From assembly GCA_963965975.1 (NCBI GenBank), contig OZ014412.1:5148501-5212500 (forward strand): 64,000 bases of DNA. Direction: 5' to 3'. This stretch comes from Xestospongia bergquistia. Its lineage: Eukaryota; Porifera; Demospongiae; Haplosclerida; Petrosiidae. Position numbers and translations under genes: made by a program. Below, in pieces: positions 1 through 64,000 of the stretch. The notes beneath the pieces were generated by a model. The model saw nothing but the letters and a program-made list of their open reading frames with translations. It searched no databases and was not told the DNA's origin. Each line of letters opens with the position of its first letter. The first letter of the stretch is position 1.

Positions 1-854
1 ATAGTTTTTAGTTCATTGTTAAAATGGATTGGTTGTTATTCATAGTTACTAGAGTTTCATGTATCCCTAATTAAAAATACATTGAAAAGTATTAACAACA
101 TTCATTGTTTTGATTAGTATTTACTATTGAACAGACTTAAAGGACTTCTCAAAAGGGCATGTATGTGTTTAGGGATGTCCTATAATTTCATAGTGTAATC
201 AATTAATGAGAGCTATTATACATAAGAACAGCAATGCTACCACAGATTTCATTATGACAGATTACATAGGTCCAGTACCCATGAAGATTATTTTGTCTAA
301 CTGATGTGACAGATGTTGAACAAAATCATTGTTTTGACAATTAGCTACCTGTACATATATCACTATCACTGTGTATGAACAGACATCATTAAAATAAGTA
401 GAATGATAAAAATCAATTATAAATGAGAATAATGATGTATGAATGTCAATGCCAAATTACCAAAATTTACTGAAACGAGACAGAGGAACGTATCTACATA
501 TGTAGTGGTTACAAAAAAGATAAATTGTGAATAGTTTGATTGTATGAAGCATTGGCAAATATATAAGTTTTGCTACATTTCTACCTATATTTCAGGTAGA
601 GGTATTTTCTGAAATACTAACTATGTAAGTCAGTAAATTGTTTAATGCTTAACTTATATAAACTAAAGTCCTCATGTGTAATCATTGTAATGTTATTTTT
701 AGTTTAAATAGTGTCCATGAAAAACATTCTTTTATTATTATCCTATATAAGATATTTAAGTACTATAGTGGTCTAAAATATTATTTTAGTTACTTTCAAC
801 TTTAATTCATTATTGGACAAGATATCAGTTTGAATATATTTTATTAATTTACAG
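1..854. other. Non-coding stretch, probably 5' intron of the first gene
   Basis: A+T-rich sequence with no open frame I can support. The first coding exon starts at 855 with a phase-1 acceptor (ttacag before 855), so at least one upstream exon must exist. In related genes of this window that exon is a short N-terminal exon ending in a split Gly/Glu codon. I find no such exon here, so it probably lies to the left of the window. Confidence 0.6.
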
Positions 855-3471
855 GTTCTCCATTTGATCATGAGGACCTCAAAAAGCTGATATCTAATCA
901 AAATCATTTGACAAAGATTCGACCAGTTTTGCTTACATTGACTGGTCTACCAGATTCTGGTAAGACAAAAGCAATTAAACATCTTCTAAATCACTATGTT
1001 GATGAAAGTCCATTGCCTCCAATGTCAAGGAAAAGCTACAGTCGCGATCATGAAGCAGAAGGAATCACATATTATGAACTTGTTGCTGCTGGTTTCCATC
1101 CTTTAAGAGATCTTACAATTGCTGAAGTCACTAATGAAACTAGTTGTGCATTTGGAATACTATCAGCTTTTCGCAAAAGTATTCGAGTTCACAAGAAAGT
1201 GCCACTGTTTCTTAAGGAGTCAGAGGTTGATTCTGAGCCATGTTTTGAAGACCCAGATTTAGAAGACCATCTTCAATACATATATAAATACCTTTGTCGA
1301 TATGAGCGAATGCCAAAAGGGCCTAATCTTAGTGACAATGAAAAGAAAATTTTTGCTGAGCCTCTTTGTAAGTTGCTTCCACGGGGCATTGCACTTATCA
1401 ACATTTGGGACGTGTCTCTAAATAAAACAGTTCTATATGTTTTGAGAGCTCTCTTTGGTCAATTTTACAACAGCCATACTTGGTTGTTTTTAGACATTGA
1501 ACGTGATTTTGATAATCTTGACCAACCTCCTCAAGTCACAGAAACAACAACCAGTGGTGCTCATAAAGATGATGCGGTTTTAATGAAGTGGCGTTCTCGT
1601 TTTCAGTATTTGCTTCGTTCTAGTAGAATGAGTGAAAGTAAATATGGTCCCAGAAAGGATGTGTGTACAATATTTGCTAAGCATAGCAGTTTGTCTAATG
1701 GTAGTCTAGCACAAAAAGTTGCAAAGATTGAAGAGAAAGCACAACAAGCTTCTAAGCATGTTGGTGTGGCTTCTCTTCTTGAATCTAAAATTGAGCCTAT
1801 CAACTTGACCGAAAATGCTATGGATGACTATAATGATTATTCTCATCGTCTATATCAGAAATTTCATCATGTAATTTGTGAAACACCCTACACAGATGTT
1901 CCTCTATCCTGGGTCTTTCTCCGCAGCATGTTTTACAGAGATCGTCATAAAATGTTTATACTGAAATCTGAGCTTAAACAAAAAGCAAGTGAATGTGGCA
2001 TTGATAACGAATCTTTTGCCAAATTTTGTCTTTTCTATTCATCTTTTGGTAGCATATTCGATTTCAGCTTACTCAATCCTGAGTGTGTACACATTATTGT
2101 CAGACCAATAGAATTTTTGAGATCTCTAGATAAGATATTGCACCCAAACAAAAGTATTTTTCTGGATTATCCTACCACACGTTTTGGTCTTTTTCCTGAA
2201 AAAGCTTACAAAAGTTTGTTTGAAGGGGACTGGCCAATATATATGGAAGCTTTAACATCAATTTGTTCCGCAACAAAAGTGTCTGGGGCATGCGTGAAAA
2301 TACCAGACCTTGATCGCAGTGATATGTTTTACTATATTCCTTTAAGTCGCAATGAATCACTTATAAAAGATGCTGATCTCACTTCTGTATACTTGATTAC
2401 AAGTGCTGATACACCTCATATTAATTCTCAAGTAGTGTTTACTAAATATATTTTGAAGTCAATGTCCGATGCTAAACTTGTGCCATGCTCTGAAATTAAC
2501 CAAACCATAATTGAAGTTCCTTCATCTAACACCACCATTTCTCTAGTTTGTCACGGGCCTGCTAATAAAATACACATTAGCCAACCAAATCCAGAGGTGT
2601 ATTCAATCGTTGTTCAAGCTTATCATAATGTTTTTGAAAGTTGCAAGACTGGAAGTCCCAAATGTAAGTTTGTCGTTGTGTGTACCAAAAGTGGAGCCCC
2701 TGATGTAAAGTCAATTCCATGTTGCCAGTACCACACTTTGCCTAATAATAAGCTCTGCAATGATTGTGAGAAAGCTGGACGTGTGAATGATCAATTAGAA
2801 GCATGGAATAAAGCCTTAAGCGAGGTCAGTATTACAATAATTTTTGCTTTATAATGATAACATTATTCACTTGCAGCATCCCATTCCTGAACGCTTTATA
2901 GCCAATGAAGGTATATGATGATATGCATGCACTACCAAAATATTATTATTTTATTTTTCATTATTGTAGAGTTGACAGCTTCAAATATTCATTGTATTGC
3001 TGAAGTGTTTTCAAGACATCCAGAGATCATCTTTGATTTTGCTGAAATTCTTGGCTTTCAAAATTACCAGAATAACTCTACATTTCAAGGTCTCTGTGGT
3101 GAAAAACTGATCATGCTAATGCTGTTAACTTGGGAACAACATATCATTAAAGCAACACAATCACAAATTGAGCCAAGACGAGAGCTGGCAAGAAAACTCC
3201 TTCAGCTAGGTGATAAAGTCTGTAAACAAGAGCTCAGTCTTGAACCAAGAGCTGAAAATAATGCTGATCAAAATCAACCCTTAAAGTATTCTGATTTTGA
3301 ACATCTTGCTAAAGAATTAGATCTTTATGGTAAATAGTTATATTGACATTAATTTAAAACTATTATTTTTATAATATAGCAACAAGCTATGAAAGAAATG
3401 TTGTACAAAGCAAAGAAGACAACGATACTTATACGTTGAAGATTGGTGACTTTACAAAGCCAATGAAGTAG
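855..3471 (+). CDS. Degenerate Roc-COR-like P-loop protein with Death-like domain (5' partial)
   Basis: Four exons are visible: 855-2824, 2877-2910, 2970-3329 and 3380-3471 (stop TAG 3469-3471). Exon 1 encodes about 656 residues: a Walker A motif GLPDSGKT shortly after the start, a conserved AEGITYYELVAAGFHPLRDL segment, INIWDVS, a hydrophobic strand with acidic end (WLFLDIERD), CTIFAKH, then a COR-like winged-helix region (VPLSWVFLRSMF; FGSIFDFSLLNPE). Aligned by eye with the Roc-COR exons further right, INIWDVSLNK sits where IYITDTGGQP sits and AKHS sits at TNAD, so this looks like a Roc-COR relative that kept Walker A but lost switch II and base recognition. The 11-residue exon (HPIPERFIANE) is a family linker. 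Exon 3 is a helical Death-like domain with IEPRRELARKLL. The protein ends here without ZU5. Its true start is outside the window. Function is inferred from domains only. Confidence 0.75.
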
Positions 3472-4510
3472 CACTCTCAGTATTCAGAATTTGAAACAAC
3501 ACACATTCTTGCTATGCTATTTTAGTAAATTTAGTATATGAAATTTTTTTCCCTCTTATCATGTGATAGTTTTCAATTTGTTTTAAGCAAGTAGTATCAA
3601 AGACAATGTGAGGAATAGTTATAATCAAGAAGGTCTGACTTGTTAACCTTTTTATGAAATCTGATTAGTTTTAGAAATAGATTAGATTTAATACCAATGC
3701 ATGTTTGTTAAAATTAATATCCATAAACTTTATTCATTGTATTTGTTTATCTGATGCATGTATCATGCATGCAATGGTCATGCAACTTTTGTCTCAGGAG
3801 ATGTATATAGCATTCTTTGCAGTCCAAGGGATAGTTTCTGAATACACTTAACTAGTGGGATAGCTGTATGTATTAAACAAGAAACAATATTGAGCATTAA
3901 TAAATAGTACATAGTGGAGTATTCATGCATGTGTGTTCTGCTGCTACAAGTAACAGCTGATAGAATTGAATTAAGGTGATCAAAATGTTATACTTGGTGT
4001 TTTCAATGTAGTGTTGCTCAGTATATAGTAGCCTCTCGTTGAATAAACCCTTAACCTCTTAGCAAACTACACCAGCTGTTTCAACATTGTAATTTTGAGT
4101 AGCTATACTGTGAGTCCTTAATTGACTTCTCTTTCACCTATAATTTACTTCTTAGTTCTGATTTATGCTATCATATGAAGCTGGCATGTAATTTTTCCAC
4201 CTGGTTATAGATCTGTGTCATTTATTTCCCCTTGTTGCTGTGGCTCCAATAATCAGTTCAGTATAATATAATATAAGTCATAATGATAATACTATATATA
4301 AAACTAATCCCTGTCTATTAATTTCTCGGCTGGTCATTTAAGTTGGCAAATATTATTGGTCCAGCGCAAACGATAGGATGGCTATTAATATATTTAACTT
4401 ACGACTTTTTTGCAGAGATAGCAAGAACGTTTGCTGTTGTAAAGTGTAAGAGAACTGTCAAACACTGTAAATCCGACATCGAAGGAATTAATAGTGTTCA
4501 GACGAAAGTT
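3472..4510. other. Intergenic stretch
   Basis: No gene seen. A+T-rich, with an AATAAA-like signal (ttaataaatag) near 3898 that could serve the preceding gene. Sequence just before 4511 is open for some distance but shows no family similarity, so it is more likely 5' untranslated or chance. Confidence 0.5.
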
Positions 4511-5705
4511 ATGGAGTCAGAACCGAAAAAAATGAGTGCCAGAACCAAAACAATATACAAGTCTTTTTCTCTACGTGAAACACCTGCAGAAGATATTAAC
4601 TCAACTCCTATTGAAGAAAAGGGTCAACATTTAGGCTCAAGGAAAATAGCATCTGATGTTGGAGGATTGTTTGGTGTTAAACCTCTTCTGTCAACTGAAG
4701 ATATGGCAGTTACAGATCCTGCTATTCAATATAAAGGTGTGATTGATCACTTAAAATAACATTTTTTGATTTAACCAAGGTCTTTGTTACCATAGTTTCA
4801 TTAATGGGATGTAAGCCCAATTATGGTTGACACAAAGTCGAAACCAGTCTAATTTAATGTTGAGAAAGATGTTGACATGTTATTCACTTTTCAAGAAATG
4901 AAGGTTACTTTGAATTAATAATGCCTGGTGAAATGCAAAAGCCTCCATTGAATGGGTGGAGTATACGTTCTCATAAATTTTGTTTGATGAGTTGTTCTTG
5001 TATGTATGAAGAAAGTGGCATTCCATTACATAATGTGAACAAACCATAACGTGACATGTTGGTGTACTTACTTTCATAGTGGTAAGAATTAAATGTGAAC
5101 ATATAATCATGAGTATGAATATTGGACTGATATCACATCAAGTGTTTATCTGAAGGTTGGCAACATTCTTTGGTAATTTTTGTGTATTTTGATTACAATG
5201 TACAGGTATTTGGATCACAAACTTCTTCGCAATTAATTTTAACAGTAAGTTTATAAAATGTTACTTGTAATTTCCACAAATGTCCTTCATATTCATGTAT
5301 TACAATAACACATAATTTTATATCGATTTTTTTCTTTCTAGCTTCTACAACATCAAACTTTACAAATCAAAATAGTGCTCCATTGAATCCTGTAGTGGCT
5401 AGGAGAGCTCTGCTTCTGTGCACTGACATTATCATTGAGTTAAGTATAGATCCCTTTGCTCTAGCAAGAAAACTTTGCTCAAGAGAAATCATTTCTGAGG
5501 ACATTTACAAGAAAGTGTGAGATAAGGAAACTAAAGATTCAATGGAGGATCGTCTAGACAAGATTTTTGATCACTTCTAGGATCACACTGAACATGATGC
5601 TGGAATTTTTACAGCATTTCTAAATGTTTTAAGATATTTAAGTCGAGATGACTTGGCTGATATAATCATGGAAAAGTACTCTAGATTGATGGCTAAGTTG
5701 TCTTA
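4511..5705 (+). pseudogene. Remnant family gene: first exon, UPA fragment and decayed CARD-like exon
   Basis: Exon 4511-4736 starts with ATG and ends in a phase-1 donor (ATAAAG|gtgtga). Its end, GLFGVKPLLSTEDM..IQYKG, matches the first exon of the long gene at 53990 (GLFGVKPVRPSEAA..LYEG). Nothing of the Roc-COR, Death or ZU5 modules follows. About 4860-4980 is a decayed copy of the UPA exon found at 14543 (EKDVDMLFTFQE, then a frame break; PLNGWS remains). At 5342-5705 is a decayed copy of the C-terminal CARD-like exon (PLNPVVARRAL, SIDPFALARKL) with in-frame stops where the intact copies have VRD and HLKD. The first exon could still be transcribed and spliced onward, but the locus as a gene has lost its middle and is broken at the end. 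Confidence 0.7.
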
Positions 5706-6104
5706 GCAAGTTCATGTAATTCTATTTACTTTTTAAAATTATTGCTGAAGATAAAATTAAAAATAGTCAACTCTAAACTATCAGCTATGCTGTTTATATA
5801 AACTTTAGGCATAATGTAAACCTTTTTTATTGACATCCTTTTCATCTGTTTGTTTTAGTATTTTCTAATTTATGTACCAAAGCTATTTTTGCTGATTCCA
5901 GCCATGTTTTTCTTGTTAATAGACCAGTTAAATGTTGTACTCAGATGGAACACCAAACAAAGTAGCTAACATTATATTTTCATTGAGTATATAAGGCTCT
6001 TAGGTCTAGATAGGTTTAATAATATTGGTGTAGTCATGATTATCACAATTCTGAACTCACCCTCATTTCCTTAAAGGTTATGTTAACAATTTAAAAATTC
6101 TATC

Positions 6105-6298
6105 TACTCATTACTATTTATAACCATCCAACTGATATACAGCAACAAGAGTTTCTACTCACATATGTCATTACTCAGAGTAACATCCTATGAAAGTACT
6201 ATCTATTCACTACTATTTATGAACATCCAACTGATATGCAGCAAAAAGAGTTGACATACATATGTTATTATTTAGAGTGACATCCTATGAAGAGGCTC
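6105..6298. repeat. Two imperfect ~95-bp tandem units
   Basis: A unit containing actatttatRaccatccaactgatat, then a loosely conserved stretch and acatcctatgaa, occurs twice in tandem (about 6105-6195 and 6200-6295). A single copy lies at about 33330-33425, upstream of another family gene, so the repeat belongs to the 5' flank shared by family members. Confidence 0.6.
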
Positions 6299-6536
6299 TA
6301 TATGTGACCTGATTTGCAAAAAGGAACCGCTTCTGTCAAAAGATTTGTGACCTGATTTGTGAAAAATCAATTGTTAAAACATCTCAAAAAACAGTTTTGT
6401 ATACATACAGCTGTTATATATGCATAAATATTCTATATATATGCAAAATTGTTTTTGATATGTCTTAACGATGTTTTTTTCCACCAATCAGGTCACAAAT
6501 GTTTTGACAGAAGTGGTCCCTTTTAGGTCACATATG
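6299..6536. mobile_element. Palindromic MITE-like element
   Basis: The two ends are imperfect inverted repeats about 60 bp long: tatatgtgacctgatttg at the left, and its reverse complement with a few changes at the right (aatcaggtcacaaatg .. ttttaggtcacatatga). Both arms also contain the complementary pair ttctgtcaaaa / ttttgacagaa. The paralogous flank at about 33424-33440 reads straight from aggctct into tgaataattcataac with no element, which gives an empty-site comparison. There is no coding capacity, so it would depend on another transposon's enzyme. Confidence 0.7.
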
Positions 6537-6810
6537 ATCTGAATAATTCATAACATATTTGATGCTTCTGTTTCTTGTGCCTGTTATGGTTCAGTCAGTG
6601 CCACAGTCTGTACAGGGATACCCAACATAATGTGCTTTTAATTTTAGTTGTACATAATATTATATTATATTTTTTATTTTATAATTTTTTACGTGAGCAC
6701 TACTTAGTTAGCAAGCATATTCGTATACAACTTGTAAACTATGCATGATATGTCTATTGTAGTTGTATCAGCAAAGGTGTGGCCTATGATACATCACTAG
6801 AGAAGAAATC

Positions 6811-6972
6811 ATGAATGAGGATTAATCTCCCACTGTAAATAAAAAATTGGAGATCTTGTATCAGGTGTTTTCAGTATTGCAGGAATTATTGGTGTTGTGA
6901 CTAAAGTTCCTGAACCAGGACTGAAACAAGAATTACCAAGACCTTTGAAAGAAACACTCATCCAAGTTCAAG
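6811..6972 (+). pseudogene. Dead first exon of the Roc family (left copy)
   Basis: Homologous to the intact first exon at 33725-33890, with the same Kozak-side context (agagaagaaatcatga) and the same phase-1 donor (caag|gtaagg). It has a TAA five codons after the ATG and a second stop soon after, while the downstream portion (SIAGIIGVV-like) remains readable in another frame. It marks the old 5' end of the Roc gene whose next exons have been replaced here by a guanine deaminase gene. Confidence 0.75.
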
Positions 6973-7444
6973 GTAAGGAACAATACTATAGTTCAGTTTA
7001 ACTAATTGTCACTTTTATTTGAATTTTGTCATAAAATCATTGTGTGCTAAAGATAATACACTTCATATTTAGACAATAGATTAGTCAGAGTTGAGCTTAC
7101 TTATCTAGCTATCTAGAAACCTATCTTATTTATTTATTTTTTAAAAATTATTTTCTCTCCGTTCTTTATTTAAGCAATACACAACAAAGATGTAATATAA
7201 TTATGGTATAGTTAAATTATATAGCATTATGATAGTGAGAGCAATGATTTTTGGATTGTATATACATATTCAGGTCAAGTATAGGCAAAGTCTATACTTG
7301 ATAACAGTACATGACTAGCTGATATAACTTGACTAGATATGCATGTGTTGAAAGCAATACATATCATTTTTAAGCTGATTCCATAAATCTACCATTTATT
7401 GTTGGGAAAATTAAGTTATGAGCTCATAAACTTGTTCAATTCTA

Positions 7445-7830
7445 TATACTTTAAAGTAAACTTATATCCTTCTGTGTTACAATTAAGGTATTCCAGATAT
7501 AGTAAACAGTGTCATTCCATAGTAGTGATATAGCTATATCCAAGTAAAGTGATATTGTCCTCCTCCATGTAAATAATGATAGAGCTACATGTATAATTAT
7601 AAAAGTACACTTATATCCATCTATGTTACAATTAAGTTATCCCATATATAGTGAACACTGTCATTTCATCTTAGTGATATAGGCTGTCTCAATGTAAACT
7701 TATATTATCCTCCTTCATGCAAATAATGCATGATATATGTACACTTATATTTCCTCCTCCATCTTTGTAAATAGTGATGTAACCATATCAAAGTAAACAT
7801 GTAACTTCTCCTCCATCTTCTACAAATTGG
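7445..7830. repeat. Imperfect tandem repeat array (three units)
   Basis: Recurring phrases such as acttatatccatctatgttacaatt, atatagtgaacactgtcatt, cctcctccat and tgtaaataatga come back every 120-170 bp. The array is part of the duplicated block and reappears at about 43545-43925. No coding sequence is visible between 6973 and 8700; the rest of that stretch is ordinary A+T-rich intron-like DNA. Confidence 0.5.
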
Positions 7831-8707
7831 ATCATTATTTTAATAGTGATAAATACATAACCTTTTATTATTGTTGTCTTGGTTGTTGTAACACAAAAGT
7901 GTTTATTTATGTTGTTATATTAATTTTACAATAGATAAAAAAGGAAATCATAGTTTTTTCATTATTGATGGTCAGTTTGGATGCTCCTTTAAAGGATGTG
8001 CTAGAAGCTAGTGTAGGCCAGCTAGTTTAGGCATACATATATGTTCTTATCTGTCAACAATTATTTCCATGAGAATAGATCCTAGTATTACTAATATTAT
8101 ACCAAACTGAAGGTATTTATCCAGCTTATAATATGCGCTTTAATTGGATATAGAGGTTTAAAAAGCCATATTTTAATAATGATGACATGTCCTACTTTCA
8201 AGAACTATCGATTCTTGTTATTAATAGAAGAAACATTTTGTTTACAGAAGGTCGGTATGTTTATTTAGTATCAGGTCAGTACATTCCAAGAAATACAAAC
8301 ATACAATAGAGAATTAATTTTAAAATATTTCCAGCTATACTCTTTACAACAAAGTGAAAATTAGAGAAAATGATTTTTATTATTACAAGACTTTGCACAC
8401 CTGTGCTTAATTAAAGTAGACTGTCATTTGAGAAAATACATCCAATCTTTAACCTAGCCTAGGAAAAGGACTAAATCGTAATCTATTGTTTTCTATTAAA
8501 AGCAGACTATACACTAGATCATTGATCAGAATATATCTATAGCGAAATTAGAGTTTAGTGCTAGTGCCTTAGCTATTATAAACTAATTTGTAAAATATGC
8601 ATTATTCATAATAAAATAATATTATTAACAGATCACGTGACTTTCAATTATATAATAGGTATTTGATATTCCTTGATTTCATGCAAGTCTGCATGATCTT
8701 AGGAAAG

Positions 8708-8717
8708 CTATATAAAG
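8708..8717 (+). promoter_or_regulatory. TATA-box-like element of guanine deaminase gene, left copy
   Basis: ctatataaag lies 52-62 bp before the ATG at 8770, a usual distance for a TATA box plus short leader. The same element is kept at 44778-44787 in the duplicate. Being just upstream of the deaminase start, it suggests that transcription begins at the deaminase and not at the dead first exon 1.9 kb away. Confidence 0.55.
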
Positions 8718-8769
8718 TGCATGGAGAACTGTAGTTAACAATTAACTTTGTAGATAATCGTACTGCATA

Positions 8770-10816
8770 ATGAAAGTCTTTCGTGGAAGACTGGTGCACT
8801 CATTAAAACCAGAGAAGATTGAGATACTAGAAGATGCAGTTATTGGATACTCAGAAAGAGATGGAAAGGTATATATACTACATAATATACTTTTAATTGG
8901 TGCTGTGACATACAGATCCACTTTGTTGAAAAATATCCAAGTAATATTGAAGAACTGATGCAGATGTATGGATTTTGTGACTCTGATGTACAGTTACTGA
9001 CAGAAGGGTATGCTAGAGTATTTAAAAGTATTATTATTGGATCTCATTTATAGGCAATTCCTTATGCCTGGTTTTGTTGATGCACATGTTCATGCTGCAC
9101 AGCATCAAATTAGTAGAGCAATGGAAAAAGGAGAAACATTGATTGAGTGGTTGAAACAATGTGTGTATCCATTAGAAGAAAAATTTTCAGACACTGCATT
9201 TGCTCATAACATTTACGATGAAATTGTGGTTAGTAATAAATGAAAACATACATACATACATATGAAACTATCATGTGTCATTTAGAGAAGAACCCTCCAC
9301 TGTGGTTCAACCACAGTCAATTACTTTGGAACAATTTATCTAGAATCTACTAAAGAGTTATGCCAAGTCATTGGTATTAGAATCTCTTTATTGTGAATAC
9401 AAATATTTTTTTTCTTATTATAGAAAAATATGGCCAGAGAGCATTAGTTGGTAAAGTTAATATGGACACTCGTTCAGGAAAGTATGTTGAGACAACAGAA
9501 GATTCAATAAAAGATACTCTAGAGTTTATTGATTTTGTTACACAAATGAAGGTATAAAATTAATCATAAATATTGTAATGTGCTATTGACAAGCCTCATT
9601 GATACTTATAGGGCTTACTAGTTCAACCAGTTATTACTCCTCGTTTCTTAGCATCATGTACTGAGTCATTGTTGACACGACTGGCAAAGATTGCTATTGA
9701 TAAAGGACTACGTATACAGGTATAAACAAACAGTTGTCTAATTTATATATTTGTGTCTAATTTGGTGACAGAGCTTCTTTTGTGAGGAAAAGAATGAAAT
9801 TGTATTTATTCTTTCTGAATGTCATACTGATGGACAAAGCTGTACTGAGATTATGGACAGTGTAGGACTGCTCAATGACAAAGTTAGTTTTATGCTATTG
9901 TAATGAATAAAGTCTAAGCTGCTTGTTTTAACTCTATATAAATGTAGGCATTTATGATTCATGCCAATATTCTAGAAGAAAATGAATTACAACTATTTAA
10001 AAAAAGAGATACTGGTGTTATTCATTGTCCAACAACTAATCTTAGGTACATTAATTAGAGCTACCTGGAATGTTTTAAGAGTTTTCAATTGACAGTCAAG
10101 GAATATATACCAACATTCGTGACAGATTATCTAGAGGTCTGAAAGTAGCACTTGGATCAGGTGTGTATAAATACATACTTACACTGCATGTACTTGCATA
10201 TAGTTTTTTATGTGTGGTTCTGATCTTTTGTCAAGATTACTGTTGGGGTGCTTCCTCTTCATCAATTCTAGACATAATGAGGGATGCAAAAAATGTATCA
10301 ATGATAGTGAAAAAACAAGTGGGAGATCATGAGTATGAGCCTCTTACTATCGATGAACTATTTTACATGGCCACTCTGGGAGGTGCCAAAGGTACATATA
10401 TAAAGGTATACTAGCTATAATGCTTTAACCTCCATTACCTAGTTTTGTCAATGGAAGATCAGATTGGAAACTTTGAGGTAAGTAGAAATTGATGCACAAA
10501 CTCTTTGTCATTGATTCATTATATCAGGTCAATAAACAATTTGATGCACTTCTTGTGGATATGAATAATACGAATTTACCATTGATGTCTGAGGTATCAT
10601 ATTATTATTATAGTCAATCATTCAATTACTTATTATCTTGCAATTAAATAGAATATTGTGGAAGATTTCCTACAATATGGTAAGTACACAGTAAGACATT
10701 TATTATGCAATTGTTGCAATAAAATCACAGGAACTGATAAAAACATTGTGAATGTGTTTGTTGCTGGAAAGCAAGTTGTGCCATATGAAGTAGAGAAAAC
10801 ATTGGAAGGTGAATAA
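8770..10816 (+). CDS. GDA: Guanine deaminase, left copy (14 exons)
   Basis: Amidohydrolase that would convert guanine to xanthine plus ammonia in purine salvage. I resolve 14 exons in consistent phase: 8770-8868, 8916-9007, 9054-9228, 9286-9373, 9424-9551, 9612-9719, 9772-9882, 9948-10045, 10096-10160, 10236-10391, 10443-10477, 10528-10593, 10652-10679 and 10731 to TAA 10814-10816. About 443 residues, close to the ~454 of human GDA, and colinear with it: PGFVDAHVHA (metal HxH), YFGTIY, VGKVNMD, ITPRF, FMIHA, VIHCPTTN, ALGSD, LATLGG, IGNFE, GKQVVP. The fifth metal ligand is missing: the human IQSHISE motif reads IQSFFCE, so activity is doubtful. The last exon can end at its TAA (an AATAAA overlaps it at 10812-10817) or be spliced from a phase-1 donor at 10808|10809 into the Roc exon at 10963. 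A near-identical copy lies at 44840. Confidence 0.85.
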
Positions 10817-10858
10817 ACTGCTTAGTAATTAATTGGTAGACTATAAAATAATGCTAAA

Positions 10859-10891
10859 AATGTGTGTGTGTGTTTGTGTGTGTGTGTGTTC
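10859..10891. repeat. (TG)n microsatellite
   Basis: Near-perfect TG run with one tttg interruption, between the deaminase end and the Roc exon. The duplicate locus has a shorter run at about 46939-46951, so its length is variable. Confidence 0.85.
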
Positions 10892-10962
10892 ATGTGCGTA
10901 TTATAAAACTTCCTGATATATTGTGCATATAATAATTTTGTTTACCTTCTAAATACTGACAG

Positions 10963-13900
10963 ATAATGAAATTACAAGAGATATCTATGAGAAATACTCA
11001 CAAGAGGATGGTGTTATTCCATTCAAAGCTGTTAAATGGATCATTGTTGGACCACCTCAAGTTGGTAAAACTACAACTAAAATGCGTCTTCTTAATCAGA
11101 TTCATAACATAAGAAGTGAAGGTGGTGATGTAAGGCCTGATAGCACAGGCATAGAAAAGCCACTAGAGATTATGAGTGCCACCATGATCCAACATAAAGG
11201 CAATCAGAATAAAAGTAGTTTATATTGGAATGCTTTGGATGAGTCTAAATTGGGTAGGGCTTTGATGTGTTACATCAATTCACACTCATCGTCGATAGAT
11301 TACTCATCAACCTACATTTCTGATAGTGGTATAGGACTTAGTTCTTGCTCTTTTGAAGACATTCAGCATAGAAAGGATCTTGGGGATCACCAAGAATCCC
11401 AAAGCAGTGTTATTTCAACATCTACAGAAAGTTCACTCGATCTGTCTAGAAGAAATTCTCTTATGTCTGAGTCAACTAATAATGAGGCCATGGTTCTTGA
11501 ATATGACTTGGAGAAAGAATTACCACGTATCGAAGAAGAAGATGAATCTCAGATCAATGCCAACTCTGTAAATATTGAAACTGAATATAAGCTAAAGAGA
11601 GGGCCTTTTACACTGAGAGAGAAAATAGATATGCCAAAACAAGTTACTTTGGTATTTAATTATATAAAGAGGCAATGCAGTGATGTGGAATTTCTTCAAC
11701 TACTTGAAGAAATAAAAGGTTCGATAGCAGATAGTGTTTCCATCTACATTACAGATACCGGTGGTCAACCTGAGTTTCTTTGTTTACTTCCAGTGATTCT
11801 TTCTAGACCAGCAATGTATTTTGTATTCTTTAGCTTAGCTCAACCATTAGATCAAGAGTATACAGTAAGATATACCAAAGACCGTGAAACTTGTGATCTC
11901 TATATGTCAAATCATACCGTCAAAGATATTTTAAGTCAATTGCTATCTTCTCTTCATATTCACACAGAGGATGACAAGTTTTCTAAAGTAAAGTCAACAG
12001 CATTATTATTTGGTACTAATGCTGATCATCCATATAAGGATGTCGATAAAATAAATGATGAATTAAAAGAAACTCTTCCTTTGGATTCAAATTATGTCAC
12101 CAGTGTTGAGTCAAAATTTACAACTGCTTTTATTCCCGTAAATAACATGAGTGGCACAGAAAATGAAATCATTAAGATTAGACAATATCTTGAAAAGCTT
12201 GTCAATGATATTGAGCCTGTTAGTATACCTGTTCGTTGGCTTATATTTCATCTTCTCCTTCGAAAAAGATTTAAAGAAGCCAAAGTTTGTTCTTTGAAGG
12301 ATTGTGAACAACTCGCTAAGGAATGTTCAATTGCTAAAGACGATATTAAACCAGTTCTTACCTACATTCATCAAAACTTGGGAACTATCCTTTATTATGA
12401 AAAGGTTGATGAGAATGTCATTGTATGTGTTCCTGAAGTTCTTCTTAAAATTATATCACAAGTTGTTGCTTCGACCATGCTGAACAATGATAAACATGCA
12501 GGTCCCAGTTGTCATGGTGAAATTGGTATTAATGTTGTTACTACTCTTATGAGTGATGCCAAAGAAATATATGGATATTTAGATTCACAATATGTCATTA
12601 AGGTCATGAAGCATTTCCAATTGATAACAACACTAACAGTCAAAGATGCAATTTCTATTGATGATAATAGTGTACCATTATTTCTCCCTTGTCTTCTTCG
12701 TCCAGACGGTAATAATAATCCTGTTCCTACTGACCAAGTAACATTAGTCATCTTATTCGGGAAAGATGAAATGCCACCACATTTGTTTCAGAATTTGATT
12801 GTTGCTTTAAGAGCTCAAAGTATATCAGGGGAAATAGGAGAAAAAGAGTCACAATTAATGTGGACTCTCTCACATGACCATCCTCGCTATAGTGATCATA
12901 TTTACTTTAAAGTTTTCAAATGTTATGATGAGTGGTTTGTTGAGCTTCAATTAAGGAAGTTTGAGACATCAACATGCATAGAAGTTCGATGTGAACCTAC
13001 TACAATAAATGTGTCCAGTCAAAGTATACATCATAAAGTGTACCAAAATATCAAGACAATATTGTATCTAGTTTGTGATATGTTTCCACATACTCGTGAT
13101 CTCAAGCCAATGTATGGAGCATACTGTTGTGATGGCAGTAGTTTCTCTGAATATAATGAAAAGATATCTGGTCTTGTGTATAACAACTGTGACTGTGATA
13201 AAAGTGAAGCAATGTTTTGGTTTAAACCAACTGAAATAGTTAGTTCATTGATACATGATTTGTTTTACAATATTGTTATTCTTTCATGTAGAAAGATTCC
13301 ACAGTTGAGATTAAGACTGAGACCAAAGATGTTGAGAGTCAAATTGGATCCAAGATCATAGATGCTGCAGGTCAGATTAAACAGGATCATGGACGTATGT
13401 AATAATAGTCATATAATGTATATTGAGATTAAAGTATCACTATATAATACATTTTAAGAATAGCTGATTACATTCTAAGTACAATTAGTACTATTCTCTA
13501 ATTTTGTCCAGAACAACAAGTGGTTGAGAAAAGTACTTCAATTGTGCAGACAAAATCAATGGAGCAGTCATTAGCTAAAGTGGACAAGTCTGTTCAATTC
13601 AACTATCTTATTCCATCAAATGGTACTAATAGCCATCATAAATCAATTGTATTTGATCGACTTTCAGATACTCTTCATGGTGTGTGCATAGGAGGTGAGA
13701 AATTGTTCCTCATCCAAGGAGACTCTCCTCAGTTTCTTGAGTGGGAAGAGTATGGATTAAAAATTACTGTCTATCGAGACACTTTATCTCCAACAGAGAC
13801 ATCTGAAGTAGCTCTGTCAGCACTGGTTGGTGGACAGTTTCAATTTCCAGAGAGCAGTGTACCCATCAGTGCTATATACGCCATATCTGTCTCTAAACCA

Positions 13901-15642
13901 CTTCTTCAACCAGTCAAGTTAGAGATACAACACTGTGCCGATCTAGTCACTAAAGACCACACTAAATATTTGAGTTTTGCTACAGCTTTTTATAAGCAAG
14001 ATTTGCCCCCCTACAAATTTCAGCTAACAGAAGGAGGACATTTTTATCCTGGCAATCAATATGGCAGCATTTTTCTTTCAAAATTCTCTTTTTTAGTTAT
14101 CCTTGAAATATGCCCTTGTTTTGACACGCCAGAGGAAGCAAATTCTGAGTCAGAAGAAGGAACTAACCAGAATGGATCATCTGTAGTAGAACCCAGTCTT
14201 GAGGAGGTTCTAGACAAAACTATATCCTTACCACACTCTTTAACAACTGATGATATGGAACCTTGTCAGCAACTTAGTTCTTTGATCAATAGTACTGATC
14301 AATCTTTGAGAGAAGGTACACTAAACTCAATAAATTGTTATAATGAATGCATCCTTCTAATTGTTCTTCAGTTAATAGATCACCTCATCCTAATCGCAAG
14401 TATGTAGCTCAGGTGGTATATGAAACAAAACATCATAATAGAGAATGGTTAATGAGAATTATGGTAGCAAAATGTCTCAATTGTCTACTGAAGGTAAAAA
14501 TGATTATCAAAACATAATGTGTATACTTTTCTTCATTGATAGTATATTGAAACTTCTCTTCCACCTAATATCGAAAAAGATGTTGATATGTTATTTACCT
14601 TTCAAGAAAATGATGGTTCCAATGAATTAATCCTTGGTGAAATAGAAAAGCATCCATTGAATGGATGGAGTATAAATCCTCATAGATATCCTACACTGGT
14701 AGGTATATACTATTTCTTATATGAAATCTTCTCATAATAATAATATAGATTGATCAAAGTGATGTGGATATGTATGGCTCTCAAGATCCTCCATACTTTC
14801 CTTCTATACTGATCACAGTCTCTGTTGAAAATGGACCTAATACTGCAACTAGACTGAATTACTGTTTATCAGTGAAAGGAATCAAACCTGATAACACAAA
14901 GATAGTTATTGTACGATCTTGTAACAATGCTGGTAAGTCCTAACTAAGTAACAGTATTATTGAGGAATTTTTCAGGAGGAGGAGTATCAAGAATTAATCC
15001 AACTATTGAAACTGTTCATGTTGCAAGAAATCCAGGTATGTTTATATTTAAAAGAAGGTAGTATATTATGTGGTAGACTGTCATTCTATATGTTGGTTGT
15101 TAAATCTTATGTATTGACTTTGTAAATAAATTCTTATTTATATTATGGCGATAAAACTTTATACAATTGAATAATGGTACAAATGATCTGTCTATATATT
15201 TTAATTAAGAACCTCCTTATGTATAATATGCATTTACTTGTCACATTTACGTTTTTAATTATACTTTTGTGTATGTATTGATTTCCATGCACTATTTCAA
15301 TTTTATTATATATTGTAATTTTCTTTTAAAGCGCCTGATCCATCAGAGATTTTCCGTACTCATATTGCTGACATTTGTGATGCTTTTGCAACTAATCTTG
15401 ATCGAGTCACTAATAGTCTCTTTGCAAAGAAATTAATAGTACATGAAGTGTATCAATCTACTTTAATGACAGAAGGTGTCTCAAACTATCGTAAAGCCGG
15501 CAGATTAGTTAATCAATTATACAGTCATGTAAAAGCTCACAATGAACCAAAGCAGTATCTAACAGCAATTTGTGATGTGATGTTGAAACAAGATGATCAG
15601 AAACTAAAGGACATTGCTAACCAAATACAAATTAATCTATAA
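10963..15642 (+). CDS. Roc-COR GTPase with ZU5-UPA and CARD-like death fold
   Basis: Exons: 10963-13238, 13292-13394, 13512-14315, 14372-14493, 14543-14698, 14749-14932, 14976-15035 and 15332-15642 (stop TAA). The first exon holds a Roc GTPase: G1 GPPQVGKT (about 11049), DSTGIEKP, a low-complexity Ser/Glu insert, G3 DTGGQ (11754-11768), G4 FGTNAD (about 12012), then COR (VPVRWLIFHLLLRKRF; QNLGTILYY; NVIVCVPEVLLKII) and a C-terminal module. Next come a KTETKDVESQ linker, ZU5 with an N-terminal extension (LFLIQGD..WEEYGLKI, SAIYAISVSKP), an acidic tail, three UPA-like exons (HPLNGWSINP) and a terminal helical CARD-like domain (IADICDAFAT..). The Roc exon opens at a phase-1 acceptor, and its first in-frame ATG (11082) lies after Walker A, so an upstream exon is required. 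The nearest candidate is the last guanine deaminase exon. An AATAAA at 15641-15646 overlaps the stop. Likely a cytoplasmic GTP-switched scaffold; the role is inferred. Confidence 0.8.
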
Positions 15643-15859
15643 TAAATGTATCATTCATAGTTTCTTACAAGTTCAAAAGTTTTTATGTTATAGTACTTTA
15701 GCTGTGATGTTATAGTTATTATTATATTTATATTGTATTCCTAATATTATATATAGCTAAAATATATATAATTTTACAACCATTATATTTTTTGTTCTAA
15801 CACACCTTAAATGTAATCATTCATTTGTGGTAATTGTACATGTTATGTAACAATGCCTT

Positions 15860-16449
15860 TTAGGAGTAGCTGGGATCCATAATGACACTCTCAATTCCCA
15901 AATGAGAGACAAATTATATGGAGAACTAGACCAACAAAATATAATTAAGGTCTTGAACAATTGTAACCAAGATAAAAGATAAGCAATGATTTGGTTTCAA
16001 CATTTTGAAAAGATTTATATATTTAAAAATTGGAGCTAACATTGACATTTGTTTCTTAATGTAGATGAATGAAGAATTAACAAAAAATGTTAACGTTCAT
16101 CATTACATTTAAGTTGTAAGCGTTCATTTGTTTTTTTACATAGATGGATGAAGTGATAGCAAAAGATGCTGAAATTCAGTTTGACTATTTTAGTCCCATT
16201 TTAGGTAGGTACCAATAACATCTATTTCTAATAATTACACTGACAAATTACTCCACTTTACAGATAATCTAAGAATGTTTACACAGCTGGACAACAGCTC
16301 TTTGTGATTCAAGATGATCTCTTTCAGTCTTTTCAGTGGGATGAGTGTGGTCTGAGACTGTCTCATCCTAAAGGAACTTTATCATCATCAGAGGAGAGAT
16401 GTGAGATTGCTATAGTAGCACTAGCTGGTGGCCAGTTTAAACTTAAGTG
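15860..16449 (+). pseudogene. Decayed Roc/ZU5 gene fragment
   Basis: Pieces of the family in order: 15860-15955 resembles the COR-distal segment (KLYGELDQQNIIKV, compare EVYGQLDAQYVIKV) with stops before it. 15955-16010 resembles the end of the Roc exon (NCNQDKR, then stop, AMIWFQ). 16144-16205 is a good copy of the MDEVIAKDAEIQFDYF linker exon with its donor. 16263-16449 is the front of ZU5 (FQWDECGLRLSHPKGTLSS, IAIVALAGGQFKL) with a one-base loss near its start and a TGA at the end. The fragment stops abruptly at a pair of palindromes. Confidence 0.75.
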
Positions 16450-16451
16450 AA

Positions 16452-16510
16452 ACATTGTATAACTTTAAAGTTATACAATGTTTGACATTTGTTTATAAAT
16501 TTATAAACAA
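16452..16510. repeat. Two adjacent perfect palindromes
   Basis: 16452-16481 is a perfect 30-bp palindrome (acattgtataacttt plus its reverse complement), and 16489-16510 is a perfect 22-bp palindrome (ttgtttataaa plus its reverse complement). They begin three bases after the point where ZU5 similarity ends, so they mark the breakpoint of the pseudogene, perhaps as scars of end-joining or cruciform-mediated deletion. Confidence 0.8.
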
Positions 16511-18055
16511 AAGTCTTCGTTATAACAATGGTGCTGCTCTTAATATCATTTTGTTAGCTTGCTCAGTATCTACATTTGCTACTTATTGGTATTGGTATAT
16601 ATGACATCAGAACACAAGTTGCTACATATATTCTAATGTAATGTATATCTATGAATACAACATATATGAGGTTTATATACTAGGTGGTAGTCTAATGTAC
16701 TTAGGTTAAGTCAATGCAGATTGAGGTAAGTATTTAATTGTGCTAAATGTTCGCTGCTATCTTGGCTCAAAGATTACCATACAAATTCACAGTAGATTAG
16801 CAGTAGACAGGTCCACTTTTCAAAGGTAATCCTGACATTTTGTGAGTCCTATTATCATGATTCAACGTTATAATAGATGATTAATATTATTATTAGTTTA
16901 ATCATGGTCAAGATAATTATATATAATAGTCTATGAATGTGATTATTAAAAGACAAGCCCCGCCCACTATGACTGTTGGGTGGCTTCTCCTCTATGGATG
17001 TCAATGAAATTTTGGACGGTAATGGAGAATCACTGATGAAGAGCATTAATTAAAGTAAGATTAATTTTTTGGTGTTGATAGTTATATAATTATTTTTAAC
17101 AGTGATCTAATAATGACATATATCTCACAGCCAAACTGATTATATGATATTTAAGCGATAGTTATATAGGCACTCTAACTTCCAACTTGATTTTAATAAG
17201 TTTGGTTGCTTCTGTATACAACTGTTTACATAGCAACGCATGGTGTGTGCATGTGTGTGTGTTGCTAATTTTATCATGTTTAAATTTATGACATGTGATG
17301 ACTTTAACAATGTAATATCATAGTTCTGTTATATGTTATATGATGTTTATATAATTTGTATTACTGCTTTATTTCAGGAATAATAACATTTTAGAGAACA
17401 AAAAATTGGAGCAATACAATATATTTGCAGGTATAATTACCATCAAGACTCAGTGACAATGCATCTATTTGAGGTAAATGATTAAACCTTTTGTATCCCA
17501 TATAACAGAAAGTCCACGCTTTGCTGTATAATACTAAACCACACCCTATGCCTCAAATGCTCAAACAATATGTCAAATATGTGTTTTCTGATAGACATAT
17601 ATTGACTTTGTAAAAACTATTATTTTAATGTTCCTTCTCTCTTCTACTAGCCAAACAATGGTTACTACCAAGTTAATACTATTTGGATTCCAGTTTCATT
17701 CTATTGTGAGTCTATAACCACATAATTTCTGCAATATTCTAATATAAACTACTAATAATTATATGTCCTATAATAATAGTAGCACTGGAGAGTGAAACTA
17801 GTATTTGGTAGAGAAGTGTAGACAAGTGAACAAATAACACAGACACACAAATCAGTGGATGGATGGATAAAAGTACGCCTGTTTATTTTAACTATCAGCT
17901 GCACAATTCATTTAAGTTTTATACCTTTGGGGATTGAATTTCACAACTTTAAACTCTTGTGTACACATACTTACATAAGAACTAGCATTCATTGTTTCTT
18001 TTTATACTAACTGGATTTGTACGAACTACACTGCCTAAAATATCTGTATTAAAAT
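16511..18055. other. Intergenic, no gene seen
   Basis: A+T-rich sequence with short chance open frames only. It includes a short dispersed motif (actaaaccacaccc at about 17544) that recurs near 53389. No family exon, RNA gene or transposon could be recognised. Confidence 0.5.
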
Positions 18056-18059
18056 TCAT

Positions 18060-21000
18060 CCTAAGACAATGGTTTGTCTACAAGTAGCTTTGATGTTGTA
18101 ATAACATACATATATGACGTTGAACCCATTGTACTTTAAGATACTTTCCTAAAATATTGTAAGTATGTTATATACTGAAGCAACTGGGTCATTAATTTGA
18201 ATTTTCTCCATATAACCTCATTTGATTCAATTGGTAAATGTAAACAGACTTGGAATTGGAATGTCTGTCCTTGGCTTCTGTAGTTGACAATTAAGTTAAT
18301 AGATCTGAAGTCCACTAATTTAGGCTATAACATGATGTGAAATATTAGACAAGCAAAAGAATTATTACAATGAGTCAGTTATGATCATTAATTGTCATGA
18401 TGATCACTAACTACTGAACATAATAACAAAGTTGCTAGTAATAGCTAGGGAAAAACTTTGAGAATGTCACTAACAGCCTATATGTGGATATGACATGTAT
18501 CATCAAAAGAATATTCATTAAGACAAGAGATATCATATGATCATGGCCACAGGTAGATGGCATTGTGATGTTATACAGATAGTTAATGATTAATATTTGA
18601 TAGATAGTGTTAATTAGCTTTCCTAAGTAGATGCAACTTCCAAAATATAAAACAATTTGCAAAGTGTCTAAGATGTAATTAATCAGTGTGGTATATGTAC
18701 ACATATTAAATATAAATACAATAGTGATTGAGACTATAGTCCTTAGTGCTACAGCCTCTGGAAATTAGTCAAACTAAAAGGAGAAATAGTAATAAACAAA
18801 GTTAATATAATATAATTATTTAAAACAAATATTAATTGAAGAGTTTGGTGTCTTGCTTACTGAATGCTTATCTCTTAACAGGATATCAACATAACATGAA
18901 ATAATATTAAGACTTTGGAGGAACATAAATTGATTGACCACACCCTCACAAACATTCTATTAGGCTGTAATGTTAGTGCTTATTGGTTGGTGTTAGTGTT
19001 ATCTCTTGTGTAAAGATTGGACTCTTTTAAATCAATTGATGTTGGCTTAATGAATACCATATGCCCCACAAATGCTTGTTGTTACATTTTACTCACAATT
19101 GTAGAGCATATTTCAACAGTGCATGTCTGTGATTTCAAAATTCAAACTGCATTGGATGACACCCCATGTATAGAATCAAAATCTATTTCTGAATACAAGT
19201 ATTGATACCATAAAGTAATCAAACACAATTGTTTATAAGATGGATGGAGTCATATTTTTGATAATATTCTTGTGCTTATTGGTGGTTAATGTTATTTCTT
19301 GTGTAAAGATTGAATTCTTTTACATTAATCATTTAGAGTTAATGAATACCATACCTCACACATATACAAACACTTGTTGCTTCGACTTATAACTGTTGAA
19401 CATAATTCAACTGTACATATCAGTGATTTCATAATTCAACATACTTGTTATACCTAGACAATGTTCATATAATCATTTTATACATTATATTGTATTAGTC
19501 CTTGTTCTCTCCATATTATTAGAACAAGAGTATGATCAATGTCCTAATGAATGCTGTATTCAATTGATTAACATTTAGGATATTGCTATTATACTTGGTT
19601 TCCTAGATTTAACTCCATTTCAAGAAATGATTGGTCTGTAATTACTTTGATGTTATAACAACCCTTTAATATCAGTACACATGTACGTGACCAATTGTAC
19701 TTTAAGATGTTTTCCAGGAAATGCACAGTCTCCATGTGTTATATTTAATTGTTTATATTTATTGTGTCAGGATGTTAAGAAGTCCTTTTGGTCAATAGTC
19801 AAAATGTGTAATATATTTACTTAATAGTTTGTGTACATTCAATGATATGTCATAAATTCAAAGTGTCAATAAGATTTTATAGAATATATATATTATCATG
19901 TCATATTGCTACATACTAATAACCTGTTTTAGACTTACATTGGAAATGCAATGTACTGTGTAAAAGCATTATGTCCAGAGCTACTAGTTTTGTTTATGTC
20001 ATACATTGTGTTAATAGTTTATCTAACTAAGAATACGATTAGGTGACATCCTAAGTCCTAATGAATATTCTTTTGGTGGTTGGTGGTTAGTGTTATATAA
20101 TGACTGAATTCTTTTTAAAACAGCTCATGGCTTTGATGAAGAGAATATGACATTTTCTCATACACATATACAGCAATTAATATGAATTCTACTCAACACA
20201 ACTATAGATCTTATCTAAAGAAATGTACTGGAAATATAGTGTATTATCATTGTTTTGATATTAACTAGAGTGAGGGCTGATATTCAATGCCAATGGTCTT
20301 ATACAGTACATTGCATCTCCATTGCAAGGCTAAAATGGTATATATCACTTTTACATGTTAGTATGTTGAAGTCCTGTTAATGCTTAAAACTTGAGAGATA
20401 TCATTGAATACAGATAAAGTATTAAGTAGTACAATGATCTAGAGTAATTGAGTGAAAAACTGATTGGTTCTTTGTTTTTTTAACATTGAACTTTTTGTTA
20501 ACATCAATTTACAGAATGTATGATGTAAATATTATATATAAGTTAGATGCTAAGGGCAAAGAATTACTCTATTTATTAACCTAAGGAAGCTTTAAGATAC
20601 AAACTGTGAGTTATCTATCTTGCTTAACAGTTAATTTAATAGATTACATTTATTACGTCATCCAGTCTATAGCATGATGTGAAATACAAAGCAAGCTATA
20701 GAATGATTTCAATGAAGGATTTGTTAATTATGATCAGTATTGTCATGATGATCACTAACTGCATGAACATGATAATGAAATTACTAACAATAGCCCAGGA
20801 AAACTTTGAGGAAGTCAACAAACTCTATGGGGATTTGAATAGTATCATCAAAAGAATATTCATTAAGACAAGAAATATCATATGATCATGTCCACAGGTA
20901 GATGGCTATCCTTTGGAAATTAGTCAAACTAAAAGAATAGTTATTATTACATTTAAAGACAAAGTCTATATAATGCAAAATATTTAATATAAATGGTTAA

Positions 21001-21640
21001 AGAGTTTGGTTTCTTGCTAACTGAATGCTTATCTCTTAACAGGACATCAACACTAACATGAAGTGATGTTAAGATTTTGGAAGAAAATGAATTTATTGCC
21101 ACACCCTTTTTTAAAGCTGTAATTAGTCTGTGCTGGAATGTTATTCGAAAAGTAATCCATTTTTCTTAAAACTCATGATATAACTTCTGTCAGAAACTGC
21201 ATTGGATAATAAATATTTCATGCATATAATCAACATCCACCTCTGAATACAAGTATTAATACCATAAAGTAAGTCAAAGAAGGTGTTGTTTACAAGATGG
21301 ATGGAGTCATATCTCATGGCCTTATTAATACCCTTTTGCTTATTGGTTGGTGGTTATTGTTATCTCTTGTGTTGAATTCTTTTACATCAAGTCATGTAAA
21401 TTTGATAAATACCATATGCTCCCTCCCCCCTCCACACACACACACACACTTATTACAACATTTGACTTACAACTATTGAGCATAATTCAACTGTACATGT
21501 CAGTGATTTCACAATTCAACTAACTTACTATACCAGACAATGTTCATATAATCATTTGATACATTATATTGTATTAGTGCTTGTTCTCTCCATATTATTA
21601 GAACAAGAGTATGATCAACATCTCAATGAGTTGCTTTCAG
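18060..21640. repeat. Degenerate large tandem repeat region
   Basis: A unit is present in at least two diverged copies. 18325-18560 matches 20655-20910 (aacatgatgtgaaat, gtcatgatgatcactaact, atcatcaaaagaatattcattaagaca, atatcatatgatcatg, ccacaggtagatgg). 18840-19210 and 19245-19610 match 21000-21640 (gagtttggt.tcttgcta, gcttattggt, ttatctcttgtgt, ttgttctctccatattattagaacaagagtatgatca). 18080-18150 also matches 19640-19715 (attgtactttaagat). The unit carries relics of the Roc-like module: at about 19570-19595 and 21645-21680 the sequence translates as LINI.DIA and MINIWDIA, matching the INIWDIA strand of module 1. The open frames in these units look accidental. Confidence 0.55.
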
Positions 21641-22368
21641 GGAAATATTGCAATGATCAACATTTGGGATATTGCTAGTTTCCTAGATTTGACTCTATTT
21701 CAAGAAATGGAAGGGGGAGGCTTATTAACGAAATATGACTAGTTTGGAACAGAGGAGACTAGTCAGACATTAAACCCAGTCAAGAGCTAGTAAGAAAATA
21801 CTTGAATTGCATAAAGGTATAATGGAGTATCGGAGCAGAAGAAGCCTGACTTTAAAACACTTGCACAAGAACTAGATATTCACATGTTATGTGTATTATG
21901 TATTAGTTTATTAGTAAGTTTGGTTCTTATTTTTCTTACCTGTAACTCGACCAACACAAATTCAGTGAACCTCTAATCATTATAGTTCACAACTCAGATA
22001 TTATACCAAGTCTATAAATCTGATTTGATATACATAATATTGTTCTCATATTTCTGAGGATTGTATGTGTAAAAAACCTTAGTTGTTATATGAAGAATTA
22101 TATAGATAATATACTACACCCTATTATACTTTAGCCTCAACTATCGGTTTGTATTGATCGAAGTATAATAAATCTCTATCTAGCTACAGCACCTTCATCT
22201 TAGCATCAATGATTCTGAATGTGAAATAGTTGAACACGAATGATCTAATAATTTAGAGCAACAAGTCCTAAGAATCTGGCAGAAAAATTTAAAGGAGGAT
22301 GTACATAGAAATATGTGCTCTGAGGCAATATGTGGTAATATAACGAGAAGTTAACAAAAGATCATCAC

Positions 22369-22433
<65 letters not shown>

Positions 22434-22480
22434 AATTTGTGTAATGATCTTAATGAAATGTCAAATTTTCAGTACGTTTT
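21600..22480 (+). pseudogene. Relics of module 1, Death-like exon and C-terminal Death exon
   Basis: 21645-21690 keeps MINIWDIA of module 1. 21690-21895 resembles the Death-like exon at 31045 (LTLFQEM, then scrambled frame, CACAAGAACTAGATATTCACATG, compare AKEIDIHG). 22195-22365 resembles the C-terminal Death exon at 26468 (tcaatgattctgaatgtgaaat.gttgaacacgaa, compare INDAECKMIEHE). 22434-22462 matches its end (gtgtaatgatcttaatgaa). Many stops and indels; an (AT)n tract interrupts the last part. These are residues of a dead gene just upstream of the intact gene at 22631. Confidence 0.6.
22371..22431. repeat. (AT)n microsatellite
   Basis: About 60 bp of uninterrupted AT/TA alternation inside the relic Death exon, 200 bp before the ATG of the next gene. 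Prone to length change and to cruciform formation. Confidence 0.95.
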
Positions 22481-22630
22481 AATTAGTAAAAATGTAAATT
22501 GACGTCACGACAATTTTTTAAAAGCCTGCAAATTGGACACAGCCTTTCCTGTGAAGTATATACTTGCTATGAATATTATTTGAACCCCACCTTCTTTCTA
22601 CGCAGGTTTTGCAACTTGTGGAATTGAAAG

Positions 22631-25600
22631 ATGGCTCTTGAAGGGCGACCAACATTTGTGAATGCCTTCTTAAACGAAAAACCAACTGTCGCTGAGTTAT
22701 GTGAGTACGTTAGAGTTGGCGAGAAGTGGTACGTTCTTGGTACACTTCTCGAGTTAGCTGACGTGGACCTACATGGTATCGACGACCAGTATAAAGATCT
22801 AGATCTTAAAACTACGAAAATGTTTGAATTGTGGCTTAGTGCCAAACCCAATCCTACGAGAAGACAGATTATAGAAACATTGAAGAAAGGAACGGTTGCC
22901 AAGGATGCAGTCGCTGACAAGTATGAGACAGCTTTGAAAACAAAATGTGAGTATAGTATATACAATTCGTATATTTTTACGTCTTTATGAAACAGTGCTT
23001 CGAATGCGAGAGCGGACTGACAAAATATTGCATAAATACTCTGAAAGTCTCTCAAATTTGGTACTTCCCTCAGAGATAGTTCAAACACTATATACAGAAG
23101 GAGTTTTCTCTAAAGAGATATTTGATGAAGTGAAAAAAGTGGGAGGTTCACTATCTGGTGGTCCTTTGAGAGCATTATCTAACACTGTCTCAGAGAATTT
23201 TAGCCAATTACAAGTGTTTGCGACAATCTTGCTGCAATCAGAAGACACAGTATGTATAGCAAACAATATACTCAAGGAATATGGTAAGTTGGTTCTACTT
23301 TATTGTTATTATAATTATATATTTTACATATACAGATCAGACTCAAGCATCAGTATTACAACAAAGTCAATCAGGTATTTTATATGGAAAATTATAGATA
23401 TACAATGTCTCACTATTAATTCTTCATGATGTTATTATATACCTTATTTTCTTAAATAGATTCTTTTACTGCCTCTAATATTTCCACATCATCAACTTCC
23501 TCAACAACTAATCAAAGTCAGTTTTTTAAAACCAATAATAATACTATTTAAGCAACTTTTTCAGGTATAATAAAGCATCTTTCACCTACATATGAGTACA
23601 CATTTGATCAAATGACAGCAAAACTGGGAGATCTTTTTTGTACTGTGATACCTCTAATTCAAGCTGCTGTTATGCCTTTACTGGAAGATTTAAAATCTTT
23701 TCTTGGTTTTTGTTTTCCAAAGCTAAAACCACAACTGGCTATGGCTAAATCATTTGATGGTGTTATGGAACTAGTGAGAGAAAAATGTACTGTCATAAAT
23801 ATTTCCTGCTTGGAGATTATTATCAATAAGTATAACATTGAAGGGGCGAAAGCTCATATTTCAGCCTTTAAATCAGAAGTTGATAAATTTTGCAAGAATG
23901 TCAGACTCACCATTTGTCAGGATAAAAGTTTCATGTCAAACCTATCTTCTCTTCTAAAATGTGAAACTATTCAGTTTACTCTAAGATGGGAGATAGATAA
24001 AAGTACATTTAGTGATATTAGTGGTTTGTTGTGGAAAGCATTTGAAGATATGACCAATGAAGTTTTAGTAAAAGAAGTAAAGAGTGGTAACTCCATCATT
24101 GTGACCTGCTATGCTCCACGAAATGTAATGGATGTTCTACTGTTGAAAGCAAATATGAGTCTTGGTGAGCTGCAAAAGATGGGTTTAATTAAATTGACTA
24201 TTGGCTACTATACTGTCTGGAATGAACGTACAATGGTAAGAGAGAGATAAGTAGTACTCAACAATGTTTATAATACAGCTATATAGGATATGAAAGGTCT
24301 GGCAAAAGAGACGAGAGCTCTAAAAAATGAGAACACTTTACAGAAAAAAGCACTAGCAGAGAATGCATATAAAATAATAGGATTGAAAACATTTGAAGGT
24401 GAGTATTTTTATGATTTAACTATTGCAAAAAAGGACATATAAATTTTAATTGTCTGCATTGATATGTCATGTTCAACTAATGTACAGTGACAATTAGCAC
24501 ACAGAGGTCAAGTTTATATGTTTTCACCAATGTGGAACGTATTAACTTAAGTCTATTGTAGAAGTTCATGAAACCAGTGACTTCTTTACTTTTATAATCA
24601 TACTATATTGAACATTATAAGTAACCAGTTCACATGTTTAAAACACCCATGCACACACCAGGCTATAGAATTTGTATACAAATCTTAAGAACAAAGCTAT
24701 CCTTGTAGTTTTACCATGGATGCACAATTCATTAGCCTAAAGATATCACCAGTGGTACATATGACTCATTAACTTCAAAGCATCTGGCAGGTTTATTCTT
24801 TTTTATAGTGTTCCATAATTTGTAGTTACTCCAAAGCTTCTTCAAACCCTTATAAAATGATGTTATTATAGTGATGATGTATTATAGCTTATAAATAAAG
24901 GCCTTCTAATTGGATAGTGTCTTCACAAGCAGAAATAGCACACTCAATTACGTTTAATTATTTCACTTAATATCACATTCTATGTTGACAATTTTAAGGG
25001 TATTTTTTAAAGCCTTTATACTGTTCACATATTATTATTAGGCTTATATATGTATATTTTGTTTTCAAGGATACATTACATGAGCACTATAGTTAATCCT
25101 TTAATCTTTTTTAACAGCTAACATATCACCAATTCTCTTTGGTATTTATGCATTGTTCCTTCTATTCATATGCTTATCAGCTATGAGAGGACGAATTAAA
25201 CTAATTGGTAAGATCTGTAATAGATAGTATCACACACACACACACACACACATATATATACATGTAAAATATTTTGTTTTTAGCTCCTTTGCCTGGAGTT
25301 GAGGTTCTTGCATCAACAAGACTACTGGTGGCTGGAGGACAGCCCAATATATTACACTGGGAGGAATATGGTCTGAAATTATACATACCAGATGATGCTC
25401 TTCCTCCAGGATTCTTAGCAGAGATAGTTGTACGTGTCAGCCTATCAGGTCCTTTTGTCTATCCTGATTCTGAGTTCTGGACACCAGCAAGTGCTGTATA
25501 CTGGATATCAAGTAGTAAAGACTTCATTAATCCTGTACAGTTAGGACTATGGCATAGTGCTAAAGGTTTGCAGAGTGGTTCAGACTTACGAATTGTAACA

Positions 25601-26787
25601 GCTCAAGATGAGGCTCAAAATGGAATGTACACTTTTGAGGATATTGCTTCAAAAAATTATAATTTGGAGGGCTCTTTTGTTTATCTCTATGTCAACCATT
25701 TCTCAATTTATTCCTCTTTATCAAATCAGTTGAAGTACGATGGTTGCTTACTTTATCGGAAATCTCCAAATAGTCCTGTTACTTGGGAGTATAGCTTAAT
25801 AGTACACAAGCATCATACAGATGGAATTGTTCAAAGGGTAAATTTAGTGCATTAAATCATCACATAATTACTACTTTATTTATTTACTTATAGCTTCTTG
25901 ACCAAGCTTCATATACAGGTTGGACTATAGACATCCCTGAATTCATTATAGAATTTGAGCAAGATAGTAACATTCTTACTTTAAATACAAGCTATAGCAA
26001 TTCAAATCTGAATGGATGGAAAATTGTTGAAAGAAACGCACCACTCATGGTAAGATCATATGTGGTAACAAGCATTTAAAATGAATTTTCCTGTTTTAGT
26101 ATAACAAATCTCAGATAGATAGTGATGAATCAATTCGTAGCAACATGCAATTTCTGTTAATTTGGACTGGAAAAGGACCTCGCACAACACAAATCATAAG
26201 GCTGTCATTACATGGTGCTGAGCAACCAAATGTTATTAGTTTTGTAACAAATTCAGGTATTATAATAAATGATTATTTAATAACAATATTAATGTGTTTA
26301 ATTATCTAGAAGACAGTGAAGGTAATAAAGTATGTGGAGCAAGTGGAGGTATGTAATGATATATGGTATTTATAACTGATGATAGATGTTAACATACTTT
26401 ATAATAGACTATGAAATTTTGAGTATCTCTACATTATACAATTAACTATGTATTCATTTACTTTTAGGATTTATTTCATCATCAGAGAACTTGTTACTTT
26501 ATACGAATCATGTCTACCAAGTTCTTCTTTTCTGCCATCATCTTGGTATCAATGATGCTGAATGTAAGATGATTGAACATGAAAGACCTAATGATTTGGA
26601 ACAACAAAAAGTAGCCGTGTTAAGAGTCTGGCTAGAAGAAGGAGAACGTACATGGAGAGATTTTATACGTGCATTAGCTCTAATGAGACAATGTGTGGTA
26701 GCAAAAAAATTAACAAAAGAACATCATGTTTATTTTTTTAATGCTGACATAGCTCTTGAAGTGTGTAATGATCTTAATGAAGACTGA
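22631..26787 (+). CDS. Death-CARD-novel domain-TM-ZU5-UPA-Death protein
   Basis: Intact gene with 13 exons, all in phase: 22631-22946, 22996-23283, 23336-23374, 23460-23516, 23565-24235, 24287-24398, 25118-25207, 25284-25837, 25894-26049, 26100-26256, 26310-26348, 26468-26787 (stop TGA), with short Ser/Thr/Gln linker exons among them. Domains: N-terminal Death (1-105; ELCEYVRVGEKWYVLGTLL), CARD-like fold (~106-200), linkers, a ~220-residue module I do not recognise (FDQMTAKLGDLF..GNSIIVTCYAP..GLIKLTIGYYTVW), a charged coiled coil, one transmembrane helix (ILFGIYALFLLFICLSA followed by MRGR), ZU5 (LLVAGGQPNILHWEEYGLKLYIP, PASAVYWISSSK) ending NHFSIYSS, UPA over two exons, and C-terminal Death (HHLGINDAECKMIEHERP). 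ZU5-UPA-Death after a TM recalls UNC5 and PIDD. The basic MRGR after the helix suggests the ZU5 side is cytosolic, leaving the N-terminal Death/CARD on the other side unless the helix is an anchor or hairpin. Probably a death-fold adaptor or receptor. Confidence 0.85.
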
Positions 26788-27405
26788 TAAGTCAAGAATG
26801 AAGTGCCAAATATTTTTAAAAGCTGTTTTGTGTTTTTAATCTGTAAATATGCAAACTAAAGTATAAACAACATTGCTTTGACCATAATTTATTAAAGCCA
26901 GTAAATTGAAACTGTGTTGCTGTTGTTCAAAGTATTTTACATCATCTGTTATTGTATTAATATTGACTTTTTTAGAAGTATTGTGTCACCTTGTACTTTT
27001 TAATTATTATTAATATTTTCCAAATTTCCGCAACTTAAGTCAAACTGAGTATGCGCCATATAAGTTTTAGCATGATTAACAATTCTATAACCTGTTTGTC
27101 AATTATTTTATTATTGTAACCAGGAAATATGTTTGCTCAAATGTATACAGTCAAACTGCTATTAGTGAACAATGAAAGTATGTCTTAGTAAATATAATTA
27201 TATGGTACAGAAAAATTAATTAAAAACATTCTGTACATATCTCCTTCATACAAACAATGTGCATACTGATTAAGCACTTAAAACTTTTAACACTTATATA
27301 AAATTAATGAAAATCAATAATGATATTGCATACACTAAAATTGATACCAATATTAAGTTTTACAGATGTCACTAAATACTTCAAAAATGGGTTAATTAAT
27401 AACTT
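24840..27405. repeat. Segmental duplication, left copy (TM-ZU5-UPA-Death half)
   Basis: From the intron before the TM exon (gatgttattatagtgatgat) through the Death exon and about 600 bp of 3' flank, this block is repeated at about 40105-42720 with only scattered substitutions. Exon boundaries are identical. The right edge is sharp: after ttaattaataa the left copy runs into a Death-exon relic and the right copy into the deaminase-locus duplication. Confidence 0.85.
25229..25260. repeat. (CA)n(TA)n microsatellite
   Basis: CA run followed by TA run in the short intron before ZU5. In the duplicate (about 40523-40562) the tract is pure TA and longer, so it has diverged quickly within an otherwise well-conserved block. 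Confidence 0.85.
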
Positions 27406-28115
27406 TGAACCAAGAGCTGAAAATGGTTCTGATTAAAATTGATTATTCCAGTCATCATAGCACAAACATTGGCTAACTAATGCTCTATTATAACTGTACA
27501 TGTAATACTACATGTAATGTAGGTTCATATCAGCTTATAATTACACTAGCTTCTTCTGGGGTAATTCAATAAACATAAAGAGACCTTTCACATCATACAA
27601 TAACTGAATGTCTTCCAGTTTTCTCAACAGTAATAACATCTATACCGAGAAAGATAGTCACTATGTGATATAATGCACTAATCTTAGTACATGTTCTACT
27701 TGCATGCTAATACCTACTAACATATGTTAGAATGCTGGTAACATTAACAAACATTTAGTGGCATAGAGTTCAGGTAATAGTATAAATATCTTTTATCAAC
27801 TACTGAATGCCATATGTAAATGGAAATATGATCTAGTGGATACAAAGCATACTACGTACGCTGGCCTTTAGTCATATCTTCACATTTTCCCAAATACAAT
27901 AACCACTGACGCACATAGCTACCAATGAAATATTCATCAATTGATCATGTGTCACAGAATGTGCAGATAGAGAAGGCTGCAGAAATCGAGAATTTTTGAA
28001 GAGCTGGTCAGGAAGCTTGATATTTATGGTACAATGATTTGTTTATATCGATGCTGTTTATACTATGTCTTTTTGTCTAGCTCCAACTGCAAAACAAATA
28101 GAATCCATTAAATTA
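27405..28115 (+). pseudogene. Relic of a Death-like exon and linker
   Basis: 27408-27440 (tgaaccaagagctgaaaatgg.tctgat) matches the Death exon of the first gene (LEPRAENNADQ). 27985-28028 reads FEELVRKLDIYG and matches the last residues of the Death exon at 38844, ending at a former donor. 28081-28115 (ctccaactgcaaaacaaatag) matches the small linker exon at 56775, acceptor included. The intervening sequence no longer aligns. Confidence 0.5.
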
Positions 28116-28659
28116 AAATTTGACATGTCTATATCTGTGTCATTGCTCCTGTCACTAAGTATACATTTCACCCACTGACTAACATTTTTTTTTGAAATTA
28201 GATTGTACTGGTAATGATTTTATTGACTACAAACAAATAATGTACTTAATGATTGCCAATATTAATGATTGTAATATTAATACGATATTAACAATTATGA
28301 TATTATAATAAATCATATAATATCGTATCAGCTACTCCTATAGTTTGTTACTGAGTAGCTATGCATTAATTTATAGCGCGTGCTTCATTAATACTTAATA
28401 TTATATATAATTATGTAAACATAGTAGAACATGCATTGAATTCTTATTGCTATTATTAATATCTTAATAAAGTGTATTCATAACTTGTTAATACTTATTG
28501 GTTTCCAATAGCAACATTATTAACTTATACACACCCACCCTAATATCAAGTTTAGGTTACATATTCTCTTATGATAACAAGAGACAACTTGTTAGGTAAG
28601 TACAATGTTTTCTTTCCGATAACTTTAGAAGGTATCTACACAATTTAGTGCAAAGTGTC

Positions 28660-31401
28660 ATGTCTGATCATAGTGATTGTGATAGCTCATGTTCTTATCT
28701 CTGTGACCCTCCTATTGAAGTTGAGGAGTCTCCTAATACCACTGAGGGTGTTCAAGAAAGATCTAGACTGGGTCCAAGTGTAGGAATATATGCAGGTGTT
28801 ACACAAGTTGGAGGAGTGCTTGGAATTATGCCAATACAAGCAATGTGCCAGCCTTCAATACAGGCATCATCAATCACTCATGATTCAGCTTTCTTAGAAG
28901 GTACCTTTTTAATTTCAGTAAACTACTTCAGTATTTGTAACCAAACCATGCTAATATAATAATAACAAGTGGTATTGTTAAGTTATCTGTTCTTTTTCAA
29001 TAGGCCACACTGTTGATCCCAAATATATCAAAGAATTGATATTAAATCAATCAAACACAGCCAAAATACGTCCAGTGTTGCTATCTTTTGGTGGTATTCC
29101 TGAAAGTGGTAAAACGAAGGCTGTCCAGCATCTTCTGAAAAATTACGTTAATCCAAACCCTTTTGAACCTTTAACAAAGAATAGTGAGATGAAATTAGGA
29201 GCAGAAGGAATTACTTATTATGAGCTGGTAGCTGCTGGATTTCATCCTTTGAGAGATCTCACTATCACCGAGGTCACAAAAGAGTCTAGTTGTGCTTTTG
29301 GGATTATGTCTGCTTTTCAAAATGGACTTTTAGAAAAAGGCCAAGTGCCACTTTTCAAGGTCAATCCCAATCAACCAAATAATTTTATGGATGAGGAATT
29401 AGAAGATCATCTTCAGCAAACGTTCAAGTATCTTTATGAATATGAGCACACTCCTAGAGGAAATGAAGTCACTATTGTTGAACAAAAGTATGCTCGACGT
29501 CTATACAAGTTGCTTCCAGAAGGCATTGCACTTATCAACATTTGGGATATTGCTATCAATAAAACAGTTCTTCATTTTATGACTGCATTACGTGGTCTCC
29601 TTTACAACGGTTACACTTGGCTTTTTCTAGATATGGACCGAGACCTGGAAGATCTTGAAAAACCTCCTAAAATATCTGATGCTACAAGTAGAGATTGGTC
29701 AGTTCTAATGAAATGGCGTCCTCGTATTCATTACCTTCTTCGTCACAGTAGAATGAACGAAAATAAACACAGTAATCGGAAGAATGTGTGTACTATATTT
29801 GCTAAGCATAAGAGCTCTGCCAATGAAGACTTGAAGCAAAAGGTTACAGGAGCTAGAAGCTAAAGTACAGCAAGCTGCTAAACATATTGGTGTGTCTTCT
29901 CTCATAGAGCCAAATATTGAGACCATTGAATTAAATGGTCATGGTATTCCCGATGATTATTCTCTTCATCTTTATCAGAAGTTTCAAAGAGTAATTTACA
30001 ATACACCTTATGAAGATTACCTCTCTCTTGGGTATTTCTTCGCAGTTTATTTTACAGGTCATCAAATATGTTTATATCTAAGACAGAGCTTTTACGGAAA
30101 GCTAGAGATTGCGGCATAGATGAGAAATCACTTACAAAGTTTTGTGAGTTCTACGCTTCCTTTGGCAGTATATTTGATCTTAGTCTTGTTGATCCAGAAT
30201 ATCCCTATATCATAGTGAAACCAATGGGTTTTCTAAGGACTTTAGATAAATTGTTAAGTCCACAAAGTAGCATTCTTCAGCATTACATAAATGGTATTGT
30301 TCCAGCGAAAGTATGCCAAGAAGCTTTGGGCAAAAATTGGTTGGCATTTATGGAAGCATTATTATCGGTCAATCTAGCCATAAGAGTGTCTAATTCAAAT
30401 TTAGATGTGCCCAATCTTGATTCCAATGAAACGTATTATTTTGTCCCTTTAAGTCGCAAAGGCAGTCTCATAATAAATGCTGATCCCACCGCAGTTCATC
30501 TTATTACTAGTATCAATACACCTCATGTCTTCAAACAAGCCACATTTGTTAAGTATCTCTTACAATCACTGCCAGAACCAAAGCTCGTACCATGTAGTAA
30601 ACCTAACCAAACGATCATCAAAGAGTGTTCTACTGGTACTACCATCACTCTTGTCTCTCATAGTCCTGCCAGCAAAATATCAATTAGTAATGCTAATTCT
30701 GAAATTTGTTCACTCATTGTTAAAGCTTATAATGAGATTGCTGAAACATGTAGTGTTGGAACTACAAAATACAAATTTGTTGCGATATGTGCTAAAAGTG
30801 GATATTCCATTTTGTTGTTATCACGTTTTACCAAATGACACACTCTGTGATGAGTGTGTGAATGCTGAAAGAGTCAATGATCAGTTGAAAGCATGGAACG
30901 AAGCGTTGAGAAAGGTTAGAGACTTTATAGTTGTCATGGTTTATAATATTGTTTTTGCTTCTCCTTTCAGTATCCAATTCCTTCAAAATGTCAACCAGAC
31001 AGAGGTAAGTTCTTGTTAAGATATTAAATTTTAATCTATTATAGATTTAAAGTCTTCAGAGCTTGCCTACATTGCTGAGAAGATTGCATCATGTGATCCA
31101 AGCATTGTTGCTAAAAAATTTGGTTTGAAGGATTTAAGTCAGTATCAAGAAATGAAAGGAGAGAAACTTTTTAATGCAATGCTGTTAGAATGGGATAGAG
31201 AAAAACAGTTGAATACACAAATAGAAATCAGGCAGGCTTTGGCAAGGAAATTATTAGAAATTGATGCATTGTATAACGGCCCACTTGAACAGAAGCCAGA
31301 TTTTGAAGCCCTTGCAAAAGAAATTGATATTCATGGTATGTTGTGTATAAACTTTAAAGATGCTCATAAAGATGTGTCTTTTTTCTATAGCACGACTTTA
31401 A
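28660..31401 (+). pseudogene. Roc-COR-like module 1 plus Death gene, frameshifted
   Basis: Exons: 28660-28900 (ATG start; acidic Ser/Cys-rich N-terminus, then VGIYAGVTQVGGVLG), 29004-30914, 30971-31004, 31045-31335 and 31391-31401. Exon 2 carries Walker A GIPESGKT, AEGITYYELVAAGFHPLRDL, INIWDIA, WLFLDMDRD, CTIFAKH and the COR-like region, but has three frame breaks: near 29850 (gained base, TAA at 29861-29863), near 30008 (lost base in what should be EDVPLSW; frame restored) and near 30800 (about 14 bases lost in what should be SGVPDVRDIP). The Death exon (DLSQYQEMKG..IEIRQALARKLL) is intact. If the last acceptor is used as in relatives, the protein ends three codons into the next exon. Sequence quality could explain single indels, but three in one exon suggest a recent pseudogene. 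A shorter product ending at 29863 would keep the P-loop. Confidence 0.75.
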
Positions 31402-33724
31402 GTGCAGTGAAGCAGACCTTAGAATAGTTTAGAACTTAATAACTTTAATACGATATTCTTCCATTATGTTTATAAATAATGATGGTAGTTTTTCTGTATT
31501 TTATCTCTTTGCTGTATTATGTAGTATCCTTTTGTTGCTATAAAAGAAGTTGATGTGTCAATTAGACATTGGTTAATTGGCATAGTTGTTTAGTTGAAAG
31601 GGGCTGCTGTTCACATTATATTAGGAGCTATTATATATGTTAAATTGAGTTAACTGATAATAAGTGATGTTTGTAAAAAGTTTTAAAAAGTTATATTTTT
31701 AAGTAACTATAATTATGCATATTATATACTTGCTGTTTAGATGTTTTTGAAAAATTAATTGTAATAAAGTAGGTCCTGCAGGAAGTCCATACTTCATTAT
31801 GTAATGTTAATATTTAGGATTTAGAGGGTAGAGATCAGTTTAATGCACATCAAAATATGAATTTCCTGCACTATCTAACAGTAATGTTGCTGAATTTACT
31901 AACGTTCAATTATAATATCAAACACTAGTTGCTGTCATTACTGTGAAATCTCTTTTTTCTAGGCACATGCCTCCTTTGATTCTCATATTAATGAAATTGT
32001 GAAACAAGTTTAAAAAATACTAGTGATGTTTGTCTATGTTAAAATGGCAGTAGCGTTGTCTCTGCATAATAGCAAAAATGTAAAGCTAAATTCATTAAAG
32101 GGTATGTAACATTTAGAATTCCTTAGTAATGATTAGTATTGTCTTGCAGCAAATGTATAATATCATTTATATGGGTGAGTACACTATTACCATCCCTATT
32201 TATAATAGATACAATTCCTCCATTTTGTTAATTCATTTTTGCTTGCAATATTATATATTATATCCTCTTCTTCCTTTAATATCATGGTATTAAAGGAAGA
32301 AGAGTATATAATATATAATACAAAATGGAGGAATTGTGTCTATTATAAATAGGAATGGTAATATAGTGTACCCACCCATATTGTGCAGTACCAAATTCCT
32401 CTAAATATACATCACACAGAATAGAGTTTCATCACTTGATTATTACTTTGTATCATTGATGACTTGTTCATGCATTGTCTATTATTATTGCATCATACCT
32501 TGTCCATTGTAGTCATGACCAATTCCAGGAAGTGACAAGTGCACAAGTAGGCATTGCAATAAAAACAATTCCTCTGAAACTGCTTTGTCAATATCTCTAT
32601 GAAAACTGCTTTTAAAAACTAACTGTTACTAACAATAGACATTCATAATGATTAAAATAAACATTTATATGCACTTTGTTGGGTAAAGCAAAAGAATTCC
32701 TTCATATTGCTGCACTGTCATGATAGGTGCATTGATCATCATGTCTCACTACCTATACTTGTAAGTATTACTAGTAATGTCAATAAGTTATATAGTCCTT
32801 TAAGAGAAATAATGTTGATAGGAGGACTATTTCAAGTTTGAAATTTTTAATGTTTATTATCATGGATTATTTGTTAAAATCACTAATATTGAGTCTCCTT
32901 GTGATCAGTCAGTAGTGCTTATTGACTGAAAACCTATAATGGTACTTTTGAAATATTGTCATCTTTTATCAACCTCTACACATATATACTTATATAGTAT
33001 TTATGTTTAGAGAGGAGACTTATAAATCTCTTGACAAAACTGGCTTTCTGTATCTGCAATATTTATCATGACAGAGACTGCAACCTAGATCCCATGATTC
33101 CCATCCAATGTATATGTCTTTGTCTTTGTTACCATAGTTATGAGTGTCATTTGTCAATGGTGCATTCACTTGTAGGTCTGTTTCTTATTTATTGCTTCTA
33201 TAACTAGTTACAGTCATATTGTAGTTTTTGAAGTTAATGATAAAAGTGTATAGCCTGATCTGAGTATTCATTCAAATGGTCGCACATCCTCATTTCCTCA
33301 AAGGTTATGTTAAAAGTGTAAAATACTAGCTATACTCACTACTATTTATGACCATCCAACTGATATACAGCAACAAAATATTACATAGCTGTGCTGATAT
33401 TTAAGTAACACCCTATTAGAAGGCTCTTAATTTGAATAATTCATAACACATAATTACTAATGATTACAATATAATTGTATTTGGTGCTTATATTTTTTAT
33501 GTCTATCATGGTTCAACCAGTGCTACAGTCTCTACAGTGTACAGGGATATCCAATATATAATCAGCTTTTAATTAACGTTGTACATAATTTTACATGAGT
33601 CGTGTACAATACTTAGTTAGCAACACATGCATGCACAACATGTAAACTATGCATGATATGTCTATTGTAGCTATATCAGCAAAGGTGTGGCCATTAATAC
33701 ATCATTAGATCTAGAGAAGAAATC
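31402..33724. other. Intergenic stretch with one hairpin element and shared 5' flank
   Basis: No coding exon seen. 32172-32378 is a hairpin transposon (listed separately). 31773-31795 contains gcaggaagtccatactt, a one-sided copy of an inverted repeat found inside the larger transposon at 35319. From about 33250 to 33724 the sequence resembles 5990-6810 (acagtctctacag, ctatgcatgatatgtctattgtag), the shared 5' flank and presumptive promoter of the first exon. Confidence 0.55.
32172..32378. mobile_element. 207-bp hairpin MITE with TA flanks
   Basis: The ends are inverted repeats: TGGGTGAGTACACTAT.. at the left and ..ATAGTGTACCCACCCA at the right. Each is flanked by TA (32170-32171 and 32379-32380), as after TA target-site duplication. 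The arms stay complementary almost to the centre (cctcttcttcctttaat / attaaaggaagaagag), with a ~25-base unpaired stretch in the left arm only. No coding capacity. The TA flank suggests mobilisation by a Tc1/mariner-type transposase, which is inference. Confidence 0.8.
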
Positions 33725-36700
33725 ATGAGTGAGGATGAATCTCCCACTGCAAAAAAAGAAATTGAAGAAGATCTTCTATCAAGTGTTTCCAGTATTGCAG
33801 GAATTATTGGTGTTGTACCTAAAGTTGCAGAACTAGGACTAAAGAAAGAATTATCAAGATCTTTGAAAGAAACACCCAACCAAGTTCAAGGTAAATTATG
33901 AATAATACTATAGTTCAGTTTAACTAATTGTCACAGACTTTTAGTTGAGTTTTTGTCATTAAATCATTGTGCTAAGGTAGTCATAAAATCACTGTGCTGT
34001 GGTAATACAGTTAGAATTCAGGCTGTAAATTTGTCAGAATTGAGTTTATCTATTTAGCTATCTTATTTATTTATTTTTAAAAAAGATCTCTCCCTTCTTC
34101 ATTAAATTAACACATAATAAAGATGTAATATAATTATGGTGTTACAGTATTTAAAATTATATATTACAGATAGAGCAATGAGGTGTAGATTGTTAGGTCA
34201 AGTAGACAAAGTGTATAGAGTAATAAATCAATTTTTTGACGTCATATATATTCGGACACTGTGTTTGAATGCGAACAGTGACTGATCAAAGCACCTATCA
34301 TCTTAAATGAAAGCTAAAGAACTGTACTTTTATTATTCCAAGATCCATGAGCTTCAGAGTCTCCATGCTTGAGTAGTGGCACTTCAAACATGGCTTGCCG
34401 ACATTTCGGAATATTGGACAGAAGACTGTATTTTTGTAGGTTGAAAAATTCTATCTAGATAGTTTACAAGTATGGTCCTACATGACAAAATTCAAGCACT
34501 ATTCATCGCTCTACAGAATGATGCAGTTGTCCATTGAAATCTCTATCCTTCGAAAAAGTATGGATAAGCTAAAAATTCGTACCCCGAGTGCTGTATAATC
34601 GGACACGCCCATTATTAAATAGCATCGTTGTGATCGGATAGCATCAGTGTTTTATTACTATACAAAACTTAGACTTCACATTCTCAACAAAACCCAGTCA
34701 TTATATCAATTTTAGATTACATTTCCAATGGAATACTATGTGGAACCACGTGTCACACCTATCACAAGCCACCCAATCTTTATTGAAGTTGGCGTCACAA
34801 GCTGGACAAACTGTATCACTTTTGGCACTAAGAGCAGGAGATAAAGAGCTATCTAGTACATTATCATCATACTCAGGAGACTCTCTAGTTCCTACATTAG
34901 TTCATGTCCACGAGATGCATTAGTTCTAGACCTTGTTCGACAATTAGTACCTATATATTAATATTCAGTAAAATAGTACATGTATATGTCTTACTTGGAG
35001 ATGAGTTACGTGATTGAATTACGTGATGAATTATTTGGTTTGCTTTCATTCTCCAGTACAACAATAGCAAAGAAACATTAAGAGCACAAGATCCAAAACA
35101 CTCTTAGGACTACATGGGAGGCTCTGTAACAATTAACAACCAAACTCTAATTACACACAGTGGAATAGAACTATATTGTAGATTTACAGTATTTCTACAA
35201 TTTAATGAACCAGGTCGACTTCAACACACTGTGGGTTCGATAGATGTTGGATTACTAGTTTGATAATCAAAATTCCACTCATTTTACTTAGCTATTAATT
35301 TGTTTATAAGCAGTCCTAGCAGGAAGTCAATACTTCACTGTATATTATCAATCTAAACACTACACCTCACCCAAACCCATAAACTATACATGTCAAAGTA
35401 TTGACTTCCTGCCAGTTCTCTAGCCACTAGACTACGTTGTTTATACACTTCGCCCAATATTCTAATGAATGACAGAATATAAAACACCTTGGGGAAAAAC
35501 AGGGCCATGTGAATACAAAGAAGTACTAGACTAGTAAATTCTCTCCTTAGTTATCACCTATTTTCACCTCATCATATTAGATCTACCTTAATTGTACATC
35601 AAGTATCTTTTGTTTCTAAAGTTAATTCCATTAACAAAAAGGTTATACCTTTAAACAAAACTTTCGCAGCTCTTTTAAACGGTAGCAGATCGTTTAGCCA
35701 GTAGCAACACCTTCAGCCAAAAGCACGACGTAGACACCAAACCAGTAGGCGTGTCCGATTATACAGCACTCGGGGTACGAATTTTTAGCTTATCCATACT
35801 TTTTCGAAGGATATAGATTTCAATGGACAACTGCATCATTCTGCAGAGCGATGAATAGTGCTTGAATGTTGTCATGTAGGACCATACTTGTAAACTATCT
35901 AGATAGAATTTTTCAACCTACAAAAATACAGTCTTCTGCCCAATATTCCGAAATGTCGGCAAGGCATGTTTAAAGTGCCACTACTCAAGCATGGAGACTC
36001 TGAAGCTCATGGATCTTGGAATAATAAAAGTACAGTTCTTTAGCTTTCATTTAAGATGATAGGTGCTTTGATCAGTCACTGTTCGCATTCAAACACAATG
36101 TTCGAATATACGTGACGTCCAAAAATTGATATTACTCTACTTAATAACCATACAAGACTAGCTTGACTAGATGTAGTTTACAAGTTGTGTATGTTTTGAA
36201 AATAAACAATACATTAATTGGTAAGATTGCAGCATAAATCTGTCATTTATTATTAGTAAAACTTAAATTCCATAAACTCATTCATATATACTGTATCTTC
36301 AGCTCAATTACAAATAATGTTAATGTTCACGTTTATAATCTTCCTCTGTTGAAATTGTATAGTTGATCTGTAAGGCATAATGCAAACAAAGAAAAACATC
36401 TATAAAAGACATGCATGTAGTCTACTTATAAATTAAAAGTGTCAATTCCAGCATAAATTAGTAGTGATTACAGTGCTATATACTTCAAAGTAATTAATTT
36501 ATTCCATACGACGAATAGTCTCATTCCATGTTAGTATGAGCACATGAGCATCGCGAAGGAACGTTCAACTCGCATTATATTTATACTCTAACGATTGTCG
36601 AAACACGGTCAGGGATAGCGATTATTCCATATAATTAAGGAAAATACACTTACGTGGCATAAGCACTGTTAAGTACGTGACGGAGCATTGAATATTATTA

Positions 36701-39257
36701 CAATCAGCAATAGTGAGTAAAACAAAGACACTAAGAAAGATCCCATGTGTAGTTTTATCATTTATTTATGAACAACTTCTTATTTGCATAATTTTACAGG
36801 GTTTCCATTTGATCATGAATATCTCAAAAAGCTGATATCAAATCAAGCAAATACAATCAAAATTCGACCAGTTTTTCTTACATTGAGTGGTCTTCTCAAT
36901 TCTGGTAAGACAGAGGCAATTTTACAGTACATAGACCACTATGTTGATAAACATCCACAGTCTAAATTGTCAAGTAAAAGTTATAACCAAGAAACAGAAG
37001 GAATTGCATGTTATGAACTTTTTGCTGCTGGTTTCTATCCCTTAAGGCATCTTACCATTGCTGAATTCACCAATGAGTCTGGTTGTGCATTTGGTATATT
37101 ATCAACCTTTTGCAAAGAAATTCAAGCTCACAAGGAAGTCCCTTTGTTCAAAAAGGACCTTGATACACCTACCAATGACGTTTTTGAAGATTCAAATTTA
37201 GAAAATCATCTTCGATATTTATACAAGTATTTTTGGCAATGTGAACAAGTGCCAAAAGAGCCTGATTTCAGCAATAAAAAATACCAATTTGCTGATCATC
37301 TTTGCAAATCACTTCCAAGTGAAGCTGCTCTTGTTAACATTTGGGACCTTTCTTTAGACAAAAAAGCTCTATGTTTTTTAGCTCCTTTCTTTGGCCAATT
37401 TTACAACAGCCATTCTTGGCTGTTTCTAGATATTGAACTTGTGGGTGACCACAACAACCTTGACCACCATACTCGTAAAGATGGTATAGCTTGGCTCCAA
37501 CCTCATCTTTACTACTTGCTTCATTGGAGTAGAATGAGTGAAAGTAATCCAAGGGAGAGTCCATGCACCATCTTTGTTAATCATGTCAAGACCACTTCAA
37601 ACGGGCATTTGAGACAAATGGTCATAACACTTAAAGCTAAAATAAAACAAGCTGCTAAACATATTGGTGCTTCTTCTCTCATTGAGCAAAAAATTGAGAC
37701 CATTAATTTAAGTGATCATGATGCTTCAAATCTTCTAAATCAAAAGTTTGAAAAGGTGATTTATGAAACACCATATGAAGATGTTCCTCTCTCATGGCTG
37801 TTTCTTCGTAGTTTGTTGTATACATTGGAGAAGATTGCCATAACCAAATCAGAGCTGAGGAAGAAAGCTAATGAATGTGGCCTCTGTGATGACTTAATAA
37901 CTAAATTTTGCCAGTTTTGTACTGCCTCTGGCAGTATATTAGATCTTAGTCTGGTTAAACCAGATTGTCATTATGTCATTTTGAAACCAATAAATTTTCT
38001 GAAATCATTGGATAAAATTTTATGTCCTGGTGAGCACCTCTGTCAACAGTATCCAATGTTAATTAATGGCATATTTCCAGAAAAAACATTTCAATCTGTT
38101 TTTGGAGAAAATTGTCCAGCATTTGTAGATGCTTTATCAATCAATCTTGCTACAAAAGTGCCTAGTTCACAGTTAGACATGCCTAATGTTGATTACAATG
38201 AATGTTTTTATTTTATCCCTTTAAGTCGCAAAGCAGAGAACCTTATAAGAGAAGCTGATACCACGGCAGTTCATCTTATATTCGTTCCTCCTACAGTAAA
38301 TATCATTCAACAGGCAACACTTGCTGATTACCTATTACGATCATTGCCTACTAAACTAAAGCTCGTACCATGTAGTAACCTTAACCAAATGATCATCAAA
38401 GAATGTTCTACTGGTACTACAATTACTCTTGTCTCTCATGGTCCAGTTACTACAATATCAATCAGCCAAGCTAGTCCTGATGTTTGCTCTCTCATTCTTA
38501 AAGTCTATAATAAGATTGCAGAAACTAGTAAAGTCAGAACTAAATACAAATTTGTTAAGATATGTTCAAAAAGTATAGTTACTGATATACAACATATCCC
38601 ATCTTGTCAGTACCATGTACTACCAAACGACACACTCTGTGATGATTGTGTGAGAGTCAATGATCAGTTAAAAGCCTGGAATGAAGCATTGAGAGAAGTT
38701 AGTAAAATGTATTCATTAAAAAAATAATTTTATGCTTTATTTTAAATAACAGCACCCAATTCCTCAAAATTATATACCGAATGAAGGTTAGATGGATTAT
38801 TTTTTTCTATATAGAGTTATTCATGAATATCTACACTTTGCAGAGTTAAAATGCTCAGACCCTACAAAAATTGCTAAAGAGCTTACTTCATGTACTCCAG
38901 AAGTGATCAAATACCTTGCTGAAGCACTGGAGATTCGTGATGTTGACACTTCTAGTGTTAGTGAACTGATTTCCATATGGAATGAGAGAGTTGTTGAAAG
39001 TACTAGTAGTAGCAAAGGAAAAATAGAACCAAGACGAATGTTGGCAAGGAAACTGGTTGAGGTGGGTGCTAAATTTTGTACTTCATTAGACAGTGGTCGT
39101 AAATTTGAGGCAGAGTCTACATTTGAAACACTTGCCAGGAAATTAGATATTTATGGTAAATTCAGTGACTATAAAGAACTTTGATTATGTTTGTCTTAAT
39201 TATTAGCTCCTACTATTAAACAATTACAAACCATGACTCAACATATAACCGAGCAAG
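33725..39257 (+). CDS. Roc-COR-like module 1 plus Death gene (5' part of a chimeric locus)
   Basis: Exons: 33725-33890 (ATG; SIAGIIGVVPKVAELG, phase-1 donor), 36800-38697, 38753-38786, 38844-39155 and 39207-39257. Exon 2 (about 632 residues) is open throughout: FPFDHEYLKKL, Walker A GLLNSGKT, a Tyr/Phe variant of the AAGFHPLR block (FAAGFYPLRHL), VNIWDLS, WLFLDIEL, CTIFVNH, then the COR-like region (VPLSWLFLRSLL; SGSILDLSLVKPD). Linker HPIPQNYIPNE, Death-like domain (TKIAKELTSCTPEVIKYLAEAL; IEPRRMLARKLVE), linker PTIKQLQTMTQ. Intron 1 is 2.9 kb because it holds a 1.9-kb transposon. The next exon should be Roc, but it is broken (39341-39781). The last linker exon ends in phase 1, so skipping to the TM exon at 40417 would give an in-frame module 1-Death-TM-ZU5-UPA-Death protein. 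Confidence 0.75.
34218..36137. mobile_element. 1.9-kb transposon with ~390-bp terminal inverted repeats
   Basis: The left TIR 34218-34609 and right TIR 35748-36137 are reverse complements over their full length with few mismatches (outer end gagtaat../..attactc; inner end ..cggacacgcc / ggcgtgtccg..). Both flanks are TA (34216-34217; 36138-36139). The paralogous introns at about 7290 and 43370 have the uninterrupted site (gtctatacttgataac), so the insertion is younger than the duplications. The 1.14-kb interior has no transposase; the longest frame (61 codons at 34738) is unremarkable. A nested 17-bp inverted repeat (gcaggaagtcaatactt, 35319-35335 and 35396-35412) brackets 60 bp and may be an older small insertion. 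Non-autonomous, foldback-like, TA-targeting. Confidence 0.85.
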
Positions 39258-39340
39258 GTAATTTACAAAAACATTATCTTGGTTCTCACACCTTACCATT
39301 AACACAAAACTGTTTTTGTCTTTGTATTAATTTTTTATAG

Positions 39341-39781
39341 ATAATGAAGATACCTATGAGAAATACTCTCAAGAGGATGGTGTTATTTCATTCAAAGCTG
39401 TTAAATGGAACATTGGACCACCTCAAGTTGGTTAAACTACCACTAAAATGCGTTAAAACTGAAATCAAAGATGGTAACATGAGACCTGATAGCACTGGTT
39501 TAGAAAAGCCTGTAGAGGTTATCAGTGCAACAATGATTTCTGACAATGAGACTGAAACTAATATATACTGGAAACCTTTGAATGAATCCCAGTTAGATCA
39601 AGCTTTAATGTGCTACATCAATTCACAACCTACATCCACTCTAGAAAGTTTAACTTTTCAGACTCACAAGCAATTTCAAATACCTAATTGTATAGATACA
39701 ATGCCAATAGAGCTAACTGAAATAAATGCTAATAATGCTTTTGCCCAAAACAATGAATACATAGTGCTGAAACACTTTTAA
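39341..39781 (+). pseudogene. Broken Roc exon
   Basis: Starts with the family acceptor and DNEDTYEKYSQEDGV, but the Walker A lysine codon AAA is TAA (39433-39435), directly after GPPQVG. About 27-30 bases after KMR are missing compared with 47145. The following part (RPDSTGLEKPVEVISATMIS..) is closest to the Roc exon at 47026. It stops near 39781, before DTGGQ, TNAD and COR. It cannot make a GTPase. Confidence 0.85.
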
Positions 39782-39810
39782 TATCACAATGTTTTTACTC
39801 TTTCATGTAG

Positions 39811-40042
39811 AAATATTCTGAAGTTGAAGTTAAGACTGAGACCAAAGATGCTAAGGTTCAATTTGGACTCAAGATGGATGATGCTGACATTCAATTTGGA
39901 CCTGAGACCAAGGATGCTGAGAGTCAATTTGAACCTGATACCAGGAATTCTGAGGGTCAATTTGGAGATGAGACCAAGATTGCTAATATTCAATTTGGAC
40001 CTGAGACCAAAGATGTTCCAGTGCAGATTGAACATATTATAC
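39811..40042 (+). CDS. Orphan linker exon of KDAEVQF-type repeats
   Basis: Open exon, phase 0 acceptor (tttcatgtag) and phase 1 donor (atac|gtatgt), encoding about six imperfect repeats of 11-13 residues: ETKDAKVQFGL, MDDADIQFGP, ETKDAESQFEP, DTRNSEGQFGD, ETKIANIQFGP, ETKDVPVQI. Related single motifs lie in the linker exons of other genes (KTETKDVESQ at 13310; SKDAEVQF at 49546). It can only be used together with a Roc exon ending in phase 0, which is broken here, so it may now be silent. Confidence 0.6.
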
Positions 40043-40104
40043 GTATGTGATAGTAGTCATATAGCGTGGATTGTGATTAAATTGACACATCCTTAATAGC
40101 GATA

Positions 40105-40522
40105 ATATAAAATGATGCTATTATAGTGATGATATATTATAGGTTATAAATATATAAATAAAGGCCTTCTCATTGGTTTATGTCTTCACAAGTAGAAATA
40201 GCACAGCACCTCATTCAGTTGCATTAAATTCATTCCACTTAATGTCACATTTTATGTTGACCTTTTTTGTAAGTGTGATTCTTTAAAGCCTTTATACTTT
40301 GTTTTTATCATATCTGCTCATATTTTACATATTATTGTTAGGCTTATATGTGTATATTTTGTTCTCAAGAATGCTTTATATGAGCACTGTAATTAATCCT
40401 TTAATCTTTTTAACAGCTAACATATCGCCAATTCTCTTTGCCATTTATACATTGTTCCTTCTATTCATATGCTTATCAGCTATGAGAGGACGAACTAAAC
40501 TAATTGGTAAGATCTGTAATAG

Positions 40523-40565
<43 letters not shown>

Positions 40566-42720
40566 AAATATTTTGTTTTATTAGCTCCTTTGCCTGGAAT
40601 TGAGGTTCTTGCATCTACAAGACTACTGGTGGCTGGAGGACAGCCCAATCAATTACACTGGAAGGAATATGGTCTGAAATTATCCATACCACATGATGCT
40701 CTTCCTCCAGGATTCTTAGCAGAGATAGTTGTATGGGTCACCCTATCAGGTCCTTTTGTCTATCCTGATTCTGAGTCCTGGACACCAGCAAGTGCTGTAT
40801 ACTGGATATCAAGTAGTAAAGACTTCATTAATCCTGTACAGTTAGGACTATGGCATAGTGCTAAAGGTTTGCAGAATGGTTCAGACTTAAGAATTGTAAC
40901 AGCTCAAGACGAGGCTCAAAATGGAATGTATATTTTTGAGGATATTGCTTCAAAAAATTATAAATTAGAGGGCTCTTTTGTTTATCTCTATGTCAACCAT
41001 TTCTCAATTTATTGCTCTTTATCAAATCAGTTGAAGTACGATGGTTGCTTACTTTATCGAAAATCTCCAAAGAGTTCTGTTACTTGGGAGTACAGCTTAA
41101 TAGTACACAAGCATCATCCAGATGGAGTTGTTCAAAGGGTAATTTTAGTGGATTAAATCATCACACTAATATTAATTACTATTTTATTTATTTACTTATA
41201 GCTTCTTGACAAAGCCTCATATACAGGTTGGGCTATAGACATCCCTGATTTCACTGTAGAATTTGAGCAAGATAGTAACATTCTTACTTTAAATACATGT
41301 ACAAACTATAGCATTTCAAATTTGAATGGTTGGGAAATTGCTGAAAGAATCTCACCACTTATGGTAAGATTATATATAGTACCTAACATTTAAAATTAAT
41401 TTTGCTATTGTAGTACAGCAAATATCAGATAGATTGTTATGAATCAATTCGTAGCAACATGCAATTTCTGTTAATTTGGACTGGAAAAGGACTTCGCACA
41501 ACACAAATCATAAGGCTGTCATTACATGGTGCTGAGCAACCAAATGTCATTAGTTTTGTAACAAATTCAGGTATTATAACAAATGATTATTTAATAACAA
41601 CATTAATGTGTTTAATTATCTAGAGGACAATGAAGGGAATAAAGTACGTGGAGCAAGTGGAGGTATGTAATGATATATGGTATTTATAACTGAGTATGAT
41701 AGATGTTAACAGACTTTATAATAGACTATAAGATTTTGGGTATCTCTACATTATACAATTAACTATGAATTCATTTATTTTTAGGATTTATTTCATCATC
41801 AGAGAACTTGTTACTTTATACGAATCATGTCTACCAAGTTCTTCTTTTCTGCAATTATCTTGGTATCAATAATGCTAAATGTAAGATGATTGAACATGAA
41901 AGACCTAATGATTTGGAACAACAAAAAGTAGCCGTGTTAAGTGTCTGGCTAGAAGAAAGAGAACGTACATGGAGAGATTTTATACGTGCATTAGCTTTAA
42001 TGAAACAATGTGTGATAGCAAAAAAATTAACAAAAGAACATCATGTTTATTTTTTTAATGCTGATGAAGCTCTTAAAACGTGTAATGATCTTAATGAAGA
42101 CTGATAAGTCAAGAATCAAGTGTCAAATATTTTTAAAAAGCTGTTTTGTGTTATTAATCAGTAAATATGCAAACTAAAGTAACAACAATATTGCTTTGAT
42201 CATAATTTATTAAAGCCAGTAAATTGAAACTGTGTTGCTGTTGTTCAAAGTATTTTACATCATCTGTTATTGTATTTATATTGATTTTTTGTTAGAAGTA
42301 TTGTGTCACCTTGTACTTTTTAATTATTATTAATATTTTCCAAATTTCCACAACTTAAATCAAACTGAGTATATGCCATATTAGTTTTAGCATGATTAAC
42401 AATTCTATAACCTGTTTGTCAATTACTTTGATTGCAACCAGGAAATATGTTTGCTCAAATGTTACAGTCAAGCTACTATTAGTGAACAATGAAAGTATGT
42501 CTTGCTAAATATAATTATATGGTACAGAAAACTTAATTAAATCATTCTGTACATATCACCTTCATAAAAACAATCTGCATACTGATTAAGCACTTATGAC
42601 TTTTGGCACTTATATGAAAATAATGAAAATCAATAATGATATTGCATACACTATAATTGATACCAGTATGAAGTTTTACAGATGTCACAAAATTTAATTC
42701 AAAAATGAGTTAATTAATAA
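40105..42720. repeat. Segmental duplication, right copy (TM-ZU5-UPA-Death half)
   Basis: Counterpart of 24840-27405. Differences are mainly substitutions, small indels and a changed microsatellite (TA run at about 40523-40562). One coding difference adds residues in the first UPA exon (acatgtacaaac at about 41297). Confidence 0.85.
40417..42104 (+). CDS. TM-ZU5-UPA-Death (duplicate 3' half)
   Basis: Exons: 40417-40506 (transmembrane ILFAIYTLFLLFICLSA then MRGR), 40585-41138 (ZU5, ending NHFSIYCS), 41202-41363 and 41414-41570 (UPA), 41624-41662, and 41785-42104 (C-terminal Death, stop TGA). All frames are open and all splice sites match the gene at 22631, but the 5' half of that gene (Death, CARD, novel domain, coiled coil) is absent. 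Upstream lies the module 1-Death gene. Because the TM exon begins at a phase-1 acceptor, it can join the phase-1 donors at 39257 or 40042, so the block has probably been captured as the 3' end of that gene. The alternative is a non-expressed fragment; its open frames argue against long neglect. Confidence 0.75.
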
Positions 42721-42888
42721 TTTTTTAATTTTAGTTATACATAATATTATATTATATTTTTTATTTTATAATTTTTTTATGTGTGCACTACTTAGTTACT
42801 CATATACAACTTGTAAACTATGCATGATATGTCTATTGTAGTTGTATCAGCAAAGGTGTGGCCTATGATACATCCTAGAAAAGAAATT

Positions 42889-43051
42889 ATGAGTGAAGAT
42901 TAATCTCACAATGTAAATAAAAAAATTGGAGATCTTGTATCAGGTGTTTTCAGTATTGCAGGAAATATTGGTGTTGTGACTAAAGTTCCTGAACCAGGAC
43001 TGAAACAAGAATTACCAAGACCTTTGAAATAAACACCCATTCAAGTTCAAG
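42889..43051 (+). pseudogene. Dead first exon of the Roc family (right copy)
   Basis: ATG followed by SED, then TAA, with further stops (tgtaaataaa; ttgaaataa near the end), and the same phase-1 donor (caag|gtaatg). The stop shortly after the ATG is shared with the left copy at 6811, so the exon was already dead before the locus duplicated. Confidence 0.75.
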
Positions 43052-44777
43052 GTAATGAACAATACTATAGTTCAGTTTAACTAATTTTCACTTTTATTTG
43101 AATTTTGTGATAAAATCACTGTGTGGTAAAGATAATACAGTTCATATTTGGACAATAAATTTGTCAGAGTTAAGCTTGGTTATCTAGATATCTATATCTT
43201 ATTTATTTATTTAAAAAAAATTTTCTCTCCATTCTTTATTAAGCAATACACAACAAAGATGTAATATAATTATAGTATAGTTAAATTATATATAATATAT
43301 AACATTATGATAGTGAGAGCAATGATTTTTGGATTGTATATACATATTCAGGTCAAGTATAGGCAAAGTCTATACTTGATAACAGTACATGACTAGCTGA
43401 TATAGCTTGACTAGATATACTTTACAACTTATGCATGTGTTGAAAGCAATACATATCATTTTTAAGCTGATTCCATAAATCTACCATTTATTGTTGGGAA
43501 AATTAAGTTATGAGCTCATAAACTTGTTCAGTGCTATATACTTTAAAGTAAACTTATATCCTTCTGTGTTACAATTAAGGTATTGCAGATATAGTAAACA
43601 ATGTCATTCCATAGTAGTGATATAGCTATATCCAAGTAAAGTGATATTGTCCTCCTCCATGCAAATAATGATAGAGCTACATGTATAATTATAAAAGTAC
43701 ACTTATATCCATCTATGTTACAATTAAGTTATCACATATATAGTGAACACTGTCATTTCATCTTAGTAATATAGGCTGTCTCAATGTAAACTTATATTAT
43801 CCTCCTTCATGCAAATAATGCATGATATATGTACACTTATATTTCCTCCTCCATCTTTGCAAATAGTGATGTAACCATATCAAAGTAAACATGTAACTCC
43901 TCCTCCATCTTCTACAAATTGGATCATTTAATAGTGATAAATACATAACCTTTTATCATTGTTGTCTTGGTTGTTGTAACACAAAAGTGTTTATTTATGT
44001 TGTTGTATTAATTTTACAATAGATAAAAAAGGATATCATAGTTTTTTCATTATTGATGGTCAGTTTGGATGCTTCTTTAAAGGATGTGCTAGAAGCTAGT
44101 GTAGGCCAGCTAGTTTAGGCATACATATATGTTCTTATCTGTCAACAATTATTTCCATGAGAATAGATCTAGTATTACTAATATTATACCAAACTGAAGG
44201 TATTTATCCAGCTAATAATATGCGTTTTAATTGGATATAGAGGTTAAAAAAGCCATATTTTAATAATGATGACATGTCCTACTTTCAAGAACTATCAATT
44301 CTTGTTATTAATAGAAGAAACATTTTGTTTACAGAAGGTTGGTATGTTTATTTAGTATTAGGTCAGTACATTCCAAGAAATACAAACATACCAATAGAGA
44401 ATTAATTTTAAAATATTGCCAGCTATACTCTTTACAACAATATGAAAATTAGAGAATATGATTTTTATTATTACAAGACTTTGCACACCTGTGCTAAATT
44501 AAAGTAGACTGTCATTTGAGAAAATACATCCAATCTTTAACCTAAAAGGGCTAAATCGTAATCCATTGTTTTCTATTAAAAGCAGACTATACACTAGATC
44601 AATGATCAGATTATATCTATATCGAAATTAGGGCTTAGTGCTAGCGCCTTAGCTATAATTTGTAAAATATGCATTATTCATGATAAAATATATTATTAGC
44701 AGATCACGTGACTTCCAATTATATAATAGGTATTGATATTCCTTGATTTCATGCAAGTCTGCATGATCGTAGAAAAG

Positions 44778-44787
44778 CTATATAAAG
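44778..44787 (+). promoter_or_regulatory. TATA-box-like element of guanine deaminase gene, right copy
   Basis: ctatataaag, 53-62 bp before the ATG at 44840, identical to the left copy together with the short leader (agttaacaattaactttgtagataatcg). Confidence 0.55.
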
Positions 44788-44839
44788 TGCATGGAGAGCT
44801 GTAGTTAACAATTAACTTTGTAGATAATCGTACTGCATA

Positions 44840-46903
44840 ATGAAAGTCTTTCGTGGAAGACTGGTGCACTCATTAAAGCCAGAGAAGATTGAGATACTAG
44901 AAGATGCAGTTATTGGATACTCAGAAAGAGATGGAAAGGTATATATACTACATAATATACTCTTGATTGGTGCTGTGACATACAGATCCACTTTGTTGAA
45001 AAAGATGCAAGTAATATTGAACAACTGATGCAGATGTATGGATTTTGTGACTCTGATGTACAGTTACTGGGAAAAGGGTACACTAGACTATTTAAAAGTA
45101 TTATTATTGGGTCTCATTTATAGGCAATTCCTTATGCCTGGTTTTGTTGATGCACATGTTCATGCTGCACAGCATCAAATTAGTAGAGCAATGGAAAAAG
45201 GAGAAACATTGATTGAGTGGTTGAAACGATGTGTGTATCCATTAGAAGAAAAATTTTCAGACACTGCATTTGCTCATAACATTTACGATGAAATTGTGGT
45301 TAGTAATTAATGAACATATACATACATACATGTGAAACTATAATATATCATTTAGAGAAGAACCCTCTGCTGTGGTTCAACCACAGTCAATTACTTTGGA
45401 ACAATTTATCTAGAATCTACTAAAGAGTTATGCCGAGTCATTGGTATTAGAATCTCTTTATTGTGAATACAAATATTTTTTTTCTTATTATAGAAAAATA
45501 TGGCCAGAGAGCATTAGTTGGTAAAGTTAATATGGACACTCGCTCAGGAAAGTATGTTGAGACAACAGAAGATTCAATAAAAGATACTCTAGAGTTTATT
45601 GATTTTGTTTCACAAATGAAGGTATAAAATTAATCATAAATATTGTAATATGCTATTGACAAGCCTCATTAATACTTATAGGGCTTACTAGTTCAACCAG
45701 TTATTACTCCTCGTTTCTTAGCATCATGTACTGAGTCATTGTTGACACAACTGGCAAAGATTGCTATTGATAAAGGACTACGTATACAGGTATAAACAAA
45801 CAGTTGTCTAATTTATATATTTGTGTCTAATTTGGTGACAGAGCTTCTTTTGTGAGGAAAAGAATGAAATTGTATTTATTCTTTCTGAATGTCATACTGA
45901 TGGACAAAGCTGTACTGAGATTATGGACAGAGTAGGACTGCTCAATGACAAAGTTAGTTTTATGCTATTATTAATGAATAAAGTCTAAGCTGCTTGTTTT
46001 AACTCTATATAAATGTAGGCATTTATGATTCATGCCAATATTCTAGAAGAAAATGAATTACAACTATTTAAAAAAAGAGATACTGGTGTTATTCATTGTC
46101 CAACAACTAATCTTAGGTACATTAATTAGAGCTACCTGGAATGTTTTAAGAGTTTTCAATTGACAGTCAAGGAATATATACCAACATTCGTGACAGATTA
46201 TCTAGAGGTCTGAAAGTAGCACTTGGATCAGGTGTGTATAAATACATACTTACACAGCATGTACTTGCATACAGTTTTTTTATGTGTGTTTCTGATTTTT
46301 TGTCAAGATTACTGTTGGGGTGCTTCCTCTTCATCAATTCTAGACATAATGAGGGATGCAAAAAATGTATCAATGATTGTGAAAAAACAACATGTACAAG
46401 CAGGAGACCATGAGTATGAGCCTCTTACTATTGATGAACTATTTTACATGGCCACTCTGGGAGGTGCCAAAGGTACATATATAAAGATGTACTAGCTATA
46501 ATGCTTTAACATCCATAACCTAGTTTTATCAATGGAAGATCAGATTGGAAACTTTGAGGTAAGTAGAAATTGATGCACATACTCTTTGTCATTGATTCAC
46601 TATACCAGGTCAATAAACAATTTGATGCACTTCTTGTGGATATGAATAATACGAATTTACCATTGATGTCTGAGGTATCATTTTATTATAGTCAATCATT
46701 CAATAACTTATTATCTTACAATTAAATAGAATATTGTGGAAGATTTCCTACAATTTGGTAAGTACACAGTATGACATTTATTATGCAATTGTTGCAATAA
46801 AATCACAGGAACTGATAAAAACATTGTGAACGTGTTTGTTGCTGGAAAGCAAGTTGTGCCATATGAAGTAGAGAAAACATTGGAAGGTGAACAAACTGCT
46901 TAA
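44840..46903 (+). CDS. GDA: Guanine deaminase, right copy
   Basis: Near-identical to the copy at 8770, with the same 14-exon structure and open frames. Differences include exon 2 (HFVEKDASNIEQL; LLGKG), Q to R before CVYPLEE, and exon 10, where KKQ is followed by HVQAG (an inserted stretch, close to the length of the mammalian loop). The HxH, FMIHA, HCPTTN and ALGSD motifs are present, and the His of IQSHISE is again replaced (IQSFFCE at about 45838-45856). The last exon reads through LEG to EQTA and stops at 46901-46903, unlike the left copy, and the AATAAA seen there is changed to AACAAA. The alternative is splicing from the phase-1 donor at 46886|46887 to the Roc exon at 47026, which would fuse the deaminase to the next protein. 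Confidence 0.85.
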
Positions 46904-47025
46904 TAATTAATTGGTAGACTATAAAATAATGCTAAAAATGTGTGTGTGTGTGTTCATGTGCGTATTATAGACTTCCTGATATATTGTACATATAATAATT
47001 TTGTTTACCTTCTAAATACTGACAG

Positions 47026-50000
47026 ATAATGAAATTACAAGAGATATCTATGAGAAGTACTCACAAGAGGATGGTGTTATTCCATTCAAAGCTGTTAAAT
47101 GGATCATTATAGGACCACCTCAAGTTGGTAAAACTACCACTAAAATGCGTCTTCTTAAAGAAATTCATAACATTGAAACTGAAATCAAAGGTGGTAATAT
47201 GAGACCTGATAGCACTTGTATAGAAAAACCTGTAGAGGTTATTTGCACAACAATGATTTCTGCCAATGAGACTGAAAATAATCTGTACTGGAAAGCCTTG
47301 AATGAATCCCAGTTAGATCAAGCCCTAATGTGCTACATCAATTCACAACCTACATCCACTCTAGAAAGTTTAACTTTTCAGAGTCACAAGCAACCTCATA
47401 TTTCTGGTTGCATAGATACAATGCCAACAGAACTAGCTGAAATAGATGCTAATAATGTCCAAACCAACAAAGACAATGCTACGGAAGAGCTTTTAATATT
47501 GCAATCTCGCAAGCGCTCCCATGATTTTGAGTCCTCATATGCAAAACTTAAAAAACAAGCATGGACTTTTGAAAATGATGATAATAATTTCTCCCAAAAC
47601 TACTTGCCATACAAAGAGAATAATAAAGAACAATTACCAATATTTCAGTCTCGTAAATGTTCTCACTCACCTGATGCAATAGCAGATACAATGCTTAAGA
47701 AGCAGGCGACTTTTTTTGATTCTGAAAATGATAATAATGAGTTTCTCCCAAACATTAAAGAATTGCTAGTGTACAGTACCACAGATACTGAAAATCAGCC
47801 AAAAGAGTCTGACAATATGGAAATTGAGCATTCCACATTATTGTCAAAGAAAAAAGAGAGGCGTGCATCAACTATAGTAATGAACTTTGTAAAAAAACAA
47901 TGCAATGATAAAGACTTTTTTAAACTTATAAAAGAGATGAAAGATTCAGTATCTAGTAGTACAGCCATCTACATTACAGATACTGGTGGTCAGCCTGAGT
48001 TTCTTCGCTTACTTCCATTAATTCTATCTAAGCCAGCATTTTATTTTGTTTTCTTTAGCTTAGCTCAACAACTAGATCAAACATACGCTGTAAAGTTCAC
48101 CAAAGAGGGTGAGACTCAAACACTCTATCAATCGACCCAAACTGTCAAAGATATTTTGAGTCAACTTTTATTTTCTCTCCATATTCCCACATCACGTGAT
48201 GATGAGTATTCTGAAGTCAAATCAAGAGCTTTGTTATTTGGTACTAATGCTGATCAACCGTATAAGGATGTAGATGAAATAAGTGATGAGTTAAAAGAAA
48301 TCCTTCCTTCAAATTCAAATTATGTCACCAGTGTTGAGTCAAAATTTAAAACCGTTTTTATTCCCGTAAATAACATGAGTGGCACAGAAGATGAAATCAT
48401 TACTATTAGACAATACCTTGAAGAGCTTGTCAACGATCTTGAGCCTGTTAATATACCTGTTCGTTGGCTTATATTTCATCTTCTACTTCGCAAAAGGTTT
48501 AAAGAAGCCAAAGTCTGTTCTTTAAAGGCTTGTGAACAACTTGCTAAGGAATGCTTTATTGCTGAGGATGACATCCAAAAAATTCTAGTTTACATTCATG
48601 AAAATATGGGAACAATTCTTTATTACAGAGACATTGACAGAAATGTCATTGTATGTGTTCCTGATGTCCTTTTAAAGATCATATCAGAACTTGTTGTTGT
48701 TTCTGTCATTCAAAGTACTAGTACAGAAGACAAAGTTACAGATGTAAGTACTCATGGTGAAATTCATGAAGAGTTTCTCAATTCTCTCATGGATAACAAA
48801 GAAGTGTATGGACAATTAGATGCACAATATGTCATTAAAGTCATGAGGCATTTTCAATTAATCACCACTTTAACAGAGAAGGATAGCATTAATAATGCTG
48901 TTCATGATAGTGCACCACTATTTGCTCCTTCTCTACTTCGTCCTGATTATAAAGGCAATCAGACTCCTACTGATCATGATGTTCATACAACATTACTTGT
49001 CTCATTCGGAAATGACAAAATGCCACCTCATCTGTTTCAGAATTTGATAGTTGCCCTCAGAGCTCAGAGTATGGAGATAGAGAAAAAGGATTCTCAATTA
49101 ATGTGGAGTCTCTCTCATGATCATTCTCGTTATAGTGATCATATTTATTTCAAGGTTTCCTATTGTAAGAAAGAGGGACTTGTAGAGCTACAGCTTAAGA
49201 AGCTTGAGTTAGCATATTATATAGAAGTTCGATATGAATGTTTATCTCATCAAAGTATACAGTATTTTGTGCTTCAAAATGTCAAGAAAGTGTTGCATTT
49301 AGTTTGTGATACATTTCCTCACACTCGTCACATCAAGCCAGTTTATGGAGCCTACTGCTGGTCAAATGATAGTCTTCACTTCTCAGAATATAATGAAGAA
49401 AAGTCAACTTTTTTGTGCCACAATTGTGTATGGGATAAAAGTGAAGTAATGATTTGGTTTCAACCTTCTGAAGAGGTTAGTTTAATTATGTATTACATAT
49501 TGCATTAGCAGTTTTTGTACTTTGATCTAGATGGATGAAGCGACATCAAAAGATGCTGAAGTTCAGTTTGAGCCTGAGAGCAAAGATGTTGAAGTTCAGT
49601 ATGATCACTTTGAAGAGGTTGGCATCATTATTACACAATGAAGTAATTATTCTTTTTGTTCTTAATTTGATACAGATGGATGAAGTAATAACCAAAGATG
49701 CTGAAGTTCAATTTGACTATTTTTGTCCTATAATTGGTAGGTAATTATAATATCTATATCTAATAATTACACTGACATGTTTGTTCTACCTTGCAGATAA
49801 TTTTAAAAACGTCTACATAGCTGGACAAAAGCTCTTTGTTATTCAAGGTGACCACTTTCAATCTTTTCACTGGGATGAATGTGGTCTGAGACTGTCTTGT
49901 CCTAAAGGAGCTTTATCATCATTAGATGAGAGATGTGAGGTTGCTATAGTAGCACTAGCTGGTGGTCAGTTTAAACTTCCAGAGAGAACTAAACTAGTTA

Positions 50001-51576
50001 GTACTGTTTATGGCATCTCTGTTAGCAAGAATCTCCTCAAACCATTAAATCTTAAGTTACAACATTGTGTAGCTCTAGAAACAAAAGATCAAGCTGAGTA
50101 TCTCAAATTTGTCAGAGCTCCTCTTGTAGGATGTGATCCAAATACTAAATTTACAATATTGGAAGGAGGAGAATTTCGTCCAGGTAGTTGGTATGGTTCA
50201 ATAACTCGTTATCACTTTTGCAAAGTTGGTGTGGTGCAAGCAGAAAATTCAGTGGAGCAATGTACAGGTATTACAATTCCTATAGTCTTATATATACACT
50301 AAGCACATATTACAACAGGTACTACTTATGTGAATGAATATGCTGATCATGATCCTCTCAGTGTAGCTACTAATGATGTCAATGTAACTGATCATGATCC
50401 GCTCAATGTAGCTACTAACGATGTCAATGTAGCTGATCATGATCCACTCAATGTAGCTACTAATGATGTCAATTCAGCTGATCACAATCCTCTCAATGTA
50501 GCTACTGATAGTGTTAATGATGTTAACACAGCTGCTAATCGTGTTGCATATTTTTGCAAAATATATTATGAAAGTATCTCTCCTTTGCAGTGGTCAGTAA
50601 AATTAAGTATTGTGAGACGTCTCAATGCTCTTGAAGAGGTATTGCTTACTACTGGTAATCTCATTACTAAATATCTATTGTTTTTAGTATATGAAAAGAA
50701 AACAACCTAAAGCTGATCCATCTCATTATTTTGACTTTGTACTACCTTCAGGAAATTTTTTTAAATTTGATCTTAATACTAATACTCAGAATCCCCCTCA
50801 AGGGTGGAGTATATATCAGTTAACAGAAAATCCAGAGGTCAGTCAGTGATTATAAAAGATATTATTGTTTATATTTATTTTTGTAGTTTGAATATGACTT
50901 CATTGATAAGTTTATAAGTGATGAATTGCCAGAACCACCATCTTGTTTAGTGAAAGTATATGCCAGACACAGTCCAGACACAGAAGAAATTTTTCACTAT
51001 CCAGTTCCATTGGCTGGTGTGACTAAGCCAAAGAAGATTACTATTCACTTATCACTGAGAAGTAATCCAATGACAAGTAATTATATCCTGATTATTATTT
51101 GCATAAAAGTTAATGATTGGATAATGTGTGTGACATGATAAAAATAACGTCACACTTAAAGTAAAAGTATGCATTAATATAATGTATATAGTACAATAAG
51201 AAATATATTTTATTTAAGATATTTCTTTACTATAGATTCTATGACATCAATATTGACTAGTACTACTTTGAACCCTGTAGTGGTTAAGAGAGCTTTAGTT
51301 CAATGTACTGTTAATATTGTTGAATCAAGTATAGATCCTTTTGCTCTAGCCAGGAGGCTCTACTCAAACGAAATCATTGCTGAGAATTTTTATAAGAGAG
51401 TGAGAGACAGTGAAACTAGAGACACAATGGAGGATCGTCTTGAGAAGATTCTTGATCATTTAAAAGATCTCGCTAAAATTGATGCCAGTATTTTGATAGC
51501 TTTTCTGGATATTTTAAGTGATTTAGGTCGAGATGACTTGACTGACACAATCAAGAAAAAATATTTAGGCAAGTAG
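47026..51576 (+). CDS. Roc-COR GTPase with ZU5-UPA and CARD-like death fold (second)
   Basis: Exons: 47026-49475, 49531-49617, 49676-49736, 49797-50267, 50319-50638, 50688-50837, 50887-51076 and 51236-51576. Roc: GPPQVGKT (about 47113), DSTCIEKP, a long polar insert with repeated LxxLQSRKRSH motifs, DTGGQ (about 47979), LFGTNAD, then COR (VPVRWLIFHLLLRKRF; ENMGTILYY; NVIVCVPDVLLKII) and the C-terminal module. Two linker exons (MDEATSKDAEVQFEPESKD; MDEVITKDAEVQF). ZU5 (LFVIQGD, WDECGLRLSCPKGAL, YGISVSKNLLKP) ends YHFCKVG. Next is an exon with four 15-residue repeats followed by WSVKLSIVRRLNALEE, then UPA (FDFVLPSG, QGWSIYQL, FHYPVPLAG) and a CARD-like death fold (SIDPFALARRLYS..). The Roc exon requires an upstream phase-1 exon; only the deaminase provides one nearby. 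The final codons read LGK before TAG, and an AATAAA lies near 51800. Confidence 0.8.
50339..50518 (+). repeat. 45-bp coding minisatellite (four units)
   Basis: Unit gctgatcatgatccKctc plus aatgtagctactaaYgatgtcaatgta, encoding ADHDPLNVATNDVNV, repeated four times with few changes inside the exon between ZU5 and UPA. The corresponding exon in the gene at 53990 (60724-60921) has a single decayed unit (DHNLLDIATTDVNV), so copy number changes between paralogues. Units are in frame. Confidence 0.9.
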
Positions 51577-53989
51577 CTTTTGTTTTAGCAGTAAATGACT
51601 GTATTTGATTCTTTCTTTTTTAGAATTACAATCTACACATAGCTGAAAGTGAAAGATAATGTATAGATCTAAAGTAACGCTGTTTGTAAAAGCTTAGATT
51701 TTCTTTGTTTAATTTTGCCTGATTTATATTTATATATCTATATATATAATATAGTGTTATGTTATGTTATTGTTGATATTTACAAAAGGAGCTAAATGTA
51801 ATAAAAATGTGAACTTCTATATAATGTAGCAGTAACTTTTTACTATTTTGCTAAATTTTGATTTTGTTTGCAATTTCAAGTATTGCTGAATTCATTGTTA
51901 GTACTGTAATAATTATTATTATCAATAATTTATTAAGGTAGAAATATCATAAAATTTTTTCACCTTTTTTTATACAATCATGTGAAGATACTTGTCACAA
52001 TGATTAATCATACTTAAGATAATTTTTAAACCAAGTACTTTGCAGAAATTTAATTTGATTCCTTTATACTTTGGAGACATCAATTAATAATATTAAAAAA
52101 CCTAGGGGGTTGAAGCTTTGAAAATTAACGATGAAGTCAATTTCTACAATTTTATAGGTGGATTTCTTTCTACAATAATATTTGACACTTTTACAAAGCC
52201 AAAATTTTGACTATAAATACTAATGAAACTGTAACTGACTGTTACAAGGTACAGGTTAAGAAAATACAGTATTATTGTTAAACATATTATTTATACCTAC
52301 AATAGGATAAAGTCTGGCTTAATAATGGCATACTGTTTAGTAGCTCAGGTAATATATGAAACAAAATATCATAATAGAGAATGGTTCATGAGAATTATGA
52401 TAGCAAAACGTCTCAATGGTCTACTGAAGGTAAAAATGATTATCAAACCATAATGTGTATACTTTCTTCATTGATAGTATATTGAAACTTCTCTTCCACC
52501 TAATATCGAAAAGATGTTGATATGTTATTTACCTTTCAAGAAAATGATGGTTACAATCAATTAATGCTTGGCGAAATAGAAAAGTATCCATTGAATGGGT
52601 GGAGTATAAATCCTCATAGATATCCTACACGGGTAGGTATATACTATTTATTATATGAAATCTTCTCATAGTAATAATATAGATTGATCAAAGTGACGTG
52701 GACATTGTCAGCTCTTTGGACTGGCTATACAATATTAATGAATGTATGGATATATAATAACAAAGTAGAGCTGAGTAATCTTGTCTCATTTATTAATGTA
52801 GATCATAAACAAGTGGTTGTACTTTCTGACGTCCTATGAATACAATTAATAATTTCATACCCACAAGTAGTAGTAAAGCTAAAGTGCTCTAACTAGAAAT
52901 ACAAAATTTATTCTTTAGTGATTTTTAAGCTAGCACTATAAAAGGAAAGAAATATATATATATATCCACATTGTTGTATGTAGTTTAAACAGGTTAAAAT
53001 GATAATTAACAAGAATGGTGGCCCAGCCTGTAAACTGGGAGGGCTCATTCCTGTGCATGAGTCAATATTATTTTGTACATAGTTCCATAATAAACCATAA
53101 CTTGATATCATCATATATATAATAAATATCATTTATACATATTGTACTCCTTTTACAGGCTATGTGTGCTGTAGTCAGACATTAAAAATAACAGCACTAT
53201 ATAGTTATTATAGCTTTTATATATCTTCCCAATGAACATCTTATGAGGAGTTAATGGTATATATAAATCAATTGAGTGTAAATATCATTGAAACTATAAT
53301 TATTAGTTGGTATAGTTAAACAACAAGACTCTATGTCCGTTTGGCATGACAGGACGTACATATGTTGCTGTAAACTATTATATTACTAAACCACACCCAG
53401 AGTGTCAAAGGCTTAAACAAGCTCCCTATATATATTTATAGCACTGTGATACAATAACACATAATAATTAGCTTATATCTTAACTTGCATTGCAGTGTTA
53501 TAGTATACTCTGTAAAAGCGTTGGAATTTGGATCCATAACATAGCTGTCAGTCTTATTTAAGTCATGGCAGTGATAATGTGTTATGTTTCTAGCATAGCT
53601 CTCCAGTTATAATCTATATTTGTAATGAATCTAGTCCATATTAGCAACAGGTGTGTACATGTGTGTGGGTGAAAAAATGTCATTTGTATTAATCACATTT
53701 TTAAAAGAATTCAGTGTTTATATTGAGATCACACACTAACCACTAACCACTTAAAGGACATGTGTCACCAGTATGTTGACATGTCTGGTTTATTAATCTG
53801 TGCATTGATAGCATACTCATGTATATCACATATGTCTGTATGTGGCCTGTTTAGTGCATGTTCAATTAACCCTCAACACAACACTCATTGTAACTTGACA
53901 CCTATTAGTTCAGTTCAATTAATGGAATATTCTATTACCTTGTGAATATTGTCTAGCTAGGGTGGGGCAGCTTCTTTTCTGTGCAGAAG
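51577..53989. other. Intergenic stretch
   Basis: No intact gene. Contains the UPA relic at 52335-52735, a short TA tract near 52952-52964 and a dispersed motif (actaaaccacaccc at about 53389) shared with 17544. The sequence just before 53990 (ggtggggcagcttcttttctgtgcag) may be the leader of the next gene. Confidence 0.5.
52335..52735 (+). pseudogene. Relic of UPA exons from the gene at 10963
   Basis: 52335-52430 matches the exon 14372-14493 (VAQVIYETKYHNREWFMRIM..) including its donor. 52478-52632 matches 14543-14698, but with one base lost (cgaaaagatg for cgaaaaagatg), which breaks the frame. 52680-52715 matches the start of 14749 and then diverges. Intron sequences are also conserved, so this is a DNA-level duplication and not a retrocopy. 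Confidence 0.8.
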
Positions 53990-56900
53990 ATGGCTGAAGA
54001 TTCTGCTGCTTCAAATAGTGATGTAACTGACGCTGACTCCACATCAGTTGTTTCAGTTCAGTCAAATGTCACAGGACCAAGACTAAAAGCAAAGCCCATA
54101 ACTACACCAAAAACAATATTCAGTCCTTTAGAAAGTCAAATTGTACATCAACAAGTTGAAGGACTGTTTGGTGTCAAACCCGTTCGCCCATCTGAGGCTG
54201 CCATACTTACAGATGACAATACTCTATACGAAGGTGACAGACTACTCTTGTATTTTATAACTTACTTGCTATTTTAAAAAATATCTTTTGTTTTTAGCTT
54301 TAACATACTCCATATTTATCAAAGTTAATAATATCATGTTTTTAACAGGTTTTTCTATTGGTCCTGAGTACCTCAAAGACTTAATACTCAACCAGTCAAA
54401 TAAAGCAAAGATTCGTCCAGTGTTATTGTCTCTTCGTGGTCTTCCAAAAAGTGGCAAAACTGAAGCCATCTCTCATCTTCTGGAACGTTATGTTGATCCA
54501 AATTCTATTAGACCTATGACACCAATGAATGAGAAGATGGAAAGAAATTATCATGAGCTCATAAGTTTCCATTCTGAAAAAAATCTCACTATTACTGGAG
54601 TCCCTAAGGAGTCTAGTTGTGCCTTTGGTATACTCTCAGCTTTAAGGAATGAGCATTTAAAAAAAAGTAAAGTACCACTATTCAATCTTCCTGAGAGATC
54701 TCCTCAATGCTTTGGAGACAGTGCATGTGAATTAGATGATCATCTTTGTCGTATATTCCAATTTCTATATGAGTATGAGCACACTCCTAGAGGAAATGAG
54801 GTCACTGATAAAGAACAAGAGTATACTCGGCGTCTACACAAGTTGCTTCCAGAGGGCATTGCACTGATCAACATATGGAATATTGCCACCACTAAAAAGA
54901 TCCTTCATTTTTTGTCAGCACTACGTGGTCTTCTTTATAACAGTCACATGTGGATCTTCATGGATATAGATCGAGATCTTGAAAATCTTGACAAACCACC
55001 TGAAACTCCTGAAGTAACAAGCAATGCTGTTTGTAGCAACGAAGATCATTCAGTTCTCATGAAATGGCGTCCTCGCCTTCATTACTTGCTTCGTTTCAGT
55101 AAAATGAGTGAAAGTATACATGGTAGTAGAAAAGATGTGTGCACTGTATTTGCTAAGCGCAAGAGCACTTCCAATGAAGACTTTAAGCATAAAGTACTTG
55201 AAGCTAAAGTACAGCAAGCTGCTAAACAGATTGGAGTGTCATCTCTTGTAGAACCAAAAATTGAGACCATTAATTTTGATAGCTCTGGCATTTGTGACGA
55301 GTCATCTCTTTGTCTTTATGAAAAAATGCAGTTTGCTATATATCATACACGTTTTCAAGATGTTCCTCTTTCTTGGTTATTTCTTCGCAGTCTGTTTTAC
55401 AATTCACAAGAAATATTTGTTGAGAAGTCAGAGTTGAGCAAGAAAGCTAAAGAATGTGGTATGAATGATGACTCACTTACAAAGTTTTGCGAGTTTTATA
55501 CTTCCTTTGGCAGTATATTTGATCTCAGTCTCGTTGATCCAGACTATCCTTATGTTATAGTAAAACCAATGGGTTTTTTAAATTCTTTAGAAAATTTTTT
55601 TAGCCCTGAAGAGAGAATTCGTCAACAGTGTCCCACATTAGTGAATGGGATCATTCCAGAGAAAGCATGCCAAGTTTTTGGAGAGAATTGGTCAAAATTC
55701 ATAGAAGCCTTAGTGTCTGTCAATTTGGCTACAAAAGTGTCTAGTTCAAAGTTGGATATAGATGATCTTGACCCTAATGATACATATTACTTTATCCCTT
55801 TAAGTCGCAATGGAAGTCCCATAATGGAAGCTGATCCTACAGCAGTTCACATCATCATTAATGTCGATACACCTCATGTATTCCAACAGGCAACATTTGC
55901 TAAGTATCTCTTGGGATCACTACAAGAACCAAAGCTTATACCATGTAGTAATCCTAATAAAACAATAATAAAAGAGTGTTCTACAAATACCACCATCGCT
56001 CTTGTCTCTCACAGTCCTGCTACTAAAATATCCATCAGCCAAGTAAACTTTAATGTTTGCTCTCATATTATTAAAGCTTACAGCAAGATTGCAGAAACAT
56101 GCAAATTAGGAACTACAAAATATAAATTTGTTATGATTTGTGCCAAAAGTGGAGTTCCTGATGTAAGAGACATCCCATCATGTCAGTACCATGTGCTACC
56201 AAATAACAAACTCTGTACTGTGTGTGAGATAGCTGGGAGAGTCAATGATCAATTACAAATGTGGAACAAAGCTCTAAGAAAGGTCAGCAACTATAAAGAA
56301 TTAGTCATTACAAATTAATATGGTTTATATTATAGGACCCAATTCCAGAAGATTATATGCCAGATGAAAGTTAGTTAATACTACCTAATTAGTAATATAT
56401 TCACATATCACTATATAGAACTAAAAGAGTCAGAACCTAAATGGATTACAAAAAAATTTGGTTCATATGCTTCAGCAATAATTCCATATCTTGCTGAAGC
56501 ACTTGAACTTGACTCAACTCCAAGCTCTGATGTCAATGCAATGATCTCATTATGGAATAAGAAACTTGTCAAAAGTAGTGGAACAGAGAATGTAGAACCA
56601 AGACGAATGTTGGCAAGAAAACTAATAGAAATGAGTGCTAAGTTCTGTAGCTCATTGGATATTAGCTGTAAAGTTGAGGCAGAATCTTTATTTGAAAGTA
56701 TTGCAAAGGATTTAGATGTCCATGGTAATTTAATTGATCAATTACATTTTTATGTTGACAATATATTTATATAGCTCCAACTATTAAACAATTGGAAGTT
56801 AATATCCCACTAACTGAACAAGGTAAATAAAAGTTTAGCTTGTAAATCAGAGCATACATTTATAATAAAGAATTAATTTGTTAGTGTTTACTTATAATAA

Positions 56901-59900
56901 GGTAGCAATAAGAGATACAGTTTTTTATATTTTCCACTTCATGTTCCTAGTCTCATACATGATATGGCTCTTGATTAAGAATGGAACTGAATTCTTAGTT
57001 TTAAATTATTGTTGACATACAGTAATACCGTAGATTGGGAAAGTTTTGTTGTTAAAAAGGTTTGAATGTTAGATGATGTACAAAAATTAATTACACTAAA
57101 ATTATTGCACATTGAAATATTTATGTTATGTAGTGCACTTGTTACATGGTGGTGTAGAAAGTGTTTGAAGTATAGAGAGTGTAGATACGAGTAAGATGGC
57201 TTTTTTGATATATCTGAAACTTACAGATGATCCCATCATCTTATATATACCCATAGGCAATTACTCGGCCCAATGATAAAGTTAGGAAGACTATGAAAGC
57301 AAGTCCAGAAAATATGGACCTTATCAGCTGTACAGTTCAGGCATATGAGCTAAAATTGTTAAATACTCTAGTTATTATGATGATACTGCAGTCTTGGATC
57401 TCTTTTATAGAATTATATACATGATAGCCTTGAATAAATGATCTACACCATACCCTTCTATACTGCTCAACATGTTGCTCATTCCAAAATTTAAGGGTTA
57501 ATTAATTTTCATACACTCCTCTTGTGTCTGAAATTTTTCTAACATGTTAATTTTTTACATGAAACTTTGTAATGTGAAAGTTTCCCAATCTACAGTAATT
57601 ATAATGAAACATAATTTAATAGTATTTTCACTTTATGAATGTTTTATAGATGAAATCACAAGAGATGTCTATGAGAAATACTCACAAGAGGATGGTGTTA
57701 TTCCATTCAAAGCTGTTAAATGGATATTTATTGGACCACCTCAAGTTGGTAAAACTACCACTAAAATGCGTCTTCTTGAGCAGATTTATAACATAAAAAG
57801 CGAAGGTGGGATTATAAAGCCTGATAGTACTGGCATTGAAAAACCTGTAGAGGTTATCAGTGCTGCTATGATTTCTGACAATGATGCTAAAAACTCTTTG
57901 TATTGGAAAGCATTAAATGAGTCACAGTTAGATAAGGCATTGATGTGCTACATCAATTCACAATCAATATCCTCTAAAAGGCACTCAGTAGTTCTTTTTC
58001 GTAATAGAACTCATCCATCTGAGAGTGTAGATGATTTACTTAAGTCAGCAAACAGAAATGAACATTCTTTAGAAGCTGGTGACTGTTCAACATCTTTTAA
58101 TAAAGATTCACCAATTCATTTGCTTGCAGCTTCTGAAAATGATGAGAATGATGATTTTTCTGAATCCAGCAATGATTCAACATCACATTCACTAATTTCT
58201 TCTTATACTTTTGATGAAAGGATAAATACCGATTTAGTGTTTTCTGACTCTCTTCAAATTTTGGAAAACAAACAAAGTGAAAACACCTTTACTATTAGCA
58301 GTGATGCAGAAAGTCAGACAGAGATTCTAGAGGTATCGTCTTTGATGGATCTTATGAAAAAGAAGCAACATTCACCAAAACAGCTTAGTTTGGTGCTTGA
58401 TTTTATAAAGACTCAATGCAGTGATGAAGCCTTTTTTCAATTTGCTAAAGAAATTAAAGATTCAATATCAGGTAGCACTTGTATCTATATTACAGATACT
58501 GGTGGTCAACCTGAGTTTCTTCGCTTACTTCCAGTAATCCTTTCTAAGCCAGCATTTTATTTTGTTTTCTTTAGCTTGTTTCAGCAGCTTGATAAAGCAT
58601 ACACTGTAAATCTCACCAAAGATGGTAAAACTCATGCACTTTATCAATCAACTCATACTGTCAAAGATATTTTGAGTCAACTACTTTTTTCTCTCCATAT
58701 TCCCACAGATGGTGGTAAATATTCAAAAATTAAGTCAAGGGCCTTATTATTTGGTACTAATGCTGATCGCCCTTATAAGGCTATAGATAAAATAAATAAT
58801 GAACTAAAAACAGTGCTTCCTTCTAATTTAAGTGATGTTACTAGTGTTGAATCAAATTTTAGCACTGTTTTTATTCCTGTGGATAACATGAATGGCTCTG
58901 AAGTTGAAATTAGCAAGATAAGACAATATCTTGAAAAACTTGTTAAAGAAATTGAGCCTGTTAAGGTACCTGTTAGTTGGCTTATATTTCATATTCTGCT
59001 TCGCAAACGTTTTAAAAATTCTAAAGTCTGTTCTTTGAATGATTGCCAACAACTTGCTTCTGAATGTTCAATTGCTAAGGATCATGTCAAAGCTGTTCTT
59101 ACATTCATTCATCAAAACTTGGGAACAATTCTTTACTATGGAAAAGTTGATGAGAATGTCATTATATGTGTTCCTGATGTTCTCTTAAATATTATATCAG
59201 AACTTGTTGTTGTTTCTGTTGGAGAGGGCAAAAGTACAGAAGCAAATACATATGGTATAATTCATGAAGATTTTCTTGAATCTCTCATGAGTGACAAAGA
59301 AGTCTATGGAGATTTAGATGCACAATATGTCATTAAAGTCATGAAGCATTTTCAATTGGTCGCTATGCTTTCAGAGAAGGATGAGATTTCTAGTGATAGT
59401 GTTTTTACGAATAGTGCACCACTCTTTTTTCCTGGTGTCCTTCGTCCAGATCCTGATTATAATAACAATCTTGTTTCTACTGATCACAATATTCATACAA
59501 CATTACTCATTTCATTTGGAGAAAAAATTGAAATGCCACCTCATTTGTTCCAGAACTTAATTGTAACTCTCAGGGCTCAGAGTGTAGAAATGGAAAAAAA
59601 GGAGCCACAATTAATGTGGAGTCTCTCACATGATCATTCTCGTTATAATGATCATATTTACTTTAAGGTTTCTTATTGTAAGGAAGAGTGGTTTGTGGAG
59701 CTCCAACTTAGAAAAATCATGACAGAGTATATAGAAGTTCGATGTAAACCCATTGAAGATGTATCTACTCAAAGTATTCAACAGTACTGGAATATTGTGT
59801 ATCACAATATCAAGAAAGTATTGAATATTGTATGTGACACATTTCCACATACACGTCATCTCAAGCCAATGTATGGAGCCTACTGCTGGTCAGGTAATGA

Positions 59901-61880
59901 TCTTCACTTCTCTAAATATAATGAGGAAAAGTCTACATTTTTGTGTAATAACTGTGACTGGGATAAAAAAGAAGCAACTGTTTGGTTTCAGCCATTTAAA
60001 GAGGTTGGTATTATTAATAGATAATGCAATTAACATTGATGATTGTTCTTTAATGTAGATGGATAAAGTTACAATCAAAGATGAGCTTCCATTTGAGCAA
60101 ATGACAACTGATGTAGGAGTTCAGTTTGACTGTTTTTTTCCATTGATAGGTATGAATCAATGTATCTTGAACCAACTTACTTTTGTTCTACTTTGTAGAT
60201 AGTCTACAAAATGCCTACATAGCTGGTCAGAAGCTCTTTGTTTTTCAAGGAGACCATTCTCAATCATTTAACTGGAATGAGTGTGGTTTGAAATTGTCTT
60301 GTCCTCAAGGAGCTTTATCATCATTAGATGAGAGATGTGAAGTTGCTATAGTAGCACTAGCTGGTGGTCAGTTTAACCTTCCAGAGAGAACTAAACTTGT
60401 TAGTGCTATCTACGCAATCTCTGTCAGCAAGACACTCCTCAAACCATTGACTCTGGAGTTACAACACTGTGTTGCTCTTGAAACAAAAGCTCAGACTGAT
60501 TGTTTATTTTTTGTAAGAGCTCCTCATGTAGGATGTGACCTCAATGCTGAATTTACCATAATGGAAGGAGGAACGTTTTATCCTGGTAGTTGGTATGGGT
60601 CTATAACTCGTTGTCACTTCTGCAAAGTTGGTGTGGTGCAAAAAGAAACATCAGTGAAACAATTTACAGGTATTATAATTGTTATAGCCTTACATATTAT
60701 TATACTATGCACACATTACAACAAGTACTACTGATACTTTTGATCACAATCTTCTTGATATAGCTACTACTGATGTCAATGTAGTTGCTAATAGTGTTAC
60801 TGATATTGATAGAGCTGCTGAACGTCTTGCATATTTTTGTAAAGTATATTACGAAAAAATTGCACCCTTGGAATGGTCAGTAAAATTAAGTATTGTGAGA
60901 CGTCTCAATGCTCTTGAAGAGGTATTGTATACCATAACTAATTTATATTAAATTTCTATGGTTTCTTCTTTAGTATATGAAAAGACAACGTCCTAAAGCT
61001 GATGCTGCTGATTATTTTGACAAAGTGCTACCTTCAGGAAAATGTTTTAAGTTTGATCTTAATATTGATGCTCAGAAACCTCCTCTAGGGTGGAGTATAT
61101 ATCAGTTGACAACAAATCCAGAAGTCAGTCAGTGATTATAGAGATGGTTTTGTTTATGTATTTTTGTAGTTTGAATATGAGTTTATTAATAAGTTTGCAA
61201 GTGATGAATTGCCAGAGCCACCATCATGTTCATTGAGAGTATATGCCAAAGACAGTCCAGACACTGAAGGAATTTTTCATTATCTAGTTCCATTGAAAGG
61301 TGTGAACAATCCAGAAAAGATAACTATTCATTTATCACTGAGGAGTAGTCCAGTGGCAGGTAATTTACATATACTTCCTAAATATTATCATTATATCAAT
61401 AACCACTTGTTTATCAATTTGTATAGCCTTTGACATGACACATGCTTTAAACTGCTAAATTGTTTTATTATAGAGTCAATATCCATGACATCAAACTTGA
61501 CTAATCAAAGTAGTACTCCATTGAGTCCTGTAGTAACTAGGAGAGCTCTAGTTCGATGTACTGATCTTCTTGTGGAATCTAGTATGGATCCCTTTACTCT
61601 TGCAAGAAAACTGTATTCAAAGGAAATCATTTCCGAAGATGTTTACAAGAGAGTGAGAGACAGGGAAACTAGAGATCCAATGGAGAGGATTTTTGATCAC
61701 TTAAAAGATCGTATTGATCATGATGTTAGCATTTTTACAGAATTTCTAAGTGTTTTGAGAGACTTAAGTCGAAATGACCTAGCTGATATAATTATGGCAG
61801 AGTATTTTAGGTTGGTAGCTTTAACTAGTACATCACCTAATCCTATTCTTTCTTCTTTTAGGATTACAACAGAAATGTAG
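53990..61880 (+). CDS. Long gene: module 1-Death-Roc-COR-ZU5-UPA-CARD
   Basis: About 2,100 residues over 13 exons: 53990-54233, 54349-56282, 56336-56369, 56419-56724, 56775-56822, 57650-60003, 60059-60149, 60199-60669, about 60724-60921, 60974-61123, 61170-61359 and 61474-61880. N-terminus (MAEDSAASNSD..GLFGVKP). Module 1: Walker A GLPKSGKT, INIWNIA, IFMDIDRD, CTVFAKR, COR-like VPLSWLFLRSLF. Linker DPIPEDYMPDE. Death-like (VEPRRMLARKLIE). Linker PTIKQLEVN. Roc-COR: GPPQVGKT, DSTGIEKP, Ser/Asp-rich insert, DTGGQ (about 58495), FGTNAD, QNLGTILYY. ZU5 (WNECGLKLSCPQGAL) ends CHFCKVG. UPA (GWSIYQL, FHYLVPLKG). C-terminal CARD-like fold (SMDPFTLARKLYS). One defect: the acceptor before 60724 reads acaag|t where the paralogue has acag|gt, which shifts the frame unless another site is used; otherwise the protein ends at a stop at 60732-60734, after ZU5. 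The final exon may contain a small optional intron near 61812-61860. Confidence 0.8.
57030..57593. mobile_element. Small inverted-repeat element in the intron before Roc
   Basis: gtagattgggaaa at 57030-57042 faces its reverse complement tttcccaatctac at 57581-57593, with weaker pairing beyond (agttttgt.. / ..aaactttgt). The neighbouring bases are similar at both ends (taatacc / taattac in the same orientation). It makes up most of an 827-bp intron that is much shorter in relatives. The open frame running upstream from the Roc exon across this region is not coding. A decayed MITE is likely, with no clear target duplication. Confidence 0.45.
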
Positions 61881-62692
61881 CTGATATTGAAGGGAAGTAG
61901 TAGAAAAGGCCTAAAGTTGTTCCGATTTGTAAACTTAATTTTTGCTACTCAACTTTGTCTAATTGTTTATGTAGTGATATTAATAACGTTATGATCAGTG
62001 TATATCCTGGTGTGTTATTATTTTTTTTCTGTTCAAATGGCAAGCTGTGTAACAAAAATACAGAATTCTATATGTAATGTAACAACTAACTATTTTATTT
62101 CACTAGTTATTATTGTTTGGATAAATAATGTTATTTATTTCATGTGATAATTTTAATAACTACAAGTTATTGGTAATTAATTTATTTGAAGTACTCGATG
62201 TGTAACAGAAACAAGGGAGCTGTCTGGACTTCAATGCAGTCTGGTATTGGTTCAATTTGTACTGTCACATCAGATTTACCAATATTAACAGATCCAGAAT
62301 TTGATCCTCTTATACTAGCAGTACAATGACTCTCAGTAGTAAAGTCACCAAACCAACCATACCTCAAACTCTATGTCATTCTTCTATCATTACTACTGTT
62401 TACATTGGAATTTATCACAGTTAATATCATCTCATGTCTAAGTAAAATATTCCATCAATTAAATCCATCAACAGAAGTGTTTTGGTGTCCAACATTTGTC
62501 ATTCTCATTTTTTCAATCTTTACAACACCAATGATTAATTTTAGTAGATGATATAACCTTAAGACAGACCTAGTTAACAATACCTCACTAATATCTATAC
62601 TGGGATTGGATATAATGTATATGAGATTACAACACAAGTTGCTGCATATGTTCTATTCCAATACAGAAATCCTTATCACTAGAGAAGAAATT
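61881..62692. other. Intergenic stretch
   Basis: No gene seen. A+T-rich; 62610-62665 (gagattacaacacaagttgctgcatatgttct) resembles about 16600-16640, a shared piece of 5' flank. Antisense open frames here have no recognisable content. Confidence 0.5.
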
Positions 62693-63943
62693 GTGAGTGA
62701 GGAAAATAAAAAAATTGGAGATGATCTTGTATCAGGTGTTTCCAGTATTGGAGGAATTATTGGTGCTGTGCCTAAAGTTGCAGATAGAACCAGGACTGAA
62801 ACAAGAATTACCAAGACCTTTGAAAGAAACACCAATCCAAGTTCAAGGTAATGAATAATACTATTATAGTTCAGTTTACCTAATTGTCATTTTTATTTGA
62901 GTTTTGTCATAAAATCATTGTGTGCTAAAGGTAATACAGTATTCAGACAATAAATTTGTCAGAGCTGAGCTTATCTATCTAGCTATCTCGAAACCTATTT
63001 TTATTTATTTTTTAAAATCTTGTCTTTCTATTCTTCATCAACTTGTTACCACTTCTGTAAGGTTGGAGTAATACAATATACAGGTATTTTTTTAGATAGT
63101 TTGATATGGTCTCTAATTTGATATTAATATATACCTTGAAATAACAATGCTTATTTTTACAGAGTTTATTATGAAAAGTTTGGTAGTTTAGAATAGTCAG
63201 TAAAATTATGCATTGTGAGATACTTGAAGAGGTACATCAAAGTGTTATCAACATGCATAATACTGAATTTTATACTTTATTTAGTATATGAGAAGAAAAC
63301 ATCCTGGTGCTGTTGATTACTATTTCGATGAAGTGTTACCATCAGAAAATGCTTTTAAGTTTGTACTGGATAATGACCCTCCTCAAGGATCGTCTATCTA
63401 TCAATTAATTACAAATTCTGAGGTAAGTACATCGTTACAATTAAGATCAATTATTTTATTATTTCAAATTTATTTGTAGTTTGAATATACATTAATTGAT
63501 GTATTTATTAGTGATGAATTGCCTGAACCACCATTTTGTTCATTAATAATACAGGTACAAAGTAATCCTCACACAAATGAGGTTTTTCATTATCCAGTTC
63601 CATTACATGGTTTGAACAAACCACAACAGATATTTATTTTTTGTCATTGTCATTTGTCCCAAGTAGCTTACCTCACCTAATTCTATATAATTATGTTCAC
63701 TTATTTATAGGCCCTGAGGTTAATGTAGAAACAGATAACATGATGTTTGATATAGAGGAAGCTTGTGAAGTGGCAAAAGAAATTTTGAAGAAACACTTTG
63801 CAAAATTAGATACTTTGCTGCATCATGAACTCCTGAAAAAGGTGACACAAAGAATCTTTGCAGCTGGTTTAGTGTCTCAGGCAGTCAATAACTCGCCAGA
63901 TTATAATGGGCGAGTATTTTGTAATGCTGGAATTGTGCAATGA
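62693..63943 (+). pseudogene. Decayed or partial family gene at the right edge
   Basis: 62693-62847: first exon with ATG changed to GTG and an extra base after VPKVA that shifts the frame (donor caag|gtaatg kept). 63043-63083: only the last residues of ZU5 (YHFCKVGVIQYTG). About 63163-63231: the VKLSIVRRLNALEE exon, with TAG replacing the Trp codon. 63285-63422 and 63480-63662: UPA exons that are still open (YFDEVLPSENAFKF; ISDELPEPPF; FHYPVPLHG). About 63711-63943: a C-terminal helical exon (FDIEEACEVAKEILKKHF..VSQAVNN, stop TGA) that looks like a death fold but differs from the other CARD-like ends; its phase does not match the preceding donor. Probably a pseudogene, though the last three exons could belong to something still expressed. 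Confidence 0.7.
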
Positions 63944-64000
63944 ACATTCCAAGTTTATGGAATACTGTAGAACATTTATACAGATCCTTTCTGATCAAGG

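Follow-up and report, generated by a model that had tools for sequence, protein, structure and literature searches.

A guanine deaminase that has lost a zinc ligand, placed in phase before the Roc exon of a Roc-COR GTPase family in a sponge

The deaminase-Roc loci and their tandem family

The window, which is the whole 64,000-nt stretch of DNA analysed here (C2:5148501-5212500), belongs to a sponge genome of 146 Mb in 21 contigs, and 144 kb of DNA was examined for Roc copies. At its left deaminase-Roc locus, exons with homology to guanine deaminase stand directly before the exons of a Roco-like gene on the same strand. The features of this locus, in window positions, are as follows.

8711..8716, + strand: TATAAA, 59 nt before the left deaminase ATG; the right and third copies have the same
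8770..10808, + strand: left predicted pseudo-guanine deaminase, 14 exons, 442 aa to the donor, open, all introns GT-AG, Pfam PF01979 at 6.1e-42
8770-8868, 8916-9007, 9054-9228, 9286-9373, 9424-9551, 9612-9719, 9772-9882, + strand: left deaminase exons 1-7
9948-10045, 10096-10160, 10236-10391, 10443-10477, 10528-10593, 10652-10679, 10731-10808, + strand: left deaminase exons 8-14
9772..9789, + strand: start of exon 7, peptide SFFCEE, with Phe in place of the zinc-ligand His of SHxxE
10809..10962, + strand: putative phase-1 intron from deaminase exon 14 to the Roc exon, containing TAA 10814-10816 and AATAAA 10812-10817
10963..13238, + strand: left Roc-COR exon, open for 758 aa, with Walker A (GPPQVGKTT), DTGGQ and TNAD; COR-A weak
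13292..15642, + strand: the remaining seven exons on the left Roco-like side, with a ZU5-like region and a C-terminal domain, ending in TAA 15640-15642; Pfam matches weak or absent

The deaminase reading opens with the ATG at 8770 and meets no stop before the donor at 10808. When spliced to the Roc exon, the model comprises 1780 aa and remains open until the TAA at 15640-15642; without the splice, the deaminase stops 2 codons past the donor (GE*, TAA 10814-10816). The TATAAA upstream is a candidate promoter of the entire deaminase-Roc unit. The same arrangement occurs further along the window.

44840..46886, + strand: right predicted pseudo-guanine deaminase with the 14-exon plan of the left, giving 445 aa up to the donor; the unspliced reading ends GEQTA*
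46887..47025, + strand: right putative junction intron, 139 nt
47026..51576, + strand: the 8 Roco-like exons of the right copy; joined to the deaminase they give a model of 1801 aa with a single stop at its end

A third copy lies outside the window on the same contig, with deaminase exons that run to C2:5233286, Roc directly after them, and a donor and acceptor that are by homology the same as those of the left and right copies. Both of its parts are frameshifted as read in the assembly, where an error is possible (exon 2 is shorter by 8 nt, and the Roc exon carries a frameshift). The fourth copy, older and likewise outside the window, has deaminase exons 7-14 only, all of them open. A phase-1 donor ends its exon 14, and a 39-nt extra exon with phase 1 on both sides lies between exon 14 and Roc. 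Nothing significant for its exons 1-6 was found in about 9 kb upstream, and no start was identified for it, which counts against fusion. A fifth Roc copy has no deaminase and a broken Roc frame, and the DNA upstream of it is 88-95% like that of the fourth in the longest matches.

The first-pass annotation had set the deaminase in the place of module 1 and Death, after a dead first exon. Its position in the place of module 1 holds: five Roc copies in the 144 kb are without module 1, and in 4 of these 5 deaminase exons come directly before Roc. Copies headed by module 1 also occur in the same 144 kb, three with a long open Roc exon and one more fragmentary. Comparison of the left and right loci reveals a shared tract.

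6636..11090, + strand: duplicated or converted tract, matching 42723 to about 47153, which spans the junction of deaminase and Roc and breaks off within the Roc exon

Identity between left and right is 92% over 6636-7098 (BLAST), 95.6-98.3% (ungapped) in the successive parts of 7001-11090, and 94.7% over the tract as a whole (BLAST). Beyond the tract it is 78% over 11091-11173 (ungapped), with later Roc matches at 76-77% (BLAST). Because the shared tract crosses the junction, recombination probably copied the deaminase and the start of Roc together.

The domain names first given to these proteins (Roc-COR-ZU5-CARD, with Death) fared unevenly. The amidohydrolase domain of the left deaminase is a strong Pfam match (6e-42). 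COR stands directly after Roc in the paralogue at 57652, which scores 36.1 bits against a Pfam cut-off of 35.3 bits for COR-A, whereas the left (24.9) and right (29.8) copies fall below it; Roc and ZU5 matches are sub-threshold in the window proteins scanned, and CARD and Death have no usable Pfam match. The P-loop, DTGGQ and TNAD, which we take to be the motifs of a Roc GTPase, are present in the left Roc exon and invariant across three window paralogues. In the window proteins no kinase match was found before Roc, and the C-terminal domain, where a death domain was sought, gave no usable Pfam match. Judged by sequence comparison, the Roc-COR family is very divergent here. Of 7614 candidates in the permitted length range, only three proteins matched the Roc-COR part at 1e-10; a PDB profile search with the Roc exon returned nothing significant, a chain that is presumably a bacterial Roco coming up at E 0.19. 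The structures predicted for the Roc exon (pLDDT 32, from 3 sequences) and for module 1 (pLDDT 34) were too poor to use. When the profiles of module 1 and Roc-COR were compared, they matched with 30% probability over 99 columns and an E of 0.00056, so that module 1 may be a degenerate Roc-COR.

The junction between deaminase and Roc

As first annotated, the Roc exon begins at 10963 with a phase-1 acceptor, the exon being preceded by TACTGACAG, and its first in-frame Met comes only after Walker A (Met is residue 40 and Walker A residue 29 of the left exon peptide); in the right copy the first Met likewise follows Walker A, so that neither exon offers a usable start. The last deaminase exon does end in a phase-1 GT, with exon sequence up to 10808 and GTGAAT next. 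The 146 nt originally given between the two is correct as the gap from the stop to the Roc exon, while the putative intron measures 154 nt (10809-10962). That the two parts join in frame is upheld by the open 1780-aa model; the glycine written at the join (EKTLEG) is not, for the codon formed there is GAT and the protein would read ..VEKTLE-D-NEITRDIYEKY...

Between 10731 and 10830 of the left copy, the putative donor is the sole GT in phase 1, and its score far exceeds that of the eight other GT. Splice scores were set against 40 introns of the same genes, with exons called in this analysis, and hence make up a consistency test. The donor falls at the 45th percentile of the 40 reference donors in the left copy, at the 32nd in the right and third, and at the 55th for exon 14 of the fourth; that the right and third donors lie under the reference median counts against fusion. 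Acceptors are at the 80th percentile in the left, right and third copies, and the two of the fourth are at the top. By this consistency test, donors and acceptors alike score as real sites ordinarily do. All four linked copies retain the phase-1 donor, across a dS of about 0.8, and the phase-1 arrangement of deaminase and Roc recurs at 4 of 4 deaminase-Roc loci. We infer from this that 10808 is probably spliced to 10963.

An alternative is that there are two genes, the deaminase ending at the stop just past the putative donor, beside or nested in a Roc-COR gene with its first exon elsewhere. We regard this as unlikely. A stop does follow the donor in every copy, which counts against fusion, and in three copies it comes within 2-5 codons (GE* in the left, GEQTA* in the right and third), but the fourth reads on for 33 codons. 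The AATAAA that was reported over the left deaminase stop is indeed there (10812-10817, over the TAA at 10814-10816). The short, unfused transcript deduced from it depends on one substitution that the left copy alone has: AATAAA with its immediate stop is restricted to that copy, the right and third having CAA at this point, and neither AATAAA nor ATTAAA was found before the Roc acceptor in the right and third copies. One AATAAA and one ATTAAA are present in the fourth copy, deep in its 456-nt intron, and these count against fusion. The polyA-signal test is weak, however, because the ordinary deaminase on C13 is also without both signals within 400 nt past its stop. AATAAA was dropped as evidence of separate genes, being neither conserved nor present in the ordinary deaminase.

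Two genes would also be in keeping with the other members of the family that are headed by module 1, and with a possible upstream first exon for Roc.

6843..6971, + strand: relic of an alternative first exon that has a phase-1 donor; the left copy is open but lacks a start and has an in-frame stop immediately before it, and the right copy is interrupted by an in-frame TAA

This relic, the most obvious alternative start for Roc, was rejected as such. It is dead in the right copy, as the description of a dead first exon had it; in the left copy it is open but startless, and there it may be used as an internal exon. The retention of the phase-1 donor in all four copies speaks against two genes, as does the retention of a reading frame after loss of a zinc ligand, which would not be expected of a stand-alone enzyme.

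Zinc-site loss, common origin and selection

Homology of the linked deaminases to guanine deaminase is near full-length, and their exon plan is like that of the ordinary gene. In alignment with 2uz9, which we take to be the human guanine deaminase structure, QSHISENRDE corresponds to QSFFCEEKNE. The His of SHxxE, presumably the third zinc ligand from the alignment and from what is known of the family, is replaced by Phe in the left, right and fourth copies and by Tyr in the third. The same site is His in the C13 gene and in 120 of 120 homologues (the best 120 of 360 matches, with the unusually long proteins P0001-P0003 left out). Left and right retain HxH, Gln, Arg, Phe, Glu, the second catalytic His and Asp, while the fourth copy has further lost the second catalytic His (to Asn) and the Asp (to Gly). 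The full metal site (HxH, the SHxxE His and Asp) is incomplete in all four, and the linked deaminase is probably catalytically dead, a non-catalytic domain, though some residual metal binding or activity may persist in the left and right copies. Since all four have lost the zinc-ligand His, a non-catalytic role in sensing, or as bait or scaffold, fits better.

These losses weaken what had been the simplest reading, an active deaminase. That the gene is fused and the deaminase active or re-specialised, with the remaining residues binding metal in an altered geometry and acting on another purine or a pterin, strikes us as improbable. The residues kept in the left and right copies speak for it. 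Against it stand the presence of the lost His in every one of the 120 homologues and the further losses of the fourth copy, in which the frames of exons 7-14 nevertheless stay open. The zinc site of modelled deaminases and related hydrolases is described, in the part of the source available, as three His, one Asp and a water, and the reaction as carried out by Glu, another His and Asp (PMC13054789).

The four linked deaminases group together with 100/100 support in a tree built on deaminase exons 7-14 (18 rows), where a long stem leads to them and the C13 gene falls outside. The ordinary deaminase on C13 follows the same 14-exon plan with a TGA inside exon 14, and is present in two copies, 94-97% alike; no match to the Roco parts searched was found in the 20 kb around either of them. 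The linked deaminase is about 51% identical to this ordinary gene, which is in turn 63% identical to P0005 of Amphimedon queenslandica. That same P0005 and P0009 of Halichondria panicea, both sponge proteins, are among the homologues that match the linked deaminase best.

The comparison of left and fourth deaminases shows purifying selection on their coding sequence, with an omega of 0.35 (bootstrap 0.23-0.54) at dS 0.79 and dN 0.28 over 205 codons. For left versus right, omega is 0.50 (0.20-1.27), compatible with neutrality, and the intervals of left and right versus the third are likewise wide. Between the left and right copies, exons are more alike than introns (1304/1327 versus 678/709 identical positions, p=0.0007), and exon 1 of left and third is 93/99 identical versus 527/639 for the upstream DNA (p=0.003). 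Simulating the neutral evolution of exons 7-14 by substitution only left 1 of 2000 replicates stop-free at d=0.2 and none of 2000 at d=0.4. A single loss of the His before the left and fourth copies split, followed by long maintenance of the frame, would be the simplest history.

Decaying debris, in which deaminase duplicates were caught in a recombining array and no functional protein is expressed, would suit the frameshifted third copy, the truncated fourth, the broken fifth Roc copy without deaminase and the long stem of the tree, but is very doubtful given two full 14-exon copies open from ATG to donor and a left-fourth omega well below 1.

We therefore favour as probable the reading that deaminase and Roc exons make up one fused gene with a pseudo-deaminase N-terminus. 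The original proposal, of a purine deaminase as the N-terminal domain of a GTPase and a sensor or effector of guanine nucleotides, is well supported by sequence in its first part, by four loci, common origin, phase-1 joins, selection and the failure to find a live alternative first exon; active guanine handling is weakened by the loss of the zinc-ligand His.

Known systems and a possible role

With animal guanine deaminase (GDA, 2uz9) the linked deaminase shares homology over near its whole length (E 6.8e-88) and GKQVVP near the C-terminus, but here the zinc-ligand His is Phe and the C-terminus is extended to a splice donor. Roco GTPases of the DAPK1-like death-domain group are alike in their Roc motifs and in the COR-A found in the paralogues. 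In the sources as available, DAPK1 has a kinase before Roc-COR, whereas no kinase or LRR match was found here, a ZU5-like part is present and the deaminase replaces the module 1 of relatives. P0124, a predicted protein of 1478 aa, is one of the three matches to the Roc-COR part, where it is 28% identical; it carries Death and two Roc-COR-like regions, but no amidohydrolase domain. The prokaryotic AP-GTPase/COR conflict systems, in the available portion of their description, pair a GTPase-COR core with an enzyme domain (GT4) at the effector position (PMC8195603); they differ in being prokaryotic and in the enzyme domain they carry. According to the same portion, TRADD-N proteins are greatly expanded in the sponge Amphimedon, and most of them bear a Death-like domain at the N-terminus (PMC8195603). 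Plant NLRs with integrated decoy domains offer an analogy only. In the excerpted account, plant receptors with integrated domains are described and a duplicated domain of a host protein sits in the receptor (PMC9528084); the proteins and the kingdom are different, and any target or immune role of the sponge protein would be conjectural.

The partnership of GDA and Roco had been called undescribed, and our searches agree. No fused protein was found among 5.8 billion predicted proteins, which counts against fusion, though this genome's own linked deaminase is absent from that set too, the best identity there being 47%. Among 4542 candidates of suitable length, none of the 3 deaminase-matching proteins (one insect, two fungal) contained Roc or COR. 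A literature search found no joint mention of guanine deaminase with Roco, of these with sponge, or of guanine deaminase with pseudoenzyme, and "deaminase" was not found in the main text, as far as available, of two Roco reviews. A deaminase-Roco fusion was thus not found in the databases or literature searched.

A probable course of events would begin with a duplicate of an ordinary 14-exon guanine deaminase landing in the N-terminal slot of a tandem Roc-COR (Roco-like) family, where a phase-1 donor in its last exon could join the family's phase-1 Roc acceptor. The zinc site of the captured deaminase would then have lost one of its three His ligands, probably leaving a non-catalytic, pseudo-enzyme input domain. 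Such a domain may hold a purine-like ligand, or be bait for an agent that targets purine enzymes, and would relay its signal to the GTPase switch and the C-terminal domain.

More tentatively, and by analogy, a dead purine enzyme built into an animal Roc-COR GTPase could serve as bait or as a purine gauge, so that an agent which binds or targets the host's guanine deaminase, or the purine pool itself, would set off the GTPase and with it cell death or an immune response. This possibility, on which we would not insist, would make the protein a convergent counterpart of the integrated-decoy receptors of plants, with an N-terminal slot that takes either module 1 or the pseudo-enzyme and spreads through recombination that crosses the junction.

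Should the splice prove real, Roco GTPases would have a partner domain for which the searches made gave no precedent. The capture of a domain would then be caught live in one genome, where an ordinary gene of the parent type occurs along with captured copies in several states, two of them intact, one broken and one older and truncated. A pseudo-enzyme under selection in a signalling GTPase would make it possible to ask concretely how a signalling switch in an early-branching animal may respond to purine state or to attack on purine enzymes.

Repeats and insertions around the Roc copies

The left and right copies, both consisting of a Roc region preceded by pseudo-guanine deaminase exons, share a 4.4-kb tract (window 6636-11090 matching 42723-47153) with mostly 95-98% identity, gaps excluded, and an endpoint within the Roc exon. 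Gene conversion or ectopic copying probably spanned the putative deaminase-Roc splice junction. Both copies lack the ~2.5-kb insertion found in intron 1 of the third copy (C2:5228871-5231351). Beyond the window, a ~99-bp tandem repeat, its period estimated by BLAST offsets, lies 5' of the fourth copy and the broken, deaminase-less fifth Roc copy:

C2:5252269-5254082, ~99-bp tandem repeat
C2:5214309-5215763, ~99-bp tandem repeat

Ordinary guanine deaminase genes

Contig C13 of the same genome carries two ordinary guanine deaminase genes on opposite strands, ~40 kb apart and 94-97% identical, the gene model covering the first only:

C13:2439759-2442485, + strand, first gene, modelled as complete (450 aa)
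C13, about 2479889-2477120, - strand, second gene

Module 1 and the tandem arrangement

Window 848-3470 holds a module-1 exon and an exon labelled Death in the first-pass annotation. The pair appears to terminate at a stop of its own near 3469 (by eye), so that it could represent either a gene in its own right or a truncated one, preceding Roco debris. The predicted protein P0124 (1478 aa) contains Death and two Roc-COR-like regions, which suggests that the tandem arrangement extends beyond this genome.
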